Shown here piece after piece: positions 1 to 55,375 of a DNA stretch of 55,375 nucleotides. Position 1 is the first letter of the stretch. Each line of letters begins with the position of its first letter. The stretch spans positions 1 through 55,375 of the IMG/VR virus record IMGVR_UViG_3300008110_000371. One strand, given 5' to 3'. A model generated the notes under the pieces. That model was given only the letters and a program-made list of their open reading frames with translations. It had not been told where the DNA came from and did no database searches. Both the position numbers and the translations under genes were made by a program. The stretch is from a virus.

Positions 1-481
1 TACCTGAATCGGTAAGCACAAGCGTGTAAGACGAAGCGCCTCCAGAGGTTTGCGGTGCAGTCCTAAAGCCTACGGAATTTGTACCATCTACTGTACAACT
101 AGAGAGCGTTCCAGAAGACGGTGTACCTAAAGCCCCGCCTGGAGCTACGTAATCCGTTCCTGCTGTTGCAGCAGAGATCGCTGTGCCGTTACCCTTGAGA
201 ACACCTGTAACTGATGTTGAAAGCGTAATCGCTGGAGTCGTGCTTGCGTTTGCAACTGATCCAGCTAGTCCATTAGCCGAAACAACCGAAACAGTCGTCA
301 CTGTACCAGCACCAGCCGGAGAACTAAATGTAAGATTCCCAGACCCGTCAGTGCTTAGATACTGACCATTCGTACCGTCAACACCTGGAAGTGTAAATGT
401 TGTGCTTGATGACGTATTAGCCGATTGCAGCGTGGTTGTCCCAGTGCCGCTTGCATTACCTTGGACCTTGAGATTACTCAT
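1..481 (-). CDS. Tail fibre-like structural protein (N-terminal part, cut by window edge)
   Basis: An open frame starts at an ATG at 481 and runs off the left edge, so only about 160 residues are visible. The sequence is rich in Gly, Thr, Ser and Ala, and its phrases (GTDYVAPGGALGTPSSGTL and similar) are typical of phage tail-fibre and collar proteins from aquatic viromes. It is the last gene seen in the minus-strand tail/adaptor block, directly downstream of three other small beta-rich structural genes. A role in host binding is inferred from the family style. The C-terminal, host-specific part is not in the window. Confidence 0.75.
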   Translation of the reverse strand, partial: MSNLKVQGNASGTGTTTLQSANTSSSTTFTLPGVDGTNGQYLSTDGSGNLTFSSPAGAGTVTTVSVVSANGLAGSVANASTTPAITLSTSVTGVLKGNGTAISAATAGTDYVAPGGALGTPSSGTLSSCTVDGTNSVGFRTAPQTSGGASSYTLVLTDSG

Positions 482-487
482 GTGATT

Positions 488-934
488 TCACCCAAAAATA
501 AGCCACGCTTGATCTGTAGACACCGTGACTGCCTTGCCTGTGTTAATCGTAATTGGCCCCACGGCGCTAGCGTTATTACCTACCGGAATCTTATAACTGC
601 TTGTGATGGTTTGATTGTTTAGTGAAAACAGCGTATTTGACGCCGGGAACGTTACAAAAACATTCTTTGTCCCTGCCGGAAAATCAACAAGGTTTGCGTT
701 ATTACTTGACGAAAGTACCGAATCTCTAGATAGCGTAGTGCCTGAAGCAGTATAAGTGCCTACCCCAACTTCCCAATACGTTCCTGATTGATCGGCAATA
801 CTATAGAGCGTCGAGTTGCCATCACCTACCGCAGCAAAGGATTGAAACCCCGTTACAGCACCAGCAAGGGTTACCGTCCCCGTTCCAGTGGTTGTCGTGG
901 TTTCTTGAACCCGATCTGCAAGAACAAAAGCCAT
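488..934 (-). CDS. Small phage structural protein (148 aa)
   Basis: It begins [19 protein letters not shown] and continues as a Gly/Thr/Ser-rich, predicted all-beta chain of 148 residues. This opening is common among aquatic phages, where the gene sits next to tail fibres, but no function is established as far as I know. Its start codon overlaps the upstream stop as TAATG at 932-936, so the two are probably translationally coupled. A tail or fibre-base component is inferred from position. Confidence 0.7.
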
Positions 935-1509
935 TACGCAGACAAGCTAAAGGTATAAGTCACAAGCACCACGTCACCTGAGACTACTGAACGATCACCG
1001 GGGGAATCAAAGTCCTTGGCTGAAAACAGTGTCCCTGTTGTACCGCCTTTGGTGTTGTTACTTGTTAAAAACGCACCGCCGACGGTTGTTGTGGCGTTCA
1101 TGGTGAACTGCGCTTTACTTGCAGAATTAGTCACAACCGACGGGTTAGCATTGGTTGCAGAGGCAAAAGTTGCCGTCGGACGATCTGCTTCACTGTAATC
1201 AGTTACTTCGGTCCACCCTGCATGAGAAGACATCGTATCTCCGGCAGCGGGGTTGTTACTTGACGCTGCGCCGTATAACCCAAGATACCAAGTCGTAATC
1301 TGCGCCGTATTTGTTAGTGCGCTGCCAGCCATGTATTGAAGCCCGACATTGACCACAAGGTTCTTGGACTCATCTGTCCACTTGAGATTACCGTCTTTGT
1401 CGTAACACTCAATCAAAAACCGGCCTGTGGCCTTTAACCCTTCCGACGATCCGGGGTTGGTAATCAGACCGCAAGTGGCTGTGTCTGTTGCTTTAGCTGT
1501 AAGCTTCAT
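934..1509 (-). CDS. Phage structural protein (191 aa)
   Basis: The middle of this protein (VEC-type text [18 protein letters not shown], then [14 protein letters not shown]) matches a widespread phage protein style found beside tail fibres. It has no signal peptide or membrane segment, and its composition suggests beta structure. A good Shine-Dalgarno sequence (AAGGAA) precedes the ATG at 1509. It lies between two other small virion genes. The exact role is unknown; tail or neck decoration is inferred from context. Confidence 0.7.
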
Positions 1510-1519
1510 GGTGTATTCC

Positions 1520-1975
1520 TTACAAAATCCGAATGATTGCAGTAGATGCAGAAGCGGAAGGAAATTGAATCTGAAAAGTTTGATTCAAAGTCACCTGATC
1601 TCCGCCAAAACTTATAACAGCACACGCCGCGTTAGAGGCTGAGGCATTGTAAATTAAGGCCCCAGATGAAGTAAACGATGCTGCACTCCAACTAACGTTC
1701 GCAAAAGTCACCACGGAGGCGGTCCCATCCGCAACAGGCGTCACTGAAGCTAGCGTCTCGCCACCTGCGGTGTAGCCGCCTCCCGTGCTGAGTTCATTCG
1801 ATCCCATTTGGGAGTAATTGGTGGTTGATGCGCCATAGGTCCCGGATCCAGTTCCAAGGCTTTTGAACAAAGCAATCTTAAAAACATCTCCGCCCGGGTT
1901 CGAAAAGTTATGAATACCCTTCAAAAGCTCCACTTTGAAGCTTGTTGGCATTGCCGTAGTGATTGAAAGCGCCAT
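1520..1975 (-). CDS. Phage structural protein (151 aa)
   Basis: The 151-residue protein contains FKVELLKGIHNF near the start and a hydrophobic, Ser/Ala-rich C-terminal half. This pattern is frequent in uncultured-phage structural clusters. It starts one base beyond the stop of the preceding adaptor gene (2780 to 1977), consistent with one late transcript. No catalytic motif is visible. A virion role is inferred from neighbours only. Confidence 0.65.
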   Translation of the reverse strand: MALSITTAMPTSFKVELLKGIHNFSNPGGDVFKIALFKSLGTGSGTYGASTTNYSQMGSNELSTGGGYTAGGETLASVTPVADGTASVVTFANVSWSAASFTSSGALIYNASASNAACAVISFGGDQVTLNQTFQIQFPSASASTAIIRIL

Positions 1976-1976
1976 A

Positions 1977-2780
1977 CTAAGGTCCTGGGCTCACTGACTT
2001 GATGGGCAACCGGATCATGCCGTCTCTGTATTCATCACGACGACGACGTCCCTGCTGTTCCAGGCCCAAGCCTTGTATAGCTTGTTGATAGCTCTGGTTG
2101 AAATAGTTCAGCATTTCAGGCGGTCCTTTGGTATAACTGTAGGCCTGAATCAAACAGGCATAGAGCAATGCTTCCGGTGCATTAATGCTGATCCATGTCT
2201 CGGGATTCGTGCTTGCAAGCTGCGCAGGGCGGTAGATGTAGCCTAGTTCAACCGTATACCCACTGCTTGGTGTAGGAGCAATGTAAAAAGTAGATTGGCT
2301 CCAAACCGAGTAATATTTTGGTACACCAGAGGGGGTCGCCGTTCCAGTGCCAGAACCCACGCCAGTAGCAGTAAACGTAGTACCCGGTGAGTTGGCTGCT
2401 GCTCCAATTGCGGTGAAATCAGTTGTGCCTACAGAAATAATGGTGTAGACGGTACCAATATTAAAACTTCCAGCAGTTTCCGTGACTCCAGGCCAATATT
2501 CTTTCATGAACGACGTGTCACGAAAATCCAAAAAGATCTGGTCATCGCCACTTGTAAGCAACAAGTACCGGTGAGTGAGGAGGTCTGAAGGCGTTGTAAG
2601 AAACTTATTGCCTGCGGTAAGAACGCCTGACTGTTCTTTCTTGAAGTAATCCAGGTCGATATCACGGAGAATGCGATTCTCCGCCATTGTAATAAATGTG
2701 TTAATTACCGAGTTGCTAAAGACATTACTGTCCACCTCGGTGTAGTTTCTAATGTTGGTGACGAGTTCGTCGTAAGTCAT
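1977..2780 (-). CDS. Head-tail adaptor-like protein with inserted beta domain
   Basis: The N-terminal helices (MTYDELVTNIRNYTEVD, then AENRILRDIDLDYF) and the C-terminal helices (APEALLYACLIQAYSYTKG, LNYFNQSYQQAIQGL) resemble the SU10-type phage adaptor family that sits under the portal. Between them, around residues 105-155, is a Thr/Gly-rich insert (YTIISVGTTDFTAIGAAAN and following) absent from the core fold. The same kind of insert is seen in unrelated phage proteins. The protein ends with a basic, Arg-rich tail. Its ATG overlaps the upstream stop (ATGA at 2777-2780). The adaptor assignment is a family-style judgement, not a search result. Confidence 0.65.
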   Translation of the reverse strand: MTYDELVTNIRNYTEVDSNVFSNSVINTFITMAENRILRDIDLDYFKKEQSGVLTAGNKFLTTPSDLLTHRYLLLTSGDDQIFLDFRDTSFMKEYWPGVTETAGSFNIGTVYTIISVGTTDFTAIGAAANSPGTTFTATGVGSGTGTATPSGVPKYYSVWSQSTFYIAPTPSSGYTVELGYIYRPAQLASTNPETWISINAPEALLYACLIQAYSYTKGPPEMLNYFNQSYQQAIQGLGLEQQGRRRRDEYRDGMIRLPIKSVSPGP

Positions 2781-3139
2781 GAAATCACCACGGTGACGTT
2801 GCCAACAAACCCGTATCCGGCAACAAAAGCCTGGGGTGGGTACGGCTGCATGTCTGTGCGATTAGTCGTACTGAACCCAGAACCAATGCTTTGGAACGGC
2901 GCGCTAAAACCTGGAGTTCCAAGATAGATTGTAACCGGCTCAACGCGATCAACGCGAGGATCTTTAAGCGCAATCGCATCGCCTCGATACTTAAGCGGGT
3001 AGAGTTGCGGCTCTTTGGGCTCATAGTCGTCAGGACAGACCATGAACCCGCGCCAGTTCTTGCGCAAGGTATTGTAGGAGTACCGCTGGCCGCAGTAATC
3101 ACACAGGCCGAAGGAGAATTTGCCTGTTGCAAAGGACAT
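2777..3139 (-). CDS. Small zinc-ribbon-like structural protein (120 aa)
   Basis: The N-terminus has CDYCGQRYSYNTLRKNW followed by VCPDD. The CxxC plus a later Cys suggests a partial zinc ribbon. The rest is a short beta-rich region with a Gly-rich end. The gene is sandwiched between two adaptor-like genes in all the order visible here, with a 4-nt overlap on the downstream side, so a neck or adaptor accessory role is inferred. An overlapping 141-aa open frame on the same strand looks like a shadow. Confidence 0.6.
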   Translation of the reverse strand: MSFATGKFSFGLCDYCGQRYSYNTLRKNWRGFMVCPDDYEPKEPQLYPLKYRGDAIALKDPRVDRVEPVTIYLGTPGFSAPFQSIGSGFSTTNRTDMQPYPPQAFVAGYGFVGNVTVVIS

Positions 3140-3142
3140 AGC

Positions 3143-3808
3143 CTACTGCCCGAAGTCGGGGATAAAGAGTGCGCTTGCTGTGTCACGATCTTCTGCCGCT
3201 GCGCGTGCAAAGTCTTCTTCGTAGATCTGCTTCAGCATGACCGTCCGCTCAGGCGCGTATTTCAACGAAATCTGATAAGCAAGCCCGGAAGCGAGGCAAG
3301 GCAAAAAACGGAAGTTGACATCTGCCGTATTGGTATAGGTGCCCGCATCCTGGATCCGGCGAATGCGGTAGTAAACCAGCGTGTAAGCAAGATTGGGTGA
3401 TGGGTACAAAAAGACCTTGAACGTGTTAGCACGTTGTACGTATAACTGTGCAGGCTGGGCTTGCACAGTTTTATCGGGTAGGTCTAAGTACTCCTCGCGA
3501 CTGATCCGATCAAGCGTGATGTCTTGCTGCGGACTTACTCCTGGCAAACGGATGACCGCCGAGAGCACGTTGACCGTATCTGATCCAAGCGTGATCTCGT
3601 ATCCCCCAGGAGACAAGGTATAAGACGCTTGCTCAATGGTCCAGAGGTTCAGACCACGATTGGCCCAGTCTAAAAAGAGCAGGTTTAACGACCGTCGCGC
3701 AGACGACAATTGATATCCCGCCGTGGGACGCATGCCGCAGCGCTCAAAAGCCTCTTCGATTAAGTCATCAATCGAGAGGTTAAAGTCGGTTGTTCCTGAA
3801 GTTGCCAT
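3143..3808 (-). CDS. Head-tail adaptor / tail accessory protein (gp4-like)
   Basis: The 221-residue protein opens with DLIEEAFERCGMRPTAGYQL followed by a helical segment (ARRSLNLLFLDWANRGLNLW). It then has beta strands, a YYRIRRIQDAG segment, and a C-terminal helix (ALAYQISLKYAPER type). This arrangement is common in podovirus-like phages for the adaptor or tail accessory factor that extends the portal channel, as P22 gp4 does. It begins the adaptor cluster immediately downstream of the small basic genes. Confidence is moderate because the call rests on general pattern. Confidence 0.65.
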   Translation of the reverse strand: MATSGTTDFNLSIDDLIEEAFERCGMRPTAGYQLSSARRSLNLLFLDWANRGLNLWTIEQASYTLSPGGYEITLGSDTVNVLSAVIRLPGVSPQQDITLDRISREEYLDLPDKTVQAQPAQLYVQRANTFKVFLYPSPNLAYTLVYYRIRRIQDAGTYTNTADVNFRFLPCLASGLAYQISLKYAPERTVMLKQIYEEDFARAAAEDRDTASALFIPDFGQ

Positions 3809-4006
3809 TTACGCGCAGCTAGAGCCGCCCATTTTCATTTTCTTAACACCCTTCATGGCCATGCGCTTGTGCTGGTTGACCAGCCCGCCATTAGCCATCA
3901 ACACAGGACCCGTTTTCTCGCTGGTTTTACTCAGCATCTTGTTGCGCGGTCCTGAAGTTACCGCACCGCCGCCGCGCGTTGCCGCGCCCATGCCACGTCC
4001 AGCCAT
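3809..4006 (-). CDS. Small basic virion-associated protein with GG motif (65 aa)
   Basis: The 65-residue protein is rich in Gly, Lys and Met. It contains LMANGGLVNQHKRMAMKG and ends in KMGGSSCA. The short motif hydrophobic-x-x-Gly-Gly-x-Val recurs in many other virion proteins of this window (see findings). It is the first of three consecutive very small basic genes lying between the adaptor gene and a membrane-protein gene. Function unknown; basic composition allows DNA or capsid-interior binding. Confidence 0.6.
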   Translation of the reverse strand: MAGRGMGAATRGGGAVTSGPRNKMLSKTSEKTGPVLMANGGLVNQHKRMAMKGVKKMKMGGSSCA

Positions 4007-4008
4007 GA

Positions 4009-4173
4009 TTATTTCCCCTTTTTGGCCATTTTCATGGCTTTGCCGCCTTTCTTCATGCCCATGGGCATGGGAGGCATCTTGGGCATAGCACGGCCCATCG
4101 CGTCTTTGGTCTTGCGCTTGACTGCACGGCCCATGTCATCAGCCATACCACCTTTTTGATAACTCTTCATCAT
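4009..4173 (-). CDS. Small Met/Lys/Gly-rich basic protein (54 aa)
   Basis: Translation from the ATG at 4173 gives 54 residues starting MMKSYQKGGMADDMGRAVK and ending KAMKMAKKGK, with the TAA at 4009-4011. The composition is extreme: mostly Lys, Met, Gly, Pro and Ala. The start overlaps the stop of the preceding gene as ATGA at 4170-4173, and the next gene starts 2 nt downstream, so it fits tightly in an operon. It carries two Gly-Gly motifs like its neighbours. Function unknown. Confidence 0.55.
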   Translation of the reverse strand: MMKSYQKGGMADDMGRAVKRKTKDAMGRAMPKMPPMPMGMKKGGKAMKMAKKGK

Positions 4174-4331
4174 GATTTGTTCACCTTTTTTGCGGTTTTT
4201 GCAGACTCCTTAAAAGCTTGCGCCGTAGGAGCACCCTTGGAACCAACTTTGCGCATCTTTTCGCCCGATCCAGCAGCAATACGCTTGCGCTTGGCGTTGA
4301 TATTTGCGTACAGTCCTGGCTTAGTGGCCAT
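4170..4331 (-). CDS. Small basic conserved phage protein (53 aa)
   Basis: The ATG at 4331 opens a 53-residue frame beginning MATKPGLYANINAKRKRIAAG and ending VNKS. This opening is a recurring phage signature (MATKPGLYANINAKRKRI) that I recognise from many aquatic phage genomes next to structural genes. It is strongly basic with no hydrophobic segment. It is coupled by a 4-nt overlap to the downstream gene. Function is unknown; an internal capsid or DNA-contacting protein is possible. Confidence 0.65.
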   Translation of the reverse strand: MATKPGLYANINAKRKRIAAGSGEKMRKVGSKGAPTAQAFKESAKTAKKVNKS

Positions 4332-4336
4332 CTTCA

Positions 4337-4588
4337 CTATCCCTTTTTCGCGAGGGCATCAATTTTTGACTCAAGTCTTTCAAAGCCTGTGTCAAACCGT
4401 TCCATAATCTTTTCAAGGTCCGCACGAACCTCTGCACGAGTGATGTGATCACGGGCAATTTCCTCCCGAGTTCTATTGAGCAGAATCTGAATGCGCTTCT
4501 GCTCGTCGTGATTCATCTTAATCATAAACATGACTAAGGCAACGAAAAACGACGTTACTAAATTCCAAACAATGACTCCGGTATCCAT
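4337..4588 (-). CDS. Small single-span membrane protein with coiled coil (holin/spanin candidate)
   Basis: Residues about 6-24 (VIVWNLVTSFFVALVMFMI) form one membrane segment. After it comes a long charged helix with heptad spacing (RIQILLNRTREEIARDHI ... FERLESKIDALAKKG). One N-terminal span plus a coiled-coil tail is compatible with a holin or inner-membrane spanin, but also with a tail-tip membrane protein. It is the only clear larger membrane protein in the structural block, and no endolysin is seen beside it. The lysis role is therefore only a candidate. Confidence 0.55.
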   Translation of the reverse strand: MDTGVIVWNLVTSFFVALVMFMIKMNHDEQKRIQILLNRTREEIARDHITRAEVRADLEKIMERFDTGFERLESKIDALAKKG

Positions 4589-4876
4589 TTAACACTTCCA
4601 TCTGCGTCGAGCCTGCCTTATACGGCTGTTTGGGTCTTTGGCTGCTTCAGGAAACTGCTTCATCTGGCCCGCTGAACGAGCACAGAATGACTTCCTTCGC
4701 GCAGCGTCTTTAGGTCCCGGATTGTCCGAGGTTACCGCTGTTTTGAGTTTGCTGCCAGGGTTGGCACGGCGATAGGCTTCGACGCCCTTTTGCGTCATGC
4801 CTGCGCCCTGCTTGGTCGGTCGAAAGTTACCGCTCTTGACCGACGTCGCAATGCCCATGCCCTTGGACTTAGCCAT
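4589..4876 (-). CDS. DUF6321-like small basic protein (95 aa)
   Basis: The C-terminal half carries the phrase RRANPGSKLKTAVT, then RRKSFCARSAGQMKQFPEA and the ending RQARRRWKC. I recognise this as the DUF6321-type family of aquatic phages. Function is unknown; the charge and conserved Cys and Arg residues suggest nucleic-acid or protein contact. The ATG shares its A with the upstream stop (TAATG at 4874-4878), showing tight coupling. Family identification is from memory. Confidence 0.65.
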   Translation of the reverse strand: MAKSKGMGIATSVKSGNFRPTKQGAGMTQKGVEAYRRANPGSKLKTAVTSDNPGPKDAARRKSFCARSAGQMKQFPEAAKDPNSRIRQARRRWKC

Positions 4877-5178
4877 TACTGTGCTGCTCCACCGTAAAAA
4901 AGCAGCGTTACGCTGGTGACATTGACATCGTTGACGTCAATAAACACACCATCATCAAACAAAATACCCATGTCCGGGATGATGAGATCACTGGCCCCTG
5001 CCGAAGCAGGCGTGTTGATAGTCATTAACGCAGTGCCCGAAGAGGTGCTGCCGTTCTTCAGGGCAAATGAAGATGCTGTGGCCGTGTTGGTGAAGTACAC
5101 ACCAATCACCCGCGTGCGCCCAGCAATCGCGTGGGCATCGGCAGTCTTGGTGACTGCCTGGATATTACTGGCGCTCAT
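4876..5178 (-). CDS. Small beta-rich structural protein (100 aa)
   Basis: The 100-residue protein alternates beta-like stretches (GRTRVIGVYFTNTATASSF, VTSVTLLFYGGAAQ) with no charge clusters. Similar short proteins are frequent near capsid and tail genes. A Shine-Dalgarno sequence GGAGGC lies upstream of the ATG at 5178. A decoration or spike role is inferred from composition and position only. Confidence 0.6.
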   Translation of the reverse strand: MSASNIQAVTKTADAHAIAGRTRVIGVYFTNTATASSFALKNGSTSSGTALMTINTPASAGASDLIIPDMGILFDDGVFIDVNDVNVTSVTLLFYGGAAQ

Positions 5179-5190
5179 CAGAGCCTCCTA

Positions 5191-5643
5191 TTAAGAGGCT
5201 TGCGTAAAGGTGATGCCAGCAGCAACCGCGCAAAAGCCCTTAGCAAACCAATTTGTACCGTCGCTGATGACAGTGACCATATCGCCAGCCACCGCTTGGC
5301 CATCAACAAAAGAGATGGTGTCATCGGCGGTTCCTGTATCACCAGCCACGCCCGCTGCATTGACCGCTTGACCCTTAATAATGTTTGCGCTTGATGCAGT
5401 TACTATGGTGTAACTGGCACCGGAAGGGGCCGTTTTAACAATAAAGGTGTAGGTCAATCCGGCTACAGGAGCAGGCAGTGTTGTTGCAAATTCAGTAGCT
5501 GAATTCAAGAAAAACGTAGTACCTGATTGCGCGGCGGTCAATGTGGAAGCATCGGTCAGCTCGGTGTAGGCAACTGCGCCTGTAATGTTGCCGATGAACC
5601 CATTGTCAGATATGACTGGGCCGCTAAAGGTTGTGTTTGCCAT
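5191..5643 (-). CDS. Beta-rich virion protein, decoration/tail-like (150 aa)
   Basis: The protein begins MANTTFSGPVISDNGFIG. Later parts (LTYTFIVKTAPSGASYTI, GDMVTVISDGTNWFAKG) resemble a domain seen in phage tail and head decoration proteins, ending near a conserved NWFAKGFCA. An AGGA Shine-Dalgarno sequence precedes the ATG. It is the first structural gene after the inserted homing endonuclease; capsid genes lie on the other side. A virion role is probable, the exact site unknown. Confidence 0.6.
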   Translation of the reverse strand: MANTTFSGPVISDNGFIGNITGAVAYTELTDASTLTAAQSGTTFFLNSATEFATTLPAPVAGLTYTFIVKTAPSGASYTIVTASSANIIKGQAVNAAGVAGDTGTADDTISFVDGQAVAGDMVTVISDGTNWFAKGFCAVAAGITFTQAS

Positions 5644-5664
5644 TAGATCCTCACATGCGATGTC

Positions 5665-5722
5665 GGTGTATTAGTCTGCATGTCGTCAGCCGGGACTGTC
5701 TAATACACCGGGCTAACCCCGG
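5665..5722. repeat. Two adjacent inverted repeats between endonuclease gene and structural gene
   Basis: GGTGTATTAG (5665-5674) is an exact inverted copy of CTAATACACC (5700-5709), with a 25-base loop. Immediately after is CCGGG-ctaac-CCCGG (5708-5722). The structures lie in the untranslated gap downstream of the homing endonuclease stop on the minus strand. No T tract follows, so a classic terminator is unlikely. They may protect mRNA ends or mark the insertion boundary of the endonuclease gene. Confidence 0.4.
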
Positions 5723-5740
5723 AATACAGGCACTGTAGCA

Positions 5741-7300
5741 CTATGGCGCGGAGGATGCAATGCCGTTATAGACCCACCGTTTTTTACCACAATCGTAGAT
5801 CCTTCTTGCACCCATCAAATAGGTCATCTCTGCCTCAGATCGTGGGTCAGTATCGGCGTCAAAAAAGTCTGTACTTCCATGTTCAATCAGACGTTTTTGA
5901 ATATTTTTACGCTGATAGTGGCTCTTGGGCCAAAGCCCCGTTTTTTGGCTCCAAACCTGATAGTCAGCGGGAATCTCTTCCTCAAGTTTAAAACCTAACT
6001 TCTCGTACATGCCTCCGTCAAAGTAACGATTGTCTGAGAAACTCTTAATCACCACGTCTCCATGGTCTTGCAAAAAGGCCCGAAACAGACGTGATGCAGC
6101 TCCCACTACGGTGATGCGTGTTGCAAATCGAGACAGTGTCCAAACCCGTTCCGTGGCCCCACGATCGTTGGCTCCAAAAGTAAACCGCATACACGCAACA
6201 AGCGCATCGCCATGGTAAAGACCGTAGTGAATGCCTGATCCATTGCCTCCTTGCGGATGGTAACGGTCATAAAACCTCCTGGCATCCAGTGAATCAACCT
6301 TGCGTAAAGCACACTTCCTTGCCATCAACCTGCCTTTGGACCTGCCAACAGCATTTCTAAGCAACCTTCGGACAGCGAACTCGTGTTCCTCCCATTCTGA
6401 CTCAAAGATAGTAATCAAACGGATACCAAGATCGCGACAATCTTGATGCTTTTGAACATGCTTACGCTTGTTTTCCAACTCGTCTTGGGCACTCTCATGG
6501 GAATGCCAATACATCCCGCAATATTCAACGGCCAGACGGTGTTCAGGTAGGTAAATATCAAGCTCCTTGCCTCCCAGTATCTTTCGGTTTCGGGTCTCAA
6601 CCGGTGTGAACATTGACAAAAAACGTCCGACTCTGTCTTCTTGTCTTGACAGTAAATGTCCACATTGTGGACACCCGTGGGCTCGCTTTAGGTGATGTTC
6701 CGCTGTTTGGGTAAAAACGCCATGCTCCTTGCAGTGAATCTCAAGTTTTGATCTCGCACCCAGGTAAACCGTACTACTGTAATCGTACCGATTTCCGTGG
6801 ACACCCAGAGCTTCCTCAACAAAGCGATCACCAAAGACTCGTTTTTTGGTGTCGGCGGTTTTCTTAGCGGCACTTGAGATGTTGAGTCTTTTTCCACGAC
6901 TCAAGGCACCACAAGACGGACACCCTTGCTTTTCGTATAAATGCTTAAGTGGTGTAATGAAAAAATCACCGTGATCCGCACAGGTCACGGTAATCTTAGT
7001 TGTCATGTTGACGTATTGTGTTTTTTCGTAGCCATAGCGACTGCGATGAGCCTCAGAAGCTCTTTCCGCAAACTCCACAGGATCCATCCGTCTGGATTGG
7101 ATACGCTTTTCTTCACCACATCGAGGGCATCCTGCTCCGTTTTTACGCAATTGTGCTGAATACTGTTGAAAGGGTCCGTGTTGAAAGCAGACGATTCCCG
7201 TTATAGGCTTAAGCGCAGAAACATAAATAGCTTGTGAAAAGTCGTAGCGCTGACGAACAGCGTCAGGAAATTTTGCAACAACTTGTTGAGTAGTAAGCAT
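5741..7300 (-). CDS. Free-standing homing endonuclease: DUF723-type zinc repeats plus Vsr-fold nuclease
   Basis: The 519-residue protein starts with three repeats of the DUF723 type, each with Cys-x-x-HG-x-F followed by CPxCG (around residues 38-61, 107-130, 190-213). These are likely zinc-binding DNA-recognition units. Residues about 240-310 have LDIYLPEHRLAVEYCGMYWH and IRLITIFESEWEE, resembling the Hef-like/Vsr-fold homing nucleases. The last third (RRFYDRYHPQGG, YGLYHGDALVACMRFTFG, VVIKSFSDNRYFDGG) is a GNAT-like domain often fused in this family. The gene has its own Shine-Dalgarno sequence AGGAGAG. It sits between the capsid terminator and tail genes, so it is an intergenic selfish element rather than a structural gene. 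Confidence 0.8.
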   Translation of the reverse strand: MLTTQQVVAKFPDAVRQRYDFSQAIYVSALKPITGIVCFQHGPFQQYSAQLRKNGAGCPRCGEEKRIQSRRMDPVEFAERASEAHRSRYGYEKTQYVNMTTKITVTCADHGDFFITPLKHLYEKQGCPSCGALSRGKRLNISSAAKKTADTKKRVFGDRFVEEALGVHGNRYDYSSTVYLGARSKLEIHCKEHGVFTQTAEHHLKRAHGCPQCGHLLSRQEDRVGRFLSMFTPVETRNRKILGGKELDIYLPEHRLAVEYCGMYWHSHESAQDELENKRKHVQKHQDCRDLGIRLITIFESEWEEHEFAVRRLLRNAVGRSKGRLMARKCALRKVDSLDARRFYDRYHPQGGNGSGIHYGLYHGDALVACMRFTFGANDRGATERVWTLSRFATRITVVGAASRLFRAFLQDHGDVVIKSFSDNRYFDGGMYEKLGFKLEEEIPADYQVWSQKTGLWPKSHYQRKNIQKRLIEHGSTDFFDADTDPRSEAEMTYLMGARRIYDCGKKRWVYNGIASSAP

Positions 7301-7350
7301 AACGGCTCTCCTGTATGTAATGTTGCCTATTATACATGGGATTACCGATT

Positions 7351-7382
7351 ATGCGAAAAGAAAGGCCGCCCGAAGGCGGCCT
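7351..7382 (-). terminator. Rho-independent terminator after the major capsid gene
   Basis: On the minus strand AGGCCGCC-TTCG-GGCGGCCT forms a perfect 8-bp GC-rich stem with a stable tetraloop, followed by TTCTTTTC. It lies 26 bases past the capsid stop codon and before the homing endonuclease gene. It probably reduces read-through from the highly expressed head operon into the endonuclease and tail genes. Confidence 0.85.
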
Positions 7383-7408
7383 CTCGCAATCAAGCTAAGT
7401 GCTTGATT

Positions 7409-8317
7409 TTATGCAGCTCCAGGGCTTCCAAAGAGGCCTCGTGGATCACTGAACCCAAACGAGTACCTCTCACGCGCCTTGTACCTTACGTTACCGGTGT
7501 CGAAGTCGCCTTCAAAACCAGTACGCATAGCCACGCGCTCAAACATCTTCATGCCGTTAGGTGCATCCGTCTTGATGAAGTATGCATCTGGGTCGGTCAG
7601 GAAGTGGTTGACCACATAACCCTGCGGAATCATGCCCATGTTTTTGATGGCATTGATGTCGTTGTCTGCTGTTCCAACACGCAGCGTGGACTTCATGATG
7701 CGATCAGCGGTAAACATGAGCTCTTTCGGGATGATCAACTTCAAACCTTGGACAGCGATCTTCAGGCCACGTTCATCGGTGAACGCTGCGATGTCGATCA
7801 AGGACTGCTCAAGCGAGGTTTCCGAAAGGTCAGCAGGGGTAGCCAGCTCGTTAGCCAGATCAGGGCCGCCAAGGGTCGGGTGATCGAGCGCGCACAAGGG
7901 CTTGCCGTCGCCACCAAGCGAGGTGGTGAAAGCGCCGTTGAGCACCGCAGCAGCTTTGATCTGCTTGGTTTGCGCCATGGAACGAGCCAAAGCCTTGGTA
8001 TAACGCGCTGCAAGACGGTCGTAGAGGTTGTCCTCAACGGCTTCTTCGGTCAGCGAGAATGCCAAAGCAATGGTTTCGTGGGTGTAGCGAGCGGTGTAAA
8101 CCTCTTGCGCGTTGTCGTATGCGACACCAGCGCCTTCAGTCTTGACCGGAGCCTCACCAAACCCGGATTCCATGACTTCCTCTTCAAACGCACGATCAGA
8201 AGACTCGACAGCATAGATCTGCAAGTGTTCGTTCTCGTAGTTCTTATACTCCAGGCCAAAAAGGGCATTGAGTCCAGGCTCAAGCTCTTTAACCAGTTGG
8301 GCACGTGAAATTGCCAT
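7409..8317 (-). CDS. Major capsid protein
   Basis: The 302-residue protein begins MAISRAQLVKELEPGLNALF. It has the recurring capsid phrases YKNYENEHLQIY, EAPVKTEGAGVAYDNAQE and YTHETIALAFSLTEEAVEDN, and later GLKLIIPKELMFTADRI and PDAYFIKTDAPNGMK. These are typical of the HK97-like major head subunits of aquatic phages. The position fits: downstream of scaffold and a probable decoration protein, with AAGGAGC as Shine-Dalgarno and a strong terminator after the stop. It should be the most abundant virion protein. Confidence 0.85.
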   Translation of the reverse strand: MAISRAQLVKELEPGLNALFGLEYKNYENEHLQIYAVESSDRAFEEEVMESGFGEAPVKTEGAGVAYDNAQEVYTARYTHETIALAFSLTEEAVEDNLYDRLAARYTKALARSMAQTKQIKAAAVLNGAFTTSLGGDGKPLCALDHPTLGGPDLANELATPADLSETSLEQSLIDIAAFTDERGLKIAVQGLKLIIPKELMFTADRIMKSTLRVGTADNDINAIKNMGMIPQGYVVNHFLTDPDAYFIKTDAPNGMKMFERVAMRTGFEGDFDTGNVRYKARERYSFGFSDPRGLFGSPGAA

Positions 8318-8319
8318 GA

Positions 8320-8901
8320 TTAAGCTCCTTGTCCAGCAACACCAGCACTGCCGTACAGGTGCTCATTGATCTTCACAACAACCACGGCATTGGTCCCAAA
8401 GGTGTTGCCTGGGACATCCCATAGACCAACAATCTTAAGGTTTAACGCTGCGGTTTTTGCAATCGTCGAAGAGTCGAGTTCCATGCTGGAAACACCTGTG
8501 GTGGTGCTGCCGCCGGTGCCTACGATGTCGGCGTTTTTACCGATATCAGTCTGCGCAACAGACTCATCAACCTGGATGATAAACAGTTGACTGGGGTCAT
8601 CAATCACGTCTGCCGTGATCTTGCCCTGGGTGATATTCACCGAACCGGGATAGAAGTTTTTCCAGGTCGGCTTGCCTGTGGTGGGATCAATGTAATTACA
8701 ACCATTGAACACGCCAACTGCTGCGGTGTGAGTTGCTGGAGCAAATTTCACCAGATACCCATCATAAACGGTGACTAGGTCACCCTGATAAATAGCGCCT
8801 GATTGGTTATCTGCGATTTCATAGCCATACTGCTTTTGAGCGCCAGTGGCCGACAGATTACCAAGCGGACGCAAACCAAAGGGCTTATCTACGTTAGCCA
8901 T
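8320..8901 (-). CDS. Capsid-associated structural protein (decoration-like)
   Basis: It begins MANVDKPFGLRPLGNLSATG and continues QYGYEIADNQSGAIYQGDLV, a signature common to a small beta-rich protein encoded just upstream of capsid genes in many phages. It ends two bases before the capsid start, so both are made from the same message. A head-decoration or stabilising role is inferred; there are no enzymatic motifs. Confidence 0.7.
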   Translation of the reverse strand: MANVDKPFGLRPLGNLSATGAQKQYGYEIADNQSGAIYQGDLVTVYDGYLVKFAPATHTAAVGVFNGCNYIDPTTGKPTWKNFYPGSVNITQGKITADVIDDPSQLFIIQVDESVAQTDIGKNADIVGTGGSTTTGVSSMELDSSTIAKTAALNLKIVGLWDVPGNTFGTNAVVVVKINEHLYGSAGVAGQGA

Positions 8902-8921
8902 TTGTCGTTCCTTTTAAAAAG

Positions 8922-9428
8922 TTAAGTTTCAGCCGAAGGTCGGCTGCCAAACGTCGTGCGAGAGCGGCGTTCAGGAGCGTTGATGCGCATCGAATCATGC
9001 GCGTTGGATTTCAACAGCTCGTTGTCAATCGCTCTTTGTTGATCGCGTGCTCGGTTCAGGTAATACGCGTTGCGTTCCTGAGCGGTTTCCTCGGGGATAC
9101 GGGCAAGGACTAAAGCGCCTACGCCAATTACACCAGCATGTCTGCCGTCTTCAATCGATGCAGAGGTGAAGTCGGGATGCTCGTCAGCCCGCACGAGTTC
9201 ATAGCCCTCGCGCAGCTTTGCTGTGACGTTCATACGGTCATCAAATCCCATCGTCTCGCGACGAATCCAGCGGTGCTTGTATCCATCCGGTGCCGGAGGA
9301 GCGTCTAATTTAGAAGGAGGTGCCCAGGGCTTACGGCGCGCAGTCTTCTCACGAGTCACTGCTGCTCGTGATTCACGGCGTAGTTTCGGCAACGCGGTTG
9401 CAGAAACATCTTGTGTTTGCTCGTCCAT
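8922..9428 (-). CDS. Conserved head-region protein of unknown function (168 aa)
   Basis: A basic, proline-containing N-terminus leads to the central phrase HRWIRRETMGFDDRMNVTAKLREGYELV, which recurs in phages with this head-gene order. The C-terminal part is helical and charged (AQERNAYYLNRARDQQRAIDNEL). It lies between scaffold and decoration genes. The GAAGGAA Shine-Dalgarno supports the ATG at 9428. A minor capsid or assembly role is inferred from location. Confidence 0.6.
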   Translation of the reverse strand: MDEQTQDVSATALPKLRRESRAAVTREKTARRKPWAPPSKLDAPPAPDGYKHRWIRRETMGFDDRMNVTAKLREGYELVRADEHPDFTSASIEDGRHAGVIGVGALVLARIPEETAQERNAYYLNRARDQQRAIDNELLKSNAHDSMRINAPERRSRTTFGSRPSAET

Positions 9429-9431
9429 GGT

Positions 9432-10358
9432 TTATTCCTTCACGTACTTTGCGTATTCCTCTAACGGAACACCTAGTCTTTTGGCAATTGCGACCTGACT
9501 CGGGGTCAGTTTCACAGTGCGGCGTGCGCTTTGGTTCACACCCGAAGAGCGTGACGCAGGGGCAACCGTTTGCACGGGACGGTTGGCTGAACGGTTCATA
9601 CTATCAGAACGAAACTTATGTGGGAAGGCGTCTTTGATGCGTCGATCCAACTCTTCGTAGTAATCGTCGCCTCGCGGATCAAAACCTTCTTGCGATACCA
9701 GCTGAATATGGATGCCTCGGACCGCTGCCGTCATCGCAACATCCTTGCCAAACCACTCATTCTTCTCGGCCCATTCCTCAGCACGCGGATCGGGCTGCGG
9801 CTGTTGCGGACGAGCGGCTTGTTGTTGCTGATAAGCCTGTTGCTGTTGAGCCTGTGCTGCGCGCTGGTGTTCATACGCCTCACGCTGCGCGGCTTCTTCT
9901 TGCAAGCGACGCTGGTCAACAAGGATAGCGGTCAAACGCTCATGAGCTTCCGTTTCGGTGTCAATGTCACCTTCCTCACGGGCCTTTTTCATAATTTGTT
10001 TGAGTGCCAGAACTTGGGTGTCAATACGTCCCTTGGCCTCGCCCATGCGCTGCGTGTCCGCGTGCGCGTAGCGCTGCTCGGCATCGCGAATGCGAGCCTG
10101 CATCTGTTGCGCTACGCGAATCGCCTCTTGCTCACGACGCTCGGTTTCGCGCAAACGTGCGGTTAGCTTATCAATACGCTTTTGAACCTTGTCGCTGTAC
10201 TGATCAAGGTCATCGCTTGTGGTTTGTTGTTGCCTGGGTGTTTCAACCGCAGGCGGTTCAGGCTTTTCAAGCTGCTCTGCGGTGCCGTCTTCATTGATGG
10301 CAACGGTAGCAGGCTCTTCGTCTTCGCCTAGCTTAAATTCCAGTTGTTCATTGGCCAT
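9432..10358 (-). CDS. Capsid scaffolding protein
   Basis: The protein has an acidic, disordered N-terminus (MANEQLEFKLGEDEEPATV). A long central coiled coil follows (KLTARLRETERREQEAIRVA through RAAQAQQQQAYQQQ, very rich in Gln, Arg and Glu). The basic C-terminus (RRTVKLTPSQVAIAKRLGV) resembles the capsid-binding end of scaffolds. I chose the ATG at 10358 because an AAGGAA Shine-Dalgarno lies just before it; a start at 10397 would add 13 residues and overlap the upstream gene. Location between portal and capsid genes supports the call. Confidence 0.75.
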   Translation of the reverse strand: MANEQLEFKLGEDEEPATVAINEDGTAEQLEKPEPPAVETPRQQQTTSDDLDQYSDKVQKRIDKLTARLRETERREQEAIRVAQQMQARIRDAEQRYAHADTQRMGEAKGRIDTQVLALKQIMKKAREEGDIDTETEAHERLTAILVDQRRLQEEAAQREAYEHQRAAQAQQQQAYQQQQAARPQQPQPDPRAEEWAEKNEWFGKDVAMTAAVRGIHIQLVSQEGFDPRGDDYYEELDRRIKDAFPHKFRSDSMNRSANRPVQTVAPASRSSGVNQSARRTVKLTPSQVAIAKRLGVPLEEYAKYVKE

Positions 10359-10368
10359 GGATTGTTCC

Positions 10369-10821
10369 TTACATGTGGACGATATCTTGCGGGTCATTGA
10401 TTACGCCGAGCACTTCGTCATCGTTGATAAAACGAATCTCGCCGCCGTCAATCGGGATGCGCGCGCCTGCGTAACGACCAAAGATGATCCAATCACCTTC
10501 CTTGCACCACGCACCGTCAGGAAACTTCTCCTGGTCGTAGTAGGCAAGCGGTCCTAAATGCAGCACGTAGCCCACGGTGGTAGCCACCTGGGTGCGCTTT
10601 TGGGTTTCCTCAGACAGAGCAATGCCGCCTTTGGTTTTCTGTGCGCCGCGATAAGGCAGGATAGCGATACGCCATCCGGTTGGTCGTGGCAAACGACTCA
10701 GGACGCTGCCTTCGATCAACTGCGGATCAAAGTTGCCTTCCTTGTCATACGCATCGTCCAACGCGGGCTTGCGCTGGGCTTCTTGCTCCTGCCACTTCTG
10801 TTCAAGTGCCGTTAATGCCAT
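10369..10821 (-). CDS. GroES-like co-chaperonin
   Basis: Residues about 50-145 match the Cpn10 fold order: RIAILPYRGAQKTKGGIALS corresponds to the barrel start and mobile loop, VGYVLHLGP to the conserved VxxxG strand, and EGDWIIFGRYAGARI plus IRFINDDEVLGVI to the C-terminal strands. It carries a roughly 45-residue charged N-terminal extension that bacterial GroES lacks. It lies between scaffold and portal genes, where phage co-chaperonins such as T4 gp31 would be useful for capsid folding with host GroEL. Its start overlaps the upstream stop (TGATG). Confidence 0.8.
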   Translation of the reverse strand: MALTALEQKWQEQEAQRKPALDDAYDKEGNFDPQLIEGSVLSRLPRPTGWRIAILPYRGAQKTKGGIALSEETQKRTQVATTVGYVLHLGPLAYYDQEKFPDGAWCKEGDWIIFGRYAGARIPIDGGEIRFINDDEVLGVINDPQDIVHM

Positions 10822-11009
10822 CAGAGATTCTCCTCTCGCTCGTTTAAAAGATCTTTGACCGTGACCTCAACAAGCTTGAGTGCCTCTAAGCGACCCATCA
10901 GAAAACGATATCGTTCCATATCAGGAACCGATCCGTTAAGCACGAGTCCTTCCGTGCTCTCACGTAGTGTTCTAATTTCTCTCAGTATGCGTTCGACTAA
11001 GTCAAGCAT
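10821..11009 (-). CDS. Small helical protein of unknown function (62 aa)
   Basis: From the ATG at 11009 the product is MLDLVERILREIRTLREST followed by a short loop and a second helix ending LLNEREENL. Small two-helix proteins of this style occur in the same place in related phages. A longer frame to an ATG at 11069 exists, but its N-terminal 20 residues are not conserved-looking and would overlap the upstream gene; neither start has a strong Shine-Dalgarno sequence. The stop overlaps the GroES-like start as TGATG. Confidence 0.5.
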   Translation of the reverse strand: MLDLVERILREIRTLRESTEGLVLNGSVPDMERYRFLMGRLEALKLVEVTVKDLLNEREENL

Positions 11010-11062
11010 GGTCACAGCCCATGAAAAAGCAGGTGGTTTAGCCCCCACCAGAAGGGCAGGCA

Positions 11063-11260
11063 TCAGCAAATGCGGGTTTTCTTCGTCCGCATCACTTTAC
11101 CCTGGCCACGGCTGGTCACAAGACCACCTTTGGCTTTCTTTTGTACCGATCCCATGTCGGGAGGCGAAGGCGGGGGACCTTTGTCTTCGGTGTAGACATC
11201 CTTGTCCGCTTTCTTCATGTCTTCCAGTGAAGGAAAACGCTTTTCCTTTGGTGCAGCCAT
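11063..11260 (-). CDS. Small basic protein with GG motif (65 aa)
   Basis: The product starts MAAPKEKRFPSLEDMKKADKD, has a proline-rich linker (GPPPSPPDMG) and ends with KKAKGGLVTSRGQG and a Lys/Arg-rich tail closed by Cys. The GGLV element repeats the short motif found in several other virion proteins here. An AGGAGC Shine-Dalgarno sequence lies upstream. Function unknown; grouped with portal-region small proteins. Confidence 0.6.
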   Translation of the reverse strand: MAAPKEKRFPSLEDMKKADKDVYTEDKGPPPSPPDMGSVQKKAKGGLVTSRGQGKVMRTKKTRIC

Positions 11261-11271
11261 AATTAATGCTC

Positions 11272-11532
11272 CTAGTAGATTTTCACAGGACGATTGCCGT
11301 CCTTTTTCTTGACCGTCATAAACGGACCTTGCACACCGGCAGGGGTGCTGCCAGCCTTGTACTTACGTGACTTGCCTGCGGCGCTGTAGGCAATGGCAGC
11401 GGCTTGCTTAATTGCTTCGCCCCTGTTTTTTGGCTTACTGGTTCCGATGGAACCCGTTTCCTTGTACTTCTTGATCATCTCGCCAATGTTGCCTGAGATG
11501 ACCTTCTGGCTCTTGCCTTGTTTAAGCGGCAT
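11272..11532 (-). CDS. DUF6496-like small protein (86 aa)
   Basis: The N-terminus MPLKQGKSQKVISGNIGEMI and the segment AIKQAAAIAYSAAGKSRKYK fit the DUF6496 pattern (MPLKxGxSQKxIxxNI and AxAIAxxxAGKSRK), a short family frequent in phages and some bacteria. Function is unknown. The start lies inside the 3' end of the portal gene (11-nt overlap), with GGAGAAG as ribosome-binding site. Confidence 0.7.
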   Translation of the reverse strand: MPLKQGKSQKVISGNIGEMIKKYKETGSIGTSKPKNRGEAIKQAAAIAYSAAGKSRKYKAGSTPAGVQGPFMTVKKKDGNRPVKIY

Positions 11533-13933
11533 TGCGACTTCTCCGTTGGTTGATCGCCTGCACCTGCTGTGCGCGGCGGGCGTTTTGATCCATCATGGCT
11601 GCGCGCTCGCGCGCAACCGTAGCACGCTCGGCAGCAATGCGCTCTTGCGATTGAATACGAGCCTGATTGGCTTGTTGATTGGCCTGCGTGCGCTGCTGCT
11701 CGACCAACAGACGCTGCCTGTCGATTTGCTGCTGGGCTTGGTCGTCTTGCGCACGGATCTGGAGCTCTTTTTCTTTGAGCAAGACCAACGGATCAGGTCC
11801 CTGGCCTTGATTACCCATCAACTGGTTCTGGAGATCGCGAATCTCTTGCATGTACATGGCAGTCTTTAGCGCAATCGACGCTTCACGCTGTAAATCAGAC
11901 ACCATGCGGTCAGGATCTTTGCCATAGGCCATAAAGAGCTCGGCCTCAGTCGCTTCTTCGGCCTTCAAGCGCACATGCTCAAGGATATGCTTTTGCAAAA
12001 TCATCGCGGCCATGGGCTGCGCCTGCAACATGGGCGATAAACCCATCATCAAGTGCGATGCGATGTGCGCATCATGCTGTTGCCCTGCAAAAGCCTTCAA
12101 TTCCATTGCATCCAGCACGTCACCGTTCTCCGTTGCCGGATCTTTTGGCATTTGTGTGCGCTGCGGCTTCAAAATGCTGTCGATATCGCGCACATTCATC
12201 GCGGTATAGACGCGATAGTAGGCCTCATAGAGGTTGTGCATCTGCGGTGCGGTCTGCGCCATCTGCAACTGCATCTGGGCAAGCGTCAAACGCTGTGCTG
12301 ACGAGAAAATATTGGGATCTGAGACCGGCTGGACGGCAACAAGGTTGTTGAAGTCCGCTTTTTTGATCTTTCTCGACGCTCCTGGCACGTCATAAGGGTA
12401 CTCATCTGGCAAATACATGCCAAAGCCCTCAGCCAGCAGCTGAAACTCCTCTTTTAGAGCGTAATGCAGCCGTTTATGGATGGCCGACATGACCTGCGTG
12501 CCGCGTTCAAGCAGTGCAAGCGTCGTTCCGACCTGCGCCATTTGGTTGCCCTCGCCAACTTGCATGTCGGCGATGCTGGCAAGACGTCTTCCGGCGTCTA
12601 CACAGAACCCAAGTAGGGCAAAAAGCGTCTGCGAAGGCTCTTTGTAGGGCAAAGGCAGCATGTTTTGCTGCAATTCCGCGCCACCTACGTCAATATCGCG
12701 CCATTCTCCAGGCTGAATCGGGTTGTCTTGGTCCGCGATCCGTGCGCCTTTGGCCTTGAACCCTGCTGGAAGGTTCGATAGGGTGCCTGCATCAAGCAAT
12801 TGACGCAGTGCAGCAGTGGCCGTTTTCGATAAACCACCAACCAAATGCACAAAACCCAAGCCATACGACCCAAGGCCCTCGATTAAGACGTAGTGAACGA
12901 AGTAATTGCGCCTGTTTTTGCGCTCATCGTCCTCTTTCCAATTGCGTTTGACCCCAATAACGCGCTTGGTCGCCTCATCAATCGTGATCACATAGGGCAA
13001 TTTGATGCCTGTTGGCTCGCCTTTGTCGTCCGTGTCCTCAAATCCAGGCAAATCGTAGTCCACCTGGAACTCAAGCAAGAAGATTTCTTCGGGCGCACCG
13101 GTTTCCACGACACCCGTTTGCTTATCCACCTGATAACGGATCTGGCTTGCATCCGATGGATAGAGCTCGCTTTCCACAATCACATCCAAATACTCGCCTG
13201 CGACCACGCGCTTGCGGTATTCGTTGGAGTCCATCGCAATACGATGCGTGATCCGTGGGCATTGGCTCATGACGCTTGATCCGTAGTACGGAATAAACAC
13301 GTCATCTGCCAGCACAAGCTTCGATACCATCCGATCTAGCTGGGCATCGAAGTAAACCTTCTTGAACACCGAGCCGCCATAGCCCAGATAGAACATCGCC
13401 TGATCAAACTCAGGCGTGTATTCCTTCATGACGGTCGTGATCTGGTAGTTCATGAAGTCCTGCACGCGGCCTGCCTGCTGGAACTTGTCTAACGTCTCTT
13501 TGCCCAGGATCTCCGTGCGCACAGGGCCGTTGGCGGGCATGAGCTCCTTGGTTGCTTGCGCTTGGAACTGGACCACAGCTTCCATGAGCAAGGGGTGAGT
13601 TGCCGCTGCCGCGCCTCTGAATGGCTTGGTGCGCTCCTCAAATCTCATGCCCAAGAGCTCAAGGCCCTTGGCATAGGTCTGTTCCCAATCGGAGCGGCTG
13701 GACTTATCGGCCTCGAAGAAGGCAGAAAGGTCAATGGCGATAGCCGATAACACGTCATCGTCCAGGACTTCTGCCAGATTGGCGTAGAAGTCAACATCAT
13801 CGCCTTCGTCTTCCCCGATCTCGATCGTCGCGCCACCATCCTCATCAAGGATGATCTCGATCTCGGGCGCATCACCCGACTCGATCTCGATCGAGGTCTG
13901 CGGGGCTTCGTAGAGGGCTTTGTCGATGGGCAT
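11522..13933 (-). CDS. Portal protein
   Basis: The 803-residue protein has an acidic N-terminal tail, then the portal-like core: WEQTYAKGLELLGMRFEERT, PFRGAAAATHPLLMEAVVQF, and QITTVMKEYTPEFDQAMFYL with the GYGGSVFKKVYFD strand. These are characteristic of the large portal family of podovirus-like phages. The C-terminus (about residues 690-800) is a long Gln/Arg/Ala coiled-coil region similar in idea to the P22 portal barrel. It forms the DNA entry channel and the docking site for terminase and adaptors. It lies directly downstream of the 1649-aa gene and TerL. Confidence 0.8.
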   Translation of the reverse strand: MPIDKALYEAPQTSIEIESGDAPEIEIILDEDGGATIEIGEDEGDDVDFYANLAEVLDDDVLSAIAIDLSAFFEADKSSRSDWEQTYAKGLELLGMRFEERTKPFRGAAAATHPLLMEAVVQFQAQATKELMPANGPVRTEILGKETLDKFQQAGRVQDFMNYQITTVMKEYTPEFDQAMFYLGYGGSVFKKVYFDAQLDRMVSKLVLADDVFIPYYGSSVMSQCPRITHRIAMDSNEYRKRVVAGEYLDVIVESELYPSDASQIRYQVDKQTGVVETGAPEEIFLLEFQVDYDLPGFEDTDDKGEPTGIKLPYVITIDEATKRVIGVKRNWKEDDERKNRRNYFVHYVLIEGLGSYGLGFVHLVGGLSKTATAALRQLLDAGTLSNLPAGFKAKGARIADQDNPIQPGEWRDIDVGGAELQQNMLPLPYKEPSQTLFALLGFCVDAGRRLASIADMQVGEGNQMAQVGTTLALLERGTQVMSAIHKRLHYALKEEFQLLAEGFGMYLPDEYPYDVPGASRKIKKADFNNLVAVQPVSDPNIFSSAQRLTLAQMQLQMAQTAPQMHNLYEAYYRVYTAMNVRDIDSILKPQRTQMPKDPATENGDVLDAMELKAFAGQQHDAHIASHLMMGLSPMLQAQPMAAMILQKHILEHVRLKAEEATEAELFMAYGKDPDRMVSDLQREASIALKTAMYMQEIRDLQNQLMGNQGQGPDPLVLLKEKELQIRAQDDQAQQQIDRQRLLVEQQRTQANQQANQARIQSQERIAAERATVARERAAMMDQNARRAQQVQAINQRRSRNAA

Positions 13934-13935
13934 GT

Positions 13936-16900
13936 CTAGGCCTTTTTGCGCTGGCTTACCTGCGCGAGTTTATCGAGTTGTTGCTTGGAAGTCGATGTTT
14001 CACGTGGAACATTGACGGGGCCGCCGTCCTGATAAGGAAAAGGCTCGCCTGTTAGTTTGCTGACAACATCCTTGTCTACGAAAGGTTTCTTAAGAAATAG
14101 ATTATTTGCTGTCAAAAGTTTCCTGAGCTCATCATCAGACAGGCCAGAAGGAAGCTTGCTTCTGCCTCCAAAATCAATGATGTTTTTGACCTCAACGCTT
14201 TTGACGTTTGGATCTTTTTGCGCCTCTTTAAATTCTTTACTGGTTTCAAAAAATTCATCCCACTGCTCGCCTTTGGCATCAAGCACAACCTTAGGCCTGC
14301 GAGTCAGGACAGGAATGATAAAGCCCCTGTCTCCTGAGTACGATTCTGCAATCGTTGGGCTTTCCGTTAACCAAACACCACCTTTGGTATTTGCTTTTGT
14401 GACATCCCTGTCTCCAGGTTGACGTGACACAGTGCCAGCACGACTCCATGGTCTACCTTGTTTAGCATCTCTTAGCGCTAGCTCAATGGCGTCAGGTCGT
14501 TTTTGATATTCATAAACCGCCTCAAGGTATTCGTACGTAGGAGGTTTCTCAAACCCTCCTCCAGGATCCTTCTTGCCACGCAACCACGTACGGTCAACAT
14601 CAATACCTTGTTCCTTAAGTCGGTTCATCAGTTCTTTGACTGAAAACTGTTCAGCCTCGGCAACATCAAGGCCTCTTCCCTTAAAGGCCGTGGAACCCCT
14701 TGCTTTGTCAAGCATGCCAAGAAGTCCCTTTCGGCCTATCATGCCAACAGCAGCCAGGGGCGTTGGAGTAGCCGCAATCCGATAGGCCTCTGTAGGATTT
14801 GTCTCATCGTACGGTCCCATACCAACAAGGGCACGCATGCCTTCACGAATGTCTTTGCGAACCTTTTCCGCATCCTCGTTTTTTTGGGGCAACTTGCCTC
14901 GGCGGTAACTTTCCTGTTGCGCCGTCTTCAAACGATTAAGCATGCGTTGAGACTCTGAACGCATCTCAGCGTTCTCATCGATCAACCTGCCTTCAGCATC
15001 AAGCTGGGGGACTTCTGCTGTGTTGGGCGATGCTGTTTCACGTGAAACATCACCGCCCTCCTGGAATCCAGGAGGAATGGGGGGAACAAGAGGATCCTCT
15101 AATCCGGAGGGCTCTTTATAGGAAATACCACCTGTTCTTCTAAAGGCTGCGTAAGGATCTACATTGCCTTCTGGAGTAAAACCGACATTGGTTTGAAATC
15201 GTGCAAGGGGCTGGTTTTCGATGATACTGCGAATGTTTTGGGCAATGTCTTGAACTTGACTACCCGTCTCGGGCTGCTTCAACATGGTTGCAAAAGCATT
15301 GGCGGTTTCGCCAACTTGCGTAGGTGTCACTCCCTCCAGGCCTTGTAACTGCTCCATGCCAAGCCGTAAAGAACCAAGCCCTGATTGGGGCACAAGGCTG
15401 GGAACATCTTGCAATGTGCGTAGGGTTGCTTCAAAAGAAGCAGGATCGTAAGCCTGCAAGTTGCGTAACGATTGGACTGGATCGATGTCGCCGGTAATTT
15501 GATCGACAGACATCGTATTAGCAAGCCTCTGGTTTAAAACATTGCTCTCTTGCAGAGCGATCAACTGATCAAGCGCGGTCAACTCAGGCGTGGACCTAAG
15601 TTGATTGCGATCAAAGCGGTCAATCATCTCAACAACGCCGGGGTCTGCAAAGCCTGCGCCAAGCCCTTTGTCGCTTAAGCCGGGAGTATAGTCAAGCGGA
15701 TTTGTGGGCGATGCTGTTCCACGTGAAACATCACCGCCCGACTGCTTTTTTATGAAATCCTCCGTGCTGGCTTCACCGCCCTTGCTAAAGAACGCCGTGG
15801 CATACGGGCTTTGCAACGCGCCCATTCCTAAAAGAGGCGACGTTCGCCCCTCCTTCCTGCCATAGGTATCAAAGTGATAAAGCTCGTAGTCCCTTAGCGT
15901 GGGGAACTTTGCTTTGTCCTCGGGCTTGAGCTTGGCATAGGCCGCAGCAATATCCGGGTACTGCTCCGAGTAGCTCTTAGGCGTCTGTTGCTCGGCCAGG
16001 GACGTAAGTGCTGCGCGGTTCCTGGCAAGGAAGGGATCAAACGCCGCTGCAAGATCCGAGGCAAACGCACTTTGCCCGTACTGGACACGCAAGGCGGGAT
16101 CGGCTTTGGTCGGGTCGTACTTTTGCTGCTCAATGTCCCTGAAGCGCAACTTATTTTGCAGCATGGGATCTTCGCCGCTCATCACAAAATCACGAAACGC
16201 CGCCGCTGCACTTGTGGGCGCTTGGGCCGGGAGGCTTTTATCACCAGCTGCTGCCCGTGCGTAAAGCTGCCTGAACTGGTTATCCAGCGTTGACCGATCC
16301 CGCGCAAACTGTTGGCTTGCCGACAAAGGCAAACGCATCTGGCCTGTGACCGGATCGACCATGACTCCCGGTACATCGCCAATGTTAAGCGGCGATCGTG
16401 GGCGGCTCGTGATGCCTGGAGGCGTCCACTTAAAAACATTCGTTCCCGTGGCAGGTGTGAGCTTGGCAGCAGGGCTGTAGTTATAACCCGTGATGCGACC
16501 GAAGCGATCATAGGTCGCGGTTCTCGGTGCAGAGGCCCTGAACTCGGTATCAAGCTGGGGGATTGCGACGCGCTCGCTCTGTGGAATAGCCTTTACGATC
16601 GCGGTGCTCGGATCAAGGCCCTCTTGTCCTGGGGTTAAGGCAGGGGGCGGTGCTTCGGGAGGCGGTGCTGTAGGTGGGACAAAAATATCCGTGAGCGGTG
16701 GCAGATCAGAGGGTGGTTGAAAAAGGAGGAGATCATTACCCTGTGCGCCCTTGATCGTATCATTGCCTTGGCCGCCCGCCACCGTCGTAATAACAGGAGG
16801 TGGTTTTTGATTGACGTCATAAAGATCATTCAAGAGCTGACTTGCCGTTTTACCCGTTGCACGGACTAAGTCCTGCTCATTAAAGCCGCCAATCCCTGTC

Positions 16901-18885
16901 TCTGGGTCGTAGGCTCCCAGCTGCTGTGTCAGCACATCACCCAGTTGCTCCCTGGTCATTTTCGCTGCAACCTGATCCTGGATAAAGTCCCGGATGTTTG
17001 CGGACATGCCTTCAAGACCACCGACACCACGGCCAGGGGCATCGGTTGCACCGATGTCAGGATTCAATAGCGCATGGACAGCGGCTCCCGAGTACTGCGT
17101 CCCGGCCAACGCGTCACGGACGTCCTTGTCCGAAATGCCATACTTCTCCATCTCGGCGCGCACTTCGGCAGCATTAAGGTCCGCACCTTGCGTATTGACA
17201 AAGTTTCGGATGTTTTCGTAGTACTTGGCAGCACCTATGCCACCTTCGCCCGTAGCGTACTTAAGTCCTGATGACACGTCGCCGCCGTCAGCAAACCGTT
17301 GCAGCATTTGTCGAGCTTTACTCTCCTCGTTCTTATCGACTGAACCGCCACTGGCAAAGCCAAAAGGCGCGAAAAAAGGACGCTCTTCTGTGTACCCAGG
17401 CATCCCTGGCTCTCCCTTAACGCCTTTAAGTCGTTTGCTCAAATTTTCATAAAGTTCTTGCATACGATCAACTTGCGTCTGGTAAGGGCTTGTGCGTGGA
17501 ATATCTTTAAGCAACGTCGTTGTGGGCACAGGTTGTGCAAAAGGCGTATCAGTTCTTTCGGTTCCTTGGCCGCTAACCTGTTGATAGGGCTGGAAACCAA
17601 AAAACGTATCATTAACACCTGGGGTGATACCTTGACTCTTTAACAACGAGCTGATGTTCTCACTAAATTTGGGCGAAAGGCGTTGTGCATCCCCCAGCAA
17701 GTCCTGTGCTCTGTAATTGCCCCCAACAAGAAAATTCCCTTTTTGGTCAACAATACCGCGCTCGACAAACCCTTTGGGGTCTCGAAGTGACACCACACCG
17801 TAACCTGTCGTAGGATCCCTGTAAACCGAATCCAGGACGTTGCCTTGTCCGTAATTTTGTTGATAAACCTTACTTTCCCATAGCTGCTGAGATGCTGGTG
17901 CTGCTTGTTCTGTTTGATAAGCACCCTGTGCTTCTTGCACCGCCGATGAAACCGGATCAAACAACTCAGGTCGCTGACGTTGCAGCATTTGATAGTTTGG
18001 GTTTTCTTTCATCAAGCGTTGAGCTTGATCAAACCATTCCATCTTATTTGGCGATAGCGCCTCTTCTTGCTGACGCAGTGCATTGACGCGCTGCAACATA
18101 CCCAAGGCCGTTACATCCTGTGATTTACGCAAACTATCCGCATAGGCTGCTTGTTCTTCAGGCGATAACCCCTGGGATACCCCTGGTATGGGTCGGTCAC
18201 TTCGATAAGCTTTTCCATCAGGACCCTTGACCATGAAGTAACGCTCACCCGTGGCTTCGTCCGTAAAAAGCTGGTTTGCCTCGCCGCCATCAGCAAAACG
18301 CTGCAACATGCGTCTTGCTTCACTTACCTCACCGCCTCCTGCCAACCGAACAAGACCAAAACGACCCTCTAGGGGAATCACATTTTGATTTCCACCAAAC
18401 CCGCCACCCATGCTTCCGTAACCGCTACCGTAAGGCGAGGGCTGCGAAAAAGTGCTACGCGTATTCGTATAAGGAGAGGAGGCACTTGATAAGGGTGATT
18501 GATTCAAAGGAATTGGAGCCGCTTGTTGTTGAAAAGGATTAACAGGTGCTGTCACGTTACCTTGGATCACGGCTCCAGGTCCAAGGGCATTTTGCATCTG
18601 TAAGCGCAGCTGTTGCTGTTGCTGTTGTTGTGCTGCCGCACGTCGAGCCAGAACCTCCTGGCCACTTTGTTCCTGGAACTGTTGGGCATAGGGCTGAATT
18701 GCCTGTTGAAAAGCAGCGGCTGCACCTTGGATGTCCTGCAAACTAAAAGGGCTATTGCCTCGCACAAAAGCATCGTTCAGCTCGCTGAACTGTTGGCTCA
18801 AGTTTGTAACGTTTGCATATGTCGGGTTAGCTGTAAAAAGCTGTGCAAAATTAGGCAGGGCAGTAGGGTTGCCGGACGTGCTCAT
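13936..18885 (-). CDS. Giant virion-associated protein (1649 aa) with GG repeats and ART-like C-terminal segment
   Basis: This very long, mostly low-complexity protein has a Gln-rich N-terminus. It carries at least six Gly-Gly motifs, including two copies of the 10-mer MLQRFADGGE/D preceded by AR(R/Q). It also has a RTX-like stretch (GGQGNDTIKGAQGNDLLLF). Near residues 1530-1600, VSRQPGDRDVTKANTKGG, VWLTESPTIAESYS and PVLTRRPKVVLDAKGEQWDE resemble fold elements of ADP-ribosyltransferase-like domains in phage polyvalent proteins; this is inference. An AAGGAGC Shine-Dalgarno sequence supports the start. It sits between TerL and portal. Three parS-consensus sites lie in its 3' half. Role unknown; an ejected or internal head protein is plausible. 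Confidence 0.65.
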   Translation of the reverse strand: MSTSGNPTALPNFAQLFTANPTYANVTNLSQQFSELNDAFVRGNSPFSLQDIQGAAAAFQQAIQPYAQQFQEQSGQEVLARRAAAQQQQQQQLRLQMQNALGPGAVIQGNVTAPVNPFQQQAAPIPLNQSPLSSASSPYTNTRSTFSQPSPYGSGYGSMGGGFGGNQNVIPLEGRFGLVRLAGGGEVSEARRMLQRFADGGEANQLFTDEATGERYFMVKGPDGKAYRSDRPIPGVSQGLSPEEQAAYADSLRKSQDVTALGMLQRVNALRQQEEALSPNKMEWFDQAQRLMKENPNYQMLQRQRPELFDPVSSAVQEAQGAYQTEQAAPASQQLWESKVYQQNYGQGNVLDSVYRDPTTGYGVVSLRDPKGFVERGIVDQKGNFLVGGNYRAQDLLGDAQRLSPKFSENISSLLKSQGITPGVNDTFFGFQPYQQVSGQGTERTDTPFAQPVPTTTLLKDIPRTSPYQTQVDRMQELYENLSKRLKGVKGEPGMPGYTEERPFFAPFGFASGGSVDKNEESKARQMLQRFADGGDVSSGLKYATGEGGIGAAKYYENIRNFVNTQGADLNAAEVRAEMEKYGISDKDVRDALAGTQYSGAAVHALLNPDIGATDAPGRGVGGLEGMSANIRDFIQDQVAAKMTREQLGDVLTQQLGAYDPETGIGGFNEQDLVRATGKTASQLLNDLYDVNQKPPPVITTVAGGQGNDTIKGAQGNDLLLFQPPSDLPPLTDIFVPPTAPPPEAPPPALTPGQEGLDPSTAIVKAIPQSERVAIPQLDTEFRASAPRTATYDRFGRITGYNYSPAAKLTPATGTNVFKWTPPGITSRPRSPLNIGDVPGVMVDPVTGQMRLPLSASQQFARDRSTLDNQFRQLYARAAAGDKSLPAQAPTSAAAAFRDFVMSGEDPMLQNKLRFRDIEQQKYDPTKADPALRVQYGQSAFASDLAAAFDPFLARNRAALTSLAEQQTPKSYSEQYPDIAAAYAKLKPEDKAKFPTLRDYELYHFDTYGRKEGRTSPLLGMGALQSPYATAFFSKGGEASTEDFIKKQSGGDVSRGTASPTNPLDYTPGLSDKGLGAGFADPGVVEMIDRFDRNQLRSTPELTALDQLIALQESNVLNQRLANTMSVDQITGDIDPVQSLRNLQAYDPASFEATLRTLQDVPSLVPQSGLGSLRLGMEQLQGLEGVTPTQVGETANAFATMLKQPETGSQVQDIAQNIRSIIENQPLARFQTNVGFTPEGNVDPYAAFRRTGGISYKEPSGLEDPLVPPIPPGFQEGGDVSRETASPNTAEVPQLDAEGRLIDENAEMRSESQRMLNRLKTAQQESYRRGKLPQKNEDAEKVRKDIREGMRALVGMGPYDETNPTEAYRIAATPTPLAAVGMIGRKGLLGMLDKARGSTAFKGRGLDVAEAEQFSVKELMNRLKEQGIDVDRTWLRGKKDPGGGFEKPPTYEYLEAVYEYQKRPDAIELALRDAKQGRPWSRAGTVSRQPGDRDVTKANTKGGVWLTESPTIAESYSGDRGFIIPVLTRRPKVVLDAKGEQWDEFFETSKEFKEAQKDPNVKSVEVKNIIDFGGRSKLPSGLSDDELRKLLTANNLFLKKPFVDKDVVSKLTGEPFPYQDGGPVNVPRETSTSKQQLDKLAQVSQRKKA
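13996..14011. promoter_or_regulatory. parS-like site A
   Basis: TGTTTCACGTGGAACA matches the bacterial chromosomal parS consensus TGTTNCACGTGAAACA when read on the minus strand (TGTTCCACGTGAAACA). It lies in the coding sequence of the 1649-aa protein near its C-terminus, encoding V-P-R-E-T. ParB/Spo0J proteins of most bacteria bind this 16-mer; binding here is untested. Confidence 0.75.
15034..15049. promoter_or_regulatory. parS-like site B (perfect palindrome)
   Basis: TGTTTCACGTGAAACA is the perfect palindromic form of the parS consensus. It is the centre of a 34-bp imperfect palindrome (15025-15058) whose 17-bp arms match at 15 positions. It encodes V-S-R-E-T within a GG motif repeat of the 1649-aa gene. 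Confidence 0.8.
15715..15730. promoter_or_regulatory. parS-like site C
   Basis: TGTTCCACGTGAAACA is an exact parS consensus match. The surrounding 34 bp (15706-15739) are identical to those of site B except for one base. It encodes V-S-R-G-T. It is 681 bp from site B and about 1.7 kb from site A. Confidence 0.8.
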
Positions 18886-18917
18886 CGCTGCTCCTTATTC
18901 ATGGGGCGATTATCAGC

Positions 18918-18965
18918 CTAATAATACTCAAACTCAAGCTGTGTTGAAGACCCGATGCAAAAGCA
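18918..18965 (-). pseudogene. Remnant of a second terL 3' end
   Basis: Directly after the terL stop codon, in the same frame, the minus strand reads C-F-C-I-G-S then STQLEFEYY and a stop at 18918-18920. The intact TerL ends with the same nine residues, STQLEFEYY. Most codons in the two copies use different synonymous bases, so this is not a fresh tandem copy but an older or foreign allele end. It is too short to be a gene. It is best explained as a scar of recombination or allele replacement at terL. Confidence 0.75.
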
Positions 18966-21458
18966 TCAGTAGTACTCAAATTCCAATTGCGTTGATGGCT
19001 CATCGGCCTCATCGTCGTCCAACGCAACAAAGTTCCCGGCCCTGAACCGGCTGATGGCCTGCACGGTGCTATCGACCAAGTCATCATTATCGCCCTTGGG
19101 GAAAGCGGCACACTCCTCAATCAACTCCTCTGCCCACTTCGTTTGTGGTGCCCAGACCATCCCCGACTCAAACACGGGTGCAACAGCATTCGCGCGGGCG
19201 ATCTTATCCTGATTCTTCTTCCTGCCTCCCGGTGCATAAGTCGTCACAGGAATGCCCACGCGCCGAAGCTCCTGCTGCAAACTCGTCCCCGTGGCCTTGG
19301 CCTCGATCAACACATTATCCGGTCGCCAGTGATCGTACTGGGCCTTAGCTACCCTTTTGAGTTCCGGAAAGTCCCAACGGCCTTTTTTAACATCGAGGAG
19401 AATAATGGCAGGTCCGTCGTCTGCGCTGGGACGGAATACACCCCAGGTGGTGATGGCTGAAAAGTCAGCTGTCTCCTTCTTGCTGTATGCAGTGTCATAG
19501 CTCTGGATAACATATTCAACTTCGGGGGTGTAATCATTTTCCCAGATCCTCCACCAGTCACGCTTTAAAATCGCCCCCTCATCATTGGTGGGCTGCTGCT
19601 GATACATCGACTGCCACTTCTGCACCGACAACGTCGCCCGGACCTTTTGCAACTCATCAAGGCTCCAGTAGCTTGGCCAAAGGGGCTTTTCGTCCTCGGT
19701 ATGCTCATTCAATATCGCCGGAAACTCAATCACTTCCCACTGATCCGACTTCGGCTCCGCTTGCGACCTGATCAACCGTGCCGTCAGATCCTTCATCCCC
19801 CAGCGGGTCATCACAACCACCACCGCCCCTCCGGGTTGCAAACGTGACCGAGGGCCCGAGGTGTACCACTCCCAGGCATTATCCAAAGCAAGCTCTGACA
19901 AAGCGTCCTGTTCGGAATGCGGATCGTCAATAATCAAAAGATCCGCACCGCGCCCTGTCATCGCACCCCCCACACCCACTGCGTAATACTCCCCGCCACC
20001 ATTGGTGTCCCACCGACCAGCAGCCTTTGAATCCGCCTTCAAACTCACCGCCGGAAACAAAGCCTTGTAGTTGTCCTGATCCATCAAGTTACGAACCTTT
20101 CTGCCAAAGCGCACCGCTAACTCGCCGTTGTGCGTGGCTTGAATGATCTTGGACCTTGGCTCACGGCCCATGGCAAAGGCAGGCAAGAGGTAGGACGCAA
20201 ACTCACTTTTCGTGTTATGCGTACACAGATACCCGTCCCCCGCTAAAAACAACCCGTCCCCTCGATCAACCTTGATGCATTGTGTATCGCCTGTCTCATG
20301 AAGCCTTTCTACGGTAATGTATCGGCCAAAGGTCCGCTCGCCCGTCAAAAGACGTTCACGCTTTTTAGGCAACAAACAACAATCACTGTGGTAAAACGAC
20401 ACACGCCACGTTAGGCCATACGACTTGTCACCAATCTTGGCCTCTGACTCAAGCACCGAGGCCTTTGTGCCAAGGCTTCGAATTAACTGCGCAACATCCT
20501 GCGCCATGCGCCAATCGCTTTGAGCAAAAGAACACTGTCCCTTCTTGCTTACACACCCGTCCGTATCCATTAACCCACGCAACAAATCAAGACGTTGTGT
20601 CACCGATCCAAGCATATAAACCTCTGGGATATGCTTATTGCCAAGAACGCCCAGCTCTTTAAGCTTTACTTGAAGGTCAAGCGTGCCGAAGGTTTTCCGT
20701 GTCGCTTGATCCGTGGTTCTTGTTCCACGGCGCTCAAACTCCTGGCGCAAAAACACCCTGTTCTTATCATCCGCCGTAATAATCCCTGAGTTTTTCGAAC
20801 CATCCCCAAGCCATACACCCAGTACATACGGGTCAACCAAAAGGTCTTTTTCCTCGTACTGAACAGGTTTCACATCTGGCAGTCTTGGCAGTCGAACGTC
20901 TATCGCTCGCTTACCCTTCAAAAACTCTGTCTTACCACCACGCGTCTTTCTCAAGACCTCACCATGCTGCCTTCGCCACAACTCCTCCGTGGTGTAGTCA
21001 TGATAAATCCCGTGCTTTCGATCAAGCCTCACGGTCCACAGATGCTCGCCATCCACAACTAACGATGCACCATCGTCGGACGTCACACGATAAAGCGTTC
21101 TGCCACGGAATACCTCTGATTTTCCAATGACTTTGGCGGGCGAGCCATCGACCGAGAACACCGAATCACCGACCTGGAGCTCGGCCATGGTCTTCCACCC
21201 TTGTGTCGTCGGTATCTTCATACTAGTCATTATAGCATGACGTGGAGGCATATTCACGATCAAGCGCTTTAACTCACCATTGATGATGCGGTCAAAGGCG
21301 TTGGCCATGCGACTGTGATGGGCGCTGAAGATCGCCTCCGGCCAAACATAACGAGCAAAGTCCAAGAAAGACTGAGTGCTCTTTTCTTGAGCATCAAGGA
21401 TCCTGAGCCTTAGCTCAAGGCGCAGTTTCTCGGCTTCAACGTCGGCGGGAAGGGTCAT
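18966..21458 (-). CDS. terL: Terminase large subunit interrupted by an intein
   Basis: The host protein packages DNA: an N-terminal ATPase and a C-terminal RNase H-like nuclease. Numbering from the ATG at 21458, the P-loop region VNMPPRH is split by the intein (residues about 75-415) and continues TKSEFASYLLPAFAMG. Walker B is LLIIDDPHS (about 507-515), the coupling motif is MTRWG (about 550), and nuclease acidic residues lie in QSYDTAYSKKETADFSAI (about 653-668), LIEAK (about 717) and GDNDDLVDS (about 789-797). Extein length is about 489 residues, normal for the family. A TTG at 21476 would add six residues; no clear Shine-Dalgarno sequence favours either. It is followed by a remnant of a second terL end. 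Confidence 0.9.
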   Translation of the reverse strand: MTLPADVEAEKLRLELRLRILDAQEKSTQSFLDFARYVWPEAIFSAHHSRMANAFDRIINGELKRLIVNMPPRHAIMTSMKIPTTQGWKTMAELQVGDSVFSVDGSPAKVIGKSEVFRGRTLYRVTSDDGASLVVDGEHLWTVRLDRKHGIYHDYTTEELWRRQHGEVLRKTRGGKTEFLKGKRAIDVRLPRLPDVKPVQYEEKDLLVDPYVLGVWLGDGSKNSGIITADDKNRVFLRQEFERRGTRTTDQATRKTFGTLDLQVKLKELGVLGNKHIPEVYMLGSVTQRLDLLRGLMDTDGCVSKKGQCSFAQSDWRMAQDVAQLIRSLGTKASVLESEAKIGDKSYGLTWRVSFYHSDCCLLPKKRERLLTGERTFGRYITVERLHETGDTQCIKVDRGDGLFLAGDGYLCTHNTKSEFASYLLPAFAMGREPRSKIIQATHNGELAVRFGRKVRNLMDQDNYKALFPAVSLKADSKAAGRWDTNGGGEYYAVGVGGAMTGRGADLLIIDDPHSEQDALSELALDNAWEWYTSGPRSRLQPGGAVVVVMTRWGMKDLTARLIRSQAEPKSDQWEVIEFPAILNEHTEDEKPLWPSYWSLDELQKVRATLSVQKWQSMYQQQPTNDEGAILKRDWWRIWENDYTPEVEYVIQSYDTAYSKKETADFSAITTWGVFRPSADDGPAIILLDVKKGRWDFPELKRVAKAQYDHWRPDNVLIEAKATGTSLQQELRRVGIPVTTYAPGGRKKNQDKIARANAVAPVFESGMVWAPQTKWAEELIEECAAFPKGDNDDLVDSTVQAISRFRAGNFVALDDDEADEPSTQLEFEYY
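20214..21236 (-). mobile_element. Class 3-like intein with LAGLIDADG (DOD) endonuclease in TerL
   Basis: The 341-residue element begins with Ala after PPRH and ends GYLCTHN before Thr of the extein. The first residue is not a nucleophile, and the three residues that define class 3 inteins are all present: Trp in block B (DGEHLWTV, intein residue 67), Cys in block F (DTQCIKVD, residue 320) and Thr before the terminal His-Asn (residue 339). Splicing would then start at the block F Cys. Two LAGLIDADG-type helices, YVLGVWLGDG (about 137-146) and LLRGLMDTDG (218-227), form the homing endonuclease. The insertion splits the ATP-binding loop, the usual conserved-site choice for inteins. Confidence 0.88.
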
Positions 21459-21950
21459 TGGTTTTGAAATTTGCAAAAAATTTTCAGGGAAATCGTGTTC
21501 TAGAACAAGGGGGTGGGTTTCTGGAAACGAGAAAAGTGTACTTATATCAGAAAACTGTTTTAGGCCCTAGTTGTTTTTGCGAAACCGGGCCAAGGTCGGC
21601 GTCCGCTGCGAGGGCCGGGCCATCGCGCTGGATTCTAGAACCTAGAGCGTTATGAAATCTATCGATCGCCGTCGGGACTCGCCCCAGGGGCGGGGGCCAG
21701 GGCGCCAGGGCGCGTACCAGGGCGCACGCCTGGGCGATCGGGGCCCGCGTACCAGGGCGCAGCATGCGAGGCCCAAGGCCCAAGGCCCAAGGCCCAAGGC
21801 CAGCGAGCCACTCTGAGGAGCTAAGGATCATGGGGGATTGACAAGGGATCAAGGCGCAAGGATCACGCGCCTAGTTTTGATTGATGCGCCAAATGCATTA
21901 ATCATCACGCATTGATGCATTGGGTTAAATCACAGTCTTTGCAGACCTTA
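21459..21950. other. Non-coding GC-rich region upstream of terL
   Basis: About 490 bp without a convincing gene. It contains two copies of the palindrome TTCTAGAA (near 21500 and 21633), a very GC-rich stretch (about 21680-21770) with repeated CCAGGGC and a duplicated GCGTACCAGGGCGCA, four tandem GGCCCAA units, and a further heptamer cluster at 21841-21870. An open frame of 101 codons here (21547-21852, minus) is just the repeat read in one frame. Its place beside terL makes it a candidate packaging site; that is inference. Confidence 0.5.
21770..21801. repeat. Tandem heptamer GGCCCAA x4
   Basis: Four exact tandem copies of GGCCCAA (TTGGGCC on the other strand) plus four bases. This is the most regular of the heptanucleotide arrays dispersed over the window; other arrays are degenerate with the form CCNTGRN. 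Confidence 0.85.
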
Positions 21951-21980
21951 AAATACAAAAAGACCGCACAAGGCGGTCTT
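21951..21980 (-). terminator. Rho-independent terminator after early operon
   Basis: On the minus strand AAGACCGC-CTTGT-GCGGTCTT is a perfect 8-bp stem followed by TTTGTATTTT. It lies 40 bases past the stop of the 90-aa early gene and before the non-coding region upstream of terL, so it separates early and packaging transcription. Confidence 0.8.
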
Positions 21981-22019
21981 GATCGGAAAAAACCGTATTA
22001 AATCAGACAGTTACCACGA

Positions 22020-22289
22020 TTAAACTGAAATTGACCCGTACTCAATGGCGAAAACTGGCTCGCGTGTAAGCTTATCAACAATAACCAAGTTATATTGGTC
22101 ATCCTCAACGTCTGCCAGTGAGGGGTCACGGATAAAGCCCTCAGACATCATCCGATCAAGGACATATTCTGGCTCACGGTCTATGTCTATAGTGATTTCA
22201 CCTACGTTGTACCAAGCATTCCATGTCCAACCCTCTTCACTATCCACCCATGCATCGATGGATAAAACTTTGAATGTATGCTCTTTCAT
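22020..22289 (-). CDS. Small acidic early protein (89 aa), unknown function
   Basis: The product begins MKEHTFKVLSIDAWVDSEEG and contains WTWNAWYNVGEITID. This phrase (VLSIDAW ... WNxW ... VGEI) recurs in small phage proteins of unknown function. The ATG at 22289 is preferred over one two codons upstream because AAAGGG lies 6 nt before it. It is transcribed from its own promoter (22337-22364) with an operator-like palindrome in the leader and ends before a terminator, so it is a one-gene early unit. Confidence 0.65.
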   Translation of the reverse strand: MKEHTFKVLSIDAWVDSEEGWTWNAWYNVGEITIDIDREPEYVLDRMMSEGFIRDPSLADVEDDQYNLVIVDKLTREPVFAIEYGSISV

Positions 22290-22313
22290 AATCATCCCTT
22301 TCTGTCTGTATTG

Positions 22314-22328
22314 CTAGCGTATCGCTAG
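22314..22328. promoter_or_regulatory. Operator-like inverted repeat
   Basis: CTAGCG-tat-CGCTAG is a perfect 6-bp inverted repeat located just downstream of the -10 box of the promoter at 22337-22364, at the expected transcription start. It could bind a repressor; no cognate regulator is identified. Confidence 0.45.
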
Positions 22329-22336
22329 TGGGATTA

Positions 22337-22364
22337 AGTATACACTTTTTATTGACGCATGCAA
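22337..22364 (-). promoter_or_regulatory. Sigma70-like early promoter P1
   Basis: On the minus strand TTGCAT and TATACT are separated by 16 bp, with AAAAGTG directly before the -10 box. It drives the 89-aa early gene. The same layout occurs at 22980, 23583, 23924 and 40267. Confidence 0.65.
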
Positions 22365-22367
22365 GGC

Positions 22368-22607
22368 CTAAAAGGTCACCCTTAATTCAGTGGCGATATT
22401 CCACGCCAATGTATATGCATGCTCCCTTACTTGGTCAGACTCAAGACCAAATTCCTCTAAAACTTCCTCAAAATGGGCCTCTTCGTTGTCGATTGTGTAC
22501 TGTATAAGTCGACTAATCATTTGAAAAACTTCCTCAAAATGGGCCTCTTCGTTGTCGATTGTGTACTGTATAAGTCGACTAATCATTTGAAGTTGAGTGC
22601 TATCCAT
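22368..22607 (-). CDS. Small early protein with perfect 22-residue tandem repeat (79 aa)
   Basis: From the ATG at 22607 (TAGGGG five bases upstream) the product is MDSTQL followed by two identical copies of a 22-residue unit beginning QMISRLIQYTIDN and ending in EEAHFEEV plus F or L, then a helical tail (DQVREHAYTLAWNIATEL). Both units are predicted amphipathic helices. The DNA repeat is exact over 65 bp, so the duplication is recent. A longer frame to 22739 is a shadow of the neighbouring gene. Function unknown. Confidence 0.6.
   Translation of the reverse strand: MDSTQLQMISRLIQYTIDNEEAHFEEVFQMISRLIQYTIDNEEAHFEEVLEEFGLESDQVREHAYTLAWNIATELRVTF
22461..22591. repeat. Perfect 66-bp tandem duplication
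   Basis: The 65 bases at 22461-22525 are repeated without change at 22527-22591 (period 66, two further matching bases to the left). The unit is a multiple of three and keeps the small gene in frame. Confidence 0.9.
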
Positions 22608-22615
22608 AAAAACCC

Positions 22616-22687
22616 CTATAAGAAAAACCCAAAAAACAAGGCGCATGCAAGCCCTGCGCCGAAAACGGAGGCTATAAGCCAATCCAT
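22616..22687 (-). CDS. Possible 23-residue membrane microprotein
   Basis: The frame from ATG 22687 reads MDWLIASVFGAGLACALFFG then FFL and a TAG. It is almost entirely hydrophobic, as expected for a single membrane span. GAGG lies seven bases upstream, and the start is two bases past the stop of the DUF7249-like gene, as in an operon. The short length means chance cannot be excluded. Confidence 0.45.
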   Translation of the reverse strand: MDWLIASVFGAGLACALFFGFFL

Positions 22688-22689
22688 GC

Positions 22690-22929
22690 CTAAACCTCAA
22701 GCTTTTCATTTTCCTCCTGATAGTGGGAGGCGATTTCATGCCAATTAACTTCAGAAATGAAGGTTAGAGCATAATCACGCGCCACGCCTTCGGGGGTCGT
22801 CGAATAGATTATTTCTTCGGCAAACTCTTTAGCGCTGTCGGGATCCCAAGGCCCCTCGGATCCGTCGAATAGCTCTAAATTGACGCGCCATGTAGCGTAG
22901 TTAGTCCAACCATTGTATGTAGTTGCCAT
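22690..22929 (-). CDS. DUF7249-like protein (79 aa)
   Basis: The N-terminus TYNGWTNYATWRVNLELFDG is the hallmark of a small phage family I know as DUF7249 (NGWTNYxTWRVNLE). It is an acidic protein of unknown function usually encoded in early regions. It is preceded by AGGAG, a 5' leader hairpin and promoter P2, so it heads its own small transcription unit. Confidence 0.8.
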   Translation of the reverse strand: MATTYNGWTNYATWRVNLELFDGSEGPWDPDSAKEFAEEIIYSTTPEGVARDYALTFISEVNWHEIASHYQEENEKLEV

Positions 22930-22949
22930 GATCGATTTCTCCTGTATGA

Positions 22950-22972
22950 AAGCCAGTCAAAATGACTGGCTT
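22950..22972 (-). promoter_or_regulatory. 5' leader hairpin (copy 1)
   Basis: AAGCCAGTCA and TGACTGGCTT form a perfect 10-bp stem with a 3-base loop between promoter P2 and the ribosome-binding site. The full 49-bp block 22937-22985 is identical to 23540-23588. It may protect the mRNA 5' end or regulate translation. Confidence 0.7.
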
Positions 22973-22979
22973 GATTGGA

Positions 22980-23007
22980 AGTATATACATATTTAAAGAG
23001 TTTGCAA
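22980..23007 (-). promoter_or_regulatory. Sigma70-like early promoter P2
   Basis: TTGCAA and TATACT on the minus strand with a 16-bp spacer. It reads into the leader hairpin and the DUF7249-like gene. Confidence 0.65.
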
Positions 23008-23008
23008 G

Positions 23009-23335
23009 TTAGCTCGACAACTTAGCTATCATCTGTTTCGCCTCTGATGTTACGTTTGAAACCATGTCAATATAATAACCGCCTTCGATGAAGTCTCGCA
23101 CTGACTCATAGAGGCACCCGCCTAAGTAATCCGATCCAAGCAATACATCGTGCTTGTACGCCTCAACGCGAGCAACGAACCAAAGCAATAGGCCCTTGTC
23201 TATCTTGTCGCATATATCTTCCAAGTCTTCAATAGCATCATCAAATAAGTCTCTCGGGTGCATGTCTTCTGGTGCAAAACTGAGCACGACACGGAACCCG
23301 TCTATGTCTTCAGTGTTAACCTGTTCATATATCAT
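23009..23335 (-). CDS. Acidic early protein of unknown function (108 aa)
   Basis: The product begins MIYEQVNTEDIDGFRVVLSF and has an acidic helical middle (DLFDDAIEDLEDICDKIDKG) followed by LLWFVARVEAYKHDVLLGSD. The GAGGGGG Shine-Dalgarno sequence supports the start. It follows the 61-aa gene by 14 bases and probably shares its promoter P3. Not recognised; small acidic early phage proteins often inhibit host enzymes, but nothing here shows that. Confidence 0.6.
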   Translation of the reverse strand: MIYEQVNTEDIDGFRVVLSFAPEDMHPRDLFDDAIEDLEDICDKIDKGLLLWFVARVEAYKHDVLLGSDYLGGCLYESVRDFIEGGYYIDMVSNVTSEAKQMIAKLSS

Positions 23336-23349
23336 TTTAACCCCCTCTG

Positions 23350-23535
23350 TTAGACTTGAGCACTCTTCGCAATTGATTGGAACATCTTGTAATAGTCGCG
23401 AGCGATACGATAGTCATCACAGCGTACCTTATCCCGTAATTCGGATCCCACATAACATTGCACTAGGTACATGCCCGAGGGATGAAGACGGTCTAAAGTT
23501 GCGTAACCGTTTGAAAAAACCTTAATTTTGGTCAT
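23350..23535 (-). CDS. Small early protein of unknown function (61 aa)
   Basis: MTKIKVFSNGYATLDRLHPS opens a 61-residue protein with alternating charged and aromatic residues (DYRIARDYYKMFQSIAKS). It is the first gene behind promoter P3 and the leader hairpin copy 2, with AGGAG seven bases before the ATG. Function not recognised. Confidence 0.6.
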   Translation of the reverse strand: MTKIKVFSNGYATLDRLHPSGMYLVQCYVGSELRDKVRCDDYRIARDYYKMFQSIAKSAQV

Positions 23536-23552
23536 GTCATTCTCCTGTATGA

Positions 23553-23575
23553 AAGCCAGTCAAAATGACTGGCTT
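23553..23575 (-). promoter_or_regulatory. 5' leader hairpin (copy 2)
   Basis: Same 10-bp stem and AAA loop (TTT on the transcript) as at 22950-22972, again between a promoter and an AGGAG site. Part of a 49-bp perfect duplicate (23540-23588). Confidence 0.7.
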
Positions 23576-23582
23576 GATTGGA

Positions 23583-23611
23583 AGTATACACATAACCAAA
23601 ACGCTTTGCAA
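23583..23611 (-). promoter_or_regulatory. Sigma70-like early promoter P3
   Basis: TTGCAA, a 17-bp spacer and TATACT on the minus strand. This is the best match of the set to a sigma70 promoter. It drives the 61-aa and 108-aa genes. Confidence 0.7.
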
Positions 23612-23612
23612 A

Positions 23613-23711
23613 CTATCGCCTTTTCTTATCACTAGTGAGAGCCCGAAGGGCGGACATCAAAACAAAATTCCGAAACAGCGTCCACACGAGAGCCCACTTA
23701 GATTGATGCAT
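23613..23711 (-). CDS. Possible 32-residue membrane-like microprotein
   Basis: The ATG at 23711 opens MHQSKWALVWTLFRNFVLMS and ends with a basic tail (SDKKRR). AAGGG lies six bases upstream, and the start overlaps the end of the 64-aa gene by 14 bases. The hydrophobic core and positive-inside tail resemble a small membrane protein. Short length limits certainty. Confidence 0.4.
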   Translation of the reverse strand: MHQSKWALVWTLFRNFVLMSALRALTSDKKRR

Positions 23712-23892
23712 GTTCAACACCCTTCGAAAGCCACTCGTCCAAGTTTTCCCGGATAGCAATCGCTTGCTCACGGGTAATCGGGCTGGAGCAATGCGCGCCC
23801 GTCTTCCAAAGTGCAAGCCACAGTCCGGTCTCATGGTCGCTGAGTGTTAAACGCTCATAATTACCAAGTTCAATTGCTGCATTCCATTCCAT
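23698..23892 (-). CDS. Small early protein (64 aa), unknown function
   Basis: From the ATG at 23892, selected because AAGGAG lies seven bases upstream, the product is MEWNAAIELGNYERLTLSDH followed by ETGLWLALWKTGAHC and a helical end (TREQAIAIRENLDEWLSKG). A frame reaching 23976 would run through promoter P4 and is rejected. It is the first gene behind promoter P4. Not recognised. Confidence 0.6.
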   Translation of the reverse strand: MEWNAAIELGNYERLTLSDHETGLWLALWKTGAHCSSPITREQAIAIRENLDEWLSKGVEHASI

Positions 23893-23923
23893 CACTTTCT
23901 CCTTTCTTAAACATCGAGCCTTA

Positions 23924-23951
23924 ACTATACACTTTTCAAAAAGCTTTGCAA
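23924..23951 (-). promoter_or_regulatory. Sigma70-like early promoter P4
   Basis: TTGCAA, 16-bp spacer, TATAGT on the minus strand. It overlaps the last codons of the nuclease gene and reads into the 64-aa gene. Confidence 0.6.
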
Positions 23952-24341
23952 GCCTCCCGAATCCCCAATCCGCCAAACCGCATTCGGTTTTTCGCTTATC
24001 CCTCGCTTGGCAACTTCAACCACGCGATTAGCACGATAGCCGTAAACATCAGTATCGACCGAGCGAAGCACGCTCTCAGGCCAGTAATGCACAAGCAAGG
24101 CATAGCCAATGCCTGCTTCGCTGGCCTGATGAGCAAAGGCGATCTGGTGAGGCGAGAGTGCAACTTTCGCCCCTGCCCTGACAACCTTCAACTCCAGGAA
24201 CACGACACGCCCATCGAGGGCAATCATCACGTCAGGAAAACCCAGCGGAAGCTTGCACTCAACTCTCATCGTCATGGAACAAAGGTCTTTCAATTGGGGC
24301 TGCACCCTTTTCCAAAAGTCCTTTTCTAATTTTCTCGGCAT
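23925..24341 (-). CDS. VRR-NUC-like PD-(D/E)XK nuclease
   Basis: The 138-residue protein has the order EKDFWKRVQPQLK, then GFPDVMIALDGRVVFLELKV and SPHQIAFAHQASEAGIGYAL. This is the G-x-PD ... (L)ELK ... S-x-HQ pattern of VRR-NUC/Holliday-junction-resolvase-like nucleases, with Asp, Glu and Lys as the metal-binding catalytic set. Such phage enzymes resolve branched DNA before packaging. The start lies 83 bases inside terS, with GGAAAGG as ribosome-binding site. The homologous core begins close to the N-terminus, so this long overlap is probably real. Confidence 0.75.
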   Translation of the reverse strand: MPRKLEKDFWKRVQPQLKDLCSMTMRVECKLPLGFPDVMIALDGRVVFLELKVVRAGAKVALSPHQIAFAHQASEAGIGYALLVHYWPESVLRSVDTDVYGYRANRVVEVAKRGISEKPNAVWRIGDSGGLQSFLKSV

Positions 24342-25077
24342 TGCTCAACCTTTCCAAAACGGTAGGCTTAGACGGTGCAACGGGTTCCACGTCCAGCACC
24401 TCACCCTGGTCGGACACAATAGCGGGCTTGCTGCCCCCATAAAGCTTGCTGATTTCCTCAAGCTTTTTCATGACCTCTTCTTTGCTCATCGAATCAATCG
24501 TGCCAACCCGGATTTCCTTGCGCTCCACATAGATCGTCCCCAAGGCCTGCCCACGTCGATATTCAGCCGCCACTGCTGCCGAGTAGGCCCCCGCAGCCAA
24601 GGCCATGTCCCTGATCCGTTGCATGTCCTTCATGTGCCGTTCGAACGAAGTGCCATGCTTAACGGCAAGCTCCGTTCTCAATTCCTGGATCGCCTGGACA
24701 ATGTGGGGCGACTGATGGGGATCGGTAAGCTTCCTGGAGTGCCACTCAAGCGTACGTTCAGGATACCCAGCCCTCCTGGCCGCTTCCTTAAGCGTTACGT
24801 CCCCATCCCCGGTCACATACTCCTTAACGAACGTCCACTCCTGCTTGGTCAAGACCTTCTTGCGAACCTTCTTGGGCAACGGCGTAGTAATCCGTTTCTC
24901 AACAACCTCTGGCCGCATCAAGGGGATCTGGTCTAACAAAGGCTTCTGTTCCCGAAGCGGCACTCCAGGCGTGACCACGCCCGTGCTCACGTCGAACACC
25001 GAAGCACCAACGCCAACACCCCCAGAAACCCCCTCAGAACCGTCTACAAGCGATTCTTTCACCGAATCCTTCTGCAT
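24259..25077 (-). CDS. terS: Terminase small subunit
   Basis: After an unstructured N-terminus the protein shows a helix-turn-helix region, LTKQEWTFVKEYVTGDGDVT then LKEAARRAGYPERTLEWHSR, typical of TerS DNA-recognition domains. A helical oligomerisation segment (MKDMQRIRDMALAAGAYSAA, VAAEYRRGQALGTIYVERKE) and an acidic tail follow. The ATG at 25077 fits GGGG seven bases upstream better than the ATG at 25083. It pairs with terL, although about 2.8 kb of early genes separates them, an unusual split. The last 83 bases also encode the start of the nuclease. Confidence 0.75.
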   Translation of the reverse strand: MQKDSVKESLVDGSEGVSGGVGVGASVFDVSTGVVTPGVPLREQKPLLDQIPLMRPEVVEKRITTPLPKKVRKKVLTKQEWTFVKEYVTGDGDVTLKEAARRAGYPERTLEWHSRKLTDPHQSPHIVQAIQELRTELAVKHGTSFERHMKDMQRIRDMALAAGAYSAAVAAEYRRGQALGTIYVERKEIRVGTIDSMSKEEVMKKLEEISKLYGGSKPAIVSDQGEVLDVEPVAPSKPTVLERLSNAEKIRKGLLEKGAAPIERPLFHDDES

Positions 25078-25322
25078 ACCCATTCCCCTTCATCAGAACT
25101 GCTCTGGCGCACCCAGAACTGCCTTCCTGGATGCCTTGCATAAAACGACTGCAACCCTGATCGAACAGCACTGGCCTCGCCCATCGATCTTAGAACAAAG
25201 TAATCGCCAATCAACATCTTGGCAAAAGGATACTTTGCCCTTCCCGTAGGCCCGAAAACAACACCCCAATCCCGAGGCGTGATCCCTGGCAAACGGATCT
25301 CTTCATCTTTCGCTTTGCTCAC
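25059..25322 (-). CDS. Small conserved phage protein (87 aa)
   Basis: The product contains RDWGVVFGPTGRAKYPFAKM then LIGDYFVLRSMGEASAVRSG and FYARHPGRQFWVRQ. The phrase YPF...M.xGDYF resembles a small DUF7303-like phage family; I give that with low confidence. The GTG at 25322 is chosen because GGAGG lies seven bases upstream; a TTG one codon earlier is possible. It is the first gene after the putative origin and overlaps terS. Confidence 0.55.
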   Translation of the reverse strand: MSKAKDEEIRLPGITPRDWGVVFGPTGRAKYPFAKMLIGDYFVLRSMGEASAVRSGLQSFYARHPGRQFWVRQSSSDEGEWVCRRIR

Positions 25323-25436
25323 CAAAAAACCTCCTTTTTCAAAAGCTATAACACCGACCGTTCATCCACCCTCTACTACCGCTCACTCCCAACCATTACG
25401 TTGACACCATTTCAGATTAGTAAGTGAACTTTTAGC

Positions 25437-25471
<35 letters not shown>

Positions 25472-25856
25472 CAACGTAATAATGAACTTTTAACGTAATA
25501 AGTGCATTATAAGTTTATATACATACAAATAGCAACTCCATTACCGTAATGAAAAAAGTACTGTCATATAGCAGCCCAATAACTACGGTACTTCTTACGG
25601 CATTACGTCTATTACTATACTTTCAAAGTTTTGAAAAAAAAAAATTTCAAACACAGAAAGTTCATCTAATACGCCTCTGGATGTAATAACTCCCACCCCC
25701 TCCCCACTGCTATACTTTTTTATCATGAACTTCACCCCAAAACCACGCTTCTATACACATACGTTTATTACACCCTTTTTTGACCCTTTTCTACCGCTCA
25801 TCACCCTTTTACCTCCGCCCATCCCCTCCCACCACCTCAAAAACCTATAGCGATCC

Positions 25857-26003
25857 CCGTGACCCTTGGTCCATGAGCCTTGATCCCTGCCACTTCCTCA
25901 CTAAGTTAGTGCCCACTAACAAAACAAAAAGACCCGTGAGCCTTGACCCACGGGCCTCAATCCGTGAGCCTTGATCCTTAATCCTTGGACCTTGACCCCC
26001 GGG
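25857..26003. repeat. Degenerate heptanucleotide arrays
   Basis: Two arrays in strict 7-base phase. 25857-25891 has five units (CCGTGAC, CCTTGGT, CCATGAG, CCTTGAT, CCCTGCC). 25934-26003 has ten consecutive units, among them CCGTGAG twice and CCTTGAC twice. The consensus is CC-N-T-G-R-N. This is the largest of the dispersed heptamer clusters. Confidence 0.85.
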
Positions 26004-26114
26004 CCTACCAAATCTCCTCTGTAACCCGGTTACGGAGGATGTTTTGCCTTTGCGCGCCTACCAAATCTCCTCTGTAACCCGGTTACGGAGGATGTTTTGC
26101 CTATGCTTGCCTAC
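26003..26114. repeat. 53-bp tandem repeat with internal palindrome
   Basis: Two nearly identical 53-bp units (26003-26055, 26056-26108) and the first six bases of a third. Each contains CCTCTGTAAC-CCG-GTTACGGAGG, an inverted repeat with one mismatch. This could be an operator or hairpin element at the end of the small-gene operon. Confidence 0.85.
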
Positions 26115-26347
26115 TGCACCGCCAGTTGCTTATGCCTTCTGTTGGTGTAGTGCAGGGTTGCTGCATGGACGTGCTCACCGAAAGTGATCTCGCGCACCCC
26201 CTCAACGTCTGCTGCTGTCATAGCGGGCCCCAGGAAGATCATTTTTTGCCCATCGGCAAGTGTGACGTAGAGCACCTGGACGTCTTTTTCAAAGCCAAAA
26301 GCCTCCAGGATCGTCCCTGGGAGGTTTTCTAGATCATTAAGGTCCAT
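26111..26347 (-). CDS. Small protein of unknown function (78 aa)
   Basis: The product MDLNDLENLPGTILEAFGFE continues with VQVLYVTLADGQKMIFLGPA and an Ala/Val-rich helix. A gene with AAGGAG upstream, it is the last of the small-gene cluster and ends directly at the 53-bp repeats. The compact alpha/beta pattern suggests a folded protein. Not recognised. Confidence 0.55.
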   Translation of the reverse strand: MDLNDLENLPGTILEAFGFEKDVQVLYVTLADGQKMIFLGPAMTAADVEGVREITFGEHVHAATLHYTNRRHKQLAVQ

Positions 26348-26382
26348 ACCCCTTACTCCTTATAAAAAGACGCCCAGAGCGC

Positions 26383-26586
26383 CTATAAAAACATTTCCCC
26401 TTGCATAGCGTTGCGGCGCTCGAGCATGTTCTCCGCCATCGAGAAGGCCAGGATGGCCACACGGTCGCGGTAGATTTCGTTTTGCATAAGCAGTTCGATG
26501 TTTTCTTTGCCATACGCGGCGATTGCCCCTTGCATCGCGGCCATAGCGTAGTCGTCAAATAAAGTTCTTTGCATAGTATTAGACAT
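26383..26586 (-). CDS. Small helical protein (67 aa)
   Basis: MSNTMQRTLFDDYAMAAMQG opens a 67-residue, Met- and Ala-rich helical protein (YRDRVAILAFSMAENMLERR). CAGGAG precedes the ATG. Similar short proteins (FDDYAMAAMQGxxA) are found in many phages next to early genes, function unknown. Confidence 0.6.
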   Translation of the reverse strand: MSNTMQRTLFDDYAMAAMQGAIAAYGKENIELLMQNEIYRDRVAILAFSMAENMLERRNAMQGEMFL

Positions 26587-26770
26587 AGGTGTTACTCCTG
26601 TTTGCCATTTGCATGGTGCTGCTCCTGGTTAGGTTAAATAAAGTGACGGGAAAGGCAGATTACATGCCCGTCTCATGCCTGATGTCGCAGCATCACGTCC
26701 ACTGGATGCCGCGCAAGGGCACGCTCACATCTGCCATGCTAGTGCCCCTGCTGTACCACCCTACATCTTG

Positions 26771-27049
26771 TCAGCCGACGCCTTGTAAATAGTCCGCAGC
26801 CTCATCGTAGCCCGCTTGCCTGAGCGCTTTAAGGCAATGGTCAAGCCTACGCTCACCGACATCAAAAGCAAAGCTATCCAGGCTGGCCATATCGGCGTGA
26901 AATCTTGTCTGAGACTGGATATTCTTGCTGATGGTAATCCCGGCCTGTCTTGCCAGCTTGAACGTATCAAAGGAAAAAGACTCAACGGGACTGTGCTTTT
27001 CATCGACGAAGGACGTGGCCTTCTGGTGTGCATTGTGATCACCGCTCAT
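26771..27049 (-). CDS. Small protein of unknown function (92 aa)
   Basis: The chosen ATG at 27049 has GGAG eight bases upstream and overlaps the upstream stop as ATGA. The product has FSFDTFKLARQAGITISKNI and ends with a helical segment (ERRLDHCLKALRQAGYDEAA). A longer frame to 27214 is a shadow. Not recognised. Downstream, 26587-26770 holds no credible gene. Confidence 0.5.
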   Translation of the reverse strand: MSGDHNAHQKATSFVDEKHSPVESFSFDTFKLARQAGITISKNIQSQTRFHADMASLDSFAFDVGERRLDHCLKALRQAGYDEAADYLQGVG

Positions 27050-27243
27050 GTGCTGCTCTCCAGTAGTAATTTTTTGATATGTCCGGGGACCTTGGGCAGT
27101 GGTGCCCAAGCCAGTGCCCAATCGCCCCAAGTCCCGATCACGCAAGTCCCTCCTGGGTTCAATAGCAATAGCTTCACCCCCAGCGGTGGCTCCTGTTCCT
27201 GAGCCGTGCGCCATGAAGCTTCACCCGCGAGGTAGTCTTTCAT
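27046..27243 (-). CDS. DUF551-like small protein (65 aa)
   Basis: The text EQEPPLGVKLLLLNPGGTCV followed by WGDWALAWAPLPKVPGHIKK resembles the short DUF551-type pattern (PPxGxxLLxLxxGG ... W.PLPxxP) of phage and bacterial proteins. Function unknown. It overlaps both neighbours by 4 bases, in a chain of coupled small genes. Confidence 0.6.
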   Translation of the reverse strand: MKDYLAGEASWRTAQEQEPPLGVKLLLLNPGGTCVIGTWGDWALAWAPLPKVPGHIKKLLLESST

Positions 27244-27455
27244 GTCCTTGCTCGTATGACGTTGATTGCGTACGCGTAGTAATTGTGCGATTCGTTTCGC
27301 TCTTGCAATCGCTCAAGCATGTCAATGATCTGTTTCTCTTTCTCAGCGGCGACAAGGGCAGCGAAACGTTCAAGCTGATAAAAGGCATGAACAACCCCGT
27401 TGGAATCAGCAAGCCCTGCTTCCCGCGCCATGCGGATTATTTGTTCGCGGTTCAT
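27240..27455 (-). CDS. Small REDIIRMAREAG-family protein (71 aa)
   Basis: MNREQIIRMAREAGLADSNG and QLERFAALVAAEKEKQIIDM form a pattern repeated in several accessory genes of phages infecting Betaproteobacteria. A paralogue (114 aa) lies two genes upstream. Predicted helical, coupled by overlapping start and stop. Function unknown. Confidence 0.65.
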   Translation of the reverse strand: MNREQIIRMAREAGLADSNGVVHAFYQLERFAALVAAEKEKQIIDMLERLQERNESHNYYAYAINVIRART

Positions 27456-27709
27456 CCTTCCACCCTTTCATAGGTCATGTCAAAGATGTCTGGCTTGCAC
27501 GGGTAATATTCACCCTTCACGCCGGTGATGATCCAGTCGCCGGGGGTGACGATGTGGCCGCCTTCAAGTGTGTCAATCCAGCCCGTGTCGGATTCAATCC
27601 ACTTGTCACTGATGCCGTCCCCAATCATGCGTTTTTTCACCATCGGATGGTCGCCGTGTTTGAACCATTGTGTGGCCTCGATGACCACGGGCTTTTTTCT
27701 GAATTTCAT
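27452..27709 (-). CDS. PGDYG-like small protein (85 aa)
   Basis: The sequence MKFRKKPVVIEATQWFKHGD, then GWIDTLEGGHIVTPGDWIIT and GVKGEYYPCKPDIFDMTYER, is the PGDYG family pattern, with PGDW in place of PGDY. This small family is abundant in phages and of unknown biochemical role. It overlaps its neighbours by four bases on each side. Confidence 0.75.
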   Translation of the reverse strand: MKFRKKPVVIEATQWFKHGDHPMVKKRMIGDGISDKWIESDTGWIDTLEGGHIVTPGDWIITGVKGEYYPCKPDIFDMTYERVEG

Positions 27710-28050
27710 TTATTTCCCCTTGCTCGTATGGCTTCCGCGATCAGTTCCCCGTCTATTGACGGTCCCTCTTGAAAACAAATGGAAGCACACGCCTCACGCT
27801 CGGCAGCGATGCGCTCTTCAATCTGCCATTCAAGTTCTTCCAACAATTTTTCTATGCTGTCGCCATGACCGGTTGCGTAACCTTGGCTCATCATCCAAGC
27901 GGCCAGCTTCTCACGTTCGGCATCTGCAACAAGGGCAGCGAAACGTTCAAGTTCTTCCGGAGTAAGCACCACGAACTCGTTTAAGTACGGGTCTACTTTG
28001 TCCTTATCAGCAACTTCCCGCGCCATGCGGATGATGTCCTCTCTATCCAT
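27706..28050 (-). CDS. REDIIRMAREV-family protein (114 aa)
   Basis: It shares MDREDIIRMARE and LERFAALVADAEREKLAAWM with the 71-aa gene at 27240-27455, so the two are paralogues. The larger copy has a central insert and a Cys-containing end (EREACASICFQEG). It overlaps the next gene by 8 bases. Function unknown; the duplicates probably arose by recombination among phages. Confidence 0.65.
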   Translation of the reverse strand: MDREDIIRMAREVADKDKVDPYLNEFVVLTPEELERFAALVADAEREKLAAWMMSQGYATGHGDSIEKLLEELEWQIEERIAAEREACASICFQEGPSIDGELIAEAIRARGNK

Positions 28051-28609
28051 GATTCTTCTCCTTCAAGGCTTGCTCAATGGCTCGTGCAAATCCCCATCGG
28101 TCAAACCACGCCGCATTACTTTCGTCGATTTTTTGGGACAGATAACTCAAGTCCTGAATCTCCCCATCCGTCAGCCCCTGCCACTGGTTCATCCCTGTTG
28201 ATTTCTCGTAGTCCTCAAAGCCCTCAGCCGAATGCAGGTTGGGGTTGGTACTGCCGCAGTTGCGTCCGGCGCAGGGTTGCATTTGTGGCTGCGTGGATGT
28301 GTAGAGGGGCTTTACTACTGACCCATCGCCTTTCAGTCGCGCCATTTCATGCGCCTCTTCTTCGGTGAAGTTCACGTCGTGCAAATTTGGACCATCAAAA
28401 ACACCCCAAGCTACCGGCTCCTGCTCCGGCTGCGCCAGCCTCTCGCGCAACGGTGCTGCTGCATCTGTTGCCACTTTGTGCGGGTACATAGTCACTATCG
28501 GGCCACCGTCTTTAGGTTTGCGGACTTGTATCTTTGTCGACGGGTTTTCGTAGCGAGCCAACAACTCCAACGCCTCGAGCGCCTGCTGCATCAGTTCTCT
28601 GTCGGTCAT
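28043..28609 (-). CDS. MTDRELMQQALEALE-family protein (188 aa)
   Basis: The opening MTDRELMQQALEALELLARY, the middle PVAWGVFDGPNLHDVNFTEE and the Thr/Gln patch (PLYTSTQPQMQPCAGRNC) are typical of a mosaic family common in Burkholderia-type phages. The modular end (WQGLTDGEIQDLSYLSQKID) also appears in the neighbouring gene in altered form (WVGLTDEELEEMHNEIK). Function unknown. It supports a betaproteobacterial host. Confidence 0.7.
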   Translation of the reverse strand: MTDRELMQQALEALELLARYENPSTKIQVRKPKDGGPIVTMYPHKVATDAAAPLRERLAQPEQEPVAWGVFDGPNLHDVNFTEEEAHEMARLKGDGSVVKPLYTSTQPQMQPCAGRNCGSTNPNLHSAEGFEDYEKSTGMNQWQGLTDGEIQDLSYLSQKIDESNAAWFDRWGFARAIEQALKEKNHG

Positions 28610-28962
28610 GTGTTCTTCTCCCGCAGTTTGGCTTCGATGCTTCGGTAGATGTCTTCGGTTCTGTATGTACCCATCAACCGCACTTTAATTTCGTTGTGCA
28701 TTTCTTCAAGCTCTTCATCCGTCAGCCCAACCCATTCATGTTCACGTTTTGCCTTTTCATCGACACGTTTTTGCGATGTGTCGTCGGCATCGACAAGTGC
28801 TTGGCGAAGGGCAGTGATGGCTTGCTTTCTGCTAACAAGCCCAGCATGACTTATTGGATCACTCTCCAACGCCTCTAGCGCCATTTGCATAGCTTCTCTG
28901 CTCATATGTTCTTCTTCAACATGGCAGCAATGACCACAGCGTGGACACTCAAAATCATTCAT
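28606..28962 (-). CDS. Zinc-ribbon plus LTDEE-module accessory protein (118 aa)
   Basis: From the ATG at 28962 the product starts MNDFECPRCGHCCHVEEEHM, with a CxxC-HCC cluster that may bind zinc, then MSREAMQMALEALESDPISH like the gene downstream. It ends with WVGLTDEELEEMHNEIK. It starts with ATGA overlap on the upstream stop; a start further downstream at the second Met is possible. Function unknown. Confidence 0.6.
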   Translation of the reverse strand: MNDFECPRCGHCCHVEEEHMSREAMQMALEALESDPISHAGLVSRKQAITALRQALVDADDTSQKRVDEKAKREHEWVGLTDEELEEMHNEIKVRLMGTYRTEDIYRSIEAKLREKNT

Positions 28963-29273
28963 GTCCGCGCCCCTATGCCAAAGGGATCGTGCCAAGACCT
29001 CGTTACCTTAGGCTCACGCTTCTTGTAGGTCCGGTATTCATCCTTGACTGCAAAGCAGATCACCATCGTCCGCTTCCAGGTCACTTCCTGCTGTTTGTAG
29101 CCCTTTGTCTTGATGACAAGATCATCTGCGGCTAGTTCAACCAGCAACTGATCAGCACGGCGCTTGGTGATCTTGAACTTCTCCCCGACATGCTCTGCCG
29201 TAACGGGATTCTTGAGCCCCCGCAGATAATCGAAGATCATCTGCTTTCGGAGCTCCTTTGGCATCAGAGTCAT
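28959..29273 (-). CDS. Winged-helix DNA-binding protein (104 aa)
   Basis: MTLMPKELRKQMIFDYLRGL, then NPVTAEHVGEKFKITKRRAD and LLVELAADDLVIKTKGYKQQ show the helix-helix-turn-helix-wing arrangement of a small winged-helix protein. The ATG at 29273 overlaps the upstream stop (ATGA), which decides the start. A transcriptional or replication regulatory role is likely but untested. It sits beside a second winged-helix gene. Confidence 0.6.
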   Translation of the reverse strand: MTLMPKELRKQMIFDYLRGLKNPVTAEHVGEKFKITKRRADQLLVELAADDLVIKTKGYKQQEVTWKRTMVICFAVKDEYRTYKKREPKVTRSWHDPFGIGART

Positions 29274-29596
29274 AACTTTCTCCTGTAGTAAAACGCCCAC
29301 GCCCCGTGGTCCGTGAGCCTTTTAAATAGCTTCGTCTTATCGACTAGACCTTTTGCTTCGAGCGCTCTCATCATCTTGAGCGCATTTTGCGGCGTACAAC
29401 TAAAACTTTTGGCCAAGTCCGCAAGCGACATCCAATCATCAAGCGCTTGTAAGTATCGATTTTGCGCAGGCGTCAGCGCCCTGTATCGGTTGAGCAAGAG
29501 CTTGCTAAAGCGTTTGACCGCTTCCTCATGCTCTGCCCTCCCCGATAGCAACACGCCTGTTCGCCGAGCCAGCTTAAGGATCTCGGCATTGTTCAC
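29270..29596 (-). CDS. Winged-helix DNA-binding protein (108 aa)
   Basis: The C-terminal half, LDDWMSLADLAKSFSCTPQN followed by ALKMMRALEAKGLVDKTKLF, matches a winged-helix domain (recognition helix around SCTPQNALKMMRAL). The N-terminal half is helical. The stop codon forms an ATGA overlap with the next winged-helix gene, suggesting the pair work together. Target unknown. Confidence 0.6.
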   Translation of the reverse strand: MNNAEILKLARRTGVLLSGRAEHEEAVKRFSKLLLNRYRALTPAQNRYLQALDDWMSLADLAKSFSCTPQNALKMMRALEAKGLVDKTKLFKRLTDHGAWAFYYRRKL

Positions 29597-29778
29597 GCCC
29601 GATCCCCTGCATGCTGCTTCCAGCCATCGTTGCCCTGCATCCGCTGCTCGTAAACTTCCATGAGCAACTCTGCTGCCTCTTTAATCTTGAACTTCTCTGC
29701 CGTGCAGTAATCTGGCAAGCCCTCGGCGTAACCCTCAAGCCATGCTGCAAGCATCGCAAACTTGTGAGCGGGACTCAT
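29593..29778 (-). CDS. Small helical protein (61 aa)
   Basis: From the ATG at 29778 the product is MSPAHKFAMLAAWLEGYAEG ... KFKIKEAAELLMEVYEQRMQ, a compact helical protein. GAGG lies upstream, and the start is two bases after the previous stop. A frame reaching 29964 is rejected because it lies inside the upstream gene. Function unknown. Confidence 0.55.
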   Translation of the reverse strand: MSPAHKFAMLAAWLEGYAEGLPDYCTAEKFKIKEAAELLMEVYEQRMQGNDGWKQHAGDRA

Positions 29779-29780
29779 GA

Positions 29781-30068
29781 CTATGGCCTCAACCACTGCT
29801 GCCAGTTCTTCGTCCACTCCCGAGGCCACAAGAGCTGCTCTTCGACCTTGGCTCCCATGGCAAAGAGCTCCGAGGCCGAAAGCCGCATGTTCACGTCCTC
29901 TTGGTACTCCTCCATCTTTTTCATGGCGTTGTAAGTCGTTACAAAGGCCCCTGGCTGCACCCAACAGGGCCTGCTGTAATGGGGCAGGTAGGTCATACCA
30001 TTCAAGACAAACACGGGCTCAGGAGCCGTGATCGCCATAACTTTAGTCTGTGTCGGATAAATAGTCAC
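29781..30068 (-). CDS. Small protein of unknown function (95 aa)
   Basis: Starts with GTG in a GTGA overlap with the preceding stop. The product contains PVFVLNGMTYLPHYSRPCWV and a helical C-terminus (ASELFAMGAKVEEQLLWPRE, ending WTKNWQQWLRP). No family recognised. Its position in the coupled chain supports reality. Confidence 0.55.
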   Translation of the reverse strand: MTIYPTQTKVMAITAPEPVFVLNGMTYLPHYSRPCWVQPGAFVTTYNAMKKMEEYQEDVNMRLSASELFAMGAKVEEQLLWPREWTKNWQQWLRP

Positions 30069-30310
30069 AATGATCGTCCTCTAATTAAGTCCGCAATACC
30101 CCGTGATGCCACGGGATCTGCAATTTGTGCGCAAATCTCGCGCTCCTCTTCCACCATTTCCCTGACAAGCTTGGCAAGCGCTCGGTCGTCCACCTCATAG
30201 ACGACCCATTGCTTGTTGATCTTGCGCAGTTCCTTGAACCCGTGGTCCTTGGCCCGTGAGCGAAGCTCCAGGATCAGTTCACGGTTCTCAAATGACGCCA
30301 TGCCTTTCAC
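30065..30310 (-). CDS. Small charged protein (81 aa), GTG start
   Basis: The GTG at 30310 forms GTGA with the upstream stop and has GGAGG six bases before it; the ATG three codons later is too far from this site. The product has helices FENRELILELRSRAKDHGFK and RALAKLVREMVEEEREICAQ, and its end (ADLIRGR) resembles other accessory proteins. Function unknown. Confidence 0.55.
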   Translation of the reverse strand: MKGMASFENRELILELRSRAKDHGFKELRKINKQWVVYEVDDRALAKLVREMVEEEREICAQIADPVASRGIADLIRGRSL

Positions 30311-30477
30311 TCGGTGCCTCCTGGATTGCTATAGCGCGCCATAAACGCTGGATCTTGGGCCTCATCATCAGCATCCAACATTTCGATAAGACGCGTGAGG
30401 TGGCGCACAAGACGCCACTCGTGATGATCAAGCGCCACCTTGATGACGTGAACAATGGCTTCGTGATCCTTAGTCAT
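30307..30477 (-). CDS. Small helical protein (56 aa)
   Basis: The ATG at 30477 opens MTKDHEAIVHVIKVALDHHE followed by WRLVRHLTRLIEMLDADDEA, two amphipathic helices, and a Gly/Pro end. Its stop is embedded in the GTGA start of the next gene, and its start lies within the upstream gene. That placement in a coupled chain supports a real gene despite its size. Confidence 0.55.
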   Translation of the reverse strand: MTKDHEAIVHVIKVALDHHEWRLVRHLTRLIEMLDADDEAQDPAFMARYSNPGGTE

Positions 30478-30712
30478 TGTCATCCTCCCCTTGAGCGATG
30501 TAAGCCGATCGGACCAGTGAAAGCACGGTGTTCAAAGCTTCATCTTCGGTCATCAATTCACGGTCAACAACGTAATGCACATGAATGCCCATCAACCAGC
30601 TGATTACGTACATCACTTCATCGGCGTCATAATCATTGAAAAGCTCGATGGCCTTAGTTAGCAGATCTGTGCTTGCTTCGACAACCTTTTTTAACTCGTC
30701 ATCGGGGCTCAT
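30470..30712 (-). CDS. Small acidic helical protein (80 aa)
   Basis: MSPDDELKKVVEASTDLLTK and EVMYVISWLMGIHVHYVVDR make an acidic, helical protein ending GEDDND. Overlaps of 8 and 4 bases with its neighbours indicate translational coupling. No family recognised. Confidence 0.55.
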   Translation of the reverse strand: MSPDDELKKVVEASTDLLTKAIELFNDYDADEVMYVISWLMGIHVHYVVDRELMTEDEALNTVLSLVRSAYIAQGEDDND

Positions 30713-31227
30713 AGCGTCCTGCCTTGCAGCCGCTCGGCAACAAGTTTGGCGTAGCCTGCGATATCAGCCCATGAGTCAATGTGATCCGCATCGCCGTTGA
30801 TGATGCGAGCGATCTTATGGATGATCATGTCCAAAGCTTCTGCTTGATCATCGGCAAGGCGCTTGTTCCTTGAGCCAAGCTCCCTGTAGAGCACTGACTT
30901 AAACTCTTGCGCCGTCTTAGCAAGCGAGACAAAGGTGCCGTAGCTTTGGGCGCGCTCTTGCAGGATCTTATCAACGCCATCAAAAACAGCCTTCTTAGGC
31001 TGAGTAGCGTCAGCAACCTTCCGTACCGCCTCTAAGAGGCTGAGGGGTATGACGCCAACCTTGGGCTTGCGAGGACCGAGCTTGCGTCCCTTAAGCGGTG
31101 ATGGACCGAGCTTGCGTCCTTTCAGGGGCGAAGGCTTTTTGCGTGGACCGAGCTTACGCCCCTTGAGCGGTGAAACCTTCTTGGCAGGTGCCTCTGGTGC
31201 AACGTCTTCTTTACGTTTCTTCTTCAT
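30709..31227 (-). CDS. DUF6378-like protein with basic N-terminal repeats (172 aa)
   Basis: The C-terminal 90 residues (ILQERAQSYGTFVSLAKTAQ, ADDQAEALDMIIHKIARIIN, HIDSWADIAGYAKLVAERLQ) fit the DUF6378 pattern, a MazG-like helical fold in my reading. The N-terminus is different: three copies of SPLKGRKLGP separated by Arg/Lys, after a KKKRKEDV start, giving a strongly positive tail likely to contact nucleic acid. AGGAGAG supports the ATG at 31227. Confidence 0.65.
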   Translation of the reverse strand: MKKKRKEDVAPEAPAKKVSPLKGRKLGPRKKPSPLKGRKLGPSPLKGRKLGPRKPKVGVIPLSLLEAVRKVADATQPKKAVFDGVDKILQERAQSYGTFVSLAKTAQEFKSVLYRELGSRNKRLADDQAEALDMIIHKIARIINGDADHIDSWADIAGYAKLVAERLQGRTL

Positions 31228-31229
31228 GA

Positions 31230-31499
31230 TTACTCTCCTGTTGAAAATAGAGCTTTGTAAAAAGACCACTTGGCCTTGTAAAAAGGATCCTCACTGGGTG
31301 GGATCCAGGTCTCGCGTGGCTCTCGCTTAATGTTGACTGCAAGGCCAACACCCCGAAAGCTGTACTCGACTTCTTCGACGGGTCGGCTATCGATCTCCTT
31401 TGCACCACGCAGATCAAAACGCGTAAGCGTCTTGGCAGCAGGCTGGTTACGAAACCTTGCTAGGACATCTGAACCGGACTTCCATTGACGTTCTTCCAT
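31230..31499 (-). CDS. Protein of unknown function (89 aa)
   Basis: MEERQWKSGSDVLARFRNQP followed by AKTLTRFDLRGAKEIDSRPV and an aromatic C-terminus (FYKAKWSFYKALFSTGE). The CAGGAG site seven bases before the ATG is clear. Stops two bases before the next ATG. Not recognised. Confidence 0.55.
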   Translation of the reverse strand: MEERQWKSGSDVLARFRNQPAAKTLTRFDLRGAKEIDSRPVEEVEYSFRGVGLAVNIKREPRETWIPPSEDPFYKAKWSFYKALFSTGE

Positions 31500-31514
31500 C
31501 TTCTTTCTCCTGTA

Positions 31515-31682
31515 TCAGTAAGGTGCTAACTCAACATCGCTGAGTTCATTTACTTTATCACGTCTTTTTTGTTTTTGTCGCCATTTGATGATTTTTTCTT
31601 GCTCTTGCTTTGTCCTGAATGGCCATTTCATCTGTTCAGGACTGATAGGAAAGTCAGTCTTCGTGTTGCTTTCTGTATTCAT
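31515..31682 (-). CDS. Small basic protein (55 aa)
   Basis: The ATG at 31682, with GAGGGA upstream, opens MNTESNTKTDFPISPEQMKW and continues with a Lys/Gln/Arg-rich helix (TKQEQEKIIKWRQKQKRRDK) and an acidic end. The start lies inside the 3' end of the upstream gene. The basic helix could bind nucleic acid. Function unknown. Confidence 0.5.
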   Translation of the reverse strand: MNTESNTKTDFPISPEQMKWPFRTKQEQEKIIKWRQKQKRRDKVNELSDVELAPY

Positions 31683-31869
31683 TGTATTCCCTCAGTAGTT
31701 TGTCATGCATCTCGTGCAGTTTGTGTAACTTCTCATCAGCCTCGGCCCAACGAAGCTTCCACACCTTGGCAGCTTCGATGTGATTAACGGCGTACATGAT
31801 CGTGCGCGCGTCTTCTCTGTCAGTCATCTGCTCGGCCATCAGCCGAAGTTGGTCGGTCAGGTGTTGCAT
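31654..31869 (-). CDS. Small coiled-coil protein (71 aa)
   Basis: The ATG at 31869 has AAGGAG six bases upstream, so it is preferred over a TTG at 31890. The product MQHLTDQLRLMAEQMTDRED and the heptad-like LRWAEADEKLHKLHEMHDKL predict a long coiled coil. Function unknown. Confidence 0.55.
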   Translation of the reverse strand: MQHLTDQLRLMAEQMTDREDARTIMYAVNHIEAAKVWKLRWAEADEKLHKLHEMHDKLLREYNEYRKQHED

Positions 31870-31886
31870 CGGTTTCTCCTTGGTCG

Positions 31887-32255
31887 TCAATCATCCACGA
31901 GTACGCGCAGATGTTCAATTGATACTGGAATTCCAACTCGCGTATCTCCCGCCTCAACCGGTCCATACGGGTCTGGTAGTAGTTCAAGTTGGCGCGGATC
32001 CCGCTCCGGGATAGGTTTCTGTAGGGTTCGATGGTGTTCAAAGGCTTCGTCCTCTAAAAGCATTAGATTAGATTCAGTCAATGCGCCGAGAATGTTGACA
32101 CGTCTTGGCCTATCTTGATGTTCAAGATCAAGCCATGCGGTTTTGATATCGATTTGCTCAGGCAATCCAGCTTCGGCTGGCAGGACTTCGTATTGAACAA
32201 ATACTTCTAATTCATTCAACACGTTCGATAACGGGGTTGTGAAAGCGCGCTTCAA
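31887..32255 (-). CDS. Accessory protein of unknown function (up to 122 aa)
   Basis: The frame opens at a TTG at 32255; a GTG at 32222 (giving NELEVFVQYEVLPAEAGLPE near the start) is a likelier initiation point and shortens the overlap with the upstream gene. The middle (RVNILGALTESNLMLLEDEA) is hydrophobic and the end acidic. A TTG-initiated shadow frame lies across its 3' half (31820-32041). Not recognised. Confidence 0.5.
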   Translation of the reverse strand: MKRAFTTPLSNVLNELEVFVQYEVLPAEAGLPEQIDIKTAWLDLEHQDRPRRVNILGALTESNLMLLEDEAFEHHRTLQKPIPERDPRQLELLPDPYGPVEAGDTRVGIPVSIEHLRVLVDD

Positions 32256-32517
32256 ATTCTTTCTCCATTTCTTTAGCTTTCTCGGGGTCTACGCGAGAAA
32301 GTGTACGTAAAAACTCCGCGTAGATCAAGCGATGCGCAATCGTTGAACGAGAAACCATATGAAACTCACTCAACTCTGTCAGCATCGCATAGGCTTCCAG
32401 TGGAAGCATCACCGTACACCAAGGTTTTGTTTGTCTGCGCGAGGGCGAGACAACCTTCTTCTCACGCTTAAACCATAAGCGTGGTCGGCCCTTCTTGGAC
32501 TTCTTTTTAGTAGTCAT
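32212..32517 (-). CDS. Ribbon-helix-helix-like DNA-binding protein (101 aa)
   Basis: From the ATG at 32517 a Lys/Arg-rich start (TTKKKSKKGRPRLWFKREKK) leads to WCTVMLPLEAYAMLTELSEF followed by MVSRSTIAHRLIYAEFLRTL. One strand plus two helices is the Arc/MetJ ribbon-helix-helix pattern, suggesting a small repressor. It lies directly downstream of the polymerase terminator. An N-terminal extension to 32568 would run through that terminator and is rejected. Confidence 0.55.
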   Translation of the reverse strand: MTTKKKSKKGRPRLWFKREKKVVSPSRRQTKPWCTVMLPLEAYAMLTELSEFHMVSRSTIAHRLIYAEFLRTLSRVDPEKAKEMEKEFEARFHNPVIERVE

Positions 32518-32518
32518 G

Positions 32519-32548
32519 AAAAAAGCCCGTGATCCTTGGACCACGGGC
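32519..32548 (-). terminator. Rho-independent terminator after DNA polymerase, built from heptamers
   Basis: On the minus strand GCCCGTGGTCC-AAG-GATCACGGGC is followed by TTTTTT. The stem arms are CCGTGAT, CCTTGGA and CCACGGG, three units of the dispersed heptamer family. It lies 87 bases past the polymerase stop codon and ends the replication transcript. Confidence 0.75.
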
Positions 32549-32634
32549 CAACATCGTCGGGAAGACAACAGGAGAGGTAGCTATAGACACTACCGCGTTC
32601 ATTATGCAGCCCATGGAGAACGGTGTAAAGATGC

Positions 32635-35463
32635 TCATCCCATCGACGCTCCCCACGTCTCACCTATCTCAACGTCCACCACTGACGGTACTTCAAGCTG
32701 CACAGCATTAGCCATGATATGTGCGGCCTCTTCAGCCTCTTCACGCTTGTTCACGGATAGCGCAAGCTCGTCATGTACGGAAAGCAGGAGATCAAACCCT
32801 GCTTTATGGAGTTCAACCATAGCCTTCTTGGTCTGATCCGCTGCTGAACCCTGAATCAATCGATTCAGGCCCTTATAAGTCATTGCACGCTTGATTCTTG
32901 GTCCATATTTGATGGAGGCTTCCTCAAAGGGCAGTGCCTTATTGATACCCCATTCAGTGGGCTCCCAAAGCGGGAAGCGACACTTGCGTCCTAACAAGGT
33001 ACGGATCGCGCCACCGGATCCCCGATGCTCAATCCGGCGCATCACGGCATCCACGGTGCCACGCAAGAAGGGCACTTTTTGATGAAAGGTTTTGATGAGT
33101 TCACTGGCCTCATCTAGAGGCATATCAAGCTGTTGAGCCATCTTTGCTTTTCCGGCGCCGTACATGATGGCCAGGGTGCAATTTGATACTAAGGTGTTCG
33201 ATACAGTGAAACGATGGCGGGGTCCGGCATTGAGTATGTCGTACACCTTCGCATACCGACGCGTTGATACGTGGGCAATTGATCGGGCTCCACACCTTGT
33301 TTGATCAACTTCACTGTCCAACCGCTCGTAAACTGGAAGTTTGGGTGATCCGTTTTCACAAGATGCCAAACATGACCTAAACAAACTCTCTGACCACGAT
33401 ACGTAACATAGCGTGTTATGCGACGGTTGGCACTGTTCTGTGAGGACGTGGCACACCGAATGTTCCCACGTACGTAACCCTTGTTGTTGTCGATCCGATC
33501 GATCTGTTTGCCAATCCAATCCTCGGCTGGAGCCACTGTGAGCAAATACTCCACCAATTCCTTGACCGACTCGAACTCGCAAGTTATGCCACGACTTCCA
33601 TAATGAGCATAACCCTTGTCGTTTGGATTGTTGCAGCGTTGGAGGATTGAAACCGCTCTCTTTTGTAAAAGAGATACCCCACGGGAAGAGACTAATAAAT
33701 TGCCCGCCAGACGATGACGCTCCGTCATGGCACAGGAGTTGCATTGTTTTGACCTTCCACGTTTCAAGTTGTCTAAAACCTTCCAGTCCTCGACGCCACA
33801 GGCGCATCGCACCCTTGTATAGTGATGCTTGCCACGACGTTGGATCTCCCTGGTGACCACTGTCCACATACCGAATTGCTTGCCCAGCATTTCCGGTTCG
33901 TACAGGTGTCTCCAGTCTTGATGCTGCGAGCCCGAGAGAAATCTTCCCTGATTCGACTGTCCAGATGTCGTGATCCGGTGTTGCGGTGAGATTGCCATAG
34001 GTGATTACCTCCTTGTTACCCATGAACACCACGCCATCGTGGTTCACCCATTCTACCCCATCCCATACCTTATGTGCCGTGGTTATTTTTTCAATGGGGA
34101 CTAGCCCACTATCAGTGAGTACAAGTTGGCCTTCTGCAATACATGTCTTCGCAACCTTCCGTGGCACGTTCGCTGCGTCGGCTACGATCTGATAGAAGTC
34201 TGTTCTCGGATTCTCTCGATAAGCCTTCACGACTTCGTCAGTACCAGAAAGACCTAATAAATGTGCGTAATGAATCAAGATCCTTGGTTCTTGAGACGAG
34301 AAGTCGTTTGCGGCCCATTTTTGACCCTCCTCCGGAAGGAAAAGTCCCCTGACTAATGGACCAAGAACCTCGTGTCTTGCGCTGACCTGTTGAAGATTCG
34401 GGTTGGCCATGGAAAGCCTGCCTGTGACCGTGCCACCATCGTCTGATCGAATCTGATTGATGTGCGGGTGGATGCGGCCATCGTGTGCAGAGAAGTCCAA
34501 GTAAGGCTGCAAGAACGTGCCGTGGGTCTTGTTGAGCTCGCGTGCTTCAACGATCTGTTTGCAGATCGGGTGCTCGTGCGTGTCAAGAAAACTCTTGGTA
34601 AAACTTGGTAGTCCGTTCGCGGTCCTTGGGTAATGGATCCCGAGCTTGTCAAACCCTGTAGCGATGCTGGCTGCGGCCCAGATGTCTACGGGCGACCCGC
34701 AGGCCTTGCGAATGGCCTTAACCAGTTGGGCCTCTTTGTCTTGCATCTCGCCCACGAGCTTGGTTGCCCGATCGCGATCAAAGCGGATGCCGCGCTTGGT
34801 GATGCCGACCAGCACAGGAAGGAGTTCAGTTTCTAGATCAAAGATCGATTCAACTTCTTCCTTGCGTAAGACCGCTTTGAAGTGCTGCCAAAGCTTAAGC
34901 GTGAGCGCAGCATCTTGCTCGGCGTACTCGCCCACAAACATGGCAGGTAAACGCCAGAGTTCTTTCTTGGCATGAACGCCAAAGTCTTGTGCGGCCTCCT
35001 TCAGTCCCTGCTCAGACTTGACCTCTTTGAGGTAATCGAAACCGAGGGCATTGAGGGCGTAGCTGAATCGGTTTTCATCGATGCAAGCAGCAGCGACCAT
35101 GGTGTCAATGATTCGACCCCGCACATTAAATCCAGAGGCGAGAAGCCATCCAAGATCGTAGGCGGCGTTGTGCATGATCTTGGGACATGGAAGGTCAAGC
35201 ACACGTCGAATGAATCGCTCAACAATCCCACGGTCAAGGTTACCTCCACCCTCATGAGCAACTGGGTAGTAACCTCGCCATCCTTCAACAGCAATGGCGT
35301 AGCCGACAATGTAACCATCATTTCTTGGCCATCCGGGGCCGAACCGTTCCATGTTTCTGTCGCACGTTTCCAGATCAATTGCAATCTCCTTGGCGTCAGA
35401 TAGATCGGGAAAAGAGGCCGGGGGAACCCACTCGGAGGTGGGCGGGAATAGTGGTAGCGTCAC
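32635..35463 (-). CDS. Family A DNA polymerase interrupted by an intein
   Basis: The protein has a 3'-5' exonuclease domain (IAIDLETCD at 28-34, MHNAAYDLGW about 97-106, YAEQD 180-184). Its polymerase domain includes motif A (NDFSSQEPRI, Asp387), motif B split by the intein (RKVAKT 435-440, then CTLAIMYGAGKAKM from 762) and motif C (LLSVHDELA, about 893-901). No 5'-3' exonuclease domain is present. Extein length is 621 residues. It starts at a GTG overlapping the helicase stop (GTGA), with AAAGG upstream. It replicates the phage genome together with the adjacent helicase, primase and SSB. Confidence 0.92.
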   Translation of the reverse strand: MTLPLFPPTSEWVPPASFPDLSDAKEIAIDLETCDRNMERFGPGWPRNDGYIVGYAIAVEGWRGYYPVAHEGGGNLDRGIVERFIRRVLDLPCPKIMHNAAYDLGWLLASGFNVRGRIIDTMVAAACIDENRFSYALNALGFDYLKEVKSEQGLKEAAQDFGVHAKKELWRLPAMFVGEYAEQDAALTLKLWQHFKAVLRKEEVESIFDLETELLPVLVGITKRGIRFDRDRATKLVGEMQDKEAQLVKAIRKACGSPVDIWAAASIATGFDKLGIHYPRTANGLPSFTKSFLDTHEHPICKQIVEARELNKTHGTFLQPYLDFSAHDGRIHPHINQIRSDDGGTVTGRLSMANPNLQQVSARHEVLGPLVRGLFLPEEGQKWAANDFSSQEPRILIHYAHLLGLSGTDEVVKAYRENPRTDFYQIVADAANVPRKVAKTCIAEGQLVLTDSGLVPIEKITTAHKVWDGVEWVNHDGVVFMGNKEVITYGNLTATPDHDIWTVESGKISLGLAASRLETPVRTGNAGQAIRYVDSGHQGDPTSWQASLYKGAMRLWRRGLEGFRQLETWKVKTMQLLCHDGASSSGGQFISLFPWGISFTKESGFNPPTLQQSKRQGLCSLWKSWHNLRVRVGQGIGGVFAHSGSSRGLDWQTDRSDRQQQGLRTWEHSVCHVLTEQCQPSHNTLCYVSWSESLFRSCLASCENGSPKLPVYERLDSEVDQTRCGARSIAHVSTRRYAKVYDILNAGPRHRFTVSNTLVSNCTLAIMYGAGKAKMAQQLDMPLDEASELIKTFHQKVPFLRGTVDAVMRRIEHRGSGGAIRTLLGRKCRFPLWEPTEWGINKALPFEEASIKYGPRIKRAMTYKGLNRLIQGSAADQTKKAMVELHKAGFDLLLSVHDELALSVNKREEAEEAAHIMANAVQLEVPSVVDVEIGETWGASMG
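33189..33998 (-). CDS. HNH homing endonuclease nested out of frame inside the polymerase intein
   Basis: The 269-residue frame is shifted by one base relative to the polymerase/intein frame and lies wholly within the intein DNA. It has an N-terminal zinc-binding segment (GKQFGMWTVVTREIQRRGKH, Cys65, Cys67, Cys86, Cys89 with CxC and CNSC). A classic HNH segment follows (GKQIDRIDNNKGYVRGNIR then CATSSQNSANRR, residues 163-193), as in phage intron-type HNH endonucleases. A perfect AAGGAGG lies nine bases upstream of its ATG. Its start precedes intein block B and its stop lies eight bases inside the intein end, so both splicing blocks are dual-coded. Confidence 0.85.
   Translation of the reverse strand: MAISPQHRITTSGQSNQGRFLSGSQHQDWRHLYEPEMLGKQFGMWTVVTREIQRRGKHHYTRVRCACGVEDWKVLDNLKRGRSKQCNSCAMTERHRLAGNLLVSSRGVSLLQKRAVSILQRCNNPNDKGYAHYGSRGITCEFESVKELVEYLLTVAPAEDWIGKQIDRIDNNKGYVRGNIRCATSSQNSANRRITRYVTYRGQRVCLGHVWHLVKTDHPNFQFTSGWTVKLIKQGVEPDQLPTYQRVGMRRCTTYSMPDPAIVSLYRTP
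34008..34014 (-). promoter_or_regulatory. Internal Shine-Dalgarno for the nested endonuclease
   Basis: AAGGAGG on the minus strand, nine bases before the ATG at 33998. In the intein frame the same bases code for K-E-V. It indicates independent translation of the nested gene. Confidence 0.8.
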
Positions 35464-36959
35464 AGTCGAAAGCCTTTCTGGTTGCTGCGTGGCATGACCA
35501 AGTGCAAGGTTTTACGAGTGCGCGTGATACCAACATAGAGCAACCGATTAATGTCGTCGGGGTTAGTGTCATAACTTTTGGCAAACTTAGTAGACAGGTC
35601 TGTCAAAAGTAGAACATTATCAGCTTCTCCACCTTTTGCGCCATGGATCGTGGAAAGTTTTATCTTCGGTGCTGCATTTAATTTCACACCGCGTCGAAGT
35701 AAAGCAATGATGTACTGGCGCTGGCTTGCACTGATCTTGGTCAGCACCTCGTGCCAGATGCCATCGGTCAACAGGCCCCACTTCGCATGCAAATCCTTGA
35801 TCGAGTACATCCGATCCTCGGGCGCACTGTTCAAGGTTTTAAATCCTTTAGCAATGAGCCCTGGGTCGAGATACGAGTAGATCGTTTTAGCAACCGATAG
35901 CGGGACCTCATTGCCCTTGCGCAACCCTTCCCAGCCGTAGACCGCTGCGAGCACCTTCTCGCCAATGCTCCGTTGTCCATGGCGCTCGAAAAGCAAACCT
36001 TGACTCTTGAGCCACTCGGGCAGTTCATCCAGCATGTAGTTTGCAGCGGCCATCACGAGCCACTCGCCATCGGTCATGTCGGCTTGGGAGAAATGGTTAT
36101 AGGTTTGGATGTTGCCCTGCTCATCACGAGCAGACCACTCCTTGGGCTGTCGATGGTGGATGCGCTTAACCACGCGCTCGGCTAAGGCGTGAACCTTGGC
36201 AGGGATACGGTAAGACTTATCCAGCACCTTGACTTCGCCAGGGAAGGTAAGGAACGAATCAACATCAGCACCTGCCCAGTTGTAGATCGCCTGATCATCA
36301 TCGCCTGCTAGGTAAACACGCGTAGAGCGTTTAGCAAGATCCTTGACTAACTGCCACTGAAGGCGCGAGAGATCTTGCGATTCATCCACAATCAGTGCAT
36401 CAAGGCGCGGTAAGCGATTGGGTTCTTGCACGATCAACTCAAGCAGATCGGTGAAGTCAAGCAGTCCGTTCTCGCCTTTGTACTGACGATAGGCCCGCTC
36501 CACGTACTCGAAATGAAACCACTCGATATCAAGCGAGGACTGGTTATAGTGGGTCTTTAGATCAAGGCCCTTGATCCGTGCAAGGTTGATCTCGTTCAGA
36601 ATGGCGTTGTCTGCTCGCGCTACGAACCCATCGATGTCGTTTTCTGTAGCGATCTCTAAGCCACAGCTTCTGCCAAACTCTTTATAGTTTTCATCTTGCA
36701 TCATCTCGCTCTTGTTAATCCCAAGACAGCGAAAGGCCAGCGAATGAAGCGTCCTGAACCACGGGAAATCCGTAGCAGGGTTTAGATGTGGGAACTTCAC
36801 GATCGCCCGATCACGCGCCTCGTTAGCCGCTTTGCGTGTGAAGGCAAAGTAGCCGATCTTGTTTGAGGCGGTGTCCTTGGACAACTCGTCTTGCACCACG
36901 CCCAAGAGGTACGTAGTTTTGCCGGTCCCGGGGGGACCGAATACTTTTTGCGTGCTCAT
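35460..36959 (-). CDS. UvrD/Rep-like superfamily 1 DNA helicase
   Basis: All main SF1 motifs are visible in order: GPPGTGKTTYLL (Walker A, residues 8-19), IVDESQDLS (motif II, about 190), AGDDDQAIYNWAGAD (motif III, about 216), STIHGAKGGEADNVLLL (motif V, about 440) and LLYVGITRTRKTLHLV (motif VI, about 475). The 499-residue length suits a compact phage UvrD-like helicase. It probably unwinds DNA ahead of the adjacent polymerase. It shares TAATG with the true end of the primase and GTGA with the polymerase start. Confidence 0.9.
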   Translation of the reverse strand: MSTQKVFGPPGTGKTTYLLGVVQDELSKDTASNKIGYFAFTRKAANEARDRAIVKFPHLNPATDFPWFRTLHSLAFRCLGINKSEMMQDENYKEFGRSCGLEIATENDIDGFVARADNAILNEINLARIKGLDLKTHYNQSSLDIEWFHFEYVERAYRQYKGENGLLDFTDLLELIVQEPNRLPRLDALIVDESQDLSRLQWQLVKDLAKRSTRVYLAGDDDQAIYNWAGADVDSFLTFPGEVKVLDKSYRIPAKVHALAERVVKRIHHRQPKEWSARDEQGNIQTYNHFSQADMTDGEWLVMAAANYMLDELPEWLKSQGLLFERHGQRSIGEKVLAAVYGWEGLRKGNEVPLSVAKTIYSYLDPGLIAKGFKTLNSAPEDRMYSIKDLHAKWGLLTDGIWHEVLTKISASQRQYIIALLRRGVKLNAAPKIKLSTIHGAKGGEADNVLLLTDLSTKFAKSYDTNPDDINRLLYVGITRTRKTLHLVMPRSNQKGFRL

Positions 36960-38520
36960 TAGAACGGACTCGCTTGTTTAGCCGCTGGCGTCTCAAAGGG
37001 TGCTTCTTGTTTCGGGAAGCATGGGATACGCCACACGCGTGTGGTGCGGCCTTTGAGAAACATGGGTAATGGTTCACCGCCAAGATCACGCAGCCGCGGG
37101 CCATCTTCGGTGCGCTCAGGCCCTTGAAGTTATTGCGCGTGAGGTGGTCCTCAAGATCCTTGATGCGGAAGTAAACCTTCTGATCCTCTTCATCCACCCA
37201 GGGCCTGCCCATGAGGATTTCATCACGGTCCATGGCCTGCTGGATGTGCGTGGTGAACTCCTCCAAAAGCGCCGTGAATCGCCCTGTGATGGTGGTGTCC
37301 TCGGATGCCTCTTGAATCTGCTCTAGCTCGACCATCTCACGCAGTAAGGCGTTGAGCACTTGCTCCCAGTCTTGTTTGCGTAGCGTGGGCGGTAAGAGGT
37401 TGATCTTGTCCATGCACGCTTTTTGAAACGCCGCTTGGTTGTAGAGACTCTCCGTATCGAGCTCAACGCGCCTGCCGTTGATATCCAAGAACCATAGTGG
37501 AGGCTCACTGTTGTACTTGGAGAGGGCAGACATTTGAGGAGCATCAGGGCCATCGGCACCAACGCCAAACTTGCGAGTGCGACAAAGGCCAGCATTACAA
37601 AAAGAATTAATCGGTGCATCTTTACACTTGTACTTGTAATCTTTTTTGGTCAGTTGCTTAACGATAACCTGCAACTCGCTCAGTCCCAATGGGGGACCAA
37701 AGTACTTTTGATTGTGCTCGGCAAGCTTGTCTTCCCAGTTGTGCGCACCCGTGCGCTTGAGGTAGATGCCGATATTGAAAAGGCCGTTGTTCCTTGTGCC
37801 TTCAGGAAAGCCCTGTGAACACAGCGTCTGTAAACAAGGCGGACCGTCCTTGATGGGCTGCTCAGGCTTGGCGGGTGCCTCTGGTGCAACGAGTTGGTCT
37901 TGCACCGCATCGTCATATAAACGATAAAACTCTTCAAGCGTAGCTGCCGTGCCATCGCTCTTAATGCCATAGCGCAGCGTTTCATCGCCGCCAAAGTAGG
38001 GTAGGTTTAAGAAGTTGCCCGTATCGCCACGGTCAACAAGAATCTCGCTTTGCTTGGGAAAGATCTCTCTGCCTGACTCACCCAATAGGGCTGCACAGGC
38101 GGTGAGATACTGACGCATGTCAGCGGCAGGGATCGGTTCCTTGGTGAATGCAAATACATGCGCGCCGCCTGATTTGCTGCGGCAAACGACAAGGGGCAGC
38201 TTCAGCGTCTTGATCTTCTCCACAACGCTGCGGTGATCGAGGGGATATTGATCAATATCAATACAGCCCCAAATGCAAGAATTATCAGCCCGGATAGGAA
38301 TAATGCCAAGAGAAGGCTCAACACCTTCCAGATGCTTTTCCCAGAGCTCATCCACCGGTGGTTGTCTAACCACCACGGCCTTTCCCGCTTGCTTGCCATC
38401 TCCCCTCGCCTTCTCAATCCGGTAGGTTCCGTAGGCGATATCCAATCCCTCAAAGATCGCCTTGAAGCGTTTGATGTCAGTCATTTCTGGCTTTCTCACA
38501 ACGGGGTACTCCCCGGTCAT
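36959..38520 (-). CDS. AEP-type primase (TOTE-like), frameshifted near C-terminus
   Basis: The N-terminal half carries an archaeo-eukaryotic primase signature: CIWGCIDIDQYPLDHRSVVE with the DxD acidic pair, then LPLVVCRSKSGGAHVFAFTK, and later a Cys-containing segment (PCLQTLCSQGF ... FCNAGLCRTRKFG). It primes phage replication. The continuous frame reads on to 36823 as a foreign-looking tail. A one-base shift at about 37090-37100 instead restores PLPMFLKGRTTRVWRIPCFP and a natural stop at 36959-36961, overlapping the helicase ATG as TAATG. A real mutation, recoding or a sequencing error are all possible. The start at 38520 is used; 38484 is an alternative. Confidence 0.75.
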
Positions 38521-38540
38521 CCGGCTTTCCCCCAGGTCAA

Positions 38541-39326
38541 TCAGAACGGGATGTTGGCGTCGTGCACTTCTCCGGCTTCGGACTCGTGCTTAACCTTCAC
38601 TTCCCCACGACTTACAGACTCTGCAAATTGTTTTGCAGGCATGTAAACCGAGGCAATCTGCTCGGCTGGAATCGAGCCAATGCGCTCAACTTCCCAACCG
38701 TACCACTTGCCTTTGTCATTACTTTCAGCCGTGGTCGTCAGCCGATACATCTGGCTGTAGATTGGCGGCGTGTAAGGACCGTTTTTGCCCATCAGTTTGA
38801 CGGACATCATCATGCTGTTCCACTTCCTGGACTTCTTCAGTTGCGTGGATTTCATCACGATCAGTGCAGGGGTTGGGATACCTTCCTCATCCACCATCAT
38901 CACGTAATGATTAGCGGTGTTTTCAATGTAATTCCCGTTGTCCAGATAGTCCTTGTTGTCGCCCGGAACGCGATTGGTGCGACTGAGGATATCGGACGTT
39001 GCTGGGTAGATCTGCACAGGCGCGCCCGACGAACCGCTGCCACGCGGTGCCCACTCAATGTACTGCCGTACGTAGGCGGTCGGAACAACCACGATACCCT
39101 TCTTGCCGTCGAAGAGTTCCTTGGTCACTGTGTTGAAGATCATCCCAGGCATGGCCCCTTCAACAACGCCGATCTCGTCAGAGTTGTTGGTGAGAGCTTT
39201 CAGAAAAGGAAGCGCAAAGTCATCCTTGTTCATCTGCTCAAGGCCTGCTCCCGCATCGGCTTCAAAAGCATCGGCTAATGCAAGTGCGGTTCCGGTTTGC
39301 TTTACTGCAACATCTGTCTTTGCCAT
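38541..39326 (-). CDS. Single-stranded DNA-binding protein-like
   Basis: The protein starts MAKTDVAVKQTGTALA. It contains DFALPFLKALTNNSDEIGVV, and later KSRKWNSMMMSVKLMGKNGP and YSQMYRLTTTAESNDKGKWY, a beta-rich core similar to phage ssDNA-binding proteins. It ends EVHDANIPF, like the C-terminal tip (DxxIPF) of SSB that recruits partner proteins. It lies in the replication block. The ATG at 39326 is preferred since AAGGA lies eight bases before it; another ATG two codons upstream is too close. Confidence 0.7.
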   Translation of the reverse strand: MAKTDVAVKQTGTALALADAFEADAGAGLEQMNKDDFALPFLKALTNNSDEIGVVEGAMPGMIFNTVTKELFDGKKGIVVVPTAYVRQYIEWAPRGSGSSGAPVQIYPATSDILSRTNRVPGDNKDYLDNGNYIENTANHYVMMVDEEGIPTPALIVMKSTQLKKSRKWNSMMMSVKLMGKNGPYTPPIYSQMYRLTTTAESNDKGKWYGWEVERIGSIPAEQIASVYMPAKQFAESVSRGEVKVKHESEAGEVHDANIPF

Positions 39327-39362
39327 GATCATGGTCCTTGGTTCGTGATTAATGGTTCGTTA

Positions 39363-39911
39363 CTACGTTGATTTGATGCTGGCCTTGTTGCCGACGTACA
39401 CACCGAAAAGTTCAGTGGGCACTTCGCTTCCCTTGACTAGCATCTCTTTGACCCAAGCCTTGAGGGTCTGGGGTTCTATCTTCTGGCTCTGCTCGGCCAT
39501 GTAGCCTTGCGTTGACAGTAGATCCAGTAGACGAGCGCAAAGCTCATCTTCGCGACGGCCAAAACGCACCGTCACTGTGTTCTTGATGATGTCATCATAG
39601 CCACGCTCACGCAGCCAAGCAAAGGCCTCGGCCTGACGCTCCTTGCTGATCGTGGCGCTGTAAAACTGCTTGACCTCGATCTTACTGCCATCTTCCATAG
39701 CAAAGCTTTTTAAGCCAAGCTCTGCAAAGGCCTCGGGCAGTGCTTCTTCGGTCAGCTTGCGGTAATTGCTTTGACGCTCAGACAAGGTTGTCTCCAACTC
39801 TAAGATTTCTTTTTCCAAGAGTTTGGCACGCTTGGCGAGTTGGGCAATACCAGCAAGCTTATCGTCACCAATGGTGAGCGCATCGGCATCTTGTTCAAAC
39901 ATATCACTCAT
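39363..39911 (-). CDS. Conserved coiled-coil replication-region protein (182 aa)
   Basis: From the ATG at 39911 (AAGGAG upstream) the product has a coiled coil (LAKRAKLLEKEILELETTLS, ERQSNYRKLTEEALPEAFAE) and then GLKSFAMEDGSKIEVKQFYS and GYDDIIKNTVTVRFGRREDE. This architecture is widespread in phage replication modules, with unknown function. It overlaps the upstream gene by eight bases. The longer frame to 40025 lies in that gene and is rejected. Confidence 0.65.
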   Translation of the reverse strand: MSDMFEQDADALTIGDDKLAGIAQLAKRAKLLEKEILELETTLSERQSNYRKLTEEALPEAFAELGLKSFAMEDGSKIEVKQFYSATISKERQAEAFAWLRERGYDDIIKNTVTVRFGRREDELCARLLDLLSTQGYMAEQSQKIEPQTLKAWVKEMLVKGSEVPTELFGVYVGNKASIKST

Positions 39912-40236
39912 GGCTTTCTCCTTTCTGGGGGAACAAATCAACCTGGATGGGAATGTAACGCCTTTCAAGACGATCCCACTTAAGACATTTGTAGCGTCCG
40001 TTGTTCTTGGATGCTGCAACGGCACTTACGATGCCAATCGCCGTGGGGTCACCAATGAAAAGCAAGTAATCGTTGTCGGTGAAGTTCTCAAGCTTTCGTT
40101 GCACACGAGCAACGGTGGGGGCAACGCTAAACGCAATTTGCACGTTGTTTGGCAGGATCACTTCGATCGCACCAAAATCTAATGCAGACGAGATGTTGTG
40201 TTGCCCCGTTTCAGTAACGGCATAGACTTTAGCCAA
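39904..40236 (-). CDS. Conserved phage protein (110 aa), TTG start
   Basis: Start codon is a TTG at 40236 with AGGAG seven bases before it; no ATG is suitably placed. The product (AKVYAVTETGQHNISSALDF, EVILPNNVQIAFSVAPTVAR) is a small alpha/beta protein ending in a charged, Gln-rich tail. It heads the replication operon behind promoter P5. Function unknown. Confidence 0.6.
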   Translation of the reverse strand: MAKVYAVTETGQHNISSALDFGAIEVILPNNVQIAFSVAPTVARVQRKLENFTDNDYLLFIGDPTAIGIVSAVAASKNNGRYKCLKWDRLERRYIPIQVDLFPQKGESHE

Positions 40237-40266
40237 CGCCTTTCTCCTTTCTCAAATCGAAAACCG

Positions 40267-40295
40267 AGTGTACACTTCGATTTCAGGACATGCAA
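40267..40295 (-). promoter_or_regulatory. Sigma70-like promoter P5 of the replication operon
   Basis: On the minus strand TTGCAT, a 17-bp spacer and TACACT. The -10 lies in the palindrome AGTGTACACT (40267-40276), so the same box could serve the divergent SNF2 gene, though its -35 (TTCTCA) is weak. It belongs to the family of early promoters at 22.3-23.9 kb. Confidence 0.55.
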
Positions 40296-40316
40296 GTCCT
40301 GCAAGAAAGGAGAATG

Positions 40317-41771
40317 ATGGAAGAGCAATATTTAGCGAATTACCCGTATCGAAACAAACCCTTCGCGCACCAGCAAGCGTACCTTGAGCGGTTCTGGCGC
40401 AAGCCTCTCGCAGCGCTTTTTGCTGACATGGGCACAGGCAAAAGTTATATGTTAATCAATAACTTAGCAATGCTCTATGACAACGGCGAGGTCAACGCTG
40501 CGGTGATCGTAGCGCCTAAAGGCGTCTACAGAAATTGGATCGATATAGAAATCCCAAAGCACATGCCAGCGCACGTGGTTTACCGCGCAGCACTGTGGAC
40601 GCCCTCACCGCGCAAGGCTGAGAAGGCTGCACTGGATTCCATTTTTGAAGTTACCGAGGACTTAAAAATTCTCGTGATGAATGTTGAAGCGTTCTCAACG
40701 GACAAGGGCAAGCTCTTTGCGCAGCGCTTTGTCTTGTCGCACACGGTGCTGATGGCCGTTGATGAAAGTACAACCATCAAAACGCATACCGCTGCAAGGA
40801 CCAAGAACATTACAAAAGCTGGAAGGCTTGCTCGCTTTCGCCGGATCATGACCGGATCGCCTGTAACCAAGACGCCGATGGACTTGTTCTCGCAGTGCAA
40901 CTTCCTGTCTTCCGATTGCTTGGGCACGGACAGTTTCTACGCGTTCCAATCGCGCTTTGCAGTGGTGATCGAGCGCCGTGTTGCAACGCACGCTTTCAAG
41001 CAGGTGATTGGATACCAGCGGCTCGATGAATTGCAAAAGCTTGTCAGTCGGTTCAGCTTCAGAGTCACCAAGGAAGAGTGCCTTGATCTGCCTGAGAAGC
41101 TTTTTGTGCGGCGCGATGTTGATCTGACCGATGAGCAGGCGCTTGCCTACAACCAGATGAAAGCCATGGCGCTTGCACAGTTCTCCACAGGCACGGTATC
41201 CACGGTCAATGCGCTCACGCAACTGATGCGGCTGCACCAGATCGTATGCGGCTTCGTGAAGCTTGATGATGGCACCATACAGGAGCTGCCTAATAACCGC
41301 ATCCAAGAGTTGCTCAACGTCATCGAAGAAACAAGCGGCAAGGTCATCATTTGGGCGACCTATCGACACAACATCGAGGCCATCCATCTTGCACTGCAAA
41401 AAGCGTATGGCATGGATTCGGTGGGCGTTTATTACGGCGACACAAAGCTTGATGAGCGCCAGCGTGTGATTGAGAAGTTCCAAGATCCAAGTTCCTCGAT
41501 GCGGTTTTTCGTAGGCAACCCACAGACAGGCGGTTATGGGATCACGCTCACAGCGGCAAGTGTCGTTGTCTATTACAGCAACAGTTTTGATTTAGAAAAA
41601 CGATTACAGTCCGAGGACCGTGCTCACCGCATCGGCCAAGTCAACAAGGTGACCTATGTGGACTTGATCGCTCCTAAAACGATCGATGAAAAGATCGTCA
41701 AAGCCCTGCGCGATAAGATCGATATTGCAACCCAAGTCCTTGGTGAGGAACTTAAACAATGGCTCATCTGA
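40317..41771 (+). CDS. SNF2-type helicase
   Basis: Motif I is ADMGTGKSYMLI, with AVDESTTIK in place of DEAH, TGSPVTKTPMDL (motif III), GKVIIWATYRHNIEAI (motif IV) and QSEDRAHRIGQ (motif VI), the hallmark of SNF2-family ATPases. The 484-residue length fits phage SNF2 helicases of replication or recombination modules. The chosen ATG at 40317 (MEEQYLANYPYRN) sits just behind AAAGGAG; longer frames start before the ribosome-binding site. Overlaps the exonuclease start by 13 bases on the same transcript. Confidence 0.88.
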   Translation: MEEQYLANYPYRNKPFAHQQAYLERFWRKPLAALFADMGTGKSYMLINNLAMLYDNGEVNAAVIVAPKGVYRNWIDIEIPKHMPAHVVYRAALWTPSPRKAEKAALDSIFEVTEDLKILVMNVEAFSTDKGKLFAQRFVLSHTVLMAVDESTTIKTHTAARTKNITKAGRLARFRRIMTGSPVTKTPMDLFSQCNFLSSDCLGTDSFYAFQSRFAVVIERRVATHAFKQVIGYQRLDELQKLVSRFSFRVTKEECLDLPEKLFVRRDVDLTDEQALAYNQMKAMALAQFSTGTVSTVNALTQLMRLHQIVCGFVKLDDGTIQELPNNRIQELLNVIEETSGKVIIWATYRHNIEAIHLALQKAYGMDSVGVYYGDTKLDERQRVIEKFQDPSSSMRFFVGNPQTGGYGITLTAASVVVYYSNSFDLEKRLQSEDRAHRIGQVNKVTYVDLIAPKTIDEKIVKALRDKIDIATQVLGEELKQWLI

Positions 41772-42450
41772 TTCCAATCCGCGAGAAGTATCACTATGAA
41801 AAGCTTGCCCGTCATGACGGCGAAGGCGGTCGCACGTATGGTGATCAAAAATTACCTAGCGTGACCCGCATCCTTGAGTCAACCAGGGACAAAGCCAAGA
41901 TTGACGAGTGGAGCGGGTTGGCAAAGAGGAGGCCGAGCGCATCAAGACGACCGCCGCCACGATCGGCACGCACATGCACAGTGTCATTGAGCACATGATT
42001 GCAGGGCAGGACTTGCCTGCGCCTTACACGCAGGAAGCGATCAAGGGCTACGAGATGGGCTACCGGCTGATCAACGAGCAGTTTGCGCATATCACCGAAG
42101 TATGGGGCTCGGAGGTTACTCTGTATATTCCGAATCGCTATGCAGGGACCACGGACATGGTGGGTTTGTACAAGGGGAAACCTGCGATCATTGACTTTAA
42201 GCAGTCCAATAAACCGAAGCGTCATGAATGGATCACGGATTACTTCCACCAGTTGTCCGCCTACGCGCTAGCGCACGACTATCAGTTTGGCACCGAGATT
42301 GAGATGGGTGTGGTGATGATGGCCATGCAATCCGGTGGTACGCAGGTATTCACGACCACCGGACGGGAGTTCAGCCAATATAAGACAGGCTGGCTTGAGC
42401 GGGTAGAGAACTTCTATCGTAACACCGCATCAAACGGGAAGAGCCTCTGA
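41759..42450 (+). CDS. RecB/Cas4-like exonuclease, frameshifted
   Basis: The 5' part (MAHLIPIREKYHYEKLARHD, LPSVTRILESTRDKAKIDEW) and the 3' part (ERVGKEEAERIKTTAATIGT, HMHSVIEHM, then ITEVWGSEVTLYIPNRYAGT, TDMVGLYKGKPAIIDFKQSN) are in two frames. A single extra base around 41910-41913 joins them into the PD-(D/E)XK exonuclease pattern G-T-x-x-H, DMVG (active Asp), IIDFKQS (Asp and Lys) and YFHQLSAYA. It would process DNA ends during replication or recombination. The shift may be a true lesion or a sequencing error. It converges with the 1101-aa gene, overlapping 37 bases. Confidence 0.75.
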
Positions 42451-45400
42451 AGCATCTCTCTTGCCTGGGGCTGGGGTTGACCGGCAGGCGTTCTAGCTTG
42501 TGGGCGTCCTGGCTGTTGAGCCGGGGCGAATGAGCTAAGAAGCCCGCGTGAAGGCGGCGCTGGCGGGAGTTTCTTGAGCAAGCGCTCTGCCGTGCGCTCG
42601 GCAACTGTGGGAGGCGTAGGAGCAGGCTGCTCTTCTTCCTCAGCGGCGGTCAATCCGGCGTTGATCAAATAGCCTCTGGCAAATTGAGCAAACTTAATCT
42701 TCTCAGCTTCTGTTCTGTTTTTTTGCAACAGCCTGACCATGAACGCGGGATCTCTCGCAGCCTGTTCTAACAATGCACGCACGCTCTCATTGGGCATGCG
42801 GTCAAACATCTCCCGCATCATCCTCGATCCAGCCGAAGCGGCGATCAAAGTCGATCCGCCCTCTGCTGCTCCTGCACCGATACGAGCACCGACAACGCGC
42901 AAAAACAGGTCCTCTATCGCATCAGAAGTCTCAAGCACGCGTTCAAGAATTTGTTTGTTTTGCGTAACAGCTTCAATACGTGACAACTCGCCTGTCAACT
43001 TTTTAATGTTAGACAATTCACCACGATCCATGACCCCGGTGTCAACCAAAATATCAGCCAACGAAGGCCTACCGGTTGAAGTTGGGGCAAAAAACGCATC
43101 GTTGTAGGCTTGGAAGCTTAACTTGTCGCCGCCAGCTTTTGTGTAAGCATAATCATAAACAGCCGACTTAAGCGCATCAGTAAGGTCTCGGCTTTCACCT
43201 TTTGACATTCCCGTACGAGCTGCTTGAGCCAAGCGCCGCATGCTCAACGCAGGGTTCTGGCTATTAATAGCGTCGGCCACAGCCTCAGAAGGATTCTCAC
43301 CAAGAAACTTGGCAAAAGCAACCTGCTTATCAATCTTCTTGGATATCGCTGAGTTTTGCTTGGTAATCAGATCCAGCGAGTTCTGCGCGCGAATGCCATT
43401 TTCTAGGTCATAACGCAGCCCTGGGATGTCGTTAACAAGCGCCTCGTTTTCGTTCATCCAACGCGACAACCGCGAGGTGTTCAAACGCTTGGTCTGCGGA
43501 TCAATGGATGCCGCTGCTGCCAGACGCGTGGCGCGATCCACAGCGTCAGCAGTTGAAACTGCACGGGGACCTGCTCTGTTAACTGCGTCCTCAAGAAGCA
43601 GGGCCCTTGGGTCGTTAGGCCCGAAGTCTGCAACATATTGACTGTGCAGGCGAGGCAGTAAATTAACAGCGTCTTGAATCTGCCTCATGCGTTCATTAAT
43701 GATATCCGCATTACCGCTAAAGGCCCGTGAAACAAGGACCTCGGGAATGATACGGTCCGCCCCTGTTCTTGTTACAGCCCTCATGTCCCCGGCAAAAGTG
43801 CGTGTATAGGCGTCATTTATTTCTTTGGAAAAAGCACGCGCAGTGTCATAGGCAGGATTAGGTACTTGATCCATGTCATCCAGCAGCGCCTCGGAGAACT
43901 TGGAGTAGTAGGCATAGTTAGCACGCTCGCCTCTTGCCTCAGCGTCCATGGCCAAGCGCAACATGTCGCGACGCGCATTGACAAGATCGCCCACGTTGAT
44001 CGCGCCACGGCGAACAAAATCCTTGCCAGCCGCGATAAGTTCTTTTTCTGTATCAACAAGCTGACTTTTCATGCCTGCGTAGGACAGATCCCCTTTCTTA
44101 ATGGTCGAGAACTGGCGTTTGAGGGTCTGATAAACGTCGAAGAGATCAGGGTTAGCCTCCTGACCAAATTTCATCAGCTGATCTGGCGTCAGGTTTTTGA
44201 CATTCTGTGCTTTAGACAGCCTTCCGTAGATATCCTTAATGATCGCCGGGAACTCACGGTTGTAATACTCGGGCGACATTTCAGACCGAATTGTCTCGAA
44301 CTGTTTCGTAAAGTTGTTGGCAACAACGGCCTGCCCGTCAGTCAAACGCGCGACAGCAGCGCGAATCTGCGCTTTACTTGCTCCCTGTTTTCGCATAGCT
44401 GCCACGGTTTCATTGACTTGGGCTTGGATGGCCTTAGGAACATCTAACCAAAGAGCATGTTCGGCCTCTCGGACGTCTTTTAATGAATCGTCCACACTGC
44501 TTCGAATAGTTAAACCTAGTTCCCTGCGATTAGCTGGGCTATCTTTAGTAATACCTGAGATTGCTATAGCCGATCGAGCGTCCGCGTTAGCTAAACGACC
44601 TTCAAGAAGATTCCTAAAATACTGGCTTCTCAGTTGAGCAGCTTCTTGCAGTAGGGTCGGATCGCCTGTTTTGTTGAGGGCGTTAATTAAGCCTATGATA
44701 TTCGCCTGAGCCTTGGCGCTTTGATCTGCAATCTTGCCTCCAAAGACATCGTTCTGACGAGACAAAGACGTCTCAAGGACCATCAATGGGATGTCGCCTG
44801 TCTTTTGGGCTGACGTTAACCCAGGAACAATTCCAGGCTCTTGCAGTGCTTTGATCAGACGCGGCAAGTACTCATCGTTATACTTCACGGCCCATGCATT
44901 AGGGTCCGTTTTAAGTAATTCGGGCTCAAACTGTTCTTGAAGGATACCTGACAAGCGCTCCGCAGCACGACTTTCGCGCTGTGCTCCCGAAAACCGAGAA
45001 ATAAAATTGCGAATCAGGTTTACTCCCGGCACTGCTACAACATTAACAAGATTAGGGATGGATAATAGGCCTCCAACAACTTCTCCTGTCAGCCTTGGTC
45101 CTGTCTCACCTGGATACAATTCTTCTGCAACACCTGCGCCTACGCCAGAACTAACCGCTGCTGAAGACTCTGCGGTTGCGTAGAGAATAGGGTGTCTTTT
45201 AGCAAAGTCTCCGATCTTACCTAGAAAATCTAGGACTCTAACGCCAGTGTTGGGATTGATGGTGTAACCAAGCGGCAGAAAAGCAAGACCGCCGCCCGTG
45301 GTTTTGCCAGCTTCGCGAAAAGGTTTAAGCGTCGGGTCCGTTTGTTCATCGTAAAGCCTCTTGGCTAAAGGCTCTCCGGCCATGCTTCCTGAAATCATTC

Positions 45401-45719
45401 CAACAAGGCCGCCTCCTAATGTCCCAACGACAGTAGTTCCGGGTTGCCCAACGGGCACGCGAGAACTAAGTTGAAATCCCGTTCTTGCTCCACCATAAGC
45501 ACCGGCGGCGGCAGGCGTCTGCTCGACGAGGCCCTGTACAAGACCTTTAGCGTATTCGGCAGCGGCATCAGAAAAATCGGCTGGTTGTTTAATTAAATCG
45601 CCAATATCCCCTCTGAACTGAATCTCTCTGGCAGAAGGCTCTCTTCCACTCAAGCTAGGCGGAAGCGGAACGGGTTTTTCGCCTTCACGTAAAATCAAGT
45701 CACTGATGTCATCGGCCAT
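42414..45719 (-). CDS. Large internal virion/ejection-like protein (1101 aa)
   Basis: The protein has hydrophobic Gly-rich segments near residues 80-120 (TTVVGTLGGGLVGMISGSMA) and 150-230, then a very long helical region (VREAEHALWLDVPKAIQAQV, KQFSTIKKGDLSYAGMKSQL and onward) and a Pro/Gln-rich end ending AREMLQRLFPFDAVLR. The length and helical content fit DNA-ejection proteins of short-tailed phages; this is inference. The ATG at 45719 is used, as AGGAAG lies five bases upstream; a GTG at 45722 is less likely. It is the last gene of the virion operon. Confidence 0.65.
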   Translation of the reverse strand: MADDISDLILREGEKPVPLPPSLSGREPSAREIQFRGDIGDLIKQPADFSDAAAEYAKGLVQGLVEQTPAAAGAYGGARTGFQLSSRVPVGQPGTTVVGTLGGGLVGMISGSMAGEPLAKRLYDEQTDPTLKPFREAGKTTGGGLAFLPLGYTINPNTGVRVLDFLGKIGDFAKRHPILYATAESSAAVSSGVGAGVAEELYPGETGPRLTGEVVGGLLSIPNLVNVVAVPGVNLIRNFISRFSGAQRESRAAERLSGILQEQFEPELLKTDPNAWAVKYNDEYLPRLIKALQEPGIVPGLTSAQKTGDIPLMVLETSLSRQNDVFGGKIADQSAKAQANIIGLINALNKTGDPTLLQEAAQLRSQYFRNLLEGRLANADARSAIAISGITKDSPANRRELGLTIRSSVDDSLKDVREAEHALWLDVPKAIQAQVNETVAAMRKQGASKAQIRAAVARLTDGQAVVANNFTKQFETIRSEMSPEYYNREFPAIIKDIYGRLSKAQNVKNLTPDQLMKFGQEANPDLFDVYQTLKRQFSTIKKGDLSYAGMKSQLVDTEKELIAAGKDFVRRGAINVGDLVNARRDMLRLAMDAEARGERANYAYYSKFSEALLDDMDQVPNPAYDTARAFSKEINDAYTRTFAGDMRAVTRTGADRIIPEVLVSRAFSGNADIINERMRQIQDAVNLLPRLHSQYVADFGPNDPRALLLEDAVNRAGPRAVSTADAVDRATRLAAAASIDPQTKRLNTSRLSRWMNENEALVNDIPGLRYDLENGIRAQNSLDLITKQNSAISKKIDKQVAFAKFLGENPSEAVADAINSQNPALSMRRLAQAARTGMSKGESRDLTDALKSAVYDYAYTKAGGDKLSFQAYNDAFFAPTSTGRPSLADILVDTGVMDRGELSNIKKLTGELSRIEAVTQNKQILERVLETSDAIEDLFLRVVGARIGAGAAEGGSTLIAASAGSRMMREMFDRMPNESVRALLEQAARDPAFMVRLLQKNRTEAEKIKFAQFARGYLINAGLTAAEEEEQPAPTPPTVAERTAERLLKKLPPAPPSRGLLSSFAPAQQPGRPQARTPAGQPQPQAREMLQRLFPFDAVLR

Positions 45720-45721
45720 CA

Positions 45722-47740
45722 CTACTTCCTTTGCTCAATTCTTCCCGTGGGCAGATACAAAAACCAGGATCCAGGGGGGAGTGCCATGACTTCCTCTCTG
45801 GTTGAGGCGCGGTTCTTAATTAAAGTCGATCGAACCTCGCGGATATTTTGTAGGTCCTTTTGTGCCCTTTTCCTGTTTTCGCTTCCAACAGGTTCGTTAC
45901 TTGTTAATGCCAGAGCTGCTTCTTCGTAATTTGCTAAGGTAGCGTCAACGGCTGCGAGTCTTGCAAGGTAATCTTTTTGGTTATCGATGAATGAAGGTAA
46001 TAACGCAATGCGCTCTTCCAACTGATTTTTTACCTTTTGGCCCAGTATATCCGTAGTATTTAAAGTAGCAACGAGTCGTGGGTAGGTGTTTTCAATGTAT
46101 GTTTTGGCACTTGATGAATCGGTTTCAACCATCCCACCAACAACCGGAACTCTTGAAACCGCAGAGGACACCACAGCTTTTGGTCCTGTAGCTATACCAG
46201 CAATATCAGCGAAACTGAGCTCTGCAAGTGCTGGTTTTGCGGCTTTAACCGGTGTTGGCGCTACCGCAGCGGCAGCAGGAGCCGTGGTCGTAGGGGCAGG
46301 AGCAGGAGCAGGCATTGCAGCCGGAGCAGGAGCAGGAGCAGGCGCTTGAGCCGTGGGCCTTGATCCAAGGGCCTTGGACCGTGCATTAATGGCCTGTGCG
46401 ATGTAATCAGGCATCTGAGCCCTAGGTAGGGTTCTTTCAACCATTCTGTCCGTATCAGGATCTCTGTATCGTTCAACAATAGGAGGCTGCTGATACTTCT
46501 GATTGATTGAAAGCTCCAATGCTGCAATGCTCGGGTCTGTCAACGGCACTCCAGACGCATAAGCATTGACCAATTCCATATTTGACAAAAGAGCGTTCTG
46601 GCGAGCAGGTGTTAAACCCGCAGCCTTAGCCTTTTCTGCGGCATCCGCTGCACGCCTCGATTCTCTGATATTGGCAACAGCTTCTGCTGTCTCGCCCTTG
46701 AAGATATCGCGACCGATCTGCGCTTTGAGCGCTTCACGCTTAAGATCTGCGGCACGCTCTGATTCGCGTTCCTTCTCAGCCGCCTGAAGACCCAGCAACT
46801 TGATCTGCTGCGTCATCTTCTCAGCTTCCGAAGCACGCGCACCAATCTGCGCCGGAAGCTGACTGGCAGCACCCGCAATACGAGACGCAAGAGAGCCCCG
46901 CATCGGCTGCCCCGTGCGTGGATCCACATTTCCGGCCAGTGCAAGTCCTGCTCCTGCAATGTCAAAAAGCATCTGCGCCTGGGTCAAGCTCTTGTCTTGT
47001 CCAAGCAGTCCTTGATAAAGCTTGGTTGCATCCGCAATCCGCGTTTCCATCGTCCGCGTAGAAGGCTTAGTAGGTGCAAGAGCTGCAAGCAAAGCATTCT
47101 TTGCCGCTTCACGCTGCGCAGGTGTCAACAGGCGCGACGAGATGCCGACGTCTGCTGCCGCCGTACTTGCAGATGGTTGGCTGTCTTCGGCTTCGACACC
47201 ATCTTCATCGGAGCCTACTTGAAAATTTTGGACTACAGGCCCTCCCCTGGCCATGCCCATGGGCAGTGAGCCAATGCCCGCTGCTTCTGGAGGAGGAGGA
47301 GCGGCCCCTGGAGGCATGCCTGGACCGGCAGGCCCAGCCATTGGCGGTGGCGGGGGAGGAGGACCGGCAGGCCCAGCCATTGGCGGGGGTGCAGCTCCAG
47401 GGGCCATGGCCGGTAAGGCAGCGATGCCCTGCTGCTCGGCAGCCAACACAGGCTGCAAGAGCGCAAGCACTTCAGGAGGCGTTTGCTGGGCAGCGTCGTA
47501 GCCGACCCTATCAGCAAGCTCCTCGAACCGTGCGTCAATCGAACGCACATCGCCGCGAAGATTGTTCATCAGGATCTCAGGCGAATCAGGCCGACGATCC
47601 ATGAGCTTGGCCATGTCGGACTCATCCTCGTCCTCGCCCATGTCATCATCTTCGCCCATTAAAATGGACATAATCCCGACCTCGTCGGGATCCATCTTGC
47701 CGCCCTTAAACATGGGTCGGTCCAATACTTTTGACTTCAT
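45722..47740 (-). CDS. Proline-rich virion protein (672 aa)
   Basis: It starts MKSKVLDRPMFKGGKMDPDE with a GG motif, then an acidic stretch and a Pro/Gly/Ala block (GPPPPPPPMAGPAGPGMPPG, around residues 110-150). A charged coiled-coil middle follows (EKMTQQIKLLGLQAAEKERE), then a second Ala/Pro linker (QAPAPAPAPAAMPAPAPAPT). Two further motifs, MARGGPVVQNF and a helical C-terminus, suggest a capsid-internal or ejected protein. A heptamer array (46351-46385) lies within it and is translated. Confidence 0.6.
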   Translation of the reverse strand: MKSKVLDRPMFKGGKMDPDEVGIMSILMGEDDDMGEDEDESDMAKLMDRRPDSPEILMNNLRGDVRSIDARFEELADRVGYDAAQQTPPEVLALLQPVLAAEQQGIAALPAMAPGAAPPPMAGPAGPPPPPPPMAGPAGPGMPPGAAPPPPEAAGIGSLPMGMARGGPVVQNFQVGSDEDGVEAEDSQPSASTAAADVGISSRLLTPAQREAAKNALLAALAPTKPSTRTMETRIADATKLYQGLLGQDKSLTQAQMLFDIAGAGLALAGNVDPRTGQPMRGSLASRIAGAASQLPAQIGARASEAEKMTQQIKLLGLQAAEKERESERAADLKREALKAQIGRDIFKGETAEAVANIRESRRAADAAEKAKAAGLTPARQNALLSNMELVNAYASGVPLTDPSIAALELSINQKYQQPPIVERYRDPDTDRMVERTLPRAQMPDYIAQAINARSKALGSRPTAQAPAPAPAPAAMPAPAPAPTTTAPAAAAVAPTPVKAAKPALAELSFADIAGIATGPKAVVSSAVSRVPVVGGMVETDSSSAKTYIENTYPRLVATLNTTDILGQKVKNQLEERIALLPSFIDNQKDYLARLAAVDATLANYEEAALALTSNEPVGSENRKRAQKDLQNIREVRSTLIKNRASTREEVMALPPGSWFLYLPTGRIEQRK
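46351..46385. repeat. Heptamer array inside a coding gene
   Basis: Five in-phase heptamers (CCGTGGG, CCTTGAT, CCAAGGG, CCTTGGA, CCGTGCA). On the minus strand they are read as codons for part of ARSKALGSRPTAQ, and 35 bases do not disturb the frame of this gene. They belong to the dispersed family at 21.8, 25.9 and 32.5 kb. Confidence 0.75.
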
Positions 47741-47749
47741 CGCGGCTCC

Positions 47750-49852
47750 TTAGCCAAAAAGTCCTGCGCGTTGTGCGCCTGAAGCAGCACCCAGTCCTGC
47801 AATCCCAAGGCCCAAGGCTGTCTGCAAGGGGCTAGCGCTGGGTGCAGTCTGCGAGGTCAACGCCATCTGCGTGGTCGGTGCGCCTCGGTAGATGTCCGAT
47901 ACAAAGCCCAACTGCTGGTAAGGCAGCATGGCTTCTTGCGTTTGCGTGGCGCGAATCGCATCGAGCTGCGCCTGGGCGTTTTGCTGCTCAAGACCACCGA
48001 TGCCTGCCATAAGTTGCACGTCTGCCGATCCAAGGCCTTGCATGGTCTGGCCCAACGCGCCTTGCTGCACACCGAGTTGACCCATCTGCCCGCCCAGACT
48101 GCCAAGCATGCCCGCACGCTGCATCTCAAGTCCGGCCTGCTGTCCAGCAAGACCACCGATGCCCTGACCGAGTTGGCCGTACAGGCCTGCTTCTTGCCCT
48201 GCCAGTTGTCCCTGGAGCGCGGTCCCTGCCTGACCAAGCTGTGCTCCCTGGAAAGCTTGTGCTGCGGACTGTCCTGCCAACTGGCCTTGAAGGCCTGCTT
48301 GTTGGGAGCGTAAGGCACCTGCCTGCGTGCCTAGTTGACCATACAAACCAGCCTGTTGACCAACAATACCTGCCTGGATCTGGGCAAGTTGACCTGGAAG
48401 CAGTCCTAGTTGCGCTTCTTGCGCCGCCAAAGCTCCCTCAAGTTGTGAGCCTGCTTGTCCCATCTGCGCTTGCTGGAAAGCTTGTTGACCATACAATCCG
48501 CCAATCCCCTGAAGCATAGCTGCTTGTTGTAAGCCAGACGCTTGCCCCAGTTGCTGCATCTGAGCTAACTGATTAGCGGTTTGCGCGTCAAACCCTGCTT
48601 GCTGAAAACGCTGTTGAGCGGCTTGAAGTCCTAATTGTGCCCCTGTTAATCCATATTGGCCCTTGAGCGCCTGCGTGGCCAAACCAGCCTGCTGTTGGAA
48701 TTGTGCATTTTGCTGTGCCGTGGCCATTTCAGTTTGCTGATTGGCTAATGCTGCCTGAAGCGCCGCCTGCTGCTCCACATTGAACTGCTGTTGCCCCTGC
48801 TGATAGGCCTGCTGTAGCCCCTGTCCGCGAATATCAGACTGAAGTTGCGCTAAATTTCGCGCAGCCTCCGATTCCACAACCCCTTCTCGTGTGCCACCAA
48901 AGGCTCCTGCGCGCACCGCCTGTGCAGCGCGACCCTGACGAGCAATGTCGTCAGCCCGCTTCGCCTCGCGCAGTTGAATGTCTACCACGTTCTGCATGTA
49001 GGGAGACATGTACTGGCCCAAAGCCCCCGGGTCCGTAATAGATCCGGTTTGTATCGTTTGAACGGGTCCCGTCATAGAGGCTCCACTATAGGTGGGAGCC
49101 TCCGCCAACTTAGCTGCTAAGTTGGCTTCTGTTGACGCAGTGCCCGCAATTCCTCTTGCCTTTGTTAAGAGATCTTTTTCTGTTTGAAACCCTAAAGGAG
49201 CTGCTGTACGTGCAGCAGAAGCCGCTTCCTTTAAAAGACCTTCTGATGTAGTCAATCCGGCCTGCATGTAGGGAGACAAACCTTGTCGCGCTGTACGAAG
49301 GGCCCCTATACCACCTGTAATAGCATCTTCTTGCGCTTTTGCAGAAGTTGCGTAGCCCTGCATTAGGTCAGCAGCACTAACGCCCGCCCGTAAGGCTTGG
49401 GAACCAGCAGCCTCAATGCCTCCCGCGCCACGCATGGCATCTTCCAATTGCTGCGTTGCACGACGTGTGTCGGCGGCAGAGTACCCTGCTGCTACATTGC
49501 CAAGACCACCTAGTCGGCTGGTTGCGCCTAATGCGCCTTGGAACGCACCCTGCGCTGCACCAAACTGTTTTGAGAGATCCAAATTACCCAGTTGCTGGGC
49601 ACCTTGTTGCGTGAGCCCCATGCCTTGAGTGATAGCCTGGGATCCTGCTTGGAGATAAGGCTCATACGAACCAATGCCCTGGCGAGCAAGATCAGCAGCC
49701 TGGATTTGACCTAGTGATAGGCCCGTTGCCTCAACCGCAGGCAGGTTAATCGGCTGGGCATAAAGCCTGCGTGCCTCATCCATCAGCCCTACTTTGAGGG
49801 CTTCAATTTCTGGGGCTTCGCGGGATATTTGGGTGGCGTAAGTCGTACTCAT
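47750..49852 (-). CDS. Gln/Ala/Gly-rich repetitive virion protein (700 aa)
   Basis: The C-terminal 300 residues are built of loosely repeated Gln/Gly/Ala/Leu units (GLYGQLGTQAGALRSQQAG, LQGQLAGQSAAQAFQGAQLG, QLAGQEAGLYGQLGQGIGGL). The N-terminal half is Ala/Gly-rich with a PYMQNVVDIQLREAKRADDI helix. Such composition is typical of long helical proteins ejected with DNA. ATGA overlap couples it to the upstream gene. The repeat region may be recombinogenic and error-prone in assembly. Confidence 0.6.
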   Translation of the reverse strand: MSTTYATQISREAPEIEALKVGLMDEARRLYAQPINLPAVEATGLSLGQIQAADLARQGIGSYEPYLQAGSQAITQGMGLTQQGAQQLGNLDLSKQFGAAQGAFQGALGATSRLGGLGNVAAGYSAADTRRATQQLEDAMRGAGGIEAAGSQALRAGVSAADLMQGYATSAKAQEDAITGGIGALRTARQGLSPYMQAGLTTSEGLLKEAASAARTAAPLGFQTEKDLLTKARGIAGTASTEANLAAKLAEAPTYSGASMTGPVQTIQTGSITDPGALGQYMSPYMQNVVDIQLREAKRADDIARQGRAAQAVRAGAFGGTREGVVESEAARNLAQLQSDIRGQGLQQAYQQGQQQFNVEQQAALQAALANQQTEMATAQQNAQFQQQAGLATQALKGQYGLTGAQLGLQAAQQRFQQAGFDAQTANQLAQMQQLGQASGLQQAAMLQGIGGLYGQQAFQQAQMGQAGSQLEGALAAQEAQLGLLPGQLAQIQAGIVGQQAGLYGQLGTQAGALRSQQAGLQGQLAGQSAAQAFQGAQLGQAGTALQGQLAGQEAGLYGQLGQGIGGLAGQQAGLEMQRAGMLGSLGGQMGQLGVQQGALGQTMQGLGSADVQLMAGIGGLEQQNAQAQLDAIRATQTQEAMLPYQQLGFVSDIYRGAPTTQMALTSQTAPSASPLQTALGLGIAGLGAASGAQRAGLFG

Positions 49853-51930
49853 GCTGCTTTTCCTTCCAGCATCTTCATTAGCTTATACATCTTTTTAGCG
49901 CCCTTGCGCCGTGAGCCGTTGCCCATGGCACGTACTGCTTTGGCCGTGAACACAAACTCACCGTCTGAGAGCATCGCGGGAATAGAGTCCGACGTCCCGG
50001 TCCCTGGACCGTTGATCGCGCCGATCTTGCGAGGATAAGTCTTGCCTCCCACGCGCATTGCCTGGGGTGTGTCCATCACACCGCCGCCTTCAGCGTAGCC
50101 GGGAGGAGTCAGGTACATGCCGCCGTAAGCTGTGGGACGCACACCACCATACTGCAAGCCGTACATGCTTGGGTACATCCTGGCAAGCTGAAAGCCTGTG
50201 GGGCCCTTGAACAGGTCAGGCATTTCAGCTTCCTTGGTTTTAAAACCACCTGCCAAGCCTAACGCGCCAATGCCGAGAGCGGCGAGTGGGCCGTAGGTGG
50301 ATAGCATGCCAGGAGTAGCCAACTTAGTGGCTTGATCAGTCACCAGTTTGTCAAAAATAGCCTTTGCAGCAGGATCCGTTGCCGCCTTAAAAGCAAACGA
50401 TGGATCTTTAGCCGTAATAATGTCTGCGGCTTTAGAACGCATGTTCTTAATCATGTCAGGCGTAACAGCTCCGCGCTGTCCTCCGAGTGCCTCTGGCATG
50501 ATGCGGTCATAAGCAGCACCGGCAGCTTTGCCATATTCGCCTTGTCGAATAAGGTCCATGATGCCTTTGCCGCCCCCACCGCTAGGGCCTGAAAGGGGCT
50601 CAAAGGGTCTCATTGCTCCCTGAAGATTGTTTGGGTTTCCAAGATCCCCTGGAGTAAATCGCCCTCCAGAATAGACTCCTGATCCAGTGTTCCTAGCAAC
50701 ATCCCCAGTCAACTCATCAGGTCTAAGACCGCCTGTGTCCAGTGAAACAGGAGAGGTCCTTGACCCTAAAACATCCTGAACGAGGTTAGCGTCTGGCGAA
50801 GGATTAAACACGGTGGCCATCGCGTGTCTACGTCCGTAGTCAGCCACTTCAGCGGCACTGGCTCCTGGAGGAGGGCCTTGTCTAAGTCCCATTTCATAGC
50901 CCGAGCTATATCCTTGTGGAGCCATATTAGCTTCCAGCATGGCTATCTGATCAGGCAAAGGTGCTGCTCCTACCGCGCTAGAGGGAGCCGCTGCTATTTC
51001 TGCCGCTGTGCCTACTCCAGTAGGAGGCGCTACTTCAGGTTGACCAAAGCCGAATATGTTGGCGTTTTGACCGCCAAACACAGGACGCGGCTCAAACGCT
51101 GCGGCCCCTCCAGTGATCGCGGCTCCTGCGCCTGCGGTCAAAGCTGCAAGTGCCCCTGATCTCAAAGCATTCTTAAGTCCTCCACCTGCGGCAAGCGTGG
51201 ATCCCGCACCGCCAACAAAGCCACTAACTGCTGCCATGCCTGCGGTAGAGGTCACCCCTAAAAACGAGGCTGCGGCAGGGCCAACAAAAAAGCCTAGTGC
51301 TGCGCCGACGATGACTTTGCCTACAGTACTCTTGGCAAACTTCTTGACCGCATTGCCGATCTTCTTAAAGATACTGGCGTACTCAGGCAATCCCGTGTAA
51401 GGGTTAATCGTGCCAGAGCCGCCTTTACGCTTGAGCATTGCAGCTTCTTGCGGTGTGATGTGCGCAAGCATCGTGTCGCCATTGCGACCGTAAGCAGCAA
51501 GATCTGCCACCCCACCCATGGCCATGGCCATCGGGGGCCGTGAGCCGGGATTCATGGCAATCGTGTCAATCGCCATGTTCAAAGCGGCAAAAAATGCCGG
51601 GTCAAACTGCTCAGGCAAGAGATCTTCGGGCATGCCCTCGGCAAGATAGGCGCGCCGTAAGCTGGCGTAATCTTGCGGTGCAGCAAGGATGGCATCCACC
51701 ATCGTATTGAGCTTGTTCAACTCATCGGGCGTAAGCTCAAGACCTGCGAGTTCTTGTTTGAACTCGGCCACGGCCTGGGGATCGGCCTGCTCGCCTGCTG
51801 CCAGGAACTCTTGAGTAATCTCTTGACGAGGCACGTTTTGGCGGATCTGTTCGATCAACGCCATGTCCTCGGGCCGCATCCCTGCACCTTGAGCTTCGGG
51901 GAGCGCCATTACGCCTTGCATTTCGTCCAT
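49849..51930 (-). CDS. Virion protein with glycine-zipper and conserved C-terminal domain (693 aa)
   Basis: Residues about 195-290 form a Gly/Ala membrane-like stretch (VGKVIVGAALGFFVGPAAAS, AAVSGFVGGAGSTLAAGGGL), possibly able to cross a membrane. The C-terminal end, GPGTGTSDSIPAMLSDGEFV followed by FTAKAVRAMGNGSRRKGAKK and MYKLMKMLEGKAA, is a strikingly conserved block shared by many aquatic phage virion proteins. GG motifs (MAMGGVADL, YAEGGGVMD) recur. Its place among ejection-like genes suggests a role in DNA delivery; unproven. Confidence 0.65.
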   Translation of the reverse strand: MDEMQGVMALPEAQGAGMRPEDMALIEQIRQNVPRQEITQEFLAAGEQADPQAVAEFKQELAGLELTPDELNKLNTMVDAILAAPQDYASLRRAYLAEGMPEDLLPEQFDPAFFAALNMAIDTIAMNPGSRPPMAMAMGGVADLAAYGRNGDTMLAHITPQEAAMLKRKGGSGTINPYTGLPEYASIFKKIGNAVKKFAKSTVGKVIVGAALGFFVGPAAASFLGVTSTAGMAAVSGFVGGAGSTLAAGGGLKNALRSGALAALTAGAGAAITGGAAAFEPRPVFGGQNANIFGFGQPEVAPPTGVGTAAEIAAAPSSAVGAAPLPDQIAMLEANMAPQGYSSGYEMGLRQGPPPGASAAEVADYGRRHAMATVFNPSPDANLVQDVLGSRTSPVSLDTGGLRPDELTGDVARNTGSGVYSGGRFTPGDLGNPNNLQGAMRPFEPLSGPSGGGGKGIMDLIRQGEYGKAAGAAYDRIMPEALGGQRGAVTPDMIKNMRSKAADIITAKDPSFAFKAATDPAAKAIFDKLVTDQATKLATPGMLSTYGPLAALGIGALGLAGGFKTKEAEMPDLFKGPTGFQLARMYPSMYGLQYGGVRPTAYGGMYLTPPGYAEGGGVMDTPQAMRVGGKTYPRKIGAINGPGTGTSDSIPAMLSDGEFVFTAKAVRAMGNGSRRKGAKKMYKLMKMLEGKAA

Positions 51931-52016
51931 GTTAGTACCTTTCCGATTGAGCCATGGTCCATGGACCGCGCGCCTGGAAAGGACGCGAAAGATGGCTGGA
52001 ATTATGACGGATCACG

Positions 52017-52349
52017 CTAGTTCCTGTCCACTTCTACATAGGAAAGATAGAAGTGGCAGTCTGAAAGTAACGATTCAACAGCAAGCTCATCGCCTTCCAG
52101 TAACACGCAGGGCACACCGTTGAACACATCAAAGGTCGTATTAGGCGGCAGGGGATAAGACTTCAACAAAAAATGCTCGGTTGCACTGCCTGCGTCGTAC
52201 TGAGAAACCGTAATTGTGGTGCGTGTAGCGTTAGCATTGGTCACCCGTAACGAGCGCAAGATGGCCGTGTTGGCCGTTGGCACCACATAAAACTCAGTCT
52301 CTGTGGCTGCGGACGGGATGACGTTCTTGCGAAGATATTTATTGGCCAT
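52017..52349 (-). CDS. Small beta-rich structural protein (110 aa)
   Basis: MANKYLRKNVIPSAATETEF and LRSLRVTNANATRTTITVSQ followed by alternating strands ending FYLSYVEVDRN resemble small virion decoration or tail-tube proteins. It is encoded three bases after the tail protein stop. The downstream gap (51931-52016) holds a heptamer array (CCATGGT, CCATGGA, CCGCGCG). Confidence 0.6.
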   Translation of the reverse strand: MANKYLRKNVIPSAATETEFYVVPTANTAILRSLRVTNANATRTTITVSQYDAGSATEHFLLKSYPLPPNTTFDVFNGVPCVLLEGDELAVESLLSDCHFYLSYVEVDRN

Positions 52350-52351
52350 GG

Positions 52352-53266
52352 CTACACTAAAGAAGATACATATGACATCGTGACGATGGCAGAAGGCGTT
52401 GCGGGACGCGTCGGAGAGGCTGCGGTTGGCAGTTGCTCAATCAATACCTGAACATCATCCGTATGCCACATAATTTCAACAAAGTCTCCTGGATCCATGT
52501 CCAAGAAGAAGTTAAGCGCGGCAATTAAATGGCCATCTATGCCACCGTGACTGTTAGGAATGGAAAAACGGCTATTGCTGCTAGCGATGTCGGTGCCGTT
52601 CTTCCTAAACCACACGTCCGTATCGTGGATCTGCGTATCGGTGTTGACAAACTGGAAGCTGAATTGCAGGTTATAAAGACCCGCATAGTCCACCGTAATC
52701 TTTGAGGGAAGATCACCTGTGATTGTGGTGCTTGTCACTTCTTGCGATGTGTTTACCGTGTAAGTGCCTGTGCCGCCGCTTCCTGTACCGTAGGCCGTGA
52801 TCCGTGTTCCAGCGGTCACGCCCGTGCCTGTTAACTGCATGCCAAGTTCAATGGTTCCTGAAGTGACTGCTGTTACGTTAAGCACGGTTCCCGCGCCAGG
52901 GGGTGTCCCGTCATCAATCGTACCCGTGAAGACTGCCGTGCGTGAGCCAATGTAGACACCGTTGGTGTAGTCCGTCGTATTGAGACTGACGGCATAAGCA
53001 GAAGTCGTGGATCCTGCTACTTGATCCGTGCCATCCTGGAATGCGCCGTAGGGCAGCAATACCCCTTGCGAACCTGACTGCCCTGCGCGTCCGGGGCTTC
53101 CATTAAACCAGGACTGCGCGCCTGAAATGTTTTGATCAGTGACCGAACCATAGGTGTTGTTGAGCAACAGAATAACCTGCTCAAGCGATCGCACTAACTG
53201 ATTGAACTGCTCCGGGCTGTATTGCGGCGAAGCATTAGGCAGTCGAACATTGGTGATCTTGCTCAT
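52352..53266 (-). CDS. Tail/neck structural protein with inserted beta domain (304 aa)
   Basis: The N-terminal helix ([20 protein letters not shown]) and the C-terminal jelly-roll-like part ([40 protein letters not shown]) are typical of phage tail-associated proteins. Between them (about residues 115-185) lies an inserted Thr/Gly-rich beta segment ([37 protein letters not shown]), a transferable module found in unrelated phage genes. Four-base overlap with the tail protein upstream. Confidence 0.65.
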
Positions 53267-55134
53267 CGTAACCCATCAGGCTGGATGTCAACGCGCATCG
53301 TGCCGTAACGCCAATTGGTGTCAGCGGCTGTGCTTTCAATCGTAAGACTGATTTGTCTGCCTCGTGCTCGGGTGTCTATCTTTTGTGTGGTCGGAGTTAC
53401 CGTATAGGGATCCAAGGAACTCGGCACAACACTCGCTTGTGGGTAAGCACGCAGCCGTAATCTCACCGTGAGGTTACCTAGCTGATTTTTGAAATCAGGA
53501 ATGAAACGCGACATAAGCATCATGTTATCGCCATCCCCCAAGTCAAAATAACCAGAGGTGATATAAGACTCAATCGGCGAACCATTAGCGTTGTAGCCCA
53601 CTTCCTGGTTATAGACTTGAGATCGACCTGCTGTCAAACCATATATGGTAGTAAGCGTTGCAGCGGTGGAATCAGGGTCGTAATCAGCAGCTATAGGCTT
53701 GGAAAAAGTCCCAAGGTCCACCCATGATGTACGCGCCATCGATCCTACAGACCACACGTTTTCAAGGTAGTTATAGGTCACAAACCGATCGATATAGGTT
53801 GAATCCGCTGAGGCATACCACCACGTCACCTCGTTAAATTGAGTGTTAACGCCTGCATTAATGGAAAAGCCCTGAGTAAAATTTAAGTCCTTAAAAACAA
53901 AATCTTGCACGGTACAGGGAAGCTTCTTGACCGTACCATCAAACACGTAAAATGCATCAAGGCTCATCCAATAAGCCACGCCGTTAACGTCAACAGCTGC
54001 ATGGGCCCCGATACAGCCACAGTTAGCACCAAGTTGTTGAAAGCCAAATGTATAAGGTGGACCTACGTATTGTTGCCCATGCAACGACGTATCAGTCCAG
54101 ATCAAAATCTGCCCACGTGAACGCACTGCCGTAATGATTCGACTGCCATCAGTTAGACGTTGGCCGCCTGCGGTGTTCGTGGCGCTTTCAACAAATTGAT
54201 TGCGATCTTCCTGGTTAGAAAAACGAACAAACATAGGGTCTTGCGTAGCAGGGGTGCCTATTGTTGTCTCTGTGCCAAAACACACCAAGTGTCGATCAGG
54301 GGTTGAAACAAGCGCATAAGTGCTTTTCGTAGGGGCCCCTGAAATAGCTGTTGCCCTTACAGTAAGTCCTGAACTTGGATTCCATTCGTAAATAGCACCG
54401 TCTGCAAGCTGGGCAATTAGAACCTGACCAAAGGTGTCAAACTGCCAAACACGCGCAAAAAGCAAGAGACCCGCCGATGGAGGTCTTGGTGTGCCCCAAG
54501 TGCTAAGGCCCCAGGTCCCTGTGCCCCAGCCGAAGTCGGTGTAATTAACCGGAGATCCAATGTTAATTTGATACTGGCCAACAACCGCTGCGCCACCATT
54601 GCCAACATCTGAACTATTAGCGTTAACCGGCGCGGTAATCGTGTAACTGTTAACACCCAAGACCTGGGTGATTTCAAACTCAGACTGCAAAATAGCTTGA
54701 GTGATTGCGCCACCTAGCCCACCGGCACTGACACCACTAAATGTAACAAAATCACCTTGGATTGCCCCGTGACTTGTATCAGTAACTGTAATGGTCGGTG
54801 AGCCATTAACCGCTGCAAACGTGACATCCCCAGCAGCCGTTGTGACACGAATAGGGGTGATGTCTGCCCATGCACCACCAAAAAACACGTAAAGCTTGCG
54901 GTTAGTGCCAACGGCCATGTAGGGAGACCCGGACAGATCGTTCCAAGTAAAGACTTCACTTGCGAGCCCTACAAAGTTAGGTGAGGTACCTCCAAACTCG
55001 GTCCACCCACCCATTTTCTCAGGCAAACCATAGCGAAAACGGATGTAATCACCATCGATCCATCCGCCTTCAGCACCGTATTCCGTGTTTTGTTTGTCAA
55101 TTCCTGGCTTGAGGAATAGTCGTAGTAATGGCAT
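53263..55134 (-). CDS. Tail tube/stabilisation-type protein (623 aa)
   Basis: Starts [20 protein letters not shown] with [20 protein letters not shown], a signature of the large beta-propeller-like tail proteins of podovirus-like phages. Repeated WND/WEWN and [14 protein letters not shown]-type strands follow. A Gly/Thr insert at about residues 105-170 again looks like a mobile beta module. Its likely job is to extend or stabilise the tail channel. The start overlaps the upstream stop as TAATG at 55132-55136. Confidence 0.7.
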
Positions 55135-55375
55135 TACTTAATTGGACCCCCGACCAGCCATGCGTCGCAAGTTCTCGCTCCGGCGCATTTGAAATGAAAG
55201 AGTTCACAATAGCCCAAGTTAGATCGTTTAACGACATCCTTCTCAAGCTCCATGCCCGTTTCTTGGGCGTCTTCGGCGTGAATGCCTTTTTCAATGCAGG
55301 CCAGCATCGCTGGGGTCTGAATAAACGCGGCGCAATTGCCACACCGCGCTGTTTGGGCATCTTCAATCGAGATGC
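55134..55375 (-). CDS. Cys-rich HiPIP-like protein (C-terminal part, cut by window edge)
   Basis: The open frame enters from the right edge and reads ISIEDAQTARCGNCAAFIQT then ACIEKGIHAED and NLGYCELFHFKCAGARTCDA, ending WLVGGPIK. The C-x-x-C ... C ... G-Y-C ... C-DAW spacing resembles high-potential iron-sulfur proteins and a similar Cys-rich family found in aquatic phages. Whether it binds a cluster is unknown. A competing frame in this region (55097-55366) has a much less protein-like composition and is rejected. Confidence 0.65.
   Translation of the reverse strand, partial: ISIEDAQTARCGNCAAFIQTPAMLACIEKGIHAEDAQETGMELEKDVVKRSNLGYCELFHFKCAGARTCDAWLVGGPIK

Follow-up and report, generated by a model that had tools for sequence, protein, structure and literature searches.

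Why should a terminase gene be followed at once by a second copy of its own last codons? The window, by which we mean the whole 55,375-base virus record analyzed here, carries a terL gene on its minus strand that begins with ATG at 21458, ends in DEPSTQLEFEYY and stops with TGA at 18968–18966. Past that stop the frame continues for 15 codons, C F C I G S S T Q L E F E Y Y, to a TAG (18965–18918, minus strand), and the last nine residues are again those of the gene end. A preliminary description took this ghost tail for the end of another terL allele and tentatively connected it with homing of the intein that terL carries. The elements concerned are:

18966..21458, minus strand: terL, 830 codons including the intein (open reading frame with Pfam Terminase_6N/6C and LAGLIDADG matches)
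20214..21236, minus strand: 341-aa intein flanked by NMPPRH and TKSEF (limits set by how much shorter terL is in relatives that lack it; LAGLIDADG homing-endonuclease matches in Pfam)
18969..18995, minus strand: true terL tail STQLEFEYY, with Leu codon TTG and a stop without a nearby −10 (sequence, family comparison)
18948..18965, minus strand: 18-nt spacer TGCTTTTGCATCGGGTCT between the terL stop and the ghost tail (sequence)
18918..18947, minus strand: ghost terL tail STQLEFEYY plus TAG, the TAG at 18920–18918 (sequence; same as the normal ends of L002 and L092)

Results

The spacer behind the terL TGA consists of the codons TGC TTT TGC ATC GGG TCT, and after it STQLEFEYY and a stop are repeated in frame. 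The true tail is written tca acg caa ttg gaa ttt gag tac tac and the ghost tca aca cag ctt gag ttt gag tat tat tag; 20 of 27 nucleotides are identical and all mismatches are synonymous. When the 80 nt downstream were shuffled 5000 times with dinucleotides preserved, the best match to the true tail was 19/27 and 20 was never reached, which confirms the duplication with synonymous codons that had been described from this sequence.

From two terL scans and pattern scans of viral contigs we obtained readable terL ends at 182 loci, of which 100 were distinct. The nearest named phage was DSL-LC04 (75.8% over the extein C-terminal part of terL), and HTVC023P-type pelagiphages came next in terL similarity at about 57–60%. 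The insert seen in the window, with a spacer of 18, 40 or 42 nt, recurs in other metagenomes (L006, L004, L007/L009, L008, L020, L065 and L090) and is therefore not an assembly artefact. Base for base, the ghost equals the normal terL ends of two relatives (L002 and L092) over all 27 nt of coding sequence, the TAG and GCTGATAAT, which bears out its identification as the tail of another terL allele. Carriers form a single clade on the terL tree (support 0.96), with the ghost-less L002 and L003 nested inside it, and these two look like collapses between the two tail repeats. Ghosts also arose independently in L010 and L215/L231, with different spacers and each time on the promoter side (see below), and there the ghost matches the locus's own tail at 26/28 (L010) and 24/28 (L215) positions. 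The long spacer was confined to four ghost loci of the collection and the short one to ghost loci; the 18-nt spacer of the window looks like a shortened version of the spacer of about 40 nt in L008 and L090. A 17-mer scan of bacterial genomes for the origin of the spacer returned 46 scattered matches, about chance level for that length. Folding of the spacer gave z-scores of −1.8 to 0, none significant, and no Rfam match, and there is no tRNA in the window.

Beyond the coding copy, the ghost contains part of a predicted promoter:

18932..18937, minus strand: predicted −35 hexamer, TTGAGT, within the ghost copy (promoter match; family conservation)
18909..18914, minus strand: predicted −10 hexamer GATAAT at 17-nt spacing from the −35 (promoter match; homology with L004 and L008 ends directly after it)

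With a sigma70-type layout taken as a −35 of TTGNNN and a −10 like TANAAT, 16–18 nt apart, the window has TTGAGT-17-GATAAT. In the family layout the TTG is formed by terL codon −6 (CTT or GTT) together with the G of the next codon, and the −10 sits 2–4 nt past the stop. A −10-like [TGC]ANAAT was present within 14 nt of the terL stop in 77 of the 100 distinct loci, compared with 1.8% of control windows inside terL, and 76 of these 77 had TTG 16, 17 or 18 nt upstream of it, compared with 4.8% of control positions, these percentages being non-independent tests because the relatives share ancestry. The sole locus with the −10 but without TTG (L061) is left out of the 73-sequence alignment of terL ends. 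There, codon −6 was CTT or GTT in 73/73 sequences and in 42/42 clusters (<90% nucleotide identity), against background use of CTT for 12.6% of Leu and GTT for 18.8% of Val codons; since the aligned set was selected for TTG, weight rests on the 76/77 count and on the contrast between columns. Of the 33 Leu/Val columns contrasted, codon −6 alone never varies at its third base (always T; median share 0.66), and conservation of the DNA at this codon exceeds what the protein needs. Because the residue switches between Leu and Val while its third base is fixed, and the adjoining Tyr codons alternate between TAT and TAC, the constraint acts on the DNA. We infer that the terL 3′ end in this family bears a predicted, presumably active, sigma70-like promoter for the next gene. 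A scan of the window alone, with 8 promoter-like matches against 14.0 expected, was not above chance and would not single out the ghost promoter, so the case rests on comparison among relatives. No such promoter was found at the terL end of L026, L049 or HTVC023P (L153), and L169 and L175 had a weak −10 only. The named phage DSL-LC04 has TTGTGC...TAGAAT at the end of its terL. A non-exhaustive literature search covering terminase-gene promoters, phage module boundaries, regulatory cassettes and related phages turned up no description of a terL-end promoter.

At some ends the two roles have come apart. The true stop has no −10 behind it, and the commonest Leu codon, TTG, occupies position −6, in the window and in L004, L005, L006, L008, L065, L069, L083 and L090; among ends without a −10 after the stop, TTG at this codon was frequent (9/23). 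The ghost keeps TTGAGT-17-GATAAT in the window, L004 and L006, and in L008 an identical TTGAGT is paired with CATAAT. Other relatives whose stop lacks a −10 have a predicted replacement promoter, either TTGCGC-18-GATAAT, provided by an unrelated short insert (L003, L011, L013 and L069), or TTGACC-18-TATAGT (L021 and L083). These ends suggest that the promoter can be lost from the terL end once another copy takes over. In L007, L009, L065 and L090 a further insert parts the ghost from the −10, and the ghost there is probably a pure relic. A short insert (CGCTTGCGCGCCTCGCCTTGCTAAGGCGATAAT and variants) stands in place of the promoter part behind the terL stop in L003, L005, L011, L013 and L069, and one of the same type occurs behind the ghost in L007, L065 and L090.

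The predicted promoter faces a gene that differs greatly among relatives:

13936..18885, minus strand: downstream gene, a hypervariable mosaic of 1649 aa that separates terL from portal (comparison of relatives; weak ART-PolyVal match below cut-off)
11522..13933, minus strand: portal gene (PHROG 1216, E 2e-32)

For the downstream gene of the window no convincing match came from Pfam or PHROGs, and with few exceptions the matches of its counterparts were weak. The match of the 1649-aa protein to the ADP-ribosyltransferase of polyvalent proteins was weak and below cut-off, related proteins repeat a motif like ARxMLQxFADGG, and the gene at the counterpart position in DSL-LC04 is labeled a 'PcfJ-like protein'. 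Counted from the last terL base, homology of the window ends at +61 with L004 and at +62 with L008, which is the end of GATAAT, and past that point the sequences are divergent until about +633. With L002, L003 and L005, homology ends at the terL stop. Clean tails, ghost tails and other promoter tails share the same downstream leaders in several combinations. From these breakpoints and shared leaders, the downstream side is exchanged around the −10 and the tail side at the stop. The earlier suggestion that incoming terL alleles land on a conserved 3′ end reads better when recast: terL itself stays, and its end is the junction where the downstream gene changes. Leaders also differ in small elements. 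Many relatives (L002, L003, L004, L007, L014, L017 and L063) have a palindrome, CCCTGGCCAGGG, possibly an operator or RNA element, after the −10 and ahead of the start codon; it is absent from the window leader. In L215/L231 an inverted repeat, GAGTATTGATATACTC, lies about 10 nt past the −10, downstream of the ghost.

Discussion

The terL ends compared here have a conserved layout, a codon constraint and its relaxation, recurrence of the ghost, and homology that breaks off at either the stop or the −10. The reading we favor, with a probability of roughly 0.74, is that the ghost is a recombination scar retained as the predicted promoter of the swapped next gene. The last codons of terL would overlap a sigma70-type promoter driving that gene. 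In the lineage of the window, recombination or duplication at the gene end would have left a second terL tail upstream together with a short spacer; most likely a terL with its own end recombined onto a neighbor's terL tail, promoter and downstream gene, giving two tails. The proximal tail would now serve as coding end only and would have drifted to other synonymous codons, and the distal tail, the ghost, would be noncoding and kept because it supplies the −35 half of the swapped gene's promoter. The ghost thus survives most likely because the last terL codons double as promoter of an often-swapped neighbor. The preliminary description set its allele-exchange reading against a functional element, unrelated to such exchange, in all relatives. 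This counter-finding is half borne out: where present, the ghost appears to act as such an element, the promoter, but it is carried only by some relatives.

That description had also proposed that exchange or repair of terL alleles after intein homing left the tail of the old allele behind. The LAGLIDADG homing-endonuclease matches of the intein and the identity of the ghost with other terL alleles would suit such an origin, but ghost and intein occur independently, the intein lies some 1.2 kb from the terL end, and ghost-like ends with different spacers are found in L010 and L215 also. The ghost is present without the intein in L007, L008 and L009 and the intein without the ghost in L002, L003, L005 and L011, and relatives with the intein and relatives lacking it (L007, L008, L012 and others) are intermixed. 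Uncoupled in this way, an origin by homing was dropped from consideration and we regard it as very unlikely. The intein itself begins with Ala and ends in ...CTHN before Thr, and we presume that it may fit a class 3 intein. Elsewhere in the window, at 5741–7300 on the minus strand, a 519-aa protein with HNH and homing endonuclease family matches is encoded directly downstream of a major head protein gene. Programmed read-through of the TGA, producing TerL with a second tail, is extremely improbable. It would require the ghost to lie in frame, which it does in the window, L004, L006, L007 and L215 but not in L008, L020, L090 and L010, and L065 has an additional stop before it; the family moreover uses three different stop codons at the terL end. 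The open frame through the terL stop is not a conserved feature, and a read-through extension was likewise set aside.

Two other explanations concern how the second tail was made. A neutral event, in which slippage or unequal crossing-over doubled the gene end in tandem and the upstream copy then drifted with no promoter role, would account for ghosts close to their own tails, as in L215 and L010, and for L002 and L003, which look like repeat collapses inside the ghost clade. Left unexplained are the promoter hexamers staying on the distal copy, the loss of the CTT codon in the proximal copy only and the homology break exactly behind the −10, and as a full explanation we consider it unlikely. 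An origin by tandem duplication with later drift would look much the same, and the ghosts in L215 and L010 may have arisen that way. In the window the ghost would rather have come in with the promoter or downstream module of a donor. Alternatively, a small mobile element could have inserted itself at the end of terL, made the gene whole again by supplying a recoded tail, and later been lost. A recoded proximal tail, a displaced native tail and a foreign spacer do resemble the outcome of gene-end integration, but a full element was not seen and the long spacer occurs only in the four ghost loci noted above, making such a footprint highly doubtful.

A scar retained as a promoter may be one instance of something more general, to which we would give slightly less than an even chance: that in phages of this family the terL tail, together with the promoter it contains, is a lasting site of exchange, where the large variable gene between terL and portal is replaced time and again through recombination at terL-tail/promoter sequence. 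Ghosts would then be its footprints, one sequence with two jobs split into two copies with one job each, with later collapse possible. The scar reading explains, concretely and testably, how phages with mosaic genomes can swap a gene beside an essential one without breaking it, and more than once here a dual-use sequence of codons and promoter has come to be divided between two copies. Caution is also in order, as conserved C-termini of phage proteins may reflect a DNA signal within the codons.

The nearest known ideas are PeSL-type cassettes and 'semilegitimate' recombination. PeSL, according to Arbiol et al. 2010, are reportedly mobile regulatory cassettes of T4-type phages, short promoter-bearing segments at the boundaries of shuffled genes. 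The terL end likewise has a short promoter-bearing segment at the boundary of shuffled genes, with breaks directly after GATAAT and leaders shared across tails. It differs in that the predicted promoter is embedded in the last codons of an essential gene, and swaps therefore duplicate the gene tail; nor was a stem-loop of the PeSL type found at the terL end, where RNA folds were not significant and had no Rfam match. Such promoter-bearing regulatory cassettes of T4-type phages are cited in PMC4177764, where 'semilegitimate' recombination denotes exchange guided by short conserved intergenic regulatory signals. In both cases a short conserved regulatory sequence between genes guides the exchange, but the signal at the terL end is partly coding, and exchange consequently leaves a readable ghost tail. 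When islands or satellites integrate at a gene end, a diverged copy restores that end and the displaced tail is left behind. The terL end similarly shows a diverged copy and a displaced tail, but neither an element nor an att site was found at the locus and the insert is only 18–42 nt. In compact phage genomes promoters may overlap the end of the upstream gene and lie inside coding sequence, as the predicted terL-end promoter does; what differs here is that the coding and promoter roles visibly part onto two copies.

Follow-up and report, generated by a model that had tools for sequence, protein, structure and literature searches.

The window, by which we mean the whole stretch of DNA analysed here, is IMG/VR virus record IMGVR_UViG_3300008110_000371 and comprises 55,375 bases. 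Long open reading frames with PHROG matches lie on the minus strand, with the exception of a helicase gene (40290-41771). Among named phages, Phage DSL-LC04, phage 023Pt_psg01 and the Pelagibacter phages HTVC027P and HTVC023P provide the best matches for the large terminase subunit (TerL). The interval between the genes for the small terminase subunit (TerS) and TerL is occupied by a variable run of small genes, and within this run one and the same leader is found upstream of two of them (Table 1). The sequence-only reading took these for early genes, an assignment that is unsupported; they sit between the two terminase genes. P0002, encoded downstream of leader A, has no Pfam or PHROG match, and P0001, encoded downstream of leader B, scores 26.1 bits against DUF7249, just short of the curated cut-off of 27. 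Neither the two proteins (tblastn) nor the region 22301-24400 (blastn) found a match in 50,697 phage records, a set that may omit records very near the window. In the TerL relatives L004-L023, P0002 and the gene at 22020-22295 were without a tblastn match and the 108-aa gene following P0002 yielded only a weak one, in L011; P0001 was excluded from this comparison. Translation of the gene at 22020-22295 more likely begins at its second ATG (22289) because the ribosome-binding site (SD) abuts the first one.

Table 1. Leaders, promoters and genes in and around the TerS-TerL interval (positions in the window).
Feature	Position	Strand	Remarks
Promoter A	23583..23611	minus	TTGCAA (23611-23606), 17-nt spacer, TATACT (23588-23583)
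Hairpin A at predicted transcript 5' end	23553..23575	minus	10-bp stem, 3-nt loop, first base 8 nt past -10
Copy A of identical 49-bp block	23540..23588	minus	-10 to ribosome-binding site
Gene of leader A (P0002)	23350..23535	minus	61 aa, ATG at 23535
108-aa gene	23009-23335	minus	14 nt after P0002, without own promoter
Promoter B	22980..23007	minus	TTGCAA (23007-23002), 16-nt spacer, TATACT (22985-22980)
Hairpin B	22950..22972	minus	same as hairpin A
Copy B of identical 49-bp block	22937..22985	minus
Gene of leader B (P0001)	22690..22929	minus	79 aa, ATG at 22929, DUF7249-like
Promoter C	22337..22364	minus	TTGCAT (22364-22359), 16-nt spacer, TATACT (22342-22337)
Hairpin C	22314..22328	minus	CTAGCG-ATA-CGCTAG, -5.9 kcal/mol, first base 9 nt past -10
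Gene of leader C	22020..22295	minus	91 aa
Fourth promoter	23924..23951	minus	no hairpin downstream, gene start near 23892
TerL gene	18966-21476		PHROG match
TerS-like gene	24259-25083

TerL comprises 836 aa; a strong TerL-family PHROG match begins only at residue 422, and residues 80-431 are covered by other PHROG matches. Several TerL relatives match in separate segments and the match in L020 spans 3.4 kb, so that some phages may have an insert in this gene. For four large proteins (1649, 1102, 672 and 700 aa) encoded in 13936-18885 and 42414-49852, PHROG gave no match at E 0.001. A perfect 66-bp tandem duplication (22459-22590) lies in frame within a small gene, adds 22 residues and represents either a recent event or an assembly artefact. 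At 26000-26105, a 53-bp tandem repeat (96%) features an 11-bp stem with a T-rich tail (plus strand) in each copy, and a T run is situated nearby at about 25438-25467.

Read on the minus strand, both leaders are arranged as TATACT (the -10 box), 7 nt, AAGCCAGTCA-TTT-TGACTGGCTT and then TTCATACAGGAGAA; past the perfect 10-bp stem with its 3-nt loop follow AGGAG and ATG. The claim that a 49-bp block running from the -10 box through the hairpin to AGGAG is identical upstream of two unrelated genes is borne out: 22937-22985 and 23540-23588 agree at all 49 positions, and BLASTP aligns P0001 and P0002 over just 11 aa with 15 bits. Extended to 22937-22991 and 23540-23594, the match covers 54 of 55 bp (98%). 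The -35-like TTGCAA lies outside the identical block, 17 and 16 nt upstream of the respective -10 boxes, pointing at a copied unit that extends from -10 to SD and does not include the whole promoter. The window contains no further copy of the block with up to 3 mismatches, and at the same tolerance none was obtained in 100 dinucleotide-preserving shuffles of the window. Copying, or conversion that kept the copies alike, has given two unrelated neighbours the same leader, which thus behaves as a reusable part. The sequence-only reading spoke of a recent copy of a control cassette. Copying is supported by 49 identical bases before unrelated genes; its recency is not datable, since gene conversion between the copies would look identical. 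The 54/55 identity and the nearby perfect 66-bp tandem duplication fit a recent event.

Transcripts initiated by sigma70 usually start at about the eighth base past the -10 box. In leaders A and B this eighth base is an A and the first base of the stem, in agreement with the proposal that the hairpin is located at the predicted transcript start. Each leader folds with -16.4 kcal/mol (z of -3.14 and -2.94); the centroid fold leaves the SD unpaired, and the MFE structure pairs it partly and weakly. A comparison of the window and of 20 loci with Rfam produced no hit that reached the gathering score.

A promoter scan of the whole window gave four hits with a TTGCA -35 element, all of which fall in 22337-23951 and one of which is stemless. 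Hairpin C has a 6-bp stem that is unlike A and B in sequence and occupies the same place after the promoter. The arrangement TTGCAN...GTGTATAGT followed by TARGGCTCGAT is conserved and hairpin-free at 23951-23924 of the window and in L004, L005, L006, L007, L008, L010 and L011; in these relatives the promoter sits near the gene that follows a nuclease-like gene. In TerL relatives, one recurring promoter (TTGCAT/TTGCAC...TATAGT before TAAGGCTCGAT) is stemless.

When other viral contigs were searched for the cassette, as the sequence-only reading had recommended, the outcome was negative: the hairpin pattern (one loop base left free) hit a single contig, L001, at a terminator-like stem with T-run, and the -10/leader pattern hit a single contig, L122, in coding sequence. 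A recurrent design is shared among viral contigs that consists of a sigma70-like promoter, 3-9 nt, a hairpin, an open purine-rich ribosome-binding site and a small accessory gene. Several TerL relatives feature, in the same stretch, TTGCA-type promoters followed by stems of differing sequence, SD and ATG. With a strict promoter rule and a stem of <=-4 kcal/mol beginning 4-11 nt past the -10 box, 12 of 21 non-redundant leaders in the TerL set contain a stem (16 of 420 when shuffled), as do 7 of 11 in contigs not found via TerL (2 of 220). For the non-TerL contigs, a looser promoter rule combined with a threshold of -6 gave 12/72 leaders vs 36/1440 shuffled ones. The complete set of 280 loci (the window and L004-L284 minus L124 and L125) contains many overlapping loci and its leaders were therefore made non-redundant. 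Among the 215 remaining leaders with promoter, SD and ORF, 74 carry a stem of <=-7 kcal/mol that is separated from the -10 box by 3-9 nt, compared with 72 of 4300 shuffled leaders (1.7%); the other 141 are stemless. Removal of the bait gene families leaves 46 stems in 166 leaders vs 51 in 3320 shuffled ones. Plotted against the distance from the -10 box, stems form a single peak at 4-9 nt, in a profile in which one stem may enter neighbouring bins via its inner part; stems are rare elsewhere and the shuffles are flat. The genes led by stems belong to 32 protein families (single-linkage BLASTP), including matches to DUF932, DUF7227 and DUF7249. In the 74 modules the start codon follows the stem at a median distance of 23 nt, which contains the purine-rich SD. 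The transcription start guessed by a simple rule from the -10 box lies no more than 1 nt inside the stem and no more than 2 nt ahead of it in 55 of them, and at least 2 nt inside the stem in the remaining 19.

Phages do not carry this stem as a general rule. Among controls, 3 of 27 leaders had one in lambda, T7, almost the whole of P22 and parts of five further phages taken together, and RB49, scanned for looser promoters, had it in 6 of 151. A plain MFE threshold of -5 was dropped as hairpin test, since 73% and 84% of shuffles passed it; it is uninformative because the leaders are GC-rich. The DUF7227 table of promoters against hairpins gave p = 0.80. Per-leader shuffles and single-stem scoring at fixed offsets served as replacement tests. 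Two hairpin leaders per contig are present in L050 (3224, 3504) and L103 (567, 1258), in small genes directly upstream of an apparent terminase-like gene start, and the two stems of L050 have their outer part in common. Among those listed, relatives of P0001 and P0002 have few stems near the gene, L103 being the exception.

Orthologous leaders allow sequence and fold to be told apart. The stem is kept and its letters are changed upstream of DUF7227 orthologues (L004, L005, L013, L017, DSL-LC04) and upstream of DUF932 orthologues (L010, L013, L090, DSL-LC04). Relatives were sampled as the best 80 of 554 for DUF7227 and the best 80 of 470 for DUF932. A simple stem of <=-5 is present in 45 of 48 non-redundant DUF932 leaders, and 42 have a -10 box 3-8 nt ahead of it. 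Shuffle tests covered leaders with a promoter call (38/42 for DUF932, 24/40 for DUF7227). For DUF932, 36 of 38 leaders have a better fold than 95% of their shuffled versions, compared with none of 38 coding windows from the same genes; for DUF7227 the figures are 9 of 24 and 1 of 24, and several of the DUF7227 stems contain mismatches. Two alignments of DUF932 leaders were evaluated, A4 with 34 of the 48 leaders, picked by eye for a common layout, and A5 with all 48. Two-sided changes occur in 8 of 9 pairs of A4 and 91.7% of its cells are paired, whereas sliding gave no more than 58.4%; 7 pairs are also predicted by RNAalifold. In A5, 84.2% of cells are paired vs at most 54.5% when slid, and two-sided change in 7 of 9 pairs was equalled by 33 of 500 shuffles; on this gappier 48-row alignment RNAalifold predicted no pair. 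As the DUF932 sequences are related, these covariation counts are not independent events. For DUF932, structure is thus conserved independently of sequence, and DUF7227 leaders make up a weaker, less clear case. The copied window leader is one case of a recurrent phage design, the fold of which is under selection at least for DUF932. DUF932 relatives on bacterial chromosomes (L285-L364, mostly from Halomonas relatives) often feature a GC-rich stem with a T-run just before the ribosome-binding site that resembles a terminator or attenuator. Of 60 such bacterial leaders, a promoter was called in one, and 32 outdo 95% of shuffles in folding. We treat this stem and T-run as a feature separate from the phage leaders.

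A palindrome just past the -10 box could also be a DNA operator that binds a repressor of both genes, and the two palindromes in question are indeed perfect and identical. Furthermore, one of the three stems from control phages sits at P22 Pant, where the annotation gives the Mnt operator, a lone DNA site bound by a dedicated repressor; like the stems here, its palindrome follows the -10 box, beginning 3 nt past it, so such a geometry can be that of an operator. The third palindrome of the window, however, differs, and orthologous leaders elsewhere change sequence and keep pairing. A G-U pair is present in 38 of the 74 modules, and the core pairs of A4 include 25 G-U, one A-C and 7 other mismatches. 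A DNA site would not prefer G-U; its excess over A-C argues for pairing in the sense RNA and not for a DNA palindrome, and we regard an operator as unlikely. Recognition could take place at the RNA level, the stem being bound by a protein or a small RNA that governs how these messages are translated or degraded, and two identical stems per genome could form a small regulon. A regulator target had been considered before; we rank it lower, given that orthologues in other phages retain a hairpin of altered sequence. Both stems and loops are highly variable in sequence, within as well as between genomes, and stems of different genes in one locus are hardly more alike than stems of different loci (mean similarity 0.44 vs 0.41), all of which makes such a target improbable. 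Stem sharing within genomes is unsupported as a general rule: a similarity of at least 0.8 is reached in 7 of 232 pairs vs 546 of 51,043, and five of these 7 within-genome pairs are one leader pair in overlapping or sister contigs.

The stems of PeSL (promoter early stem-loop) elements are transcription terminators. PeSL cassettes of T4-type phages have been linked with gene shuffling (PMC4503421), and it is conceivable that the window modules are composite promoter-terminators of this kind, in which the stem would stop transcripts arriving from upstream and the cassette would be repeated mainly to let genes be shuffled by recombination. Both combine a strong sigma70-type promoter with a stem-loop among small variable genes, and both occur as near-identical copies in one genome; the copied 49 bp may hint at recombination between copies. 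In RB49, however, 11 of 31 leaders (hand-picked from intergenic gaps and read by eye) have the stem either spanning the -10 box or in the spacer that separates it from the -35 box, so that it would fall largely outside the RNA from that promoter, whereas the window stems lie 7-8 nt past the -10 box and have no U-tract. Five or more T in the next 8 bases follow none of the 74 stems, which by sequence are thus not intrinsic terminators, a candidate that we rejected. The window modules resemble PeSL in their surroundings and in being copied and differ in where the stem sits and in having no terminator sequence, and a promoter-terminator of this kind appears very unlikely. The tightly set distance from the -10 box might alternatively indicate that the stem acts at initiation, the RNA folding behind the polymerase and thereby aiding promoter escape or setting a pause. 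Equal spacing is, however, expected from a stem at the 5' end, and we consider a role in initiation highly improbable.

On balance, we hold it probable that the transcript begins with a stem-loop that is selected as RNA structure, hinders 5'-end-dependent decay and insulates the ribosome-binding site. Each unit would by itself suffice as leader for the expression of one small accessory gene, with a promoter of the host sigma70 type, a stem-loop placed at or very close to where transcription starts, a short purine-rich ribosome-binding site left single-stranded, and the start codon. The stem-loop would be selected as folded RNA, not as sequence. It would leave almost no unpaired 5' nucleotides, such that RppH, RNase E or an equivalent attack on the 5' end would act poorly, and it would stop upstream RNA from pairing with the ribosome-binding site. 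Transcription presumably starts at the stem, and the messages may live longer and give higher output. An effect on RNase E had been suggested from the sequence as well; hindrance of 5'-end-dependent decay fits the anatomy and is the leading explanation. RppH and RNase E are described as relying on single-stranded 5' ends, so that 5' secondary structure stabilises mRNA, and bla mRNA is stabilised by an appended 5' hairpin (PMC3997798). According to the same source, inactivation of RppH affects only about 10% of the mRNAs in E. coli (PMC3997798), so that 5' protection is something we infer. Also weighing against it are the 19 modules with a guessed start at least 2 nt inside the stem, the weaker DUF7227 leaders, the missing RNAalifold consensus on A5, and the stemless promoters, 141 of 215 among the leaders and one of four in the window. 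Placed in front of a reporter in Cupriavidus necator, the T7 gene 10 stem-loop is described to raise output 1.5-3-fold along with mRNA abundance (PMC6146998). Tentatively, and with somewhat less conviction than for the leader itself, it is possible that uncultured phages kept or re-made, gene by gene, a sequence-free 5' RNA hairpin on accessory messages, set at +1 by the promoter, and passed it from gene to gene as a ready-made leader, as a structural cap substitute against host 5'-end decay or nuclease-based defence.

Varied hairpins at the same spot before accessory genes suggest that the fold itself is selected, and the covariation in DUF932 leaders is evidence that it is the fold that counts. 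Its role is most likely to protect messages and keep them readable. If this is true, these leaders constitute a large natural library of 5' hairpins, offer a simple rule to find separately transcribed phage accessory genes and their starts in metagenomes, and provide a direct way to test whether phages shield messages from 5'-end-dependent decay.

In N4-type phages, a sequence-conserved hairpin upstream of the start is recognised by the virion RNA polymerase. We rejected a hairpin of this type here, as the sequences of the hairpins vary and a sigma70-like -10 box precedes them; the PHROG matches of 23 window proteins, four large ones being matchless, include no RNA polymerase. Comparable in setting are the SAS/ESAS elements of cluster K mycobacteriophages, repeated leader elements with inverted repeats that precede some small genes and combine 13 bp of conserved sequence with imperfect 17-bp repeats whose spacer varies (PMC3203893). 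In the leaders described here, by comparison, the sequence is unconstrained, and the stem, short and in most cases perfect, is positioned by the -10 box. In the parts of the openly licensed papers covered by our literature search, we recognised no description of this architecture. 5'-Terminal stem-loops are already known from some bacterial mRNAs and T7 late mRNA. For E. coli, the ompA and papA mRNAs are cited as examples, and the start of the T7 phi10 transcript, which we folded, forms a terminal stem-loop. The stem at the 5' end of T7 gene 10 is followed by an open ribosome-binding site, a plan that the leaders presented here would share, and it is from this anatomy, a stem near the predicted 5' end and then the SD, that we infer protection of the message and a free SD. 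T7 transcribes gene 10 late, with its own RNA polymerase, whereas the promoters here look like those of host sigma70, and unlike gene 10 the genes served are small accessory ones from 32 families. Here the same design occurs as a common leader of accessory genes (DUF932, DUF7227, DUF7249-like and others) in uncultured phages.
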